DNA of 64,000 nt, taken from Asterochloris sp. CNOR1 (lineage: Eukaryota > Chlorophyta > Trebouxiophyceae > Trebouxiales > Trebouxiaceae). The first letter of the stretch is position 1. Every line of letters starts with the position of its first letter. The position numbers were made by a program, and so were the translations under genes. Positions 1 to 64,000 of this stretch are shown here, piece after piece. Under the pieces are notes generated by a model. The model saw only the letters and a program-made list of their open reading frames with translations, was not told the origin of the DNA and made no database searches. Where the stretch lies: the NCBI GenBank assembly GCA_963969365.1, contig OZ017748.1, positions 558,001 through 622,000 on the forward strand, given 5' to 3'.

Positions 1-157
1 CTGCTGGCTGAAGTGGCACCCAATGCATGCCGGCTGTGCACCATCAGAGCCAACTCAGCTAGCTGGATGGCTCTTAGAGCTTGTGGACCTCCAGCCTTGA
101 GAGCAGCAGCAATGGGGCCTCCGGGCTTTGCATGGGACCTGTCAACCCTACCTGCAG

Positions 158-817
158 GGTGTAGATGCCAGCTGCGCCAGTGCGGCTCAGCCTGTGGCTC
201 CAGATGCTCAGGGACACGCTCTCCTGCAGCCGGATCTGACAGATACTGAGCTCCGCGCAGCCTTAGAGGTGAGCCTCCTCTTTCAACTTGCTTGGGGACC
301 TTCCTGACACCAAGAGCAGGCGAAGCTTGCAGTCAGTAATTGGGTTGCCTCCGTGAGCCTCCATGAACATAAAAGATGGCGTTCAAGACCTGCTTCTTTG
401 TCTGATTGGCTGGAAGCGCATATGACTGCATGCTGTTGGTCGATTGTGTCAGCTCTGCACACAATGCTGTTCTGAGGCCTGACCTGCTGCCCTGCAGCCT
501 GTTCGTCATGCCAAGCTATTGGACTTCAGCTCTGCTCTTCATGCCTTTAGCCGGTTTTCAGATGAGGCAGATGCCAGCAGGCAAGCCTCTTTCATGCTTT
601 TCAACAGTTGCCAGAAAGCTCCAAGCTGAAGGTCTGTCAGTCTACAGGTTTCAGCAGCGAGTGCAGCAATACACCAGCCTCTGGTGCTGCTCTCAGGCGC
701 ATCCAGGACATGTTTGGTATGACATATTCTGGGATCAGATACCGCACACAGACAGACATAACCGCGGAATTGAGGGGCCCTGGCAACCCCAATTTGGGCC
801 ATGAATTTTGCCAGTGA
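158..817 (+). CDS. 3' end of an unidentified gene (two last exons)
   Basis: Two exons are readable. Exon 158-268 (111 nt, 37 codons) follows a CTGCAG acceptor and ends at a GTGAGC donor; it encodes an Ala/Pro-rich stretch ending DLTDTELRAALE. Exon 608-817 follows a pyrimidine-rich acceptor (..TTTTCAACAG), enters in the same phase 0 and ends in TGA; it encodes LPESSKLKVC..., then LRRIQDMFGMTYSGIRYRTQ and a terminal ..NLGHEFCQ. Joined, they give the last 106 residues. The 5' part lies left of the window. I recognise no domain, and the small size and low complexity of the first exon leave the product open. The retrotransposon lies downstream of the stop, so it does not interrupt this gene. Confidence 0.45.
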
Positions 818-1421
818 AAGTGAAGCTCGTTACCTGACAACAGCACTGGGCTCTGTCACCTGTGACCTCCGCTTCGGCACCTCTTCTGATTAGGCAAACA
901 GCAATCAGACACCCGCACATAACCACAAACACTAACTTGAACATAACCTGAGCATCTGGACAGCAGGACATCTCTTCCACTGTTATGGTGTCCACTTGGT
1001 GGCAGCGTCTGTTAAGGTGCTTCGGAAAAATGCTGAATCTGCCAGAGCTCTTAAAGACAGCTTGCAGCCGCTGGGCAGCCTGAGAGGCAGTTTGGCTGCT
1101 GTACAGCCAATTACTTCTAACATCTTGGCAACTTGCCGGCCAGGAACTAAAAAGGACCTGCTCCAGGATTGTTGTCGATGATGAAATTGTAGGACGTCGA
1201 TTGTGCTGTGCAGAGCCAGCTCCTGGTGCTGTCAGCTCCAGGCCAATTAGCCCCATGGCTGGGGACCGTGGCAGAACTTGGTGGCATTCGCAGTATATGA
1301 CAGATGTCAGGTGCAGCAGCCTGCTGCTGCTGCAGCAGGACGCCAACCAGTGAGAGAGAGAGAGATGGATTTAAAGTCCGGGGGCCACAATGAACGGGCA
1401 TGGGACTGACAATTCATGTAA
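818..1421. other. 3' flank of the LINE, no gene
   Basis: This stretch lies between the stop of the upstream gene and the stop of LINE ORF2, and probably holds the LINE 3' untranslated region, which runs leftward. I see a short GA microsatellite at about 1352-1363 and several CTG/CAG runs. No poly(A) or target-site duplication could be recognised, so the exact 3' end of the element is undetermined. Open frames here are short and antisense. Confidence 0.4.
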
Positions 1422-4400
1422 TCATGGCAAAAGCAGCACTGATTGATGCATAAGCAGCGCTGCACGCACATACTTAGCAAGCAAAATTGGGGGATGGTCA
1501 TCAAAGAGGTCTGTCAGAGTCTGTCCTGGCGTCTTGAATAGGTGGCTGTGGGCGTTGCGCAGGTCATCGAGCTGGGGACAGTGCAGCAAGATGTGTTGCT
1601 CGTCTTCTATGGCGGTTGCTGATGTGCAGAGGCGGCAGGTCCTCTCGTGTCCGGCTTCTGATGTGTAGCGGCCTGTCTCAACTCTCAGCCTGTGGCTGCT
1701 GCAGCGGATATGGGCCATTGATTTGCGCAGTCTGTAGCCTCTGATCTGCTGGATGTAAGGTTGCGTGGTGTACGCTGCGCTGAAGCCGCGCATCTGCTTG
1801 TACGTTGCCACGGTGCTGTCTGAGTTCTCCGCAAAGAGCCGCTCATGGCGCTCTGTGCTGGGGGCGCTGGCAGGCCTCCCGCGGGCCTGCAAGGCAGCAA
1901 ATCCAGCAGGGGTACGCAGGAGCCTAAGGTTTTCCACATTGGGTGTACCGTCAAACATCGCCCAGAACAGTGGGTTGTCAGATGCAGTGCGAGTGACATT
2001 GCAGATGCGCAGCCTGAACTTGTCAACTTGTTTTTGCCAATGCACAGCAAGTGGGTATCTGCCAAACTCAGCCAGGGCAATCAAGTGGTGCGTGGTGCGT
2101 TTCACTCCCAGCAGGCCACGTAAGAACTGGAGGTGGACGCCTTCCAGCACTTTGGTGACTGTGCTGCTGGCATCATGGTGCCAGAACCACACCTCACAGC
2201 CATAGCTGAGGATGGGCAGCACCAATGCATTGAACAAGTTGCACATGCGCTGGGGGTGCACATAGCCAAGCTGGAAGCATCTGCGGCGCATGGCATGCAT
2301 GGCTTTGCATGCAGAAGCTGCAAGACTCCCCAGAGCAAGGCGGAAGTCCCGTTGCGTGGCATGGAACCACAGGCCCAGATATTTGAAGCTGTCCTTGCGG
2401 GTGAGCACTCTCCCGCCGTATGTGAAATCCCGGCAGGGGGTGTGCCGCAGCTCAAAGACCAGCACCTCAGTCTTTTCCAGGTTCACTGTGAGGCGCCTCT
2501 TCTTGCTAAAGACCTGCAATGCATCAAGCATGTTCTGTAGCCCCTCTGCTCTGGTGCTTAGTATGGCAAGGTCGTCTGCATAGAGCAGCAGCGGCACAGG
2601 CTTTTGCATCTTCCACTCGCGGCCCGCAGCTGTGAACCAGTAATCGGCAAGGCTTGGAGCGCCATTGCCTGGCACAGCTTTCAGGACCTTGTGCAAGCAG
2701 TCAAGCAGCAGCCCGAACAGCAGGGGGCTGAGGGGACTCCCCTGCTGTACCCCCTGAAAGCACCTGAAAGCCCCAGAGGTGCCCTGTGCAGTTCTCACTG
2801 CAGCAGAGTCAACACCATAGAGGCTCTGCAGACACTTCAGGAACTGCCCCCGCACTCCAATGTTGGCCAGGACAGCCCAAAGCACTTCCCTGTCCACTGT
2901 GTCAAACGCTTTCTCAAAATCCACAAAGCAGCAGTACAATTTCTTCCCCTGTGACAGGCATTTCTTGACTATGTAATTCAAGATACTCAGTTGATCTGAT
3001 GTGCCGCGATTGGCCCGGAAGCCCGCTTGCGTGGGCGCCCTGAGATTGTTCCTCTCAGTCCAGTCTGCCAGTCTGCGCGTGAGCACAGAGGCGAATAGCT
3101 TGGCCAGAACCGGGATGACTGTGATGGGGCGGTAGTTATTGAGGTCTGCCTTGTCTCCCTTTTTGTGAACTGCAGTAATCAGGCCAGTGCTCAGCTGCTC
3201 TGGATATCTTCCATGCAGGATTGCAGTGAGGAGACTCGCGAGGCACTCCATCATGCTGAAGGGGCCACTCTTGAGCAGTTCTGCAGGCATGCCATCAAGC
3301 CCTGCTGCTTTGCCCCCCTTCAGTTTCTGCAAGCTGTCATAAACCTCACGGGTGGTGATAGGTGCATTCAAGGCAGCAGCAGATGGAACAGGCCCACCGG
3401 GACAGTCCTCTGTCAACAGCTCAGGGATTCCTCGTGGCTCTGGGCGGCCACCCAGCTTGCTTTGCCAGTGTGCATGCTGACTGTGCAGCGCCCTGGGGCA
3501 AGCTGAGTGCCTGCGCCAGCCAAACACGCGGTATACATGTGCCATGTTTTTCGATGCAAGCTTATCGATGTCAGCCATCCTTTGGTGCATGAACCGTCGC
3601 TGCTTCCTGCGGCGCACTGCCCTGTACATGTTGCGAAGCTTCAAAGCAGCAAAAGGAACAATAATGGGGGAGCGCTCAGCATCCTTCCATTCCCTCCAAG
3701 CATACCGGCACTCCTCATCAAACCAGGGTGGGCGTTGCATGATTTTCAAAGGCTGCCGTCGTCTGAGCTGGAAGGTGTCTGCGGCCGCTTCTGAAATGCA
3801 CTCTGTGAAGGCTCTGACCCCTGCTTCTGGATCTGTCACCGCAACTTGTAACCGCAACCGCTCTGCAACCGCTGCAAAGTTCTGGTGCCAGACCTCTGTT
3901 TGACTTGGGTCAAGTCTGATGTCTGGTACGCGCGGGACTGCAGCTGGCTGCTGCTGTGCTGATGCTGCTGGTGGTTCCCCATCTGTGGTGGGCAGCTGGA
4001 AGCAGACCTGAACCGGCAGGTGATCTGAGCACACCCGGCACGCCCCGCTGGCCATGTCCAGCACCGCCAGCTGCATGCAGCAGCTGGCCAGCCACGCAGA
4101 GGCCATGTGGTAGTCAATGAGGGTGCCTGCGCCCCTCCCCACAAATGAGACCTTACCAGATGGGTCGCCAGGTGCCCTGCCATTGAGAATGAGCAGCTCG
4201 TTGTCTTTGCAGAAGTCCAGCTGTTGCTTGCCACGGACATCAACCTTGTGGGTGCAGAGGTTTGCGCGCGTCTTCAGGTCAGCTGGAAGCTGGTCAAGGG
4301 CCTGCACTTCAGAAGAGATACCATGTCCAATGAGTCTGATAAAGTCTGGTGCTGTGCCAGTGTGTGCATTGGTGTCCCCACACACCCAGTAGTGCGGCTG

Positions 4401-4823
4401 CTTGCCGGCAGGCACCCTGCTGGCAAAGTTGTCCATGTCTGCAGTCAATCTGCGGAAAGTGTCCAGTGTTTTGTTAGCGTAGTAAGGAGGCATGTAGCAA
4501 GTGGCAAAGGCAATATGCTCTGTACAACCGCCATGCGGCTCAATGTGCAGCCAAATGTATGTCCCGTCATCTGCAGCTTTCCAAAATTTAACATGGTCAG
4601 CAACGCATTGCTTCATGTACACAGCAATGCCACCCCTGGGGCCATTGCGGTTCTGCAGGTGCTGGGGGCGGTGCACTTCATGACAGACATAGCCTGGCAA
4701 GTCATACACAGCATCCCCAGGCGCAGTCCAGGTCTCAGTCAAACAAATAAATGTGCAGTCCAAAGTATGCAGGTCATTCAAAGCATCAGCCTTGTTATAA
4801 GCATGGTTGAGCCCGCCATGCAT
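1422..4823 (-). CDS. LINE ORF2: endonuclease/reverse transcriptase, 1133 aa from first ATG
   Basis: The product nicks target DNA and copies the element RNA at the nick. The N-terminal third is an APE-like endonuclease: LTETW, the GD-N type motif CGDTNAHTG near residue 170, and the catalytic SDHLPV motif. The central third is a reverse transcriptase with FEKAFDT near residue 630, QGSPLSPLLF, and the active-site YADD near residue 746. The C-terminus carries CRLC...H...C, a CX2CX10HX4C zinc knuckle as in zf-RVT domains. The ATG at 4823 falls inside the first endonuclease strand: the codons just upstream read ..SCVLWN, matching the conserved W-N of this family, so translation that makes an active enzyme must begin upstream or read through the UAG at 4871-4869. 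Confidence 0.93.
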   Translation of the reverse strand: MHGGLNHAYNKADALNDLHTLDCTFICLTETWTAPGDAVYDLPGYVCHEVHRPQHLQNRNGPRGGIAVYMKQCVADHVKFWKAADDGTYIWLHIEPHGGCTEHIAFATCYMPPYYANKTLDTFRRLTADMDNFASRVPAGKQPHYWVCGDTNAHTGTAPDFIRLIGHGISSEVQALDQLPADLKTRANLCTHKVDVRGKQQLDFCKDNELLILNGRAPGDPSGKVSFVGRGAGTLIDYHMASAWLASCCMQLAVLDMASGACRVCSDHLPVQVCFQLPTTDGEPPAASAQQQPAAVPRVPDIRLDPSQTEVWHQNFAAVAERLRLQVAVTDPEAGVRAFTECISEAAADTFQLRRRQPLKIMQRPPWFDEECRYAWREWKDAERSPIIVPFAALKLRNMYRAVRRRKQRRFMHQRMADIDKLASKNMAHVYRVFGWRRHSACPRALHSQHAHWQSKLGGRPEPRGIPELLTEDCPGGPVPSAAALNAPITTREVYDSLQKLKGGKAAGLDGMPAELLKSGPFSMMECLASLLTAILHGRYPEQLSTGLITAVHKKGDKADLNNYRPITVIPVLAKLFASVLTRRLADWTERNNLRAPTQAGFRANRGTSDQLSILNYIVKKCLSQGKKLYCCFVDFEKAFDTVDREVLWAVLANIGVRGQFLKCLQSLYGVDSAAVRTAQGTSGAFRCFQGVQQGSPLSPLLFGLLLDCLHKVLKAVPGNGAPSLADYWFTAAGREWKMQKPVPLLLYADDLAILSTRAEGLQNMLDALQVFSKKRRLTVNLEKTEVLVFELRHTPCRDFTYGGRVLTRKDSFKYLGLWFHATQRDFRLALGSLAASACKAMHAMRRRCFQLGYVHPQRMCNLFNALVLPILSYGCEVWFWHHDASSTVTKVLEGVHLQFLRGLLGVKRTTHHLIALAEFGRYPLAVHWQKQVDKFRLRICNVTRTASDNPLFWAMFDGTPNVENLRLLRTPAGFAALQARGRPASAPSTERHERLFAENSDSTVATYKQMRGFSAAYTTQPYIQQIRGYRLRKSMAHIRCSSHRLRVETGRYTSEAGHERTCRLCTSATAIEDEQHILLHCPQLDDLRNAHSHLFKTPGQTLTDLFDDHPPILLAKYVRAALLMHQSVLLLP

Positions 4824-4868
4824 GTTCCAGAGAACACATGAGAGCTCAACGCAGTGACCCCCCTCCTC

Positions 4869-6287
4869 CTAGGCCACCCTCTCAGAGGGTGGCCCAGGCA
4901 GTTGTGCTTGTGGCACAGGTGATGTCTGGGTTGGAGGCTGCGCCGGTGGCCCCGCCGGCGGTGGCGGCGGGCCAGTGGGGGGCTGGATAGGCATCCACTG
5001 CTTGTTGTTCCACATCACCAGGGCGTCCCCGTGGAAGCACACTGTGTAGCTCTGCTTTTTGAGAGACAGGTACGTCCCCCACTGCTTCTGCTTGTGCTCG
5101 CGTTGCTGCTTTGTGAGGTCTGGCGTGAGGCCCACTCCTTTGTAGCGTGTGCTGTGTCGCAGCTGACTGGCAGCTCGCAGCACCTTGATGCACTGGGCGG
5201 CGTCACCAACCTGCACAAGCACCGGGGAGGCTGGATTCTGGCCATTGACCCTCTTGGTACTTAATATGTCCACTCCCTTCACCCCCAGATCGCCATGCAC
5301 AACACCCTCCACAAGCTGCATTAAGCATTGCTCGTTCTCTGCACCCTCAGGAAATCTGTGCAGCAGGAAGTTATGGGCACGCTCATGCGCAATACTTCCA
5401 TGAGCATCATCAGCCACGCCTGGGCTGCCTCGGCGGGCCTGCTGCCCAGGTATGGCTGTGTGGGTCTCCGCCCCAGTCCGCTGAGCCTGCTTTGGCTGCT
5501 GCCTCTGCAGCTGTTCAACGTCCCGGCCCAGAGCGGCCAGCTGTGTGTTTGCCCTCTCCAAGCTGGCAGCCTGGTCCTGGTGGCTGCTCCGTTTGCCCAC
5601 ATCGTCGCGTAGCCTGGCGACCTCATGCTTCAGCATCTGGATCTCAGCAGTCTGCTGCTGCTTCAGCAGCTGGATCTCAGCACCCTGCTGCTGCTTGTCA
5701 GCCTGCCGCTGGGCGACAAGCTGGTTGATCTGCTGCTGCTGCTGGTTGCTCTGCTGCAGCAGCTGGTTGTTCTGCTGCAGCAGCTGGGTGACCAGCAGCT
5801 GCAGGCTGCTGATCTCCCCTCGGTCATCGCTCGGTGTTGTTGTTGGTGTTGAAAGTTCTGCAGCAGCATCATCAGCTGGTGCAGCAGGGCTGCTCTGGGT
5901 GGAGTTGGGAGCAGGCCATTCACCTTCCTCAACCACACTGGCGCCTGCTTCCTCAACTGCGGCCTCCACAGGCACAATGCTCCCCGCTGCAGCCTCAACT
6001 ACAGTCTCCACATCTACAGTGCTCCCTTCTGCAACATCATGCACTACTGCCATGCTAGGTGCAGCCTGACTGACAGCGTTTTCATCAATGGTACTTAGCT
6101 CAGGGGGGTTGAGTTGCTCGGACGCTGTGGGGGCAGCCGTTTTCGACGCTCGTGGCCTATGCTCTCGAGGCATGGTCAACGCCTCTGGCGCGGCCTTGCG
6201 GCCTGCTCGAGGCGGCATCGCTGCAGGGGCGCCCTCGGAGGTGCCCCCGCTAACTCTGGACGAGGTGCGAGAGCCGCGGGTGAACAT
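4869..6287 (-). CDS. LINE ORF1: coiled-coil RNA-binding-like protein, 472 aa
   Basis: ORF1 products of L1-like elements coat the element RNA. The first ATG of this frame is at 6287 (MFTRGSRTSS); the frame stays open a further 29 codons upstream without an ATG. Residues about 1-190 are Ala/Glu/Ser-rich. A Gln/Leu-rich coiled coil with repeated QLLQQ-type heptads follows (about 190-270). The C-terminal part (HNFLLHRFPEGAENEQ onward, through KRVNGQNP and YKGVGLTPDLT) resembles the RRM-like/CTD region of ORF1 proteins. The last 30 residues are Pro/Gly-rich (PPTGPPPPPAGPP). The stop is TAG at 4871-4869, and the ORF2 frame continues directly after it. Confidence 0.8.
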   Translation of the reverse strand: MFTRGSRTSSRVSGGTSEGAPAAMPPRAGRKAAPEALTMPREHRPRASKTAAPTASEQLNPPELSTIDENAVSQAAPSMAVVHDVAEGSTVDVETVVEAAAGSIVPVEAAVEEAGASVVEEGEWPAPNSTQSSPAAPADDAAAELSTPTTTPSDDRGEISSLQLLVTQLLQQNNQLLQQSNQQQQQINQLVAQRQADKQQQGAEIQLLKQQQTAEIQMLKHEVARLRDDVGKRSSHQDQAASLERANTQLAALGRDVEQLQRQQPKQAQRTGAETHTAIPGQQARRGSPGVADDAHGSIAHERAHNFLLHRFPEGAENEQCLMQLVEGVVHGDLGVKGVDILSTKRVNGQNPASPVLVQVGDAAQCIKVLRAASQLRHSTRYKGVGLTPDLTKQQREHKQKQWGTYLSLKKQSYTVCFHGDALVMWNNKQWMPIQPPTGPPPPPAGPPAQPPTQTSPVPQAQLPGPPSERVA

Positions 6288-6410
6288 GTCGCTCTGAGCC
6301 AGGCCGGCTTCTCTGCAGCTGCCTGCAGCGCTACGCTGATACGGGCGCTGCTGCAGGGGCTGCCGTGTGCTCAAAGCCGTGCCATGCGTGATCTCAGGGC
6401 TGGTCGACCA

Positions 6411-6430
6411 TTTTTTTTGTTTTTTTTTTT
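6411..6430. repeat. T8-G-T11 homopolymer tract (poly-A on the - strand)
   Basis: The tract lies about 125 bp upstream of the LINE ORF1 start codon. On the element's strand it reads as an A-rich tract at the 5' side. It is therefore not the element's own 3' tail; it may be the tail of an older insertion or of the target site. Confidence 0.7.
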
Positions 6431-7378
6431 GACATTGACCATGTGGTTTGACCTACAGCCCTACAGCTGCGGCTTCAGCCGTTCCAGCTTGCTTCTAGCT
6501 GGGACAGCCAAGCTGGGACGCATCTAAAAGGATGAAGTGACACCGTGGAACACCGCACAAGTCGCCTCATTCGCACGGAGGCGCTGACCAACCCGGTAAC
6601 CCTGACCAGCAGCAGGCCATAAGTACAGAAGCTAGTTCCAGCTGATCCAAATGTGACCACGGCTGAACGGCTAGCATGGTCGCTCCCAACTACCTTTGGA
6701 TAACTATATCCTCCAGCATATCAGGAAATTCTCCTGCAGTAGATCAGGGCATTCAAATCGCCGCGAACAACACTTGGTATCCTGGCACTGTCAGGTCTTG
6801 CCAAAAGCAGCCTCCTGTCCAAAAACAGCATCTAGGGCCCTGCTGACAACAATGGCATTCAAGTTGAGATCAGCGGTACAATTCTCGTTTTCTTGCTTGC
6901 TCAGCAGTGAACTGCCAAATGGTGATAAATAACATGAAAATGGCACCGGTGCGAGGTCTGCGTTTAGGTTCTTCATATCACGCGGTCGCACGGCAGTAAA
7001 GACGTGACTCTCCGGCTTTCAACCTATCTTGGATCAATTGGCAGCGGCTCAGTGTATAAACCCTTCATGTTCAGCACGTGCTGGTGGCATGTTGGCTGCA
7101 GGCATTCCATGAGTGCCCTGCAGCAGCAACAGGTGACATTGGCAGCAGCAGCTGCACTGCTCCAGAGATTTTGTGATAGGGGCGCATCACATATGCGGGC
7201 ATCTGCCAACTGGCGTGAGTCCACCATGCTTCAGCAGCAATCATCTTAAATTGTTACAGGCTCTCATGGAATCTGGATGACATGGAAGCTGACGAACACT
7301 GTGTCACGCTGGAGCACAGGAGAGTCACTCAATGCCCTCTGAATGCATTGCATGGCCAATGGCATCACAAGCTGCACC

Positions 7379-7402
7379 AGTGATGATGACGTCATCATCA
7401 CT
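7379..7402. promoter_or_regulatory. Perfect 24-bp palindrome centred on TGACGTCA
   Basis: The half-site AGTGATGATGAC is followed directly by its exact reverse complement, with no spacer. The centre is TGACGTCA (7387-7394), the symmetric CRE/bZIP recognition sequence. No promoter or gene start was identified within 1 kb, so a regulatory role is inference. Confidence 0.6.
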
Positions 7403-7423
7403 ACTTGCAGCACTCTCCTTGCG

Positions 7424-7449
7424 GCCTACACCAGCGCCCAGGTGTAGGC
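7424..7449. other. Hairpin: 9-bp inverted repeat with 8-nt loop
   Basis: GCCTACACC (7424-7432) and GGTGTAGGC (7441-7449) are exact reverse complements separated by AGCGCCCA. The hairpin lies 21 bp from the 24-bp palindrome. No U-tract follows, so it is not a typical terminator. Confidence 0.5.
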
Positions 7450-9170
7450 TTCAACATACTACAGAGACAATGTTGCGGCGACGTATTGAGACTGCACAGT
7501 GAAGACAACAAAGGTGAGCATTCATCATGATGGTGTTGCATGGAGAGGAGATGTGTGATGTTTTAAAGCCAGCTTCTCCATGGAGCATGATGTAAATCTT
7601 TGCATCATCCTGAAGGATTGCTTTGCCCCACGAGGCAGTACAGTCTTGTTTGACAGAGGCCTCGCTCCCCTGTGCCTTGCATGGCTCTTTACACCCTGGT
7701 GAGAGGGGTCCACAGGTGTCCACACCATGCAAGCTTCCATACTGCCCTGCTGGCCTAGAAGTCTTGCATGCCTTGCAGTTTCAGTTGCTGCCAGTGGCCG
7801 TGTGGACCCTTTGGCTGGTGCATGACTGGAGGATGCACAACAAGCCACCTCCTCAGCCTGAATGCTTCTTCATATGTCAGCTGAGCATTGTCTTTTCATC
7901 ATTCAGAATCTGGCTCATCACACCAGAGTGGGGTCAGGTGCAATTGATGCTATAGTAAGTGACTCCAGAACTCTTGCCCTGTGAGGGCAAGCACTTGACA
8001 ACATACAAACCCTTCTATGACTGACTGCCCATGTGACTTGCCAATGTTGAAAGATTCCTTATTAACATATGTTGTTGTGCAAATACAGGCATGCCACCTG
8101 GTGGGCCTGAGGGGTGGCATGGCCATATATTTTGCACACCTCTTGGCACTTGGGACTTGTAGCATAAAGCTGTACCCAATGTGACAACGTTGTTCACTTG
8201 CATCTAGATGACAGTAATAAGCTTCATGCCAGGCCTGATCACATGGCCCATTGGTGAGTTGCTATGTCTGACGCAATGAGGCAGAACAGCCTTTCATTAA
8301 CAGGCTTTCCTGACACTACCATTGTCTTTTGCTCACTTCAGAAAAGTCACCTTCACAGGTGAAGCACACCTCAGATTGCAACCCCATTTGCAAGTAAATG
8401 CCATCTCTCATTCACAACAGCTGGGCAAGTCCAGCTGGGAGCTCCTGATGTGCACCCGAGATTGCAATCACCACAGAAACTTGTCAACCACACACCTCAG
8501 ACCGCGTCATGAGGCTCCACTCAACAGCTGCAGCACCGCAGGAAGCAACACCAGACGCTACAACAGCAGTGCTGGGCACCCAAGGTCTGCTGCGACAGCA
8601 GCTAGATGCTGTTCGCTGGGAGGCTACTGCACCAGTACCGTGCAACAGCAATTATCAAACTGAACGCTTTGTGCAATTCTTGGCAAGTCGGGAAAGCCAG
8701 CTGCTAATGGATTGCTACAGTTGAGCTCTTGAACAGAATTGTGTAGCTGTTGACAAGACCAGAAGCTGGTCATGAAGGGTTTCACTTCGAAAAGTTGTAT
8801 TCAGGTGTGGTGTTGACCCCATCCATACCAAGCAAGGCTGTCCTCTGAAGGCAAGCCTATTCAATCTGACAGCACTTGGCTTTGCTGTCACATTTGACTG
8901 AGAAACAGTCCTGACCTGCCACATGAGCTTCCTACAGCCTCTGAAGCAGCTGGCTCACGATTTCACAGCAGATGGGTGCTCCAACTAGCGCAAACGCCAC
9001 AAAGCTTGCTCCTGTCGCCTGGTACACTGCCTAACAACTTATGTGCTGGCAAAAATTGTACAGTGACACTGCTGACACAGAAGGGTGAGCCTTCACAATG
9101 AACAAATCAGGACAAATGGGCTGGCACATTCAGGGTGATGCTTCTACAGGGCTGATTGTAATTTGGAGCA

Positions 9171-9448
9171 GCAAGACCCATAAATGGACTGCTTGGTCTA
9201 CTGGTCGCTTTCAACCTGGAACAAGGAGGGCTGAGGGCTGGTGGCAGATGTCAGCTGGTGCAACCAGAAGGTGGCTAGAGGCTTGACCTTCCATCAAATG
9301 TTCCTGGCCAACTTCCATCAAGCCCTGAAGTCAATGCCTGCATTATCCTGAAGAATCTTGACCTGCCCTATAAAACCCATTCTAGCAGTATAGACTTCAT
9401 ACTCCAGACTTCACATTGCCTCTGCTTGGCACACCACTGCCACACCAG
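9171..9448 (+). promoter_or_regulatory. TATA promoter and first untranslated exon of secreted repeat gene 1
   Basis: TATAAAA lies at 9369-9375, followed by an AUG-free leader that ends at a donor after CACACCAG (9448). A second AUG-free leader exon follows (9665-9737), and the coding exon opens at 9857. The block from about 9171 to the first donor is nearly the same as 12304-12583 upstream of gene 2, including CAGATGTCAGCTGGTGCAAC and the sequence round the TATA box, so the promoter was duplicated with the gene. Confidence 0.75.
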
Positions 9449-9874
9449 GTGAGCTCACTCGAGTGTCCTGATTCCCAGAGACTTGCACACATTGAACCTC
9501 TTGGCTACCCCTGAAACCCTCTTGCATTCATTGGTGCCCAGCTGCTTTAAGAGCCCTTGCACACCACCTGCCTGTGCATGCCGGCATACAGCACAGCAGC
9601 CCATCTGGCTGGCCTGAAGCACAACACTTCTGTGAAGAAATCCTCCATGATCCTGCGTGTGCAGGTCTGAGTCTACCACAACTGACCTCCCTCGCCTCGC
9701 ACATCACTGCTCATCTTGCACGCCACTGCTACACCTGGTGAGTGACTTTGAGAGCCCAGCAAGCGTCTTGCACTTGCTAAGACCCCTTTGCTTTTGTTGC
9801 GTACATCAGCTCCCAGCTGCATCTCCTGTATATCTGTTCCTCAAGTTTCTCATCAGGCAAGCGTGCTGCCTGAC

Positions 9875-11338
9875 ATGCCACCTGGGCAGGTCAGAGCATG
9901 CTGCGCAGTCTGCGGCCCTGAGCGTTTCTTGAAATTGCTTGGTGCAGTGTGTGCCTCTGCCAAAATGATGAAAGCTTTCAATTGCTTGTGGATGACCATG
10001 CTGGCCTTCATGTCAGTCCTCATCACGGCAAATGGTAGGTCTTGCCGCAGCCCACAGCATGTGCTTGATGCTGCACCAACTGCTGCCCCTGAGGAAAAGC
10101 GCATACGATGACCAGGAACCCTCGCAACTTTCTCTTGTGGCATGTGATCAGGCTGGGGTGATGGCTTCCAGGAGGTCACACTGCAGTATCTGGACGCCAA
10201 CAACAGCATTGTCAACACCCAAGTGGCTATCCCCAGTGAGTGGGATCCTGTTTGCAATGAATATAGCTGATTGTGTCAAGCTATGAGAAATTCCTTTTAC
10301 TTAGACTGGCTTGATGCTGTAAACCATGTGCATGATGCAATCCTGAGCAATTTTCTGTTCATGCAGCCCAAGCCGTGATTGGCACGAACAATGCGGCTGA
10401 CCAGGAGACTGTGCAACTTGCATCCAACAACATCAACAATATAAATGCTGGCAGGCGTCTCCTTGACGACCAGGTAGAAGGTAAGCCCCTTACGGGTCGT
10501 GCATGGCTGCAACCTCCGCTTCTCATGCCCAGGCCACATCAAGTTCGTCAGAAAGGACCTTACCAGGGACACTGACAGCTACCTCAAATTGCAGACTGGA
10601 TTGCCGCCCTGGGAGCAGACTGGAAGCAGGTCACCCTGCAGTACCTGGACACCAACAACAACCTGATCAACATTCAAGTTGCTGTGCCCAGTGAGTACTG
10701 CGTCAGTGTCAGGCAGAGCAACTGCCATGCTTGCCACTTGGGCTACTGCCATGCATTATGGTGTCTCACTTTTGGTTGGGCATTGCATCAGTCCTCAGTC
10801 ACGTTCTCCAGAAAGCCTCCACCTGATGTTGTAGCGCAAGTCATCATCGGCAACAACAACCAGGCATCGCAGTCAACTACCCAGACCTCAATCAACAACA
10901 TTGTCAATGAGAACAGTGCTGGAAGGCGCCTGCTGGGAGGTGAGGGCCATTTGCAACAGATGCCCCCCCTATGCATGAATGAGTGCTGGCAGATTGGCAC
11001 ATCCAGCTCTCACCAATTCATGACTAATTGCCAGAACAGCACCCTTACCCCCAATTGCTAGCAGCAGCATGGTCTTGTTGCAGGCTTTAAGTTCAGCAAG
11101 TTCATCCTGCAATACCTGGATGCTGAGAACCACATTCAGACCACTCAAGTGGCAATTCCAAGTAAGCTCTCCTGTCATGCTTGGCATTTGATACCTGCCT
11201 CATATGCTGAATGCAGCCTGTCTGACTGTATGCCTCTATGCAGCCCAAGCTATTGCTGGATCTACCAATCAGGCTCTGCAGAGCACCTCTCAGATCACCA
11301 GCAGCAGCATCAGCAATGCCAATGTGGTCAACCCCTGA
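9875..11338 (+). CDS. Secreted repeat protein gene 1 (3 A/B exon pairs), 243 aa
   Basis: Coding exons: 9875-10034, 10152-10235, 10367-10480, 10595-10690, 10835-10939, 11084-11161, 11244-11338 (TGA). All inner introns are phase 1. The start is the first AUG of the inferred transcript, MPPGQVRA; an in-frame MMKAFNCLWMTMLAF follows at 9965 and forms a hydrophobic signal peptide. The rest alternates A segments (core LQYLDANN..VNTQVA) and B segments (core V-IG-NN...ADQETVQ, ending AGRRLL). The third B segment lacks RRLL and ends NANVVNP. I know no named family for it. Export from the cell is inferred from the signal peptide. The RR-LL could be a dibasic processing site, which would release about 60-residue units. 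The first A exon is far closer to gene 2 A3-A6 than the rest of this gene is. Confidence 0.75.
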
Positions 11339-12303
11339 GGGCAGTTTGGTGACTGTCACCATATATGGCAAAGTAGTGCCTCAAGAAGTGCTTGTCCCAG
11401 ACTCTCCTTGTCCACAACTTCCTGCATCACCTTCTTCACAGCATGTGCCTGCTCATGAAACCATGTCCTGTGCCCACCTGGACCTCTCTTTCCTTCACAT
11501 CTTGCTTTGCTGACCTGAAGTCTGGCCTTGGTGATCTCTTTGTAACGTGTTTGTGCTACCAAAGACAGCCTGCAACAATGCATCCACCAGTTGCACTCGT
11601 CCTGCATATGCAGGAGCAAAGCACTGCAACAAAATGAGCATTCATAGTTTGCCAAATGTACTGCAATGACTGGGGTCCCCATCTGTATAAGTGGGCTGCC
11701 TGGAGACCTCCCCACCAACCTTACCAGCATTGACACAATAGTGCATTCAGATCGTTGCATGCATATGCACTGGCAGTGCAATTCTAACTTGGCCCTGATA
11801 GCTGAAGCTGCCAAACAGGGTTAGCACAGTGACAAGGTTTGAGCCAATCAGCACATACCCTGCCACACGTGGGGCAGACATGGCTTGCATCAGCTTTCTG
11901 AAGAACAACTTGCAACATTGTTCTACATACTGAGCTATACCAGCCAGGTGGCAGGTGCAGATTGAAGGCTGCAGAGAATGTTGCCAATTGAAGTGTACTT
12001 CTAGTGAGGACTACAGTCACTTATGATGAAATGCATGAGGGTTCCACCTCTTGCAACATGATTATTGGCTATCACATTGTAGCAACATCAGAGGCAAGCT
12101 CAAACACCAGATTTAAGGCACATCAGCAGGAGCAGAACTGTGGTGTCCTCAAAGAGCGCTCCACGACTGCAGTTACAGCCCTTGACCTGCTGATACAGCA
12201 GGTTGAGCCTGCACAGTAAAGCACCCAGCTGGGGTCCTCCTGCAGGACAGATGGGTTGTAGCACAAACAAGTCCTACAAACAAGTCCTGAGATTGGAGAA
12301 GCA
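11339..12303. other. Spacer between the two secreted repeat genes
   Basis: No gene was recognised. The TGTAA pentamer at 11541-11545, about 200 bp past the gene 1 stop, matches the polyadenylation signal used by many chlorophyte green algae and is a reasonable candidate for the gene 1 3' end. The rest holds only short unrelated open frames. Confidence 0.4.
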
Positions 12304-12583
12304 GGCAAGACACAAAGGTGGACTGCCTGATCTACTGGTTGCTTTTAACCTGGAACAAGGAGGGCCAAGGGCTTGTGGCAGATGTCAGCTGGTGCAACCA
12401 GAAGGTGCCAAGGGGCTTGACCTTCCACCAAATGTTCCTGGCCAACTTCCATCAAGCCCTGAAGTCAATGTCTGCATTATCTTGAAGAATCTTGACCTGC
12501 CCTATAAAAGCCATTCTAGCAGTGCACATCTCACACTCCAGATCTTGCATTGCCTCTGCCTGGCACACCACTGCCACACCAGG
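12304..12583 (+). promoter_or_regulatory. TATA promoter and first untranslated exon of secreted repeat gene 2
   Basis: TATAAAA at 12503-12509 sits in the same context as in gene 1 (CCATTCTAGCAGT follows in both). The leader exon ends at a donor after CACACCAG, the next leader exon begins at 12789 after GTGTGCAG, and both are free of AUG. The offset from the gene 1 promoter is 3134 bp. Confidence 0.75.
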
Positions 12584-12986
12584 TGAGTGCCCTGAGTTTC
12601 AGAGCCTTTCTTGCGTCAAACCTCTTTGCTACCCCTGGAACCCTCTTCTATTCATTGGCGCTCAGCTGCTCTTGAAGCCCTTGTACACCTCCTGCCTGTG
12701 CATGCCGGCATACAGCACAGCAGCCCATCTGGCTGGCCTGAAGCACAACACTCGAGTGAAGAAATCCTCCATGATCCTGCGTGTGCAGGTCTGAGTCTAC
12801 CACAACTGACATCCCTCGCCTTGCACATCACTGCTCACCTTGCACGTCACTGCTATACCTGGTGAGTCACTTTGAGAGCCCAGCAAGCGTCTTGCACTCC
12901 TTGAGAACCCTTTAATTCTTTTGCATGCATCAGATCCCAGCTGCATCTGCTGTGTATTTGTTCCCAAACTTTCTCATTAGGCAAGC

Positions 12987-15900
12987 ATGCTGCCTGACAT
13001 GCCACCTGGCCAGGTCAGGGCCTTCGTTGGCCCTGAGCACTTCTTGTCTGATGCAGCGTGTGCTTTTGTCAACATGATGAAAGCTTTCACATGCTTGTGG
13101 ATGACCACGCTGGCCTTCACGCCAGTCCTCATCTCAGCAAATGGTAGGTGCTGCTGCAGCCCACAGCATGTGCTTGATGCCTCACCGACTGCTGCCCCTG
13201 AGCAAAAGCGCATGGAGTTCTCACCTAAAACCCTTGCAACTTTCACTTTGTGGCATCTGGACAGGTGGTAACTACAAGAAGTTCACGCTCCAGTACCTGG
13301 ACGCCAACAACAGCATTGTCAACACTCAAGCGGCTTTTCCCAGTGAGTGAGAACTTGTTTGCAATGCTCTACAGCTGATTGTGTCAAGCAATGACAAGGG
13401 CCACCACTTCCAGGACCCCTCTGAACTGGCATGATGCTGTCAAGCACGTGCATATTGGGCAGTGGGCCACGCACACACTACAAGTCCTGAGCCCGCCTGT
13501 GTTCATGCAGCCCAAGCCGTGGTTGGCAAGAAGAACGCAGCTGACCAGGAGACTGTGCAACTTGCATCCAACAGCATCGACAACGAAAATGTTGCTGGCA
13601 GGCGCCTCCTTGGCGGTGAGTACAAGGGATCTCGCCAAGCCCCACTTGTGCTAGTCAGTGCATGGCTGCATCTCTCTGTAGCTGCACCAGAGCAAGGCAT
13701 GATGGCTTGCTGCTGTTACTATGACCAGGGCGTTTCAGCCTGATGTTTTGCAGTGTTGTCTTGCTTTTAATGGAAAAGCTGTGCTTCTCAAGCATAATCT
13801 GTAACAGTGTCTTGCAGAATACGATGACTGGCAAAAGTTCACGCTCCAGTACCTGGACGCCAACAACAACATTGTCAACACCCAAGTGGCCGTACCCAGT
13901 GAGTCTGATCTTGCACTACATGCTGTGCGGGCTGCAAATGTCAAGACCCTCTGGGACTGCTTTTGGTGCTTGCAAGCACATACGTGTTTGAGCAAGCATG
14001 ACATGTTTTCAAGCTGAGCCTGCCTCTGATGATGCAGCCCAAGTCGTGATTGGCAGCAACAACGAGGCTGACCAGGAGACGGTGCAAAGTGCATCCAACA
14101 GCATCGACAATGCCAACATTGCCGGCAGGCGCCTCCTCAGCGGTAAGCAGAAGGGATACGATGAAGCCCCACTCTTGCTAGTCTGTGCGGTATGTGTTTT
14201 GGCATCAAGAGCAGAGCACAAGAGACTTCCTGCTTTGCCTCACAGCTTGTGCCCTTTCAGCCTGCCATTGTGCTGTGGTGCCTCGATAGCATGGGTCAAT
14301 CTCATGTTGTGTGTTGCAGGCTGGGGTGATGGCTTCCAGGAGGTCACACTGCAGTACCTGGACGCCAACAACAAGATTGTCAACACCCAAGTGGCTGTCC
14401 CAAGTAAGCGGAGATCTGTGTGCAGTGCTCTGCCACTGATTGTGTCCAGCATTGATCTGGGCCACCGCGACACAGTCCCTCTGTTTTTGCTTGTGCTTGT
14501 AGGCCAGCTGGTGGCCCATCATTGCAGTGACAACTTGAGACCTCCTCTGCTCATGCAGCCCAAGTCGTGATTGGTAACAACAACGAGGCTGACCAGGAGA
14601 CTGTGCAAGATGCTAGCAACAGCATTGCCAATGTCAACGGTGCAGGCAGGCGCCTCCTTAGCGGTAAGCAGAAGGGATACGGTGAAGCCTCACTCGTGCT
14701 AGTCTGTGCAGGGAGTGTGTTGGCATCAGAGCAGAGCACACGAGACTTGCTGCTTTGCCTCACGGCTTGAGGCCTTTCGGCCTGCCATTGTGCTGTGGTG
14801 CCTCGCCCGCACGGGTCAATCTCATGTTGTGTGTTGCAGGCTGGGGTGATGGCTTCCAGGAGGTCACACTGCAGTACCTGGACGCCAACAACAAGATTGT
14901 CAACACCCAAGTGGCTGTCCCCAGTAAGCGGAGATCTGTGTGCAGTGCTCTGCCACTGATTGTGTCCAGCATAAATCTGGGCCACCGCGACACAGTCCCT
15001 CTGTTTTTGCTTGTGCTTGTTGGCCAGTGGCCCATATGGGCCACTGCATCATTGCAGTGACAACTTGAGACCTCCTCTGCTCATGCAGCCCAAGTCGTGA
15101 TTGGCAGCAACAACGAGGCTGACCAGGAGACGGTGCAAAGTGCATCCAACAGCATCGACAATGCCAACATTGCCGGCAGGCGCCTCCTCAGCGGTAAGCA
15201 GAAGGGATATGATGAAGCCCCACTCTTGCTAATCTGTGCGGTATGTGTGTTGGCATCAAGAGCAGAGCACAAGAGACTTTCTGCTACGCCTCACAGCTTG
15301 TGCCCTTTCAGCCTGCCATTGTGCTGTGGTGCCTCGATAGCATGGGTCAAGCTCATGTTGTGTGTAGCAGGCTGGGGTGATGGCTTCCAGGAGGTCACAC
15401 TGCAGTACCTGGACGCCAACAACAAGATTGTCAACACCCAAGTGGCGGTTCCCAGTGAGTGGACATCTGTATACACTGCTCTGCCGCTGATTGTGGTCAT
15501 CAATGATCAGGGCCACCACAGCACAATCTCTCTGTGTCTTCTGCTTTTTGTGCATGCGCTTGTTGACCAGTGGCCCATCGATGATATCATCGCAATGATA
15601 AGCTGAGCCTGCCCTCTGCTCATGCAGCCCAAGTCGTGATTGGCAACAACAACGAGGCTGGCCAGGAGACTGTGCAAGATGCTAGCAACAGCATCACCAA
15701 TGCCAACATTGCAGGCAGGCGCCTCCTTAGCGGTAAGCAGAAGGGATACGGTGAAGCCTCACTCGTGCTAGTCTGTGCAGGGAGTGTGTTGGCATCAGAG
15801 CAGAGCACAAGAGACTTGCTGCTTTGCCTCACGGCTTGAGGCCTTTCGGCCTGCCATTGTGCTGTGGTGCCTCGCCCGCACGGGTCAATCTCATGTTGTG

Positions 15901-16271
15901 TGTTGCAGGCTGGGGTGATGGCTTCCAGGAGGTCACACTGCAGTACCTGGACGCCAACAACAAGATTGTCAACACCCAAGTGGCGGTTCCCAGTGAGTGA
16001 ACATCTGCATACACTGCTCTGCCGCTGATTGTGGTCAGCAATGATCAGGGCCACCACAGCACAATCCCTCCTTTGCAGACTGCATTTATGCCGTTGAGCA
16101 CGTGCATGTTGGCCAGTGGCCCAGCATTGCACTGCGGCCTGAGCCCTCCTCTGTCATGCAGCCCAAGTCGTCATTGGCAACAACAACGAGGCTGACCAGG
16201 AGACTGTGCAAGATGCTAGCAACAGCATCACCAATGCCAACATCGGTGGCAGACGGCTCCTTGGCCTGTAA
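12987..16271 (+). CDS. Secreted repeat protein gene 2 (6 A/B exon pairs), 428 aa
   Basis: Coding exons: 12987-13143, 13265-13342, 13511-13615, 13818-13898, 14038-14142, 14320-14403, 14559-14663, 14840-14923, 15089-15193, 15371-15454, 15628-15732, 15909-15992, 16162-16271 (TAA). The first exon holds the start and a signal peptide (MMKAFTCLWMTTLAF from 13074). Six pairs follow: A exons of 78-84 nt (FQEVTLQYLDANNKIVNTQ type) and B exons of exactly 105 nt (QETVQ.ASNSI.NANI.GRRLL). Every intron after the first exon is phase 1, so any number of pairs keeps the frame. A3 to A6 encode identical peptides, and B2 and B4 are identical. The product is probably exported; the repeated RR-LL suggests proprotein cleavage. 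The function is unknown. Confidence 0.8.
14038..16161 (+). repeat. Higher-order tandem repeat of exon pairs with their introns (about 1.05 kb x 2)
   Basis: Units of 520-540 bp (one A exon, one B exon and both introns) repeat, and they pair up: B2-A3 matches B4-A5 and B3-A4 matches B5-A6, at offsets of 1051 and 1069 bp. The intron after B2 and B4 shares the phrase GATGAAGCCCCACTCTTGCTA less one end base, while that after B3 and B5 shares GGTGAAGCCTCACTCGTGCT. Near identity of introns shows that the last duplication, of two units at once, is recent. Confidence 0.85.
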
Positions 16272-18127
16272 GCAGAAGTTCACACACCCCCACCTCATAT
16301 GATTGGCAAGGACACCAAGGCTACCCAGGCAGCCTCATTAAGTACTAGCAGCTAATATCAGCAATTGCTCTGTGAGCAGACTTGAAAAAAAAGGCAGAAC
16401 GTTCTTGAATGCTGTCTCGACAGCTGTCACCACAGTCCCCAGGACCTGTGCCCACCCCAAGCATCATGCTCCCAGCCGGCTGCCCGCCATCTGGCTGCTA
16501 CCATCACCATGCTCGCTAATGCTCATGCCATGTTCATCCCCATCTGACCCTTCCCTTCGCTGTGATCCGCTTGTGTATCTGCTATGTCTATGGTGATACA
16601 TGAACTTGCCTTGGGGCTCACTGTAACACCCTTCTGGCAAGGACAGCCTGCAACAGGACATCGCAAGCCAATTGTTGCTGGCTTGCACAAGCATTTGAGC
16701 TGCAACCTGGGTGCACCAAACGCGAGAGACACTCTTGGGCATCAAGGGCATCCCAGCACAACACGTCACCTGCTTTGAAGTTGGAGGCGTAGGCAGCACT
16801 ATGCAAGAGCAGCACCCATGCACTTGTGACTCAATGGAGCCAGTGCTTTTTGCACTTCTGCTGACCTGCCAGCTGGACATGTCAAAGGCAGTGATGTTGC
16901 TGAGCTTCACCCCTGCAGCTGGCTGTTTTGGGACCGCTTGCAGCTGCCCGCCTGCACAGGCTTGCTCTGCACACACACTTGGAACACAGCGTGCCATGCA
17001 GATGTACTCAGCATCCAGTGTAGCCTTGGGACCCAGTGCACACTGACCTAAGGGCTCCATGCTTGGCCCATTCAGGTCTGCTGACCTGGCCAGCAAGGAC
17101 GTGCAACACAAGTTGCTGGTTTGCCAGCCTGACTGGCTGCGACCGCCTGCTCCTTGCACAGGCGCCAGGTAGCATGCCTCACAGGCGGGGCAGTGACTGC
17201 ACATATTGCACACACCTAGCGCCCACTGCTGCTACTGGGAAGTGTGCTGGGCACACTCACTCAGCCCCCAGTACACACCTCAGGTGTGTTCAGGGCCTGG
17301 ACCTGGTGCACAGTCAGAGGCACTGCACTACAGCTGCAGCCTGGCATCACACATCATATCAATGCCTCATTATGTCAAGCCTGTGCAGGTGCTCCAGGGT
17401 GTATACACTACTAGATGTAAGGTGTTTGAAACTACCCAGCGGATCCAGGTTGAGCCCTGTCTTCCACGAGAAGTCATGGAGCACCCAAGGTCACACCTAA
17501 AAGAATGACAGACCCCTCCTCTGGGACCCTTCTCTGAGTGTGATCAGCCCTGATTGTCTTGTGGTGTGTCTTCAGGAGGCTGTGTCCACACCAACGCTCG
17601 GTAAAGACATGGCAGTAGCATGTTGACACCCCACCTAGACACCTCACCAACCATTTCATTACCTGGGTTGACAAGCAACGGCTGCCTGTTTGCACCGTAT
17701 AGCTGTCCAGCAGGGTCCCAACGTGGAGCTGCCTGATGGGGGGGCAAAGTGGAAGGGACTTCATGCTGGGGCTCACGTGCACGGGAAGGCTGCCTGCAAC
17801 AAACATCACTCAGCTGCCGTCCCCGATGAGGATTTAGCACAGTGTATGGCACGCAACCGCCTGTTTCCTGAAGTTTGACTTGGGGCACCCATGTGCCTTA
17901 AAGCTGCTTGAGCTTCAGCTTGGCAGCGCTGTGTGTGGGCATTTTAGTGAGCTATGAAACAAACTATCAACATTATTGAATGTGATGCATCAATCATTGA
18001 TGCATTTTACTTGATGCAACCTCACAAGAAAGAAGGTTTCAATCACATAAGGAAACGAAAAGGCTGGGCAGCTCCACGAGCTTCAGGAGCTTGCATTTGG
18101 CTGGTGGAGCGCATTGCTGCGGACACC
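16272..18127. other. Intergenic, no gene seen
   Basis: TGTAA at 16622-16626, about 350 bp past the gene 2 stop, is a candidate polyadenylation signal. Open frames in this stretch (for example a 249-codon - strand frame that lacks an ATG start) show no family resemblance or exon chain. Confidence 0.4.
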
Positions 18128-21100
18128 ATGCAACCCATAGGCATACACCGTTCTGGGCCAGTCTCGACACGTTGTTCAGGGAACCTGCCCAGTCATGCTG
18201 GCCAAAGAAGCTGCCTGCCAGGTTTGCTGCGGCAGCGAGCGCATCATGAGTCAAGATTGCTCCAGCTCCCAAGGCACAGGCATTCCCATAGAAGGACAGA
18301 GCGCTGTCTGCAGCTGCATGCAGAGGCAGATCCAGACAGCAGTCAGAACCAGGTACAGGAGTGTGCTGACAGCCCCTGCATATTGAGGACCAGCTATATG
18401 CTCTGCTGCAGTGGCTTATCGCACATGTTATCATGTTTGCAACGTTGCAGCAAACAGCAGGGGCTCTACACCCTCAGTGATCATCACACTTGTTCTGCAG
18501 AAGCTGGAGAGCATGCAGCTGCGAGGGGAGGTGCGGGAGAGGGTGACCACTGCCGTGGAGTCCCTGAACGGCCGCGTCACTGTGGGTGACATCGCAGGCA
18601 GGGCTGGCGTATCTATCTCTGAGGCAGAGGAGGCTCTCAATGCGCTGGCAGCTGACACGCAGGGCACCTTAGAGGTCAGCACACTGTCTGCACCATGCCT
18701 CAGTTTGCAGCCCTGCATTTGTGCTGGCTGCGGTCACCTTCGTTGGTGACTCCATGTGCTGCTTGGCAGGCTCTTCAGTCCGAGCTGCACATGACGCATC
18801 GAGAGTGGCAGAGTGGCTGCTCTGGCAGTGTTGCCATCATTGCTGCCCCATGTCATATGGATTGAGATTGGCACCCTGTGCAGGTCCTTGTCTCCACCGC
18901 TGCAGGTGTCGACACATGCACAAGTTCCCCTGCACCTCTCAGGCCAGCCGTCCTCTCTGCATGATACCCGCCCCCCAGACTCTTGCACACTGCAGGTGCT
19001 GCCATGGCTTCAGCTCCACAGCCTCTATGCTGCAGGTGTCCCATGAGGGCAATCTGCACTGGCCTCAAGGTGTGTGTTGTCCTCACACCTGGAGGCCTGT
19101 GGACATGCCTGCCATGCTTCCAGGCTCCCAGTCCCTGCCCTGCAGGTGTCTGACCAGGGCGATGTGCTGTACGTTCTGCCCCGCAACCTCAGAGCAGTGC
19201 TGGCCAGCAAGTCCTGGTGGCTGCGGGCGCAGCCAGCAGTGAAGGGCGTGCAGGAGGCTGCTGCCTACCTTGTGCGGGTCACCTTTGGCACAGCCCTGGT
19301 CACCTCTGTCGTGCTGGTGTGGGTCACCATCCTGGCCATCCTGTCCAGCAGCTCCAGCGACAAGGACGACCGCAGGTGGGCTGGGCTGTGACATCTCTGA
19401 GCTGTGTCAGCAATGGTGGCCGCAGGCCATGACAAGCTGTGGCAACAAGCTCTAAAAGCGGCACTGTGTGACTGTGTGGGCAGGGCAGCTGTGCTGTTCC
19501 CTGTGCAGCAGCTGCAGTGGCGAGCATGCAGGGGGCTGCCTACAGAAGCTGCCACTCATGTCGTCAGCTTTGTGTGGGCCAGCGATGGGCTGCGGGGCGG
19601 CAAGTGTGCATCTTGTGCCGCAGCTGAACTGGCAAGCATAATGATCGCGGTACTGCTACCCATGTCAGCAGCAGTGTGTGGTCAGGCAGGTGCCGGGCAG
19701 CAGCCCTGCATCCTGTCACAGCAGCTGCAGTGGCAAGCACAACAAGGGCTGCATACAGAAGCTGCTACACAAGGCCTGAAACGCGCCTTTTCTACCTCTT
19801 CTTGTCCCTCTGGCTCGATGCACCAGCCCTGGTCATTTGAGCTGCCCCCAGTGCCAGCCGTACGCAGGGACTTGGGGTTAGCGGCAGCCCCTTGGTCACG
19901 TCATGCAGCTCTTGCATGCAGCGCTGTGCTGCTCAAATGGCGCCTGCTCTGAGCCAGTCAATTGTTCCTGTAGACGCAGCAGCAGTTACGGCTACGGCGG
20001 GGGCTACGGAGGGGGCTATCGCGGGGGCGTCTGGTTCAGCCCCGCAGATGTCTTGTGGTACTTAGGTAAACTGCTGAATTGTGCATGCCTGCGTGCGTGT
20101 GTGTGTATGTGTTTATGTGTCCATATGTGTTTGTGTGTGCATGCTGTGCAGCTTTGCTGCTCTGGTCAGAGCCCACCCCTGCCCAAATGTTGAGAGAGCA
20201 AAATTTTCCGAGCAGTCAATGTTCCTCTGACGTATTCATGACCAGTAGAAAATGGCTGCAGACCCCTACTACATGAGGCGGCGGCGCAGGCGGGAGTTGT
20301 CTGGAGAGCAGATGAGCTTTGTGGAGGCTGTCTTCAGTTTTGTGTTCGGCGATGGGGACCCTAACTGGGCCTACGAGGAGCGCAGGTGGCAGCAGGTGAC
20401 CAAGCAGTCCTTCTGTGTGCAGCCAATAGCCAGGCAGGGCAAGACTGGTACATGAGGCCGTCTCTGCTGTCACGCTAGCAGCAGTAGTAGCAGAGACAGG
20501 CCGGGTCTAGGGTGGCAGGACAGGGCAGGGCTGTTGCTCCTGCCCACCTCTGCTGTGCTGCAGCAAATTCAGGCCTGCCCATGGGTGGCAGCCAGGACTG
20601 GTGGCTGGGTACAGGCCTGCTACAATATGGCAGGACAGGCGTGTGCTGCAGGCTTGTATTTTCTGCCATGCAAGCTGCAGCATAGACTAGCCCCCTCAAA
20701 TGAGGCAGGGCACCGTTGCGCAGCAGGCCAACTTTTCTGCGAAGCATGCTGCAGCAGTAGCAAGCCTCTCTGGGGGCTGCCTTTGCAGATGTAATGCACA
20801 TGACGGTGTTGAAAAGAAAGGGCTTCCTTAACACATGCGTGCCGTGCCGGGACCATGGTGACATCTGGGCAGCTGACTTCCTCGTCATTGATGTTTTGAC
20901 ACCTTGTCTGTGTGTCTGCAGGTCGGTAGGTTCATCCAATGGCAGGGCGGCGTGGTCACAGCTGAGCAGCTGGCTCCCTTCCTGGACGCCCCCAAGCAGC
21001 AGGACCGCGACAGCACGACGGTCGACGAAGGGTTTGTGGTCCCAGCCCTGGTGCGCTTTGGAGGCAGCCCAGAGGTGGACGAGCGGGGGAACCTGCTGTA

Positions 21101-22993
21101 CCGATTCCCAGACCTTCAGAAGACCGGGCGCATGGAGGTGAGCGGCATGAAAGGCAGAGTCAGGCACTACCAGCGTTGGGGAAGGGCAAAGCTGTGCACC
21201 ATTGGCTTCGGGATGCTGGACACGTGCAGCAGAGTCCAGGGCTAACTTCATGTTGGCTGGACTCAGGCAGCAACCGAGAGCATGCACTGCTTCAGCACAA
21301 TGGCAAGGCAACACATCCAGGGGCCTGTCCCAGCAGGGATGTGGGGAAAGGGAGCAGCAATTCAGGTGAAGAGGTGTACTGCATGGCCCCTGTGGTGCGA
21401 AGGCAGCAAGCTGCGTCTCTAGAGACACGGGACTTCAAACTCGCCCTGAGGCCCCACAGACACTGCGTATCTTATTTTGATGTTTCTGGGTTAGCCTTCC
21501 ACCCTGCTGACATATATATGTGCATAGCGGCTCAAGATCCCAGCAATGAGGTTTGGTCGCACCACCAGCAGCTCCTGTTGCTCAACCCTCAGGCCTCCAG
21601 ACCCATTTCCCCTTCAGGGCCCCTCCCAGAACCGGATTCAAGGCTTTTGCCAGCATCACCAACAGCTCCCTGGCACCTAAAGTCATTGTCACAAGATCCC
21701 ATGCTCAATGACCACGCAAGCGCTTGCGGCAGCATCACCAGCAGCTTCCTATAGGGCTACTTTCACACCCTCTCGTGACCTGAACCCTGCATTTATGTTG
21801 CCAGCATCTCCAGCAGTACCTTGTGGCTCACCTCGTCAGCCTCCCGTGTGCAGGCAGCTCCCATGCCCAGCGAACGCACAGCGCTGGAGCAGCCCTGGCA
21901 GCAGACGGGCGCCGAGCGCAATCAGCAGTTGCTGGTTGCGGGCCTGGGTGTCGCCAATCTGCTGGGCGTCCTCATCCTCAGCGGTATGCTGGCAGACTAT
22001 GGCACCAGGATGGCGCTGGCACGCAGCTCCCTGGGGATTGTGGCTGGCGCCATGCCAGCTCTCCAGGTGAGCACTTTCTGCAACAAGACTTCCAAAACTT
22101 CCTGTCACCCATTGCCAATGCAATGGCAGCACAGGGCGTCACGCAGCACCTGTGCATGCCAGACCTCCTGACGAGCTGTTTGCTGGGCTGTTTGCGACTG
22201 CTGGCAAGCTCCCAGTGTACTCTGGTTGGCGCCAGGCCAGCCCAATTAGGTGAAGAAGTCTTGCAGAGGGCAAGATGCAGCAGAAGTTGCAATGTAGCAG
22301 GGGATCTCTGCCAGTTCAGCCCTCCTGATGGGCTTGATTTGTTGGATGATGGCGGCAGAAGATGGCGGCAGAAGATGCGCAGATCCCTGGAATGTAGTGG
22401 TTGTCATTCAGTGGTTGGCGCCACGCTTGCCTTAGCATGTGGCAAACTTCCCTGCTGCATCCAGCCTGCAAGACTACCTCCACTGATGGGCAAGGCGGCA
22501 GGCATTTGCCAGCCCGCTCACAACCGCCTTCCCCATGTATATTACTTGTGCAGAACATGGGTTCAGCAGGGCACATCTGCATGGAATGTCTTGGCCAGCA
22601 GCTCAAGAAGCAATGCGCAACAAGCCATAGATACTCGATGGTGTGTTTCACTGCGTGCAGGCTTATGCAGCAGCCTTTTTTGCCATCCCAGCCGTACGGT
22701 GGGTGCTGAACAAAAAGCGCAATGTGGAGATTGAGGCCAGAAACACCGCCAGGATGGCATTCGCAAAGGCCCTGCAGAGCCCAGATGGCAGCTTAAGGCA
22801 GAAGCTTGAGAGCGCCTCCCGTGCAGCTCAGCGGCAGGTGATCACAGACAGGGATATTGTTTACAGCTCTGCCAAGGACCTGTCTGATCAGAACACCGAT
22901 GAACTCGACTTTGACAGACGGCTGGCATCATTAGAGCAGCAGCAAGGGTCAGCTCCTTCCAAAACAAAGATGAAAGACTACCTTGAATGGTGA
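18128..22993 (+). CDS. Conserved chloroplast membrane protein, At5g03900-like, 538 aa
   Basis: Exons: 18128-18352, 18501-18674, 19146-19375, 19974-20065, 20262-20395, 20922-21137, 21854-22066, 22661-22993. All phases close. Residues 1-75 are rich in Arg, Ser and His without acidic clusters, as in a chloroplast transit peptide. Residues 76-133 form a small helical, winged-helix-like domain (VTVGDIAGRAGVSISEAEEA). A membrane span follows at about 174-199. After a Gly/Tyr run comes the conserved-looking WFSPADVLWYLDPYYMRRRR, then two more hydrophobic stretches (LLVAGLGVANLLGVLI and around the exon 7/8 join) and a charged C-terminus. The order and length match the plant/cyanobacterial family typified by Arabidopsis At5g03900, annotated loosely as iron-sulfur related; its biochemical role is not established. 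The family name is from memory. It converges on the RING gene, with 134 bp between the stops. Confidence 0.75.
19031..19060 (+). repeat. Exon echo of exon 3 start (At5g03900-like gene)
   Basis: TGCAGGTGTC at 19031 followed by CCATGAGGGCAATCTGCACT resembles the real acceptor and exon start at 19141-19170 (22 of 30 positions the same by eye). A shorter TGCAGGTGTC also occurs near 18902. All lie in intron 2. Confidence 0.5.
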
Positions 22994-23127
22994 CAGAAAT
23001 GCAGCATCATACATGGCAATATTAACTGATCCTCAACTGCTTCAGAGTATACAGCATGTTCAAACAGTCAGCCTGTATTCAAGCCCTCAAAATCTTTTGC
23101 TGTGACCGCTGCTGGATAACACTTTTG

Positions 23128-23836
23128 CTACCCTGCCAGGGTAGAACTGGGAAAATCTTTGTGCTGCCTTGCAGCTACATCACCTGCTGCACCATCAGCT
23201 GCGCCACAGTCTGGGCCAGCATTATTTATTTGTAACTCCACAGACTGCTCAGCTGGGAGATCACATGGAGCCCCTTCCACCGGCCCGGCAGCAGATGCAT
23301 CCTCACTTGAGGCACTGGCTGGCTGAAGAACGGCGGGTGCCTCTAGATCTGAGGCGCCCACGGGCTGAAGCAGTGGGAATCGGCAGAGGGGGCAGGCTGT
23401 CATCCTCTGGGTGCGGCCTTTTATAAGGTTGTCATAACACTCAACACAGGTACCATGCTGGCAGGGGAAGACGCGCCAGCTTGCGTTTGCAGTGATGTCC
23501 TGCAGGAAGGTAGGCAACCACGCTGGGCTGGTGCTGCATGCTGTGCAGCGCTGTGCTCAGAGCATGCTGCATACTCATCGACAAGCACATAGACAGTAAG
23601 ACCGCACGACACCTTCTGGACCTGACAGTCAGCATAAACATGGCCTCGGTGAAGAAGACGAACAAGGCGCCTGTTCTGCCACCAGCCTGCAACTGAACAG
23701 GTGCTCAGATGCTGAGCCCCACCTCGAAGCACACCGGGCACTCCCGGTGCTTGCCCTCATCCTCCTCACTGGGCGCCAATAGCTTGACGGGCTCCAGTTG
23801 CACTCCAGCAGACGATCCAGCATTTGCAGCAAACAT
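23128..23836 (-). CDS. Small C3HC4 RING finger protein, 161 aa (probable E3 ligase)
   Basis: Two exons: 23836-23723 and 23499-23128 (stop). The intron is phase 0 (donor GTGGGG, acceptor CTGCAG). The joined sequence gives a complete RING: C33, C36, C51, H53, C56, C59, C74, C77 (CPVCFEDI ... FPCQHGTCVECY ... CPLC), which is the zinc-binding, E2-recruiting fold of RING ubiquitin ligases. The N-terminus (MFAANAGSSAG) is short and acidic before the RING. The C-terminal half is Ala/Glu/Ser-rich and looks disordered. An upstream in-frame exon cannot be excluded, because the frame remains open to about 23899 without an ATG. The target is unknown. Confidence 0.8.
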
Positions 23837-24649
23837 GGCTGCCTGGGATCCACCCTGCCTGACAGTTCGCTCCCTCGTGTGCAAGCGCACCCTGCACACA
23901 CAAAGCCAACCGTCAACATGGTGCTTCCAAAACTGATGATGTAGGTTAAAGCCCTGCTAAGCTGGTAGCACCTTATACACCTTGCATAGCAAGAGCAGAT
24001 GTAGACTTGCTACAGCCGGATCTGTCCTGTAGAGAGACCAGACGCCCAACAACTCATCAGAGCAGAGGCTCTTCAAGGTCTCTGTGCACGTGCAACGAGG
24101 AGCCCAGCAAGCAGAACGGCTCTCCTGCACTTCCTGCTGTGCATGAGGTATAGGTACAGGCCCATGAGGCATCGCAGGCCATGAGGCACTAGCGTACGCC
24201 CCATAAAGCTGTGAGGCATCAAGACTGACCGCATGAGGCATGACCTCAGGCTAGGTTTCAGGGTGCAAGCGCCCATCACGATGTCATGAGGCATAGGAAC
24301 AGTTTGTATGAGGTCATGAGGCACGGGAGAAAGTCATGTGATTACGGGTCGTGTAAGATCCTGAAGAATCAATGCAGGCCACATGAAGCTATGAGGCAGT
24401 ACCGCAGGCCACAAGAGGCTACAAGCCACATGAGGCCATCACGACACCAGCGCCAGCTGGAAAAGGCATGTGCTATGCGGCAATCCAGAGTGCAAGCGCC
24501 ATCAAATGCAGCAGACTGCTGGTCTGGAGATACGGGTACGAGTTCACCAAGACCGGCACCAAGAGCGAGCTGGAGTGCTTTCAGCACGCAGCAGCTGTGT
24601 TGCTGCTGCAGCTTGCAGATGTAGCATGTTGAGCACTAGGAGGGCCCAC
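23837..24649. other. Intergenic stretch with CATGAGGC array
   Basis: No gene was recognised except possible 3' exons of the - strand membrane protein gene. It contains the array described at 24137-24440. Confidence 0.4.
24137..24440. repeat. Degenerate minisatellite: about nine CATGAGGCAT-like motifs
   Basis: The motif TGAGGC or close variants recur near 24145, 24163, 24180, 24211, 24234, 24287, 24315, 24390 and 24432, often as CATGAGGCAT or CATGAGGCAC. The spacing is irregular (about 16-60 bp). No coding frame explains it. Confidence 0.7.
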
Positions 24650-26467
24650 CTTCTTACGACCACAGCCATCACGCAGCAGACGCTGAAGGTGACCACCACA
24701 ACAAACACCCCTGCCATCAGCGCCGCGCAGTTATGCATCTGCACCAGTTCAGGACGCCGCTCAGACCACCATGCAGTGCAGGTCTTGCCATCAGGGCCCA
24801 TTCAAGGAAACTACTGCGGCCAGTGAGCTGAGCAGGGCCCGCCATCAGGCAGCCTGTACAGGCGGTTGCGGGGCATGCGTGCAGGGTCTCTGCACCAACA
24901 GGGCATGGCATCACAGCCGTGCAATGGGGCACCTGCAGCAGTCCACTGAATACCTCAGAGCAGTGAGCTGCCGGACATGCCCGCAGGAGCCTTTGCTCAG
25001 CACAGGCAGTCCAGGGCATGCCGGCAGGAGCCTGTACAGGCAGTGGAGGGTATGCCGTCAGGGAGCAAGAGCACAGGCAGTCCCGCATCTGTCGTGTAGC
25101 ATGTGCAGCATCATCAGCCAGGTCCAACAAGCCAGCTCCCAGCAAGAGGCTGACACGTGCTCGGCACCATCTGGGGGCTTGCCTCAACTTTGCCCAAAAG
25201 CCCTCTGTGCCGTAGAAGTGAACGCTGTTCCTGCTGAGTGCTGGCTGCCTGGCAGCTGATTTGCCCGCTCTGCCATCCCGCAGCAGCAGGGCTCCCCGCC
25301 CCACCCTTGCCCATAAACAGGATTGCTGTGCTGGCCCACCTGGCAGAAACCCTGCCCATCGCAGCACTGCTCCGCTGTTCCGCAGCAGCAGTCCCCTCCC
25401 GGTGCACAGCAGCACACCCGCGCTGAGAGGGCAGGCGGCAGCGCAGCAGGCGCTGCAGCCTGCAGGCCTATCGGCTGCTGCTGCGACTGCAAATGCCTGC
25501 GCCACTGACTGCTGTGAATGCTGTCCCAGACAGGGGGGGTGCCTCCTGTCTCAGCACCCTTTGGGGCAACCTGCACAGTGCATAGAGGCGAAATTGGCGC
25601 CGATGCACTCAAAAAGCACCATACTTTTGAGGTGCAGCCTGGATGCTGCACTTGCTGGCACTGCAAAAGGCCAGCTTTCGTCGGTGAGCTGAAGATGTGT
25701 CACAACACTGCACATGATTCGACAACATTTCTCCAGTTTGGGAGGTGGTGGGCTTGCCAAGCTAGCTTCAGGTACCATGGTCCTGCCTGGGCACCGTACA
25801 TAGCACATGAGAGATAGTATGCTGTGGCACAGCAAGGCTGACATTACCTGCAACTCCAGGTCCAGGGGCTTGGAACAGTTTGAGGTGACCATTACACGGA
25901 CAAGAGTGTCGGCCTTTGGCAGCTCTGCCCGAGCCTGTACGCTGCAGGCAGTGCTGCTGTGCTCAGCTGCCTCCCTGGGATCTAGGAGCTCCGCAGCCAC
26001 GCTGCAGGCAGAATGATGGGACTTGACTTCACTGAGAGATGACTCAGAGGAACAAGGCATGCCAAGCTGGCCTAGACAGGAAGCCAGCACTACCAGCAAA
26101 GGCTAAGGGCCAAGCACTGTGAGGCATTGGCCACACAGGCACCAAACACAGGTGTTATGGCCACGCAGGCTGGACGCGTGTAGTCTGTTTGAACATAAAG
26201 AGAAGAGTTGAGACTCAGCGGGTGCACAACTTGAAGACCATGACAAACCTGGACTCACCTCAGCTCGTCCATGCAAGCATCCAGGCCTCCCCACTCAGCA
26301 GGCTGCACTGATATGCTGTGCTGCATTGCTGCCCCTGGCAGCCCCACCAGCACAGAGCCGCAGTCCTCCAGGCGAAAGGACACTGAGCTGTGCCCCTGAA
26401 GGCCAGCACCCAGGCCTTGCCGCGCTCCGACACACGCTGAAGCTGCCAACAGCAGCGCAAGCCTCAT
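24650..26467 (-). CDS. Putative secreted or type I membrane protein, cysteine-rich (model incomplete)
   Basis: Exon 1 (26467-26259) starts at ATG with a clear signal peptide, MRLALLLAASACVGA, followed by a domain with LEDCGSVLVGLPG and LDACMDELR; it ends in phase 2 at GTGAGT. A matching phase 2 exon is 26001-25848 (..LVRVMVTSNCSKPLDLELQ, donor GTAATG). Further left, the same strand holds very Cys-rich open stretches around 25380-25560 (CCAPGGDCCCGTAEQCC) and a hydrophobic segment at 24783-24650 (LMAGVFVVVVTFSVCC.. then VVVRR) that would make a single membrane anchor. I could not link the middle exons with certainty, and no family is recognised. It is divergent from POLA1. Confidence 0.4.
24850..25090. 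repeat. Degenerate 50-60 bp tandem repeat
   Basis: Phrases of the type CAGGAGCCT..CAGGCAGT..AGGGCATGCCG recur at least four times across this stretch, within the probable introns of the - strand membrane protein gene. Confidence 0.5.
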
Positions 26468-26656
26468 GTCTGTGCTCCGATCTTCTGTCTGGCCACTGTA
26501 CAAATTATTTGTCACACTTTATGTTTACAGAATTACTGTTATTTTTCCCGGTCTTCCATCACCCAGCACTGATGGCAAGCTGAAATGCAGCAGTGCCGGA
26601 ATGGGCTGAACCTAGACAGATCCGGGTCGTTTTTTATCTAGATCCAGCTTGTCAGC
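26468..26656. promoter_or_regulatory. Short divergent promoter region (membrane protein gene / POLA1)
   Basis: Only 189 bp separate the two start codons, so both genes must be driven from this stretch or from within each other's leaders. It is more A/T-rich than its flanks (TTATTTTTCC, GTTTTTTATC). No TATA box in a standard position was seen. Confidence 0.5.
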
Positions 26657-29600
26657 ATGTCGGAGAGACTTGCCAGGCGTGAAGCATCCAGGCCCAATAG
26701 AGCGAGGGCTAACTTGGCAAAGCTTGCTGAGCTGAAGAGGTCCGGGCGCAAGCAGGTTGATGCCTATGAGATCAAGGAGGAGCAGGCGGTCTATGACCTG
26801 CTGGCTGATGATGAGTACGCAGAGCTGGTCCAGGATCGCAGGGAGAAAGGAGGTCAGCAGCTTGCTGTGTGCAGGCTGAGGGATGGCATGCAATGTGCAG
26901 TGTCAAACGAACAGGTGGCGCCTCCTAACCCAACTCTAGGGTCAGAGAGCAGGCCAGCAACTTGTTGGACAGGCTGATTGGTCGTGTCATGCAGGTCGCA
27001 GCATCCCTGCCTGTCGGGCATTGCAGCCTACATGACACACTTGGCATCTAGGCTGCAGTGACGCATGCACGACGGAGGCCAAAGGACTGCTGTGCAATCA
27101 CATGTGTCATGTCGTGCAGACTGCAGCACACTGCAGGCAGGTCAAGCCTTTGTCTTGCCTGGTCTGGGGCTTGCCTGGTCTGGTGCTGTCTCGCACATCA
27201 CTCTGTACTCTTGTGGGCATGTCAAGCTGAGATTGCTGATTGTTTCAGCCTGATGTGCGAACCGGCTCTGCCCGGCTGGTATCCCAGAGATGATTTCAGT
27301 AGCCGGGCTGCTCACGCTGTAGCCCTGTTACAGGGAGATGTAGAGCAGTACAGCCCTCTGTACCTGGTGGCTGCGGCTGTGATGCATTCTCAGCACGCAA
27401 GCAGGCCAGTCAAGGTTGCACCCAATGCAGCGTAGTACTAGTCTCGTGAGCGCCCGGGGGCTTGGGGATGGGCAACTTCATGGGCGCGCCAAGCGTGGCA
27501 GCAGCTGTTTCCAGCAGGAGCCCACTGGTCAAGCCAGCAAGCTGTGGCTCTCTTGTGCAGGCAACTTCATTGAGGACGATGATGGGGCAGGCTATGGTGA
27601 CATAGGGGAGGAGGACGAGTGGGGATCTCGCGAGGAGGAGGCAGAGGCAGCGCCTGCCCTCGGAGACAAGGAGGCTGTCAGCAAGAAGCGTACAGGGGGG
27701 CGCGATGCCGCGGCAGGTGAGGCTGCAGCGGCAGGTTTGGGCTGTCCAAAGGGTGTGCACGGCGGCCCGGCAATGCTGCAGCAGATAAGGGTGCAGCAGT
27801 CAGCCTGTTCATGCCAGCAGGGTGGCGGGCGCTACAGCAGCATTGCAGGCGACCAGCCTGTGGCCGTGGGAGGCTGTCGGCAAGGAACGCAGCAAGTCGC
27901 GGTGATGCTGCAGCGGGCAGGGCTGTGCAGGCACAGGAGGCAGAGCACAGAAGGCACAAAGCTGAGAGCCGCAATGGCAAAGCGGGCCGCTCAGTGCAAC
28001 AGCAATGGAGTGGAGCGTCTGCATGATGCGGTGCCTGCTGGTTGCGCAGTGCAGGTGGCCATTCACTACACTCCCAGCCGGATGGCCACAGACAGCATGC
28101 ACCTGCAGGTGATCCCCCACCCTGCTGGCTGTAGGCATATAGTTGGCAGGGTAGCCATTGCAGCAGATAGGGTCTGCTTGAGGGGACAGAGTGGTGTGCT
28201 CCAGCCCTCGTCAGCCTGAGGCCGCAGCCCACCTGCCCTGAAGCACTGACCACAGGCTGATGCAACGCGGCACCTCCAAGCATGTGCTGCCCCGTGTTCG
28301 AGAAGCTGCTGTTCGGGATGCTGCACAATTTGCGTGCTGCTGCGCTGCAGCCCCAGCCGGTAAGAAAGCCGCAGCTGAGCCAGACCCCCGCCACCGCCAG
28401 CGCCTGCAGAGCATGTTCAAGAAGGCGCCCAAGGCTGTGGCCGGCAGCGCTGCCACTGACAGCTCCTCAGATGACCTGCTGAAGGACATTCTTGGCGGGC
28501 TGGGGGGTGGCGGGGATGCAGGGCCCCGGTGAGAGATATCAGGGCCCACCTGGACTTGCAGCACTACTGGATCTGGGCCGTCAGGTGGCCTTCTACAGGA
28601 TAGGCTGAGGGGCCTTGCAAGAAGACAGAGTGAGACAAGGAGCACTGTGGCATCTGCATGACACCCTGAGCTAGCGCCAGCTGTGCTGCCAAAGACTTGT
28701 ACAGTACTGTGCTGAAGGGTTGTGGGGCGCATGACAGAAGGCGGAGATGCCGGTATGCACTGGCCATCTGCATGAAGCGCAGTGCTGTGCTGTGACGCAC
28801 TCATGCTGGGCTGGTCTGCAGATTGCGCTGGGTTGAGGCCTCCTGGTTTTCAAGGCTGCTGACCTCTTTGAGCACAGCTCTTCACTGCATTATGTTTGCA
28901 GAACCCGTCAGGAGCAGCAGTGCCTACTATTGTCCTGCGAGAGCCCAGGCCACACACCTGGTGCTGCTGCCAATTAGCCAATAAGTTCTGCTCCTGGAAT
29001 CGGGACTGGCACAGTGTCCTGTCTGATGGCCAAACCCTGTGCAGGGTACCTGCACCCTCCCGTACCCAGCCGGCTGCTGCCAGGCGGCGACCGCATGGGC
29101 CTGAGAGGCTCGCCCATGACGCCCCAGTGCCCACAGCCCGCATTGCCAGGTGTGCTGCTCTTGTAAGGACTGCTTTCGTGAGGATGTCCATGTGCCACAG
29201 TTTGTGGGCTTGAGGCACATATATCGGCTCCAGTCACAGTCCCTGTGCATGTACAAGCAGATGTGGTGCTTCGAAACATTGCATTGATGCTCTAGACAGC
29301 TCAAATGGACAGCGCTCTCTCCAATGTCTGGTGTCGGCAGATGCTCACTGCTAGCAAGACCCTGCAGGGGGCATCATGTGCGTAATCTTGTGCAGGCCCA
29401 AGGCAATGTCTGTGGGGCTCAGGCCCACGCCAAGGGCAGTGCAGCCTGAAGTGGGCAGACAATTCAAGAAGGCAGAGCCAGAGGAGCCTCAGCAGATGGA
29501 GGAAGGTGAGCACTCGCACACGTGGGCAGTGTTAGGGTAGTTGCTGAAGCCCTGCTGGCTGCGCGCTCCCATGCGTGCCCTACAAGGATCCTTGCGCAGG

Positions 29601-32600
29601 GCTCAGCAAGCATTGCCCAGTGGGAGGCGCAACAGTCTCAGTTCATGAGGTGGGATCAGCTGCCTGATGCTGGTGTGTGCCCTGTCGCGGAGGAGCCAAA
29701 TGGGTGCTGCAGACAGCTTGGGGGCTGTAGCAGCCTGCTAAAGGGGATACTGCAGCTGCAGGGCATGTCAGGTGCGCTTGGATGCCTGCTGCCAGGTGCT
29801 TGACGTCTGCGGACCCTCGCGTCGCATTGCTGCCCTGTGCAGTGGGCTTGCCTGCAGTAAGCTTGAGCAGGGGCCAGCCAAGCGCTGCACTTGACATCGT
29901 GGTGCAGAGTGACGAGTTCGCTTGCTGGCACACCTCCCTGCAATGGCGTGATGGTGTCTGCTGAACCAGGCTGGCCCTGCGGTCCACAAACAAAGGACAT
30001 GGCAGCTCCAACTTGTTGGGCAGGGCAGCATCATGGTGCCCCTGCAGATGATGACGACCCCGTAGGCCACGACGACTGGGAGCCTCCTGAAGATGACGCA
30101 CAGCCTGGTGCGCCTAAGCCAGAGGGCAGCACAGGGGACCAGCCAGCAGATGGCAGGGGGCAAGCAGAGATGCAGGACCCAGCTGCAGGGGCTGCTGTGG
30201 AGCAGGAGGCAGTGGCAGCAGAGCCCTCGGCAGTGGCCACGCTGAGGCAGGCAGAGGTGAGCTGCAGTGGCGCCTGGCCTGGCCTTTCTGCTGTCGTCTT
30301 GCCTGGTATGCCGAAGTTGTCTTGCCAAATGTGCCTAGGGCTGTGCGCACCATCTGGAAATGCTGCCCAGCACCAGGTCTGTGCATGCAGCACCTGACCC
30401 TTGAGGCATGACCAGGTTCAGCAGACTACTGTGGCCCCACAGTCATGCAGCTGGTGTGGCTCACTTCAAGTTGGGCCAGCCGGCTGCTGCTCTGCAGCGA
30501 CATTCCACCACACCTGTCCTGGTACATGTTTGCATGGCACGCCTGTTGTGTGCACATACTGTCTACAAGGGCTGCTCGTCAAGCAGCACATACTCCCCAT
30601 GCAACTGTGCTGTCCAGCAGGCTGCAGTGGCGGCTTCATGCCGCTGACGCGAATGCAATGCCATTTGGGCCAGAAAGGTGCAGCTCCACAGCAGCCTCAC
30701 CAGTCCACAGCCGGCCCAGGTTCCTCTGCAGTGTGTGGAAGCAGGTTGATGCTCTGCAGGGCCGCCCTGACAGCAGCACGCCCGCCGCTGCCAAGGCCAA
30801 GCCGGAAGGGCTGTCATCCTGGCAGACACCTGCTCCTGTCTTCCCCGATGCGCCCACCCCCGCCACGGCTGCCCCAGCATCAGGGTGGCAGGACATCTAT
30901 GCTGGTGCTGCAGGCAAGTCTGAAGCCCTTATTGCGCCCTGGCCTGGCTGCACACCGTGGTCATGGTGCTGCAGGAAGGCCTGAAGCCCTCGTTGCACCC
31001 TGGCTTGGCAGCACATCAAGACTCCTGCACTCAGATGCTGGGGCCTGCATCATCTGTCTGCATTTTGAAATACGCAAAACATCATGGAGGTGGAGGTGCT
31101 GCATCCCGCAGCTCCTGTCTGCACCTGGACATGCCAGCACACCGTGGGTCATGTGCTTGAGGTGCTGGAGCCTGTCTGCACCTTGACTTAGCAGCACACC
31201 ATAGTTGTGAGTTGCTGTAGCCCAAGAGTTGCCAGCATAGCCCTGATCCTTCTGCACAAAACACTGGTTCCTGGATCTCCTGTCTGTAAGCCTTGACTAG
31301 TTATCACATTGTGCAGCTTTGGCTCAAATCCAAGTGGGCCCACCCGCTTGTCAGGGACCAATCCACGTCATTTGTGCTGTGCCGATCAGCTGCATTTATG
31401 TCCTCTGGATGTTATATGGGCTAAACACACGCTGGCTGCCTGCAGATGAGGACCTAGAGATGCTGGAGAGCCAGCCAGCAAGCCGCACTCTTGCTGACCA
31501 GGCTAAGGCCTCTGTTCTGCTGGCCTGCAGGCAGAAACTCTAGAAAGGGGGCAGGTGACACTCTCGCACGGAGCTTGAACAGCAGTGACTCAGCTTGCTG
31601 TGCTCCAAGTGGCCTGCAGATGAGGATGCAGAGATGGAGGCTGCAGAGGAGCCCGCCAGTGAGTGGAAGGATGATGGCACCCTGCCGCTGGATGGTCAGG
31701 AGCAGCTGCCCTTCTTCTTCATTGATGCACATGAGGAGCATGGCAATCCAGGAGTGGTGTACCTGTTTGGCAAGGTGCAGCTGTGTACTGCATCGGCATG
31801 CGCACATGCTGCTGCGCGGTGATGGTGCAGACCTGCACAGCATTGAAAGCTGCTTCCATATCAGCAGGTGCTTCCACATCAGCCGGCGCTTCCACTGTGG
31901 CCTGAAAGCATGCAACTCTTAAGGAGGTTACACCTATGCACACCATGTCATGTGCACACATTGTGCACAAGAGGGTTTGACGACCTCAGGACTGCTGCTG
32001 AAGAGCCCTGCATGGTGGCCTAGATGCCACAATGCCTGAAAGTTAGCGACTTGCCACAGCACACCTGTGCAGCCCAGGGCCTTGCATGGAGGACGAGATT
32101 CCAGCATGTCTGGAGCTCAACACCTTGCCACAGCATGTCGTGTACAGCAAAGTAAAGCGCAATGCCTTTAGACAAGCACTTGGCAGGACGTAGCACTGCT
32201 GACTTGCAGCACTGCTTTTCCGCACCCAGACCATTGTGTACAGCTGCAGCTGGTGCTCTCAAGCCTTGACAGAATGCCCTTGTGTGAGGCACTTGAACCT
32301 GCACACCTGCCAGCTGCGTTGCATCTGATTCAACCAAAATCGGACAAAAGCAGTAGAGAGGGTTGCACGTCTGCAGGTGCAGCAAGAAGGCAGCCAGCTG
32401 TCATGCTACAGGCTGTGCAATGTCGGTAGTTGTGCTCAGGCCAAGCGCTTTCGAAGCTGTTATGGAAGTGATGCTGCATGCCTGTCATCTGCACCCCGGC
32501 ATGTGCAGCACATGAGCAGCCAGCTGTCAAGTGGCACAACCTGGCAGGGATCTGCAGCACGGCAGGCTTGCTGAGCTGTGGTGCAGGACCGTATGCAGCT

Positions 32601-35600
32601 AGTCCTGCAAGCTTTGCCCATGCAACCCATGACCCACCACACCCCTGCAGGTGCCGCATGAGGGCAGCCCGCTGTCAAGCTACACAATTGTATGGGGGCT
32701 GCGCAGCGTGCTCAATGTGTTGGGGCCCGAGGGGTGTCATACAGCTAGTCCTGCAAGCCCTGCAAGCTTTGCACATGCAGACCTGGAACCCCTCCCACTG
32801 CAGGTGCCGCACGAGGGCAACCAGCTGTCATGCTGCGCCGTCGTGCAGGGGCTGCAGCGCAGCGTCTTTGTGGTGCCCAAGCCAGGCACCTTCGACACTG
32901 ATGCAGAGCTGGAGGAGCTGCAAGCCAGGGCAGAGGGCGATGCCTCGCTCAAGGGGCCGCTCATGAAGCGCCTGCATGTGGGTCGGCTTGAGAGCCCTGC
33001 GTATAACATTGATGTGGATTCGGGGCCTGCCCAATGGCTTGCACGTCTGTCTGCAAGGCAGGCTGTGCTGTGTGGAGCTTGGGGAGCTTGACACTGGATG
33101 CCAACCTACTTCTGCATGCGAGTCCATTTGAGGGGCATGCGCACTGCTTTCTGACCTTGTGTGAGTGCCTTTTTGCACAATGGCCTGCTTGTGTGTGCAG
33201 GACATGTGCTGTTTCGAGACATGTGGGCAGCATCACATTGGGTGGCAGACTCCAGGCCCTGTGCAAGCAATTGCTCTGATGTTGGCGGCAGATGTTGTCC
33301 GTCGCCTTGATCTCTTGGCTTCTGACCGCACGCTCTGACAGAGTCTGGGCACCCCACCTGCAGGAGCTCGCAACTGATGTGAAGGCGGAGGTGAAGCGTC
33401 TGCTGCTGCACCATGGGATCAGCCAGTTCAGGATACGGCCTGTGCGCCGTGACTACGCATTTGAGCAGGCTGGGGTGCCTCATGGGCAGCAGTGGGTCCT
33501 GAAGATCTGCTATGCTGGTACGCTGCCCCAGCTGCCGCTGGGCCTGTCAGGTGGGTGCCAGCTGTAAACTCAACACGTGCATCCTGAGAAGCTGGGTCTT
33601 CAGAAGCACTCATGGTGCATGGCAACCTGCTCCGCAAGTGCCCTTCGACTTCAAAGGGCAGATGCTTGGGTTTACCTCATGCTTCAGCCAATATTCACAG
33701 CAGATTTCGTACGACTTGAATGCCAAACACTGGCCTCATTTTTGGCCTGCCTGCTCATAAGCTACATGACACAGCAAGGGCTGCATTGCAAGAGACCAGG
33801 ACTCCTCAGAAGCAGCAGTCATCCCCAGGTGTCCACACTGCTTGGCACAACTTTCAAAGATTTTATAAGCTGCCTACAGGGGAGCAATTTGTGACGCTGT
33901 TTGGGACCAACCAGAGCATGCTGGAGGCCCTGCTGCTGAAGAGGAAGGTGATGGGCCCCTCCTGGCTGGCGTTGCAGAAGCCAGTAAGGGTTGCAACTCA
34001 GAGCCAGGTACAGCTCTGCACCAAGGCTTTTCATTCCTCATCAAAATGCTCATGGTGGTCTTCTCCTGCTGCGTTGCAAAACATGCGCCAATCTGAATGA
34101 CCTGAGAGATGCGCTTCTCTCGACAATGATTGGCTTTGGGTGGTTCACACGTACAGCACAGCATTGCAGAAGGTTAAAAAAATGCAGTGAGCTGGCTCAC
34201 TAAGCTTTGTCAAAGCTCCATGTAGGAGAGAGCTGCAAAGCTGGTGCAAGCCAGCTTGCATACCGCTTTTTGCCAGAGGCATCTCTGACACAGGGCTGCA
34301 AGTGATCTGGCTGCAGGTCAGCTGGTGCAAGCTGGAGGTGACCATCAGCACTCCCAAGCACATCCAGGCGGAGTGCAGCAGCCTGCAGGGCAGAGTGCCG
34401 CCGCAGCTGGTGGTGGCCGCCATCCATGTGAAAACCAGGCTCACTGCTCAGGTGAGGGCTGCTCTGTGTGGAGCGAGACATCAGGCACCAGGCATCCAGG
34501 GCAGGAAATACCTTCTCCAGGCATGCTTGTCAGCTACCACTGAGTGGGTGCTGCCTGCCCTACTCGTGTCCTGACACTCTGCTTCAGGTCAGAAACATGC
34601 CCAGGATGCCTCATGGCTCTGCAGGCAAACAGCAACGAGATAGTGGCAGCCAGCTTGGTGCATTTGAACCAGGTGCCTGTTGACGGCCCCTGCGCCCACT
34701 GGAACAGTCCACGCCACCTCAGGCACTTCTCGGTGGTCAGGAAGCTGGATGGTCAGCCCTTCCCTGCTGGTGCGTGCTCAACTTGTCCGGCCTGTGTCTG
34801 TGTCCCCACGTCGTATGCGCTGCTCTGGGACAAACTCCCTTGGCAGGGATATGGGCTCTCACACAGCCCTCTGGTGTCTGAGATCCTGCACACTGGAGTG
34901 GCATTCATCCTCTTGAGGCGCCATGTCCTCTGCCTCCGCATCTCCACCTGATGGAGTTCTCTCTTCTTCTTCTTCATCTTCAGTGGATGTTGCCGCCTGG
35001 AGAGAGGCCTCAGCATGCACAGCAGCTTGTCCTGCATCCTGGTCGGCGCAGCAAGAGGCCGCTGCAGGATGGACAGGTGTTTCAGGCACTGTTGAGCACC
35101 GTTGAACTGGCACCTGACCCCTGATGCACAGTTGTGGGGGTTCCATTGCAAAATTTCAGCAGCAAGTTGGGGACAGCACCGCCTGCTGCTGCGGCTGCAG
35201 CCCTTCTGCAGCCCGTCATATTCTCCCTTGGTGCATCTTTACTTAGCAGGTCCATGACATGAACACCTGCTCCCAGGCGTTAAACAGCTGGGGTCGGGAA
35301 GACACTAAAACTTCGGTGCTGGCTCTGGGCAGCAAGTAATGAGCTACTCGACTTGGCCCCCTGGTGCAGGCTTTGAGCAGCAGGTGAGGGACACCAATCA
35401 GTCCGAGGTGGGCAGGCGCAATGGGGGCACCATGCTGAGCCAGCAGGGCAGCGAGCGTGCGCTGCTGTGCTTTTTCATGGAGCGCCTGCATGCGCTAGAT
35501 GTGGACGCCCTGGTGGGGCACAACGTGGCGGCCTTTGACCTGGATGTGCTGCTGCACAGAATGCAGCACCACAAGGTGGGGGCTCCTGTGATGTGCAGTC

Positions 35601-38600
35601 ACTGGTGCGTGGACATAACGTGGGTAGCAAGCAGAGATGCTGCTGTGCTTTCTTATTGAGGGGCTGCGCCTGATACAGCACCACAGGTGGGTGCAGCCGT
35701 CAAGTCATCGGGGTTGCTGCACAGCACACTGCACCACAAGTGGCAGCAGTCTTGCTGACCATGATTCTGCATGGAGTGCCTGCATGGGGTGGATTCTTGT
35801 GTCCTGGTGGGGCATAAGCTGGCGGCCTGTGCCATTGACAAATTGGTGCACCAGAATGCAGCATCGCAAGGTGGGAGCTCCTGTGAAGTGTTACCATGGT
35901 GCGGCACATGCAACAGCCCATTGGGCCTCAAGTCTGCTGCTGTGTTCATGGAGAACTTGCAGGCCCTGACTGGCTGATGGTGGAGTCGTTGTTCTGCTGC
36001 ACAGGATTTGCTTTCACAGGGGCTGGGTCCTGTGTGAGTGCAGCCTTGCGTTTGTACTCACGTTGGTGACAGAAACACACTGCTGGCTGCAGCCAAGGCG
36101 GCAGGCACCTGGAGGGTGCTGCAGTAGCCGGCAATGCAGCAGGCATGTGGAGGATGCCAAGGGCACTCTCCTGTGCATGAAGCGCACTGCCTTCCTGCAG
36201 GTGCCAAATTGGAGCCGTATAGGTCGCTTGAAGCGCTCAAAGTTCCCCAACCTGGGGGGCGGCGGCCACACTTTCGGAGGCGGGGCGGGGGCAGGCATGC
36301 TGGCAGCGCTGTCAGGTCAGCAGCTGCTCGCCTGTGATTCAGGAGGCCGTCACCTGGCTGGTCTAGTCAGCCTCTGATTTGTGGTGGTGCAACAGCAGGC
36401 CGAAATAGCGCATGAAGTCACTTGTGGAAGGTACAAAGGACAGCTGCTGAGCTGAAACCCTGTGTGCATGCATATCCTCTGCCCTTGGAACCAGAACCCT
36501 ATCACGCGCAACTGGCTGGGCTACTTCCACCCTGCAGGGCGGCTGCTGTGTGACACCTACCTGTGCGCCCGGGAGCTGGTGAGGGAGGTGGACTACACAC
36601 TGGGCACGCTCAGCAAGAGCCTGCTCAGGCAGGAGCGCCATGATCTGCCTGCTGCAGACGTGCCAGGTGACTAGTATGGTGTGCTGCAAGGCATGTTTGG
36701 GGAGGCCCTATGGCATGCTCAGCAGGAGCCTGTCTCGATCAGCACACGACCATCTGCCAGCCGCAAACGTGCTGGAAGCACTACAGGATAGCCACTGCAA
36801 GCCTTGGCTCACCAGCTGCAAGCATGAAAGGGGACCATGACAGTTGCAAATGGCATATTTGCAAGCCAGGGCCCGCCAGCCGCAGAGGTGCCAGCGGGGC
36901 CAAGCCGCACTGGGGAACACGCTGCAAGCATGGCCACAACCAGGCGCTGCAGCCTGCAGCTTTCTGGTCCTACTTGTGTTCATTGCTGCCCATGCCGTCC
37001 TGACATGAGACAAGGATCCATCTTTGTGCTTGTGAGCCGCAAAACCTGCACCCAGCAACCTGGTTCTCTCGGTGCCCACACCCTGCTTTCATCTGCTGCA
37101 GCTCGCTACGAGTCTGCGGCCAAGCTGATGAGTCTGGTGAAGCACTCAGAGAGTGATGCATGGCTGTCCCTGGGACTCTGCTTCTACCTCAATGTGCTGC
37201 CCCTGACGCGGCAGTTGACCAACCTGTCAGGCTCGCTGTGGGCCAAGGCACTGCAGGTCAGTGCAATGCCAGAAATGCAGAGTGGCTGATGATGAGACCA
37301 CCAGCACTGTGGATCAGGCCAGCAATCAGGCTTTTGCACAGCCGAGGCTGAGACTTGGGAAGGCTTGGCAGCACCTCCAGCACACCCGGCGGTCTGTGGG
37401 GTGCCTGCACCAGGCTAGCAAGTCTCTGATAGTGCACAGTGGGCACCCTGCAGCTCGCCTCAAGCTGTGTCAGGCACACCCTTGATGTGCCGGCCATGTG
37501 ACATGCAGCGGCATCACCCGCAGCGCATTGAGTTGCTGCTGACCACGTCACTTTGCCTAGGGTGGGCCTCAACGCTTCACTGTGCCTGGGATGTGCCCTG
37601 CAGGGGCATCGGGCGCAGCGCATTGAGATGCTGCTGCTGCATGAGTTCCACGCACGCAAGTTCCTGCTGCCAGACAAGTTGACCGTGAAGGTGCGGCCTG
37701 TACCCGAGGCAGCATTTCCACTGTTTGAGTATTAAAAAGTCTGCAGAGGGCAGTTTTTGCCCTAAATTTACCGTAGCTGCTGTCTGTGGTGGGTGCCTGT
37801 ACATGCATGCAGTACATGCGCCAGGAGCAAACCCACTGATGTGCTGCAACTCAGGCGCCGGCACACAAGCACGCTGAGCGGGATGCGGTGCAGGCCACAA
37901 ATCATGCATAAATGCAAGCCACTCAAGCTGCATGTACTGCTGCTGTCTGATGCAGGCACGTGCACAGGGCACACTTGCGCAATCCGCTTCCTCAGCACAC
38001 CAGCAGTTTTGTGAGGATCAGGAGTGGGCAAGGACCTCAGAGAGAACTTCTTACTCTACTGGCTGACTGTACATTTGGTATGTTGCAGGCAAATGAGAGC
38101 CTGGCTAAGTCGGCCGCAGTGAAGCCTTAATCACTGCAGGGGTCATGAGACAGCAGCCACTGCGCAGCTGTAGATGTAGTAACGTGGCGCTCAGACTGAG
38201 ATTGAGGCTTGTGCAGCAAGGTCAAGGAGCCATAGCTCAACCAGACTATCTGTTTCTCGCCATGGGGCTGTTCAACGTGTCTTGCATGCTGCAGGAGCGG
38301 GACCGCCTGGCTAAGGCAGCCAAGGCAGCTGAGGGCAGCTCTGAGGAGGGCGAGCAAGCTGAGGCCCCTGCAGGTCTGTGCCACAGGCGCCATGGTTCAG
38401 CCTGCTCTGTTTGCTTGCCCCAGAGCACCTGCAGAGTGGCTCTCCACTGTGCATTGGGATCAGGATGCCAGCTGCACTTCGTGCCAGAAGCTTGCAGGCG
38501 TCGTGCAGTGGGGGCAGCTCGGGCACAAATCGCAATCTGCCATGGGCAGAAGTTTGCTGCATCATGGGATCATGGCTGGCCTCTCAGCACAGCACCAGCT

Positions 38601-41600
38601 CAACTTGCCCTGGTCCAATGCAGCGCCTTGTATCCCCCAGCACTCGTGACTTGTCCCGCATAGCTCCCTCATTCACCTCTGCCTGCAGGCGGGAAGAAGC
38701 GTGGGGCGCCTCAGTATGCAGGAGGCCTGGTGCTTGAGCCGAAGAAGGGGCTGTACGACCAGTTTGTGCTGCTGCTGGACTTCAACAGTCTGTACCCATC
38801 CATCATCCAGGTGGGGCCCACAGTTGCACTGCCTGGTGCTGTTCAGCTCTGAGGTGCCTTACATGGAGTCTGCAAGCCTGCAGTGGTCCCAGTGCTACCC
38901 TGCGTCAATGCTATGCTGCAATGCACATGCTGGGTGCATAGCCTGGGGTGTCAATTGCCATGAATGTGAACATCTCAACAGCCTGCACCGTACACCTTGT
39001 GTTATGCTGATGTGACCTAAGCGTGCAGTGCTTGTGACATGGGTCGCGTGTCTGCTGCATTGGTGGTCTCTGTCTTGTGCAGACGCTGCTTCAGCGGATC
39101 AGGCTGGCCTCAACTGCTGTGTGCACAGCGTTCCCTGCCTGGCTTGACTGGCATCCTGTTGCTTCCTTATTGTCAGATGGACTCTGAACACCATCTGTTC
39201 TTGTCAAAAAAACATCACCGAGCGCATGCGTTACCAAGCACATGCTTGTCCATGTAGGAGTACAACATCTGCTTCACCAGTGTGGCGCACCCAGAGCCAG
39301 GAGAGGCGCCCTGCATACCGGAGACAGTGGGCGACATGGCCATTCTGCCCAAGGTGGGCATTTGTGCCTTGCAGTTGAGGCGCTGGCTGTAGCAGGCACA
39401 TCAAGGCTATTCTGCTGGGCAGGCAGGTGTGCAACCCATTGCAACTGACGTGTTGCCTGTGGCAGCCACACCAATGCCACTCTGCCTACCTTGGCATGGG
39501 GCATTGTATTGCAACTGGGATGTCGCTGTAGCAGGCGCACCAAGCCTGATTGGTAGGATTTCCCTGGACTGAGTGCAAGGTGCAGTCGACACTGTTCCTC
39601 AAAGTTTGCCATCAGACTTGGAGGCTTGTGCGCACAGCTGATATGCCCTGCAAGGTAAGCTGTGCATGAGCAAAGCTGACAGCCTGCCTGCTCCAGGGTG
39701 TGTGGACTGTCGGTCCTGCCAGTGATCAGCCTGAGACAGCAGGCGCCTGCGCTGCAGCCCAAGTTGAAAGTTGCACGTCACTCCCCGTGCTGCAGGTCAT
39801 TCGCACCTTGGTGCAGCGACGGCGCCAGGTCAAGGACCTGATCAAGCGGGAGGGTAACGCAGAAAGGAAGCAGCAGCTGGACATCAGGCAGCAGGCCCTC
39901 AAGCTGACCGCCAACTCCATGTATGGCTGCCTTGGATTCAGCAACAGCCGCTTCTATGCCAAGCCGCTGGCAGAACTGATCACAGCGCAGGTGGGCTTCA
40001 GCTGCAAGCACCACCCTGATGGGTGCCTCATTGGCCTGGGAGTATTTCAGATAGGCTTTGATGGATGGAAGCAGCCGCTGGCAGAGCTCATTCCTGCACA
40101 GGTGGGGTTTGAGGTTCCTGAAGACCTGGTATACGTTTGACAAGTCACATTGACATTTGTGGGTGGTAGCAGCCACTGCTTCAATGTTGACGCACTGGGA
40201 GAGCTCAGTGCTGCGCTGCTGCAGTGCTGCAGTGCCACCACTGCAGTATGCAGTAGGTCGAGCCTATCTGTGTGCCTCAATGCCTGCTGCGCCCTTCATC
40301 TTTCACAGCGCATACCCAGGTAATGGATACCCTCTGCAGGAAGCATCGTGAGAATGCTCAAGAGCTTCTGAGCGCTGCTTTGATAGGGGGTGCCTGCTGT
40401 GTATAGGCAGCATTGTCCATGTGCCTTCTCCATTGCGTGCTGCCTTGGCTGCACTCTCATGTAAAGGTGTGTGTACATCACCACAGTTGGTCAGCGCAAA
40501 GCCAAGGCTGCATCACAGGGCCCAGCCCCTGGTGAGACTGGAACCTGTGCAAGTAAACAACAAGTCCAAATGCTACTGCGCGGCCAGTCAGTCGTTACAA
40601 GCACAGTCTTCCTCATGAAGCACAAGGTTTCCTGATCCAGTGGTTGGTTGTCACTACAGGGCCGTGAGATTCTGCAGAACACAGTTGAGCTGGTGGAAGG
40701 GACAGTAGGGCTGGAGGTAAGCCTTGGGCGGTCGCCTTGCCTGACAAGGCAACAGATGTAAACTGCAAGCTTGCTCTGGAAAGCTTGGCCTGATGTGGCA
40801 GCACTGATCACCTTCAAGCTTGCTCTAGGTCTGCTCACTGCGCTGTTTGCAGTTGCACTTGGCCTTCATGCCTTTAAAGCATCAAAGGTCACTATCTGCA
40901 GGCATCGGCAAGTGCAGACTTGCAAGGGTTGTGAGGCAGCTCAAGCAAATTGCTGTGATGCAGGTCATCTATGGTGACACTGACTCTATCATGGTCAACA
41001 CCAAGAGCACTGAGCTGGAGCAGGTGGGTGTGGGGTACTCATGCATCACTTGCAGTGAGGCTTCCTCCCACTTTGCAGTACTTGAAGTCTAGATGTATTG
41101 TTGCAAGGTATCTTGCGCCAATGAGCAGGCTTGCAGCTTCCCCGCAGCACTTGTCCTTGCCAGAGCCAATCTAAGGAGCACCTGCAAGCCCAATTCAGAC
41201 TCTCCAGTGCTGGCCGCAAGTGCTGCAGCTGGGGAGCTATGTGCAGCACGACACAAATAGGCACAACAAAGAGGCTTCTGCCTTTGCTGCCTGTGCTGGA
41301 GCCATAGAACAGTAGCAAGAATAGCCAGAGTCCATAAGGGACTCTCCTTCACAGATGACCAGACGTACTCAGCAGGCCCCCTGCCCAAGTGCAGGTGCTG
41401 CAGCTGGGGGGGCAGGTGAAGCGGGAGGTGAACAAGCGCTACAAGTTGCTGGAGATTGAGATGGACGGCATCTACAAGTGCATGCTGCTGCTGAAGAAGA
41501 AGAAGTATGCGGCCATCAAGCTGGAGCTCGGCAGGGACGGCCAGCCCTTTGAGGTGAGTGCCTCCTACGGTGCTGAATGGAAAGAAGGGTGTGCATCCTC

Positions 41601-44600
41601 TTTCAGTTGGACACATGTTTGCTGCCTAGCAGGTGTCAGTTCATTGTTAGGTGAGCCAGGACCCCTACAGCTGGGCTGCAGGTCCAGAAGCAGAAGAGCC
41701 AGAGGCACCTCCAACGGCGTTCCTGTGGGCGGCTACGATGTGTCCACCAACGTCGCCGCAAGAAGGGCCTGAGCTTGAGCAGCTTGACCGCAACCATCGC
41801 AGGACCAAGCAGACCAGGATCTAAATCTCAGGCTCCAGCCTACTGTGCTGCAGGTTCAGGAGCAGAAGGGGCTGGACATTGTGCGCCGCGACTGGTGCCC
41901 GCTGTCCAAGGACGCCGGCAACTTTGCACTGCGTGAGATCCTGTCAGGCAAGCCGCGCGAGACGGTGGTGGAGGCCATCCACGCCCACCTGGGCGAGGTG
42001 GGTTTGCAGCTTTCTGTGTTGCATTGGGCAATGTATCCTACATGTGGGCTCTGCTGCGGACTTGCCTTTGCTGCGTGCCCACTGCACATGAATCAAGGGC
42101 TCTGGCTATCCCATATCCGGGCAAGGTCAGCTGGATCAGGAACAAGGTGGTGAGCCTGCAGATGCCGTTTCCACAACCTTCATGCATATGTGCAGGCGCA
42201 GGCACTTAGCTGCAGGTGAAGGGAAGGCTGAAGCAGGGTCTCTAAGAGATTTTGCCTGGTATTGCATGCTTTCTGCACGGCTTCAGATCTCTCTGCAGGT
42301 GCAGGAGAGGCTGGAGGAGGCGGCTCTGCGTAGCTCTCCTGCCAACATTTCATTGATTGTTTGTGTAGACTTCTTACGAACTGTTGTCAGAGACAGATTT
42401 TCATGCAGGTGCGAGAGAGACTGGAGCAGGGGCAGGTGCCCAAGAACAAGTACATCATTACCAAGCAGTTGACCAAGAACCCTAAGGACTACCCTGACGC
42501 TCGCAACCAGCCTCACGTTCAGGTTGCGCTGCGTAGGCAGGCTGCGGGGAAGCGTGATGGAGTCATGCAGGTGTGTGACGGGGCCTCTGTGCTTCATTTG
42601 GGCGCACGAAGGGAGCCACCATCTCACGCTAGGGCAGTGGGCGTGCTGCTGCTGCATGAGCAGGCCTGGGCATCTGGCAGCAGCAGGCGCTGCGCCAGAT
42701 CCACAGGCGCGTTGCGCCCCAGCATTGCATACATGTTGGACAGGAGCTGGAGCTGTGGCAGCAGGCGGCGGGGAAGCGGGATAGCGTGTTGCAGGTGTGG
42801 TGCTCCGCATTGCTTGACGCAGTGACCCATTGAGTAACCTGCCCAGATGCCACCCTCTTCCTGCAGGCAGTCACACATCAGGCAGGGCCATGTGCCATGT
42901 TGTACACTTGATAAAAGCGCACGGCGCTTCACACTCCTGCAAGAAGCTGCAGACAGTGTCGCCGGCAAGATTGCATGCCACACAGACACCGTCTGAGCCA
43001 GCCCTGGCCCCGCAGGGTGAGACGGTGCCCTACATCATCTGTGTGGAGCGTGACGGGGAGGGGAATGTGCTGCCCGAGCAGAAGAGCGTGGCGGAGCGCG
43101 CTCACCATCCAGACGAGCTGACTGCCGACGCTGGGCTGGCTGTGGATGTGGACTATTATCTGGCCCAGCAGGTGAACGCACCATCACTGTGCAGGCGCTC
43201 AGGGTGTCAGGTAGTACCACTTTATATGATGGGGGGCTTCACGAGGGAGATCAAGGGCCATCAGGGAATGCATGGCAGCCATCTCAGGGCTGGCTGCAGA
43301 CACGGACCATTACCTGGTGCAGCAGATGTTTGTCTTGTGTTGGCTCTTTGGTATGAGTTGGTGAAAATGCAGCAGTATTGAGCCATGGCCCTACACACCC
43401 AAGGGACTGCAAGACAGCTGAGGCAAAGCTGACCAGGGACATGGACAACTACCTGTCTCAGGATGTGGGTGAGTCAATTTTCATGGTGACTGGGCAAGTC
43501 TGCCACAGATGTATATAGTAAGCTGCAGCAGCACTTGGGGGCAACCTGTCTGCGCAGAAAGGGCCCATGGCTCAGCCTCGAATGTGCAGGCGTTTCAAGC
43601 TCTGGCAAGGTAATTGCCAGGCCAACCTGGAGGTGCACCTGGTTGTGTTGTTCCGGTGCTCCCCCTCAGTCTGTGGGTGCCGTCAAGCGCTGAGCATTGT
43701 CTGCGGCGTCTGCCAGCATCCCTAGTCCTCAGCTCTGCTCACCTCACTCAGCCCTACAGGTGCTCCCAGTGGCGTCCCATCATTGCACCGCCCACTCTCA
43801 GCTCCACCAGACGCATGCAAAGCTTTCAGTCAGTCCTCAGCACATGCGCCATCCCTGCCTGCGGCTGCACCCTCTATCAGCCCTGCTCCAGTCACCTCAA
43901 GCCTGCAGGTGCATCCAGTGGTGTCCCGTCTTTGCGCCCCGATCGACGGCACCGACCCTGCCCGCCTGGCGCACTGCCTGGGCCTGGACGATAGCCGCTT
44001 CCACAAGCAGGTGCAGAGCTCGGCGGCGCAGGCACGGGAGGAGATCCAGCTGACCGGGACGGCCTGCTGCGACGACGAGGACCGCTACAGGGTCAGCTGG
44101 CTGCAGCAGTTCCTGCATCACGAGCCCCCGTGCTGCCTGCAGAACGGCAGGTTTCTGTGGCTGGACGCAGCAGATGACTTGCGCTTAACCATTGCTGGTG
44201 TTCTGTGTTATCTTGGTGGTGCTGGAACACCACTATTGGTCCCAAGTCGGCCGTCTTGACTGAGTGCTCATGATGCCTGCAGGATTGTGATCCTCTCTGT
44301 CTCACGACGGCAGACGGCTCGCAATTTAACTTCGTCGGCACGGCGGCTGTGGCCTCAGGCAGGGTGTCGGCAGACACAGCACTGGTGCCGCCAGACGCTG
44401 TGGGGGATGCCGCCGCTGTCCCGCTGAGCGGGGCCCAGGTCGCTAACCAGGTGTTGCTTCAGGTGAAATTGGTACCTGCCTGCAGCTGTGACAGTGTGAC
44501 AATGGGGACGACTCACAAGCACAGCCCTGTGCTCAGACCTGAGCTTGCAGCTCCCTGGAAAGGGCCTGCCCATGCCAGATGCAGTGGGTTGACGCTGGTC

Positions 44601-46386
44601 AGCCAGGTGGCGCTGCATGTGAGGACACGGCTGGCACGCAGATCAGGAAAGGGGTGCGGGGTTGAGGCAGTGCCCTGTGTGGCATAGGATCTTCATTGGC
44701 ATCATTCAAAGCTGTCATCGCAACCCCATGGGACCAGCTCGCATGCTGGCATGCATATATAGTTGCTGTGACAGCTGCATGCTGGCCTTGCAGAGCGTTC
44801 TGGGCCTCAGGTGGCCATTCCGGTGGGTTCCACTCAACAAGGGCCTGCTTGCAAATCTGACAAGCTGACACAGGGCGTTCGCCGTGTGACGCAGCCCTAT
44901 CAGGCTTGAAGCTGCTCAAGGGCCAGCGCTTGCGCCAGCTGGAATGCTGTGAGGGACGCTGCTGCAGTCACGCTGGGTGGGGCTCAGGATGCCAGCTAGA
45001 TACTGCCTGCGGTGAGACCAAGGATCCCCTCTTGTGTTTGCATAAGAATGGCGGAAGTGAGCCAGGGACCTGCTGGTCTGGCATGGCCTGTGCTCATAAA
45101 CGAGCATGACATTCCTGGGCAGGGCTTGAAAGTAGGCGAGGTGTGGCCCCAGAAGGAACCTGCTGACCTGCGAGAGCTGTCTGGGCCATAAGGTGACGCC
45201 TCAGGTCAGGCGAAAGCTTGCGCACAAAGAAGAATCAAGAGTGTAGGCGCTTCTCAATTGCCACACCCTGCCTGTGCAGGCCAGTGCCTTGAGGCAGCTG
45301 GAATGGTGCTGGGTGCTGCTCCCAGGCAGAACCTTTGTCCACATGAACGTCGTACACATCATTGATGTGCAGGCGCGCCAGGCCATATCCCGCTACTACG
45401 ACGGCGCCCTGAAGTCGGACGACAGCCTGTTGCCCTGCGAGACACGCAATGTGTGCCTGCGCTCTCTGGACGATGGGTCTGCGCCCGGAACCGCACCCCC
45501 CAACACAGCCTCAGCAGGTGCGCTGTGTGAAATTCCAGAACGGGCTACTCAAGCATTACTTAGACGCAGGGCAAGGGCTTGGCGCCTGGGACTGTGGCCC
45601 TTAAAGTACTTCAGCAGGTGCATTGCTTCCCAATGCGCATCTTCATGAGTGAGGGGTGCCTGAGGGTGGTGTGCCTGCGCAGATGCTTATTTGTGCCACG
45701 ACCTTGTTTGGGGTATCTATAATTGATTGTGCTTGGACAAGGGCTGCCTAAGTAGAGTGTGCCTCATCCACCGTTACTGCGCCTCCTACGATGGCCCCCA
45801 TAGGTGCAGATCACACCCTTTGGTGCGGACTAAAAATGCCGTTGCAGTACAGTGCTGTCAGCATGACTCTTAGCCCAGCAGGTACAGATTCGGTGGCCAT
45901 GCTGGTGCTAGCAGGAGTGCTTGCTGTGTGATAGGAGATTTGTGAGGTCTGTAACCTGCCCTGGCGGCTGCGGACTCTGCAGGTAACAAGGCGGGCAGAA
46001 CACGACTAAACTGGCATTGCAGCCAGGGTGGGGATGGAGGCAACCCTTGTACTGTGGTCCCAAGCTTGAAGACTGGACACAGAATGCTGCCCTTTATCAT
46101 CCACACCTGCTGACAGCTTGCCTCATGTCTTGCAGGCCACATGGCCCAGGTGTACACCGAGCGAGCTCTGTATACCCAGCTGGCCCATTACAGCCGCCTG
46201 CTGAGCCCAGAGGTCGCTGTTAGAGCCTCTGGGCAGGAAGTGGATGCCAGGCAGGCTGCAGAGGACAGGCTGCAGCCTATCGCTGCCTGTCTGGAGCTGG
46301 GCTGGCAGCAGGCCGAGGCCTTGCAGAGCAGCAGCGCTCACAGATGGACCAACCTGGCCAACATGCTGGCTCCACCAGTTGGGTGA
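26657..46386 (+). CDS. POLA1: DNA polymerase alpha catalytic subunit, 1532 aa, 31 exons
   Basis: This family-B polymerase partners primase and extends RNA primers in the nucleus. Exons: 26657-26852, 27561-27716, 28351-28528, 29396-29505, 30048-30256, 30745-30913, 31620-31774, 32804-32977, 33364-33550, 33880-33983, 34317-34451, 34625-34769, 35370-35575, 36201-36315, 36538-36666, 37102-37256, 37604-37690, 38295-38373, 38689-38810, 39258-39353, 39796-39990, 40660-40716, 40964-41023, 41395-41553, 41854-41997, 42409-42570, 43016-43171, 43909-44091, 44283-44462, 45373-45517, 46136-46386. All phases close. The N-terminal [21 protein letters not shown] region is typical of the family. Motif A is [10 protein letters not shown] (about 927-936), motif B is [11 protein letters not shown], and motif C is YGDTDS (1056-1061). 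The exonuclease-like domain lacks proofreading residues, as is normal for alpha. Of the C-terminal zinc sites, only LPCETRNVC remains in the spliced model; other Cys pairs are missing. Exons 3-6 are the least certain. Confidence 0.93.
30904..31210 (+). repeat. About 60-bp degenerate tandem array starting at POLA1 exon 6 donor
   Basis: The exon 6 end and its GC donor (GGTGCTGCAGGCAAGTCTGA, 30904 onward) are copied 61 bp downstream (GGTGCTGCAGGAAGGCCTGA, 30965 onward), both followed by AAGCCC..TTG/TTGC-CCCTGGC. Weaker copies (CTGCACCTTGACTTAGCAGC type) continue to about 31210. Confidence 0.65.
31441..31490 (+). repeat. Exon echo of POLA1 exon 7 start
   Basis: TGCAGATGAGGACCTAGAGA at 31441 mirrors the true acceptor and exon start TGCAGATGAGGATGCAGAGA at 31616. 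It would translate DEDLEMLE against the real DEDAEMEA. Confidence 0.65.
32371..32803 (+). repeat. Three exon echoes of POLA1 exon 8 start, one part of a ~153-bp tandem duplication
   Basis: Copies begin near 32371, 32496 and 32645; the functional acceptor is at 32803. The first copy matches about 34 of the first 40 positions. The third copy includes the upstream intron phrase CAGCTAGTCCTGCAAGC, so intron end and exon head were duplicated together. It stays open in frame: [20 protein letters not shown] against [20 protein letters not shown] in the real exon. Confidence 0.75.
35636..36010 (+). repeat. Three exon echoes of POLA1 exon 13 in intron 13
   Basis: Near 35638 the phrase CTGCTGTGCTTTCTTATTGA echoes the exon's CTGCTGTGCTTTTTCATGGA, and the copy ends with the exon's last codons and donor. 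Near 35765-35890 a longer copy translates [20 protein letters not shown] against [20 protein letters not shown] and again includes the donor. A third partial copy starts near 35938. Confidence 0.75.
36713..36900 (+). repeat. Exon echoes of POLA1 exon 15 end
   Basis: GCATGCTCAGCAGGAGCCTG at 36713 matches the exon's GCACGCTCAGCAAGAGCCTG at 36603, and the likeness runs on for some 60 bp (..CACGACCATCTGCCAGCCGC). A shorter copy occurs near 36873 (GCCCGCCAGCCGCAGAGGTG). Confidence 0.65.
37502..37555 (+). repeat. Exon echo of POLA1 exon 17 start
   Basis: CGCAGCGCATTGAGTTGCTG (from 37519) and its flanks lie about 100 bp before the real exon's CGCAGCGCATTGAGATGCTG; the leading CATGCAG..GGCATC is also shared. 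Confidence 0.7.
39371..39552 (+). repeat. About 70-bp tandem repeat in POLA1 intron 20
   Basis: Three copies of the form GTAGCAGGC-CA-CAAG-CT-ATT or GCAGCCACACCAATGCCACT start near 39388, 39460 and 39528. They loosely resemble the end of exon 20 (ATGGCCATTCTGCCCAAGG). Confidence 0.5.
40055..40113 (+). repeat. Exon echo of POLA1 exon 21 end with donor
   Basis: AGCCGCTGGCAGAGCTCATT at 40073 copies AGCCGCTGGCAGAACTGATC of the exon's end (motif B region), followed in both by CAGGTGGG, the donor. Confidence 0.7.
41679..41760 (+). repeat. Exon echo of POLA1 exon 25 start
   Basis: GCTGCAGGTCCAGAAGCAGA at 41679 resembles GCTGCAGGTTCAGGAGCAGA at the functional acceptor (41848). Weaker likeness continues for about 60 bp. 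Confidence 0.6.
42293..42803 (+). repeat. Exon echoes on both sides of POLA1 exon 26
   Basis: Before the exon, GCAGGTGCAGGAGAGGCTGG (about 42297) echoes its start GCAGGTGCGAGAGAGACTGG. After it, GCGGCGGGGAAGCGGGATAG (about 42770) echoes its end GGCTGCGGGGAAGCGTGATG, again leading into CAGGTGTG, the donor. Confidence 0.65.
43290..43480 (+). repeat. Two exon echoes of POLA1 exon 27 end
   Basis: The exon's end (..GACTATTATCTGGCCCAGCAG) is echoed near 43290-43330 (GACCATTACCTGGTGCAGCA) and near 43428-43475 (GACAACTACCTGTCTCAGGA, followed by a GTGGGTGAG donor-like phrase). Confidence 0.6.
43755..43795 (+). repeat. Exon echo of POLA1 exon 28 start
   Basis: ACAGGTGCTCCCAGTGGCGT near 43756 echoes GCAGGTGCATCCAGTGGTGT at the functional acceptor (43906), followed in both by CCC and a TTGC phrase. 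Confidence 0.65.
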
Positions 46387-46666
46387 CATGCAAAACCCAT
46401 CTCTGCCACAATCTGGGGGCCTCTCGTCAATAAAGGATGCCAGAGCACACCCCTCAACCCACCGCTCGCTCTTTGTCATGTCATTGCAGTTTCTTGCTTG
46501 CTGCTGCAGTCGGTGAGTAAGTGAGGCCCCATTCAATTGAATTCATCTAGGTCATTGACAGACTGCCACTTTTGGTGCTGATGACGTAGGCACCAGTTGC
46601 ACCTGCTCAACTATACTGAGGCATGCTTTTCTTGGAGCAGGAGTTTCACCATTTCAAGCCATAAAA

Positions 46667-49600
46667 CTACTTCTTGCCAGCTGCAAGAGCAGCCTTCCTG
46701 CCCTGCAGTTTCTCGACACGTTGCCTCTTGGCTTTCTTGCCACGCTGCATGGCATTGTACAGTCCACGGGTCTTGCTGGTCATCATTACAGTTGCATCTG
46801 GCTCCAGCAGCTCATCAGAAACAGCAGGAGCCTTGGCTGGAGCCTCGGCTGCTGCCTTTTCTTCTACCTGCACAACCGCAGGCAAGATCATGCTGAGCTA
46901 TGTCTTGTGTGACACAAAGCCGCAAGCGAGCGGTCAGCAGACATTGAACACTTCACTTTCAGCTGCAGGTGCGGGTTGAGCAATGCAGCTCCCACGCGCA
47001 GCAGCGACTTGCCTGCAGATCTGCCTGTAGCTCCCTCTGCAGCTCAGCCTGGTACAGCTGCTCAGCATCCCTCTCAGCCCTGGTGGCTGGGGCAATCTCC
47101 TCAGGCTGCTCCTGAGAGGCCAGGAAGGCAGCTGCCTCCATGTCACCAGCCGAGCGCTTCCTTACAGCAGTGGCAGCATCCTGCAGGAAGTAGGACATGG
47201 CTGTCGGCAGCCTGTTGCCAGCATATGAGACCTGGTAATCAGCCTTATGGAGCCTCTCAGGCCAGGTCCTGACAAGGCCCAACAGCAACAACTTTAACAA
47301 AATAGCTCCCTATGCATGCTCTGCCCCAAGGGGCCTGTGCCAACAAGACAGCCCCTATGTGCAGCTCACAATTGCTATTGACATGATTGGTCCAAGTTGC
47401 AGCTTTTTCAAGGTGTCAAGCCAGAGCATGTAATGTCAAGGCAGCCTATGATGTCAGGGCAGCCTGCAGTGGCAAGACTGCCTGAAGTATCAGGGCAGAG
47501 TCGAGGTGGCCTGACAGTGCAGCCAGCACCATGTGTTTCATGGTGCCTCAGCCGCCTGCCACTTGCCATATGCACCTTCAGCTTGCGTCTGCAAGTCGGC
47601 TTCCTGGACGTCTGCAAGTCGGCCACCTGGGCCACACCTTCACCACCTGTCACCACTGCTTGCCACACAGCACTCGCGTGCAGCCAAACCCCCACCCCCA
47701 CATGCAGCTCACCTGCAGCTTGCGCATCGTCTGCAGGTAGTCGGGCACATACTCGTCCTCTCCAGTGGCAGCGAAGGGCGACAAGTGGGGCGGGGGCGCA
47801 ATGCCTGGGACATAGAGCTCTGTCCGCGCCAGCACCCTGAAGTTGGCGCTGTCCATCACCCACTGGGGCTGCACATACTCCCTCGACATGAAACGATGGC
47901 CCTGGGTGGGGCGGTCCACCACCTGCAGGCGGTGAGATGGTGCCTTTCAAGAAGTCATTCTCTTGTCGACAAGCGGCGCAGCGTGCTGCGGTGGCCCTGG
48001 GTGGAGCGGTCCACCACTTGCAGGCAGTGAGATGCTGCCTTTCAGGTGTCATTCTTCGATCAACAGACAGCATGATGTGCTCTGTTGGGCGTGTGTGGGC
48101 TGTCCACCAGCTGCAGGCGCAGGCGAGCACAACACGGCTGGACAAGCAGGAGACCACTGCCTGCACAGACACAGACCCCGCTTCTGCTTATCTGACAGGC
48201 TCAGGCTGGGCCCCGCCTGGCGCGTGATGGACCCCTCAGCCTTCTTCAGCAGTGGACACTCTCTGTTTACCCCCTTAATCATCCCCGCAGCGCAGTCTTT
48301 CCCCGCACCTGGTGCGTGATGGACTCGTCCGCCTCCCTCAGGGGGCTGCCCTCCCCGTCCCAGGCCACCGTGCCCCCAAAGGCGCGGATGACGAAAAGGA
48401 GGGGCTCCTGGGGCACCTCCCGCCCGAGAAAGAAGACGAGGCCCCTGAACAAGCATTCACAGAGGAGGGCATCGTCGTCTGAGTCCACCCCCAAAGCTCC
48501 CCCTGCCAAGCTGTCCAAGGCCGGCTGCTGGGGCTCGGGGTGCTGCTGCAGTGAGGGGGGCGCTGCGTCTGCAACAAAGGTCAGCGGTCCTGCAGAACAG
48601 CAGCAAGCAGGTCAAAGGGAAGGGCGCAGAGGCGTGGGCGGACTGGCTGAGTGTCATTGAGTGTCCAGTGTGCACAGGCCCCTGCTGCTCGCCATATTCA
48701 GCCTTTGAGCAAGACATCCAGCGCCCCCACTGTTTCTGCAGCATCCAACACGGACGCACAGCTTCTGAGAGGCCCTCCTGAATCACCAGCAGTCCCTGCT
48801 GCTAGACACACTCAGCCAAAGTGAGACACCCCCGCTTGCACTCGGTCTGCAACAACAGTCTCAGCCGCACAGCTGCCAAGACCGCCACCTGGCTTACCAT
48901 CAGTGTCCATGGCCGCCTGCACAGCTCCCTCATCTCCATGCAGACCGTCTGGATCCGCGGCCGGCGGCTGTTCTGCCGAGGGCAGAGCGGGAGCTTCTGG
49001 CTGAGACTTCTGGGCAGCCAGGTCCTGCATGATGGCTTGCAGAGCCTCTGCGGCCTCTTCCATCTTAGGGTCAATGACAGGGGGGTACCTGCAGATGTCA
49101 GCAGCGTGCTGGGTTGACCTCAACAGGCGTCATGGCAGGGCCACTGTGCAACAAGCCAGGCACATGCATCCTGGGACGCAGCGCCTGCATGCCTCAGGGT
49201 TCTTGCCTCTGCCCAGCCCCAAGGCATATCATGACGCTGGAGTTCTGCAGGCGGTGCAGGCCATGTGAGGGGTGGCCTCACACCACCTTGCCTTACATTT
49301 GTGCTCATGCAACCCCTTGGCAGCCTTGGCGACAATGGCACATACAATTTGCTTATGAAACTTGCATTTGTGCAAAACCCAGACAGCCCCCTGACTGCCC
49401 TTGTGGAGGCATAGCAGCACTGATGCAACCGTGATGTGCACACAGCGCCACGCGATTGGCTGGTCACCTGACACCCAGGCCATGGTACAGTCGGAAGTTG
49501 ACAAACTGCAGCAGCGTAGAGTAGAACTCCAGGAAGGTCAACATGACCTTGTAGTCAACATCCACGGGCAGCACCTACAGCAGCAGGAGAGGAGTGCGCA

Positions 49601-52600
49601 TGGTGCTGCAGAATGAGAGGTCGATCTGACAGGCACCCTCTGCAGCAGCAAGGGCAGCTCGAGCTGAAAGTGTGCACGGTGACATGGCAGGTGTTAGTAA
49701 CATACAGATGAGAGAGTATGACCAGACAGGCTCTGAGGGACGATGGATCTGGTCCTCCGGCTTCATGCATGTCAGATCCCCAGAACATGACACATGTAGG
49801 TCAGCAGCTGCCCTGCACGTGTGACACTGTCATGCTGCCCTCTGAGAGTCTCCCCTCAACACCAAGCCCTTCACTTGTCAACTTGCGGTTGCCCCAACAC
49901 AATACCCAAAAAATTCTAGCTGCTGACCCGGGGGCACCCCACTAGCTATTGCAGGCAAGCAGCTGCCCTGTAATGTGTGACACTGTCATGACCTGTTCTT
50001 AGCACCAAGGCTTGCCTGCGTCAGTTACGGAGGCCCTCAAAAATGTGGGCCTACACCAAAGCAGCAGCTTGCCTGTGACAGCTGATGAGGCACCAGCCAG
50101 GTCAGCAGCTGCCCCTGGACCTCCGCCTGGAAGTAGAAGCCCTTGACAGACACGAAGACTTTGCGCAGCGCATGGGTCCGCACCACGAACGCCTGGAACT
50201 CCATGCTCAGCCGGCGGGCGGTCTGGACAGCCTGCAAGGGAGTGCAGAATTGACTAGACTATGCGAATTGAGCTGATGAGGCAAGGGGATGCAAGCAATG
50301 CAATGCGCCTGACTGCAGGGAGCATGCTGGGCAAGTTGCAGGTCGGTGGAATAAGCAGGCCATCTGCATGCTCAAGAGGACAACCTTCATGCAGGCTGTT
50401 TGGACAGCCTGCATGGGGAGCCCCAGAGTCAACTGCAGCTGTCAGCCCATGCTGATGGGGGAAAGGTTGACTGCAGGAAGCAAGCTGGGCAGGATGCAGG
50501 TCAGGAGCGGGCAGGGGACCTGCACATGCTCAGAGCCACCCTTCATGCTCAGCAAGGCGGTATGGACAGCCTGCATGGCGAGCACACAGGTGACTGCAGC
50601 TGAGTGCAGCTGTCTCCCCATGCTGGTGTTGGGGAGGTTCGACTGCAGGGAGAATGCTGGGCAGAATGCAGCTCGTGAGATGCACGCAGGTGATCTGCAG
50701 GTGGTCAGTGCATCAATCTGGTGCTCAGCAGGCGGGCAGTGACTGACCCGCCTGCAGAGCGAAAGGATCTTTAGCTGGGTTTTGCTGTGTCGAGGAGCTG
50801 GGTGACGCTTAGGGTGTGGCTGAATGCACGTGGCTGTGGCTTGGAGCAGGCTGCATGTGTTGTTGCCTTGCAGGGCTCCTGCCTGTGCTTGATGATGCAC
50901 AGATGACCGCTAAGGCAGTGACAAATCAGATAGTTGCAGGACACTGCATCTGCAGCTGTCTCATCCAGCATGATTTAAGATGCCTCGCACAGTCCCCGCG
51001 GCTGCCTGCGCTGAGGCTGGCCTCAAAGTCACTGGCAGCTCACCTTGGCTGGAATCTTGTGAAAGGAGTCCGCGGGCAGCGTGGCAAACAGGTGCACCAG
51101 AGTCAGGGGGTCGTCCAGGTCTCTCAGCGCATCTACAAAAGTGGGGTACCTGCAGATAGGAAGAGAGCAAGTGGAAGCAACATGTAAGAAGCAAGCGGCA
51201 CTTGCTGTGCCAGCTTACAGACTACAGGAGCAGCGTGCACACTTTGTCAAGACTTGCCTGAGGTCACTGAAGCCAAATGTGCGTCGGATCAAGCATGCCA
51301 CTCACTTCAATTGCCTTCCAGCAAGAACAGATCAGCATACAACGAGTGTGGCCGGACAAAAAGCAGGTCGGGCACTGCAGATTATCCTCTGACCTGCGTG
51401 GCACCACCTTTTCCAACCAATGCTGCCACATTTCCACAACAATGCCAGACAGGACAGTGATGCAATCCCCAGAGCAAGAAGCCTGCACGGCAGCCTCACC
51501 TCTCCTTGACCAGATGGTCGATCCTGTAGGTGGGGCGCCGCGAGGCCAGCCTCTCTGCCAGGTCCCTCTCCTTGCGAGCAGTGGCCTTCTTGATCTTCTT
51601 CTCATAGCTCCACTGCTCCCTGCAGCAGGACAGCATGGTGGCACTCGTGTGCAGATGTGCCCGGCAAGACCTGGGGTGCTCTGGAAGCAGCTGCCTGCCA
51701 GATAGCCTGCGGCATTGCCCATAATGGCCGTGCCAGGGCAGTGCTGGGGCATAAGATGCACCTGTTTCAGCAGCCAGGCTAGCTGCCAGCACCGCCGCTT
51801 CCCCACAGAACACAGCCTGATGCTCAGGACCTTGCTGCTGCCGCTTGCTTACCCAAGCTGCCGTGCCTGTGTTGTGGCCTGTTTGTCCCAGCGGTGCCCA
51901 GGGTGCAGCTGTCTTGCCAGAGCGGCTGTGGTTGTGCTGCAGTCTATTGATTCAAACTGCTGTGCCTGTGCTTGCTGCTCCAGGATAAGAACATCTGTGA
52001 GCGCCACTGATGGCAGCTCCCATGCCGACTGCAAATGCTCCCCGCTGGGCATCCTGCCCCCTCCTTGATTTGCGGCCCTCCTGCGCACTGCGTGTGAGCT
52101 CACACAAGCTTCCTGCTCTACAAACCACTGCAGGCATCATTATCCCTCGCAGAGGCCCACGTGTGAATTGAAGCGCCTACTGACCTGCTGGCTGGCGTCC
52201 GCTGTGCGCAGGCCATCTGCATGCTGCCATTGCAGCGGATTGTGCAGATGTTTGTGCTGGCTGCAGTGCGCATGGAGCCGACAACGCTTGTAACATGGAG
52301 TTTACCTCTCCAAGCCAGTGTCATCAAGTCCAGAGAACCTGTCTGCCTGCGCTTAGCAAAATTCCACATCCGTTGCCAGCCCCAACTGCATTGTGTACCT
52401 GAACTTGTCCAGAAGGGGGTCATGTGCCAGGAAGTTGATGTCCTTGACATGGTAGTATGTCTTCTGAGCTCCCTGAGTCTTGCGCCTGGGCTCCCGCGGG
52501 TGGATGCCTTTCAAGATACAGAGCCGCCTGCAGCCAAGGTAGACAACCAGTGTGAGGAGGCGTCAGTCATGACAAGAATGAGTGTGCCCTGACTGCTCTG

Positions 52601-52855
52601 CACAATACTGGCAGCTGACTTCATGCAGTGCTGGTGCTTGCAAAAAAACGCCACCTGCAAGTCGTCAGTGCGACTCACCTGAAAGTGGACAGGTGCAGCT
52701 GCAGCTTCCTCAGGGCCTGCGTCCTGGTCACGTATTGCACAGCATTGCCAGCCTTCCCCTACATCAGCAGCAAAAGAAGCAGACTGAGCAGGACTGTTAC
52801 ACACAAGTAGCTGCAGATCGCACTGCCCGCTTACCCTTTTGAGCTTTCTGCCCAT
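46667..52855 (-). CDS. PES1: Pescadillo homologue (NOP7), 583 aa, 12 exons
   Basis: Pescadillo works with BOP1 and WDR12 in the PeBoW complex for 60S ribosome maturation in the nucleolus. Exons, 5' to 3': 52855-52835, 52758-52679, 52527-52399, 51619-51500, 51149-51044, 50231-50073, 49574-49468, 49088-48898, 48568-48309, 47922-47713, 47180-47013, 46867-46667 (stop). All phases close. The start MGRKLKR is a tiny 21-nt exon. The pescadillo N-domain follows ([93 protein letters not shown]). The BRCT domain lies at about 342-430 ([42 protein letters not shown]). The C-terminus is acidic, then basic ([16 protein letters not shown]). Length and order match plant pescadillos. Two introns use GC donors. 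It converges with POLA1. Confidence 0.94.
47895..48120 (-). repeat. Exon echoes of PES1 exon 10 start (three ~95-bp units)
   Basis: On the + strand, the real acceptor region GGTGGGGCGGTCCACCACCT (about 47905) recurs near 48000 (GGTGGAGCGGTCCACCACTT) and, shorter, near 48095 (GGGCTGTCCACCAGCTGCAG). The units also share the downstream GTGAGATG-TGCCTTTCA phrase, so intron and exon edge repeat together. Confidence 0.7.
50213..50680 (-). repeat. ~165-bp tandem triplication spanning PES1 exon 6 acceptor
   Basis: On the + strand, CTGGACAGCCTGCA (real exon edge, 50224) recurs near 50400 and 50562, each time preceded by CATGCTC/CATGCAG and followed by GACTGCAGG-AGC-GCTGGGC and GCAGGTCGG/GCAGGTCAGG (near 50312, 50470, 50641). 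Only the first copy leads into an open exon. Confidence 0.75.
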
Positions 52856-54128
52856 GGCTGCAGCTGTGCTCCTCAACAATATTGGCGCCTTGACCTAACG
52901 CTGTTAGAATACGCCCGTACGGATCCTAAAGAGCGCCCAGCGCGATCCAGCACCTGGTGATCGGTCCGTTGATGTGGCATCAGGAAGCAGATGACCTGCT
53001 TGGGCTGCCATGTGCAGAACAGGTTGCTGGTTGCAGCCATGGGTAAAGAGGGTTGAAATGATGCCTCAATCTCTGCAGATCCATCATCTGCCCATCAAGT
53101 ACATGCTCAATGGAGCAGTCAAGCTGCTACAGCCAAGCTGCCATGCTGGTAAAATGCCGCCAGAAAGCCTGCAGGCTCCTGCCCATGCTTGTCAGGAGAG
53201 CATCAGCACTGTCAGCTGGGGCAGTGATGCATGAGACATCATGACCAACTCTCATGCTGCTTTCACAAATGCAGACCTGCCTCTTGACATCCTTTGTCTT
53301 GAAATGTTTGCAGGCAGAGTTGCACCTCTGCTGGGAGTCATGTGACTCACACTGGCTAGACCTGGAGGCAGGTCTGCATCTGTATTCAGGCGAGTCCTGC
53401 AGCAGGTGCCTGCCAGCCTCGCCTACAGCAGATGACCTGGACGTCCTGCCTGTGAAGAGGCCTGCAGCAGAAAAACCACTTTTAGTGTGCAATAACTTTG
53501 GCAGGGCTCTCAATATATGGCACCTGCAGATGCCTCTGTTTCGGCCAACTGGGGGTTTCACTGACAGGCAGCCTTTCAGCTCAAGGATGTCCTGCATGCG
53601 GCAAGGCTCTGAGCTGAATGGCAGGGCCCGCCAGCTGTATACATGACAGGAGGTGGTCCAAGGAATAGCCAGCTGAGGATGGGTCTGCTGATCACAGTAA
53701 GACTTTGGTGTCATTGAAGGCAGCCAGTACAGTGCTAAAATTTACATCAAGCCTACTGCACCAGGCTGACAGCTTTGGTAGCCATTGGAGCCAGGGCCCT
53801 GAATGAAATGTTACACGATGATGAAAGAGAGATACTAATTCAGCGAAAGTTGACTCTGTCTGTGCATGTAAGATGACTGACAGTGGGGGAACCTAAGATA
53901 CTATGGTGATCAGTGGGCCACTGCTCTCACATCTGGCGGGCAGGTGGCACAGGCAGGCTGCACACTTGACCAAGTGTGCAGCAGAAACAATCATTGCGCA
54001 GTACAGCGCCTCAGAAATCCGGGAGAGACAAGCAGGATGGGCACAGCATGAAGCCCTGCATTGCTTATGCTGCAATATACTTTACTGGGTTCTCAAACTA
54101 GTGTGGCACAGACAGGCTGCATGTAATC
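52856..54128. other. Intergenic between pescadillo start and Mpv17-like stop
   Basis: No gene was supported. It must contain the PES1 promoter. On the - strand, TGTAA at 53815-53811 lies about 315 bp past the Mpv17-like stop and fits the chlorophyte polyadenylation signal. A 195-codon - strand frame (53714-53127) starts with ATG but shows no domain. Confidence 0.4.
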
Positions 54129-57100
54129 TCAGCAGGCTGTGGCCTCCTGCAGCGTCTCCATGGCAAAGCGGCTGCGAGTTGCGGCACGCTCAACAGACCC
54201 CGCTAGGCGTGGCGAGCTGTGGCTGGGCTGCTGCGGCTGCTGATCCTGCTGCATGCCAGACAGCACCTGGTCAATTGCCAGGTCTAGGGAGCTGGCTCTG
54301 CTGTTTGAGCGCCCCTCCATGACCTGGGAGGCAGCCCTCTCAAAGCTGGCCGAAGCCTCGATGCACCGCGCAGCAGCCAAGTCCAGCAACCGGCTGGACG
54401 CCCGATTCATGTCCTGCAACGGTGGAGAAGGAGTTGGGGAGTGAGCTATCCAGGGCATTGGAAATGGCAGCACTGCGCACCAGCCATCCTGAGTGGCTGC
54501 ATGACAGCTACCGAATGCAGACTTTCTGCATGTAGCATGTGGCTGTTCTTCAGGGGAAGAGACCAGGCCAAGCAGGCCAAGCAGAGCTCGCACTCGCAAG
54601 AGGGATGATGCAGCGCTCTGCTGCCCACCCAGTCACAAACCACTGACCAAGTACACACAAGCTGTGCTGGCAGCCTGCCACCTTTACTTGAATGATGCGC
54701 CAGAGACTCGTTTAAATACTCAAAGCCCCTCCTGACACAGCTGAAAAGTCTCACCATGAGGTTGCTGCGCATCTCCTTGCGCATCTTCTTGGCGCCATGT
54801 TGCAGACTCCTGGCAGCTGCAGGCGCATGCTGATACACGTGTGATGCCGCACGATGCATGCCTGCACCCACGCCAGCGCCCATGGCACCGGCCTCCAACA
54901 GCTCAGATGGGGTGCGTGTGATGCGCTCCAGAGGGCTGATCACGTCCTGCAGGGGACAGTCGACATCACCTCTGCTGATGCTTCCCAGGACTGCTCAAAG
55001 GAACTGGGCACTTGGCAGAGAGCTGTACACAGCGACTCAGTTCAAACTAGCTGCACATCACAGCACAAGTTGGACAAGTGCACGTCGAACAAGCGCACAC
55101 CAGCATGGCAGCTGCACAGTGTTTCCAGACTGCTGGTGGCCAGCCTTGCACATGTCTTCAGAGCGCAGCAAGACTCACCAGCGACTTGCTGAAGGCCTTC
55201 TCTAGTGCAGCGCTGGGCACACGCTCCAGCATGGCCGTGGCGTCCTGCATTGCGTCTGCTGCCTGGTGTAGGAAGGGGGAGACCACTTGCTCCACGCAGT
55301 TGTGAATTGCATGGCTGACCTGGTTCTGCACAGCCTCCTGCACGACAGGATGAGAGGCAGGTCAGCCTGGTGCATGCTCATGAGGGACGCTTGTGGATGC
55401 CAGCTGAGTTCACGAGTAAGCAGCTGATTTCACGAATGGGGAGCTTGACTCAAATTGAATTGGCGTGCCAGGGCAAGGCACATGCACGCAGGTCAGGCCT
55501 GTGAGGCAGGGTACTGCTCAGGTAAGAGGCCATGCGCTGAGGTTGTGAGATGGAACGCAGCTGCTGAAGGTGTGGATAGGATTGGTGCACTTATGGGCAC
55601 ATATCCGGTGATGTGCCGCCGGCAGCGGCTCAACCAGGGTGCAAGGCGAGGAGGGAGGGACAGACCTGCGCGCGACTTACGGGCACAAACTGCGACACCA
55701 GGTCTGAGACAGTGTGGCCCAAGCCACCCTGGTCAGCCAGATCAGTAATGGAGGGTGCATGCCCCAGAGTGGACAGCCAGGCGCTCCAGACCACCTGCAG
55801 GCAGCAAGATGGGTGCAGGTCAGCGACCTGCTTTGCCCCTGTCCTTTGCCCTGACACGCCGTGCGACATCAGACGAGATTGGGGGCAAGAGGGCAAGTGG
55901 CCCCCTGCCACTAGTGCCAATGCAGTGTGACAGCCAGTTATATGGCTGCCATCGAGCCAAGAACTCTCCTTCCAAAGATGCAGGACGCTTTTTAAGTGGA
56001 GAGGTTTGAGTCGATGCTGGCCATGACACCACCAGGGTATGTGAGCAGCCTAACCAAACAGTAGCAGGCAGTGCAGTACAGCAGGTGCAAGGTGCAGGTG
56101 GGCTTGCCTGCAGTACCTTGGAAGTGCATTGCCGGGTGCTTGTCAGGCGCAAGAGACGTCAAGCAGTGCAGGCGAGGCAGCCAGGCCGAATGGCCCCAAT
56201 GTGAGCTCACCCGCACGATCTTGGTGCTCATGGACCGGTGCTTCTCAGGCACAAGCTTCTCATTCACCCAGCGTGACAGGGGCCACAGCACAGCGTTGGA
56301 CACCATCATGGACAACAGCTTGTCCTGCAGCAGGGGAATCTGTCACGTGTGGCGATGCATGATCAGCTTAAGGGCCATAAGATCGCATTCACTGCACGGC
56401 ATGGTGCTGTGTAGTGCAGCAATGTGGGCAGGGCCCAAAGCAATGCATGTATGCTGTAAAGTGTGCGACACAGCAGAGCTCTGTGAAAGCAGGGCCTTGC
56501 ACTGGTGCAAGTTGGCCCACCACGACCTCCAGCAATGATGCAGGCTGCCAAAAAGCAGCAAGGCAATGCGGCACAACAGCCTCGTGCACAACAAAATGAA
56601 GATATGCGGCCCACCTGACAGTTCGCCAGGATGTCGTCTGGGTTGCCCTCTGCCATTTTGAGACCAGCATACAGTAGGCAGGTCACGATCGGCATCCACA
56701 CTAGGTTCCGAGCTGCGCCATTGCTGACGGCCCCCTTCACGCCCTTGAAGTTGGTAAGCGCTCGATTCAGCCAGTGCTTGGCAGGCCCGTCTGCAGGCAG
56801 CACAACCTCACTCAGTTCTGCAGCCGAGCGGGAGGCAGTCAGAAGGTGATCTGCGCAACATGTGGTGCCAGTCTACTTTCAAGAGCGAGGCTGTAGGAGC
56901 AGCAGCAGCAGAGGGCTTGGCAAGACCATCTGCATGCAGAACAACCGCATGCAGTCCAGCTGCCAGGAGGCGGCAGGCACAGCTTAGCGCATGCCTGTTC
57001 CCAGAAGCAGGGTTGTAGACGCAGCGGCAACAACACCACAGAATGGCTCGCAGCAAAAATGGAAAAGCTGCACGTACTCATGCACATGTTGCACTGCTCA

Positions 57101-58731
57101 CAGCCTCACGATGCGCAGTGCCACGCATCGCACAGGGCATTTACAATTGCAGCACACGTGGACTGGCTGCAGACACTGGGGTGACAGATGGGCAGTGCAC
57201 AGACAGGCATGCTGTTTCCTGTAGGCTGTGGGCATAAAAGCGCTGTGCCAATCCTCACCAAGGGCAGCACCGTACAGCCCCAATTCGAGACTGCGCACAG
57301 CATCAAAGGACTCCCCAGTGATGCGCTGTGCCTGCAGAGCAGCAAGTGGTACGCGAGGTGAGTCAGAGAGCGCTGGAGGTGGCTGAGGCTTGTGGTGGTC
57401 CCATGCGGACTTCTAACACAGAATCTTGGTAGGCGAAACCTAGGTGCATCGGCTGCCGCCTGGGCCATGAAACAATGTGGGAGGGAGCACTGCATGGCAG
57501 CTGAGCTTCCAGTGCCGTGGGGGCACAGTACCAAGCCAATGACTGATGCTGACTGAAAATATGTCAGCCCAATTTGGTGGCAGAGGGCTGCACTGCACTG
57601 CACAACAGATCTCTCCTAAGCAACAGTCCTTCTGACTGCCACACAGAGACAGCAGACAGAGACAGCATGACGATGTGATATGGCCTTTCAGCCAGGTCAA
57701 CATGATGGTCAGTTCTGGCAAACCCAATTTGCACTGAACTTGCTTGTATATTACTAGAACTGTCACAGCCTACGCCTAGACCCAAGTTGGACACAGCTAT
57801 ACTCAGCCACATGTCACTTGCACTCACAATATGCAACAGACAGGCAGAGGCAGACAGCATTCAAGCTCAAGATGCTCACCAGAATGTCACCCAAGATGAA
57901 GCCCATGCCTGAGTTGACCGCATTCTGGACTGCTGAAGCGTCCTCAGCCTCAGCATGCCTGGCTGGGATCTGAAGCTGCCGCTGGCTGCGAGCTGGACCT
58001 AAAGGGGTTGAGGCTGCTCGCCGCATTGAGTCTGCAAGCGCCGCAGCATGACCTGCAGAGAAGCCAAGCGAAGCCGTCTTGAGCGCTGGCTGATCTGAAA
58101 GCAGGCAAGGCTCTATGATACTCCCCCAGTAATACTTTTGGTAGTGTGATGCAGGCCACGAGTCCGCAAGGCCAATGCAGTCACTGCATCTACATGCAGG
58201 GCAGTGCTAAACGCAGCAGCCATGCCTTGCAGACATGTAGCAAGGCCTAGCAAGGTAGGCCTGGCTACCACAGTAGCAGAGTGCAGGGTGACGAGACACT
58301 GGATGCAGTGTTAGTGCCAGGTGGCCGCTGGCGCTGGAAGTACGATTTTCTAGACTTTCAGGATGTGCATACTGCTGCAGCTCTCAGGGCGCATGACATG
58401 CCTGCGGTGAGGTGGCAGGTGGCTCACCTGTGTCGCGTGGTGCTGCTGTGGCCTGTGACACTGCCTTGAACGGCGATTGCAGTTTAAAGCTTGCTGCTGC
58501 GCTGCTGTAGCAGCGCAGGCCATGGCCTAATGTCCTTGCAGAGGAACTGAAGAGGTCCTTCTGATGGAGGTGCCCCCGCAAAGGCGCTGATTGCTGCCTC
58601 AGCTGTTGGCAGTAGCGAAGCTGGGGCCGAAAGCTGCGAGGCCCGAGGGGTTGGAGCCGTGCGTGGGGCCGGTAGTTGATGGCCTTGGTGGTGGTGCTAG
58701 TTGGAAGCTGGTGGAGAAGTGCAGCACTCAT
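54129..58731 (-). CDS. Mpv17/PMP22 family membrane protein with long terminal extensions, 543 aa
   Basis: Exons, 5' to 3': 58731-58428, 58094-57880, 57331-57259, 56790-56615, 56324-56211, 55794-55681, 55337-55179, 54946-54755, 54413-54129. All phases close. Mpv17 proteins are four-span proteins of mitochondrial, peroxisomal or plastid membranes, possibly channels. The core is recognisable at about 150-305: GMGFILGDIL (family G-GD motif), RSLELGLYGAALDGPAKHWL (matching R...G...GP..H-WY), LVWMPIVTCLLYAGLKMAEG, and VVWSAWLSTLGH (the usual C-terminal W-x-W/N-Y motif). The first 100 residues, Ser/Arg/Gln-rich, look like an organelle transit peptide. About 238 residues follow the core, with helical, low-complexity sequence (EAVQNQVSHAIHNCVEQVVS, DVISPLERITRTPSELLEAG), unlike the usual 170-200 aa proteins that end at the core. 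Confidence 0.8.
56913..56945 (-). repeat. Exon echo of Mpv17-like exon 4 start
   Basis: On the - strand, TGCATGCAGATGGTCTTGCC mirrors the real acceptor TGCCTGCAGACGGGCCTGCC, about 145 bp upstream of it within intron 3; AAGC follows in both. Confidence 0.6.
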
Positions 58732-59010
58732 TCCGGGAGTTGGTCAGCTGTTGATTTGGGGGGTTGCACGCATTGTTGGTGTCTGGTGATATTGTGCGGT
58801 TCCCTTGCTTTGTACAGAAGCAGAAGAGGAACCCACATGGTGCTTGCCCAAAGGGTTTGAGTATGACATTTTAGCTTTTCGGAAACGCTCGGCACATTCG
58901 GAACACAGCCAACGAGGCCATGGACTGGGTTGCTTGTAGGTCGAGTCAGCGATCTGGGTGATCAACAGCTGTGAAAGGGTCTACACGGTATTCTGTTGCT
59001 CAGCAGCAGC
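58732..59010. promoter_or_regulatory. Divergent promoter (Mpv17-like / methyltransferase-fold gene)
   Basis: 279 bp separate the two start codons. Near 58869-58905 the phrase TTTCGGAAACGCTCGGCACA is followed by TTCGGAACA, giving two TCGGAA sites. No TATA box was seen. Confidence 0.45.
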
Positions 59011-61886
59011 ATGGGCACCTGCCTGAAAGATCTGGCATGTGCTCTCATGTTCTGGGGAGCTGCCCATGCCAGCCACGCCGGAGACTCAGCAGGTGAGGCC
59101 CTGTGCTTGGCCCTGGCCCAGCTTGGATGCAGCGCTGGGGTTCAGCGCTGACAACAGCAGCCTCAGTATGGGGCTTACCTGGCAGTGGGGAGCCTAGCTG
59201 GGGGGCCGTGCTGATGTTCGCATGCTCACACTGTGCATCACAACCACCGATGTGTCTCTGCATGATGTTCAAGACTCCGCAGCACTTGAGTTCAAGACTC
59301 ACGAGAGCAGCCCCTGTGTGTGTGGCTGGCTTGCTTGCCAGCGAGCAGGCACAGCTGCGGGCGTGTTTGGAAACGGACTTGTCCCTGTGCACAGCATACA
59401 CGTGCTGCATGAGCAGCATGGCCATTGCATCTTCCTTTGCAGGAGCTGCTAACCTCTGGCCATATGCACTGCAGGCTTGGATGTGGGGGGCGCAGCGCGG
59501 CGCCTGCAGCAGGTCCCAGCCAGGCACAGCTACCAGTGTCCTGGAGGCTCATGCGTGCCAAGCCTGGCTGCCCTGCCCCAGCAGACGGATGCAGACCTAC
59601 TGCGGCCGCTCATGCTAGCCAATGACCGGCCCTATGCTGTGGCAGGTGGGTTCCTGAACTGTGCCAATCCCACAGAGAGCAACGTGCAAAGCTGCCAGGC
59701 AGGCCCCCACCTGCACAGGCCCCCACCAGAGCGTAGCAAAGCAGAGCAGCATGCTGCTTTCCCCTCACATATCAAGCAGCGGCCATGGATACCGTGGTGG
59801 GGTTACTTGTTGTGTGAGCGGGCTTGCTGCCTGCATCAGCCCGCCCACAAGCTTCCAAGCAAGGTATGAGCGAAATGCTAGCATTCTGCTCAGAGGCCCC
59901 TCACAGCTGGCCCACCACAATCAAGCCTAGTGAAGTCTTGCTGGGTCTCCACCGGGACCAGGCCAGATATCAACCAAGCCCTGCGCATAGTCCTCTTGGT
60001 TTGTTGCACAGAGATGTACCATGCCCTGAATATGCTTTAATGTTCGCCAATGCATTGTCTCTGCCCCTGCCTCAGGCCTGGACCAGGCACTTCATGAGCT
60101 GGAGCAGGCAATGCTTGGGGCCTCTCCTGACCCCGCAGCCCTGGCACACAGCCGGGCCCCAACCATACTGGCCTTCCGGGAAAGGGTGGACTATCGCATT
60201 CGCCTGGCAGCCAGCCCTGCGCTGAGGACGGTGTGCGACCTCAACTTCATGTGCGGGCAGGCGGCTCTGGTGGCGCTGGAGGCTAACCCCCTGCTCAGGG
60301 TGCTGGCCTTTGGAGTGGGGGGCGACCTGAACACGCAGCGCTGCCGCAAGTTCCTGGAGCAGCGGTACCCAGGTGGGTCCAGAGAGCATCAACGCTGATG
60401 TTTTGCATATGACATGCGACAGGGGAGCGGCGTGTATGCTGTCTAGATTGAGGAGGGGCGTCTGCAGATGCGGCGGTGTTCCTGAGGGTGTCTGTGGGGG
60501 CCAGGGTGACGTTGCGGCGCTGCTGCTAAAACTTCTTGGAGGCGTGCTTCTCTGTGACTGAGGTGGGAAACTGAGCCAAACAACTCTGTTGTGGGCTGTG
60601 GAATGTGAGGACCTCTTCAGCCCTGTGGTGCTGCTTGAAGTGCTGGCCACTGAACTGGAAGACGACGTGCACATGCGGGCAAAAATTCGGGCAGCAACTT
60701 TTCACATGGGTTGGGGATGGTGATTGGAGGATGTGAGGGGCAACATTTTGGCGCTTGGGCATGCGCAGGCGGGCTGGCCTTGGGCCAGGAGCCAGCATGT
60801 ACTTGCAGTGCTGCAGCTGCAAGCTCCTGAAGCAGCGCTTCCCAGGTGAGCTTGGCACTGGGATGGGGGCTGGTGGTCAGGCGTTCCGTCTAGGGGTGTA
60901 CGTGACTTAATGCTGTGCCAAGAGTACTGGCGGTCAGGTGTAGTGGTGGACTTGGCTCAGCAGCCATGGTGTCATGCAGACTGCAGGAGGTGCATCTTGC
61001 ACTCCTTGCAGACACCTCAAGCAGAGACAAACAGCTTGCACATGCGCCTGCAGCATCATGCGCCCAGCCTAGCGTCCCAAATCCCTCGCCATGGAGTCTG
61101 CTGCATGGTCCCCTACGCCCAAGTTGACACAGGCAGGGACCTCTTCCCAATAGTGTGCCGGCGGCTGGGCAGGGCGCCTCATCTTCGGTCAGCATTATCA
61201 GTCAGAGGCCCATTGCTAGTGCAGGATATGCAAAGGAATCCAGGACTTTGAGTCCATGCAGGGCGCATCATCACACATGAGAGCCCACTGAACCTTCTGG
61301 CCCCCAATCACGAGCTACACTAATTGCTTAGCACTGTGCAGGGCGCATCGTCATCACGGAGGGCCCCACAGCCCAGGCTCTGGCCGACTTCACGCGCCAG
61401 CACATGATCAGCACCGTGTACACAGGGCCTGTCTGCGATCTGATGCTCCTCGATGGAGCGCAGGATTACAGGGTGCGGCGTCAGGAGATGCTTGCAGCCC
61501 AGCCGATGTTGGACTGCGGGACCCTGATCGAACATGGGGACGCCTGCCAGCCAGAGCTCTGCCTCAGCTACAACGCCACGGACTGCCTCTCAGAGCATGG
61601 GAAGTGCCAGCCCCTGGACGCTGCCAGCTTTGAGGGCGCCACCATGCTCCTGCACGAGCTGCAGCGACAGGGAATGGTGCAAGTTATCGACACTTTCTAT
61701 CTGCCTGGGCCACAGTTTCATCATTCGTGGGCGCTCAGCAGGGTCCAGTGCGACAAGGGCAAGCCCAAGCGCCTGCCGCAGAGACCTCTCTTCTCAGATG
61801 GTGCTGCCGCACGCTTTGCGGCCAAGTTGGACGAGTGTTTCACCGCGAGGGGCTGCTTGCAGCCAGTCGACATTGCATGGTACTAG
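59011..61886 (+). CDS. Secreted methyltransferase-fold protein, 364 aa
   Basis: Exons: 59011-59092, 59475-59645, 60076-60372, 61342-61886 (TAG). All introns are phase 1. The N-terminus MGTCLKDLACALMFWGAAHA is a signal peptide, so the protein is probably secreted or lumenal. The middle looks like a class I S-adenosylmethionine methyltransferase (Methyltransf_24 type): CDLNFMCGQAALVALEANP (about 138-156) sits where families have G-N-GHSA, then LRVLAFGVGGD, RKFLEQRYPGRIVITEG, and VCDLMLLDGAQDY. The acidic residue normally ending strand 2 (V-SFDLG) reads AFGVG here, and motif I lacks its usual glycines, so SAM binding may be weak or lost. The C-terminal part carries several Cys (DCGTLIEHGDACQPELCLSY) consistent with disulfides. 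The gene is divergent from the Mpv17-like gene. Confidence 0.65.
60774..60850 (+). repeat. Exon echo of methyltransferase-fold exon 3 end with donor
   Basis: TGCAAGCTCCTGAAGCAGCG followed by CTTCCCAGGTGAG echoes the exon's TGCCGCAAGTTCCTGGAGCAGCG less its ends, followed by GTACCCAGGTGGG. The preceding CTGGCCTTGGGCCAGGAG also echoes CTGGCCTTTGGAGTGGG. Confidence 0.7.
61257..61300 (+). repeat. Exon echo of methyltransferase-fold exon 4 start with acceptor
   Basis: TGCAGGGCGCATCATCACAC at 61258 echoes TGCAGGGCGCATCGTCATCA at the functional acceptor (61338); GAG-GCCC and TCTGGCC phrases follow in both. Confidence 0.7.
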
Positions 61887-62380
61887 TTCAGTCCGTTATG
61901 CAGCCAGCTTGGCCGTGTATAAGCTGCAATTTTGGCCACTGCAGCATCCCAACTTACCCTCAAGCACGCTTGCTCACCTGACAGCAGTCCAAACAGAGCT
62001 CTTTGTTTTTGCCCAGTGTTCGCCAATAAGAGAAACTTTTCTGAAGCTGAAACTCGATAGCAGATACAAACTCAGCTATTGTGCCTCCGCCAGTCTGCAA
62101 TGCTTGAATTCTATTCTGTCATCCCAAGAACTTTAACTTTAACTCTAGTAGCTGGCACTACCTCTGATGCCTTTAGTATCGTCTGTGTTTGTGATAGTCA
62201 AGATGCTTTTCGCAGCGGCCAGAGCTATGGCTTTCAAGTAAAAAAGCAGAAAAAAGTTAACAATCTGCGTTTTGGAATGCTGCCGCCCGCTTCAGCATCA
62301 GACACCTTGGTAGTAACATGATCTGATAAGAAAACGTAAGACACTCATAGGGCGGAGCTGGGGGAAGTGAGGCAAGCCAC
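61887..62380. other. Intergenic, no gene seen
   Basis: This is the 3' flank of the methyltransferase-fold gene and the promoter region of the uL22 gene, both on the + strand. It is A/T-richer than its surroundings, with no recognisable TATA box or TGTAA signal. Confidence 0.45.
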
Positions 62381-64000
62381 ATGAGAGGCTTGCAGGGCCT
62401 GTGCACAAGCGTGCGCCAGGCTGCCATCAGTACAGGGCTGCAGCAGCTGGCAATGCCATCCTTACAACATGCGGTGCCATGGGGGCAGGGAGCAGCTCTT
62501 CCCAGCTGTGCTTTGCAAGCAAGCAGCTGGCTACCATGCATCGCATCCAGCAGGGTGAGCATCAAGCCTCCCCCTGGCCCAGCCTTCCTGATGTCATTGC
62601 ACTGTCTGCCTTGCATGCATGCCGGAGCCAGGGTGTGCACCCCCCGTGCATGTTGCGTTCTGCTTGCTGCGCTGCTCAGGCTGGCAAAGCATCAGTCCAC
62701 AGGAGCAGTCTGTCGCCCAATGCATTGCTCATGTCCCTGCATGATCCAGCGGCAATGTGTCGACCATTGCATTTGCCCTGTCCTGCCTTGCAGGGCTTCA
62801 GCGGCAGCTCCTTTGCTGCTCAGCCAGCACAGGGGCAGGGCACCACAGAGGGGGCACAGCTCAATCCTCTCTCCTTTTCGCCAGACCCGAGGAGCGTGTC
62901 TCCTTTGGAGGGCGCCCCTGGTAATTATGAGTCAGATTGGGCAGGGGAAGCATGCCAGCAATGCTGTCTGACATGGTATGGGGTAGGTGGCAGCAGCCAC
63001 TCAGCGCTGCAAAGCTGCCCTGGCAGTCAAGGGCTCTAAGCATGCAAGCAGCGCATCTGCTGATGCATGCAGCCCTGCACCATGCGCAAAATGCGTGGTG
63101 ACCTGAGGCTTGCAGCCCAACCCCCCTATTGTTTCCATCGAGCCTTGCCTGCATTGGCAGCAGTGCATCAGACAGGGGCTTGCCACCTCAAATCAAAAAA
63201 CCCTTACAGCAGCAATTAGCATGCCACTACAAAGCATATTGCCCATCAGAATCTCAAGCCCTCTGTCTGCCCGTACGCACACCCCATTTTGTCCTCAATT
63301 ATAGTTGCTGAGTTCCAGATGGAGCGTCGTAGAGGACCTTGTCGCTCAGGCAGTGCTCAGGGGGGCCCTAGCAGTCTGTTACCGTGCATTTCCACATGTT
63401 GCCCTCACCAGCATTGCTTGTGGTGCAGGTGGGGCACCAGGGGAGGAGCCTGTCGCGCGGGCGGTGCTCAGGAAGACACACATCAGCCCCCAGAAGCTGA
63501 ATGACTTTGCTCGCGTTCTGCGGCGCCTGCATGTGGAGGATGCCCTGATCCAGTGTGAGGTGTCCCCCAAGAAGGCTGCCAGGATCTGCCGCAAGGTGGG
63601 CAGGAGCGAAATGTCGCCCAAACTCCCTAAGGTCATGACCTGTGCTGTCTAGGCCTCGTCTGACCTGGCACAGGATGGTTGTCATGAGCTGGGTTCATGC
63701 AGCAGTGAAGTTGTGCTGCATGGTGCTTGCAGCTTGCCGCTATTGTTGCCAGCGGCTGTGTTCAGGACCAGCAATGCGTTTGGCTGCAAGCAGAGTGTGC
63801 AGTCCCATGCTGCACCACGCCAATATCAAAGCTGCATGGAGCATACTTAGCCTGTCTCAGCATGTCCGTTGCCGCTTGCGTTGCTTTGCAGCTGCTTCTC
63901 CCTGTTCATCCTGAGGACTCTTCTTGCTGCCATGTGCTGTAGCTGCTGCTGTCAGCCCAGGCAAACGCCCAGAACAACCATGGGATGGACGTCGACAAAC
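62381..64000 (+). CDS. Organellar ribosomal protein uL22, probably mitochondrial (3' end beyond window)
   Basis: uL22 lines the exit tunnel of the large ribosomal subunit. Exons: 62381-62554, 62794-62920, 63429-63595, and 63943 onward to the window edge. Phases close (0, 1, 0). The start ATG gives MRGLQGLCTSVRQAAISTGL, an Arg-bearing amphipathic presequence typical of organelle import. A Gln/Ser/Pro-rich linker follows. The L22 fold begins with LRKTHISPQKLNDFARVLRR and continues LHVEDALIQCEVSPKKAARI, matching VSPKKL..AR.IRG..V..AL..L..SPKKAA of bacterial L22; exon 4 starts LLLSAQANAQNNHGMDVDK, matching the family's L..A.ANAENN. Mitochondrial rather than plastid location is inferred from the presequence and is not certain. 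Confidence 0.85.
63325..63365 (+). repeat. Exon echo of uL22 exon 3
   Basis: GACCTTGTCGCTCAGGCAGT followed by GCTCAGG echoes the exon's AGCCTGTCGCGCGGGCGGT and GCTCAGG, about 115 bp before it. It translates VEDLVAQAVLR against the real GEEPVARAVLR. Confidence 0.65.

Follow-up and report, generated by a model that had tools for sequence, protein, structure and literature searches.

The window analysed here is a stretch of 64,000 nucleotides, positions 558001-622000 of contig OZ017748.1, in the genome of the green alga Asterochloris sp. CNOR1, which comprises 56.4 Mb in 21 contigs with about 57% GC. For Asterochloris glomerata, the accessible part of the genome report gives 56 Mb, 56-62% GC and 9 introns per gene (PMC6652019). 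The window was analysed together with two 100-kb samples and five 10-kb samples, 314 kb in all, and gene models were obtained, with no prior annotation at hand, from a gene finder self-trained on the same 314 kb. Among three settings, the one used gave 69 genes in the 314 kb and placed POLA1, encoding the DNA polymerase alpha catalytic subunit, exactly at 26657-46386; these ends were recovered by two of the three settings, while the third fused POLA1 with the next gene. The POLA1 model was then refined by spliced alignment to the Myrmecia bisecta orthologue (52% identical), with zero-length and doubtful small exons removed by hand. The best relatives of the encoded protein were found in Myrmecia bisecta (52% identity, 99% query coverage) and in a Trebouxia species (60% identity, 26% coverage).

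Pfam families supported the window models for pescadillo (Pescadillo_N), an Mpv17-like protein (Mpv17_PMP22), uL22 (Ribosomal_L22) and a reverse transcriptase (PF00078), the last in a retroelement-like model at 74-6287 on the minus strand. The same search returned no family for the models at 18195-23235 and 59047-60529. Two neighbouring paralogous genes are located at 9992-11338 and 13101-16271; in the latter, two-exon units of about 530 bp are repeated several times and the encoded protein repeats too.

The introns of POLA1 contain copies of the edges of the adjacent exons, listed here with the gene itself.

26657-46386, plus strand: POLA1, 32 exons and 31 introns by gene model and orthologue alignment, median intron 445 bp
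27740-27803 and 27869-27937, plus strand: two copies of the 3' edge of exon 2 (27561-27716), with 46/60 and 47/66 identities and p_emp 0.0025 for both
31438-31482, plus strand: upstream-intron copy of the 5' edge of exon 8 (31620-31774), 37/44, p_emp 0.0025
32371-32429, 32494-32573 and 32636-32709, plus strand: three copies of the acceptor and 5' edge of exon 9 (32804-32977), nearest copy 60/74, p_evd 2e-8
35801-35890, plus strand: downstream-intron copy of the 3' edge and donor region of exon 14 (35370-35575), 71/89, p_evd 2e-9
36712-36783, plus strand: copy of the 3' edge of exon 16 (36538-36666), 53/70, p_emp 0.0025
37489-37541, plus strand: copy of the acceptor and 5' edge of exon 18 (37604-37690), 43/53, p_evd 1e-5
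40034-40109, plus strand: copy of the 3' edge of exon 22 (39796-39990), 52/68, p_emp 0.0025
41216-41269, plus strand: copy of the 5' edge of exon 25 (41395-41553), 38/54, p_emp 0.0025
41664-41761, plus strand: copy of the 5' edge of exon 26 (41854-41997), 59/83, p_emp 0.0025
42284-42324, plus strand: copy of the 5' edge of exon 27 (42409-42570), 32/40, p_emp 0.0025
42745-42799, plus strand: copy of the 3' edge and donor of exon 27 (42409-42570), 42/55, p_evd 4e-5
43258-43328, plus strand: copy of the 3' edge of exon 28 (43016-43171), 48/70, p_emp 0.0025
43739-43818, plus strand: copy of the acceptor and 5' edge of exon 29 (43909-44091), 57/70, p_evd 6e-5
44761-44851 and 44944-45017, plus strand: two copies of the 3' edge of exon 30 (44283-44462), 59/85 and 52/74, p_emp 0.0025 each

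The first-pass annotation of this DNA, made from the letters alone, had reported such copies in at least ten POLA1 introns, with one to three copies apiece, and both counts held. Copies were detected in 10 of the 31 introns by a strict test and in 16 by a looser one, which used a border query of 70+20 bp at p<=0.02, searched only the expected sides and would return about one to two introns by chance; with the same border query, some introns hold two or three copies. Together, 21 POLA1 copies account for 1460 of 15026 intron bases. The expectation that an intron resembles its own exon more than the other exons was borne out by self-alignment of POLA1, in which the own exon ranked top in 5/31 cases for the 5' edge and the upstream intron and in 7/31 for the 3' edge and the downstream intron, against 1/31 on each of the wrong sides.

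Copies had also been reported from other genes of the window, and the 70+20 bp border query recovered them in 4 of 13 introns of pescadillo, 2 of 8 of the Mpv17-like gene, 2 of 4 of the uL22-containing model and 3 of 9 of the gene at 18195-23235; the presence of copies in this last gene was thus borne out, while its proposed name, At5g03900-like, found no confirmation. Neither the model at 59047-60529 (0/3 introns by the same query) nor the retroelement-like model (0/7 model introns) showed exon-edge copies. Representative copies are as follows, the pescadillo one being the best preserved in the window.

19653-19724, plus strand: copy of the 3' edge of exon 4 of the gene 18195-23235, 51/71, p_emp 0.0025
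47989-48037, minus strand: copy of the acceptor and 5' edge of a pescadillo exon (border copy 47894-47942), 44/49, p_evd 2e-7
56906-56979, minus strand: copy of an exon's 5' edge from the Mpv17-like gene 54129-58731, 56/70, p_evd 1e-6
63305-63361, plus strand: copy of the 5' edge of exon 5 of the uL22-containing model 60731-63652, 43/57, p_emp 0.0025

Were the exon-edge copies minisatellite arrays, they should register with a tandem-repeat finder, which reported 12 arrays in the window. Two of them are in POLA1 (27154-27187, and an 18-bp tandem array at 31851-31895 in an intron), neither on a listed copy, and one array (47586-47630) overlaps a weaker pescadillo copy at 47559-47635.

Across the 314 kb, a match was assigned to the expected side when a 5' exon edge recurred in the upstream intron or a 3' edge in the downstream intron, and to the wrong side in the opposite case. 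At p<=0.01, the expected side gave 60/898 and the wrong side 17/898 (Fisher 5e-7). Copies therefore lie both before and after the functional exon, as previously noted, but in an ordered manner, with 5' edges before and 3' edges after, rather than mixed. Inverted matches on the expected side amounted to 13/898 compared with the 60/898 direct ones. On the wrong side they reached 25/898, above the nominal 9, which places the true background nearer 2% than 1%; the direct expected-side count still differs from this higher figure (p 1e-4).

Tandem duplication across a splice site necessarily produces such one-sidedness, which dispersed copying would not give. An insertion of exon-edge fragments into nearby introns, dispersed or templated as in repair patches, would fit the facts that adjacency is not demonstrated for most copies and that 3' copies often stop near the border. 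It predicts, however, copies in both neighbouring introns and in both orientations, and both of these were near background, which makes insertion unlikely. Chance similarity or an assembly artefact is extremely improbable. The sequence is indeed GC-rich with frequent TGCAG words, permissive gapped alignment yields long spurious spans, and own-gene inverted matches are somewhat above nominal, but length-matched, rank, inverted, far-distance and wrong-side controls all fell below the signal, and assembly error would not produce copies whose identity ranges from 66 to 93% with a median of 75%.

Exon-edge copies in introns are real and above chance, and they are strong in the window, where 10/89 (5' edge, upstream) and 13/85 (3' edge, downstream) compare with 4/85 and 1/89 on the wrong sides. 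Outside the window, the corresponding figures were 19/404 and 23/399 (4 expected each) against 10/399 and 8/404, or 42/803 against 18/803 when pooled (Fisher 0.002), and inverted matches numbered 4 and 5 on the expected sides and 11 and 11 on the wrong sides. The five 10-kb samples contributed 12/100 expected-side versus 2/100 wrong-side matches (p 0.01), whereas the two 100-kb samples were weak, with 30/703 versus 16/703 (p 0.05). The proposal of a genome-wide phenomenon is accordingly favoured by the pooled excess outside the window and tempered by the large samples.

At p<=0.01 and a score of at least 85, 54 of 482 introns and 25 of 64 genes carried a copy, POLA1 being richer than most; given the 2% background, perhaps a quarter to a third of these introns are chance hits. 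The rate climbs with intron length, from 8/226 edges in introns of 50-150 bp to 12/58 in those above 600 bp, and copy-bearing introns are longer (median 415.5 versus 220.5 bp). Among introns of at least 380 bp, 39/178 borders exceeded the 1% level, as did 19/109 outside the window. At p<=0.01, no copy was found at 51 predicted CDS starts or at 58 predicted CDS ends (at p<=0.05, 3 and 4, respectively, which is near chance). Duplication over a start would create an extra upstream start codon and would be selected against; a copy across a stop should be tolerated, so that the absence at CDS ends sits uneasily with the proposed mechanism, and the null at CDS ends is to be read with predicted gene ends being the least accurate part of the gene models. 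One C7 gene model, with an in-frame minisatellite inside a predicted exon at C7 56-57 kb, was dropped from most edge tests and from the decay figures, and the repeat genes of the window (8-16.5 kb) were left out of the border/interior, 70+20 bp and gene-end tests.

Local repetition was also apparent independently of gene models. Of 2430 tiles of 100 bp, 3.9% matched the following 500 bp in direct orientation and 0.3% in inverted orientation, and direct matches beyond 500 bp occurred at 0.3-1.2%, the threshold being the level reached by 0.1% of far pairs. The tile rate of the window is inflated by the repeat genes at 8-16 kb (22/40 tiles at 12-16 kb), and in 28-48 kb, which is mostly POLA1, 15/200 tiles matched. 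The spacing, frame and young-copy scans left out 7.5-16.8 kb of the window as well as C7 55-58.5 kb and 75.5-80.5 kb. Outside these repeat-rich stretches, a strict scan (at least 75% ungapped identity over 40 bp) gave 79 clusters at spacings of 20-1000 bp, with about 0.002 expected per spacing; 62/79 had spacings below 200 bp and none fell at 700-1000 bp. A modal unit of 90-160 bp was rejected, as the spacing spectrum is roughly flat from 20 to 170 bp and then drops.

Spacings divisible by 3 made up 8/30 of border-intron pairs, as expected for non-coding growth, 9/19 of intron-intron pairs and 6/7 of exon-internal pairs, the last being a weak control because a single coding stretch at 5.6-6.0 kb supplies 4 of the 7. 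Introner-type mobile introns would occur as near-identical copies dispersed over the genome; in the one search made, a stretch of 1 kb containing intron sequence matched only itself in the genome.

Intron interiors take part as well, since 13/124 interior tiles matched nearby sequence of the same intron (inverted, 2/124). Exon-only border hits were about 1.6 times as frequent (29/178, Fisher 0.18), and at a cut-off of 100 the difference was 22/178 versus 4/124 (p 0.006), consistent with a possible modest border bias at the high cut-off. In simulations, a copy decaying on one side only was detectable for about twice as long as one decaying on both. The interior repeat level is thereby explicable by two-sided decay, so that a border-specific mechanism was discarded as unnecessary and a splice-linked one is not needed either. 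The earlier proposal, in which borders between exon and intron are repeatedly duplicated and the copy not in use stays behind as intron, is partly supported: side, orientation, spacing and decay fit it, and the repeats are not specific to borders.

The anatomy of the copies provides further constraints. Exon-only alignments end at the exon edge, which is also the query end, exactly in 25/58 cases and within 3 bp in 45/58. In 5' copies, similarity to the intron flank extends to about 20 bp (0.45 versus 0.27 at offsets 11-15); in 3' copies, flank is barely common beyond about 10 bp. Significant extension past the exon core was found in 15/55 copies, where about 3 would be expected, and the other 40 had no demonstrable extension; exact head-to-tail units are therefore shown for a minority. 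In the best alignments, border, acceptor and intron tail were copied together, as at POLA1 exon 9, with ungapped register hits at 153 and 427 bp, and exon 18, where 37451-37541 aligns with 37549-37636. The head-to-tail fit gave near-complete units in 3 of 4 usable alignments, with gaps between copies of 5, 7 and -5 bp. Equality of span and spacing was dropped as proof of tandem units, because a control in which the flanks were replaced filled 0.91 of the spacing as well.

These features bear on the AGGT model, a known mechanism in which exonic tandem duplication creates new introns and the intron itself is the copy. In its favour, 120 of 530 predicted internal exons start with GT. None of the 21 POLA1 copies, however, touches the intron end required by the model, the one opposite to its own exon, the nearest being 31 bp off, and several copies contain intron flank plus the old splice site, so that this origin is very unlikely.

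The splice site had been said to be usually copied along, but its dinucleotide is retained in only part of the copies: AG was kept in 9/20 of the 5' copies, near expectation, and GT in 4/22 of the 3' copies, against about 12 expected at 75% identity (P 3e-4). The donor deficit may reflect units that often end at the border or donor, or a faster than neutral loss of competing donors through selection. Splice-site retention as a function of the copies was rejected, there being no excess (29/50 in a permissive set, 0.525 for any dinucleotide); the swapped-pair control is uninformative at the splice dinucleotide because the real site never varies.

Nor did the in-frame residues that had been regarded as conserved indicate coding constraint. 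Over 36 pairs, identity at the three codon positions was 0.764/0.780/0.707 and 46 of 57 indels were frame-breaking; these figures supersede those from permissive alignments (0.742/0.733/0.729). A copy under coding constraint would differ mainly at third positions; the decay looks neutral. It is thus highly improbable that the copies are alternative, mutually exclusive exons or recent exon duplicates still in use. The gene finder did call some of them coding (within 39796-40101, 41682-41739 and 42687-42794), but they are mostly partial exons, their codon-position, indel and splice-dinucleotide figures speak against use, and the orthologue-guided model employs none of the listed POLA1 copies as an exon.

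The observations are probably best explained by short tandem duplications at the DNA level that cross exon-intron borders, with the outer copy absorbed into the intron. Short stretches, mostly below 200 bp, would be duplicated side by side. Within exons, a duplication would survive mainly if the frame is kept, whereas within introns it would be neutral. Across a border it would be neutral too, as the copy contiguous with the exon would still be spliced and the outer copy would turn intronic; the intron would gain one unit, the protein would stay unchanged and the outer copy would decay as non-coding DNA. For a unit spanning the acceptor, only the downstream copy would be contiguous with the exon, leaving the outer copy upstream, and for the donor the outer copy would lie downstream. 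The conserved exon copy would keep border duplications recognisable for longer than intron-intron ones, giving an apparent specificity for exon edges. Each event would then be an exact head-to-tail duplication, and the outer copy is presumably not spliced in.

In respect of timing, the copies look old. Under a constant birth rate, simulation places 37-38% of detected copies at identities of at least 85%, compared with 3/36 observed. In the scan without gene models, none of 65 non-exonic repeats reached 95% identity (32-37% expected) and 4/65 reached 90% (48-54% expected), with the simulations assuming equal rates across sites and chosen indel rates, and the scan having a 50-bp limit that excluded a 45-bp intergenic pair at 97.5%. 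Loss by deletion would enlarge the young fraction and so cannot explain the shortage. Repeat-induced mutation was rejected as its cause: no signature was seen, with 252 transitions versus 244 transversions and substitutions per base of 0.128 (C>T), 0.118 (G>A), 0.129 (T>C) and 0.140 (A>G). The plain reading of the near-absence of young copies is an old wave or a strong slow-down, which suggests that the process is not active now and that most events would belong to an old wave, a reading to be taken with the caveats that young copies might have collapsed in assembly and that the youngest repeats seen lie in the C7 stretches that the scan omitted. A segmental duplication at C7 77-79 kb, in which 246 bp at 100% and 537 bp at 87% lie about 1.9 kb apart, was nevertheless retained by the assembly.

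The mutational process itself is known and is here encountered at high density and with unusual legibility. In the AGGT duplication model, as far as its accessible descriptions go, a tandem duplication in a coding gene likewise leaves the protein unchanged and turns one copy into intron; there, purely exonic AGGT sequence is duplicated and an intron is created, while here introns lengthen. Tandem duplication as a source of new introns includes one border-crossing case, the potato RdRp gene, in which, according to the portion of the paper available, a tandem duplication took in an intron's 3' end together with the 5' part of the exon that follows, and splice signals were inherited from the parent (Ma, Lan and Niu 2016, PMC4974935). 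That single case produced a new intron, in contrast to the many events here, in which the outer copy was apparently absorbed into an existing intron. Near intron pairs in Drosophila share duplication followed by intronisation of one copy, and differ, in the accessible text, in that tandem duplication and intron sliding gave new intron positions, with 5/31 cases probably by duplication (Lehmann et al. 2010, PMC2891723). In the open-licence literature, at the level of titles and abstract starts and with most subscription papers outside the search, no description of pervasive exon-edge copies within existing introns was found. Gao and Lynch, in work dated 2009, reportedly described frequent internal duplications in eukaryotic genes. 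These may overlap with partial exon-edge copies in introns and constitute the main threat to novelty.

To our knowledge, there is little documentation of intron length gain in compact genomes, because copies within introns decay on either side and are lost from view. An exon-edge copy decays mostly on one side, so that the event is preserved, and with such copies intron growth can be counted and dated directly, and its course examined as steady or proceeding in waves. A tentative extension, which we would put at somewhat less than even, is that much intron length in this lineage was built by an old, largely ended wave of short local tandem duplications, for which exon edges serve as a ruler that makes growth countable and datable per intron.

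As a minor observation, CAG/GT sites, acceptor and donor in one, are found within POLA1 copies at 32377, 32651, 41682, 42299 and 43760. All five belong to the ten positions at which the spliced aligner had placed zero-length exons and, judged from these motifs, may be recursive splice points.
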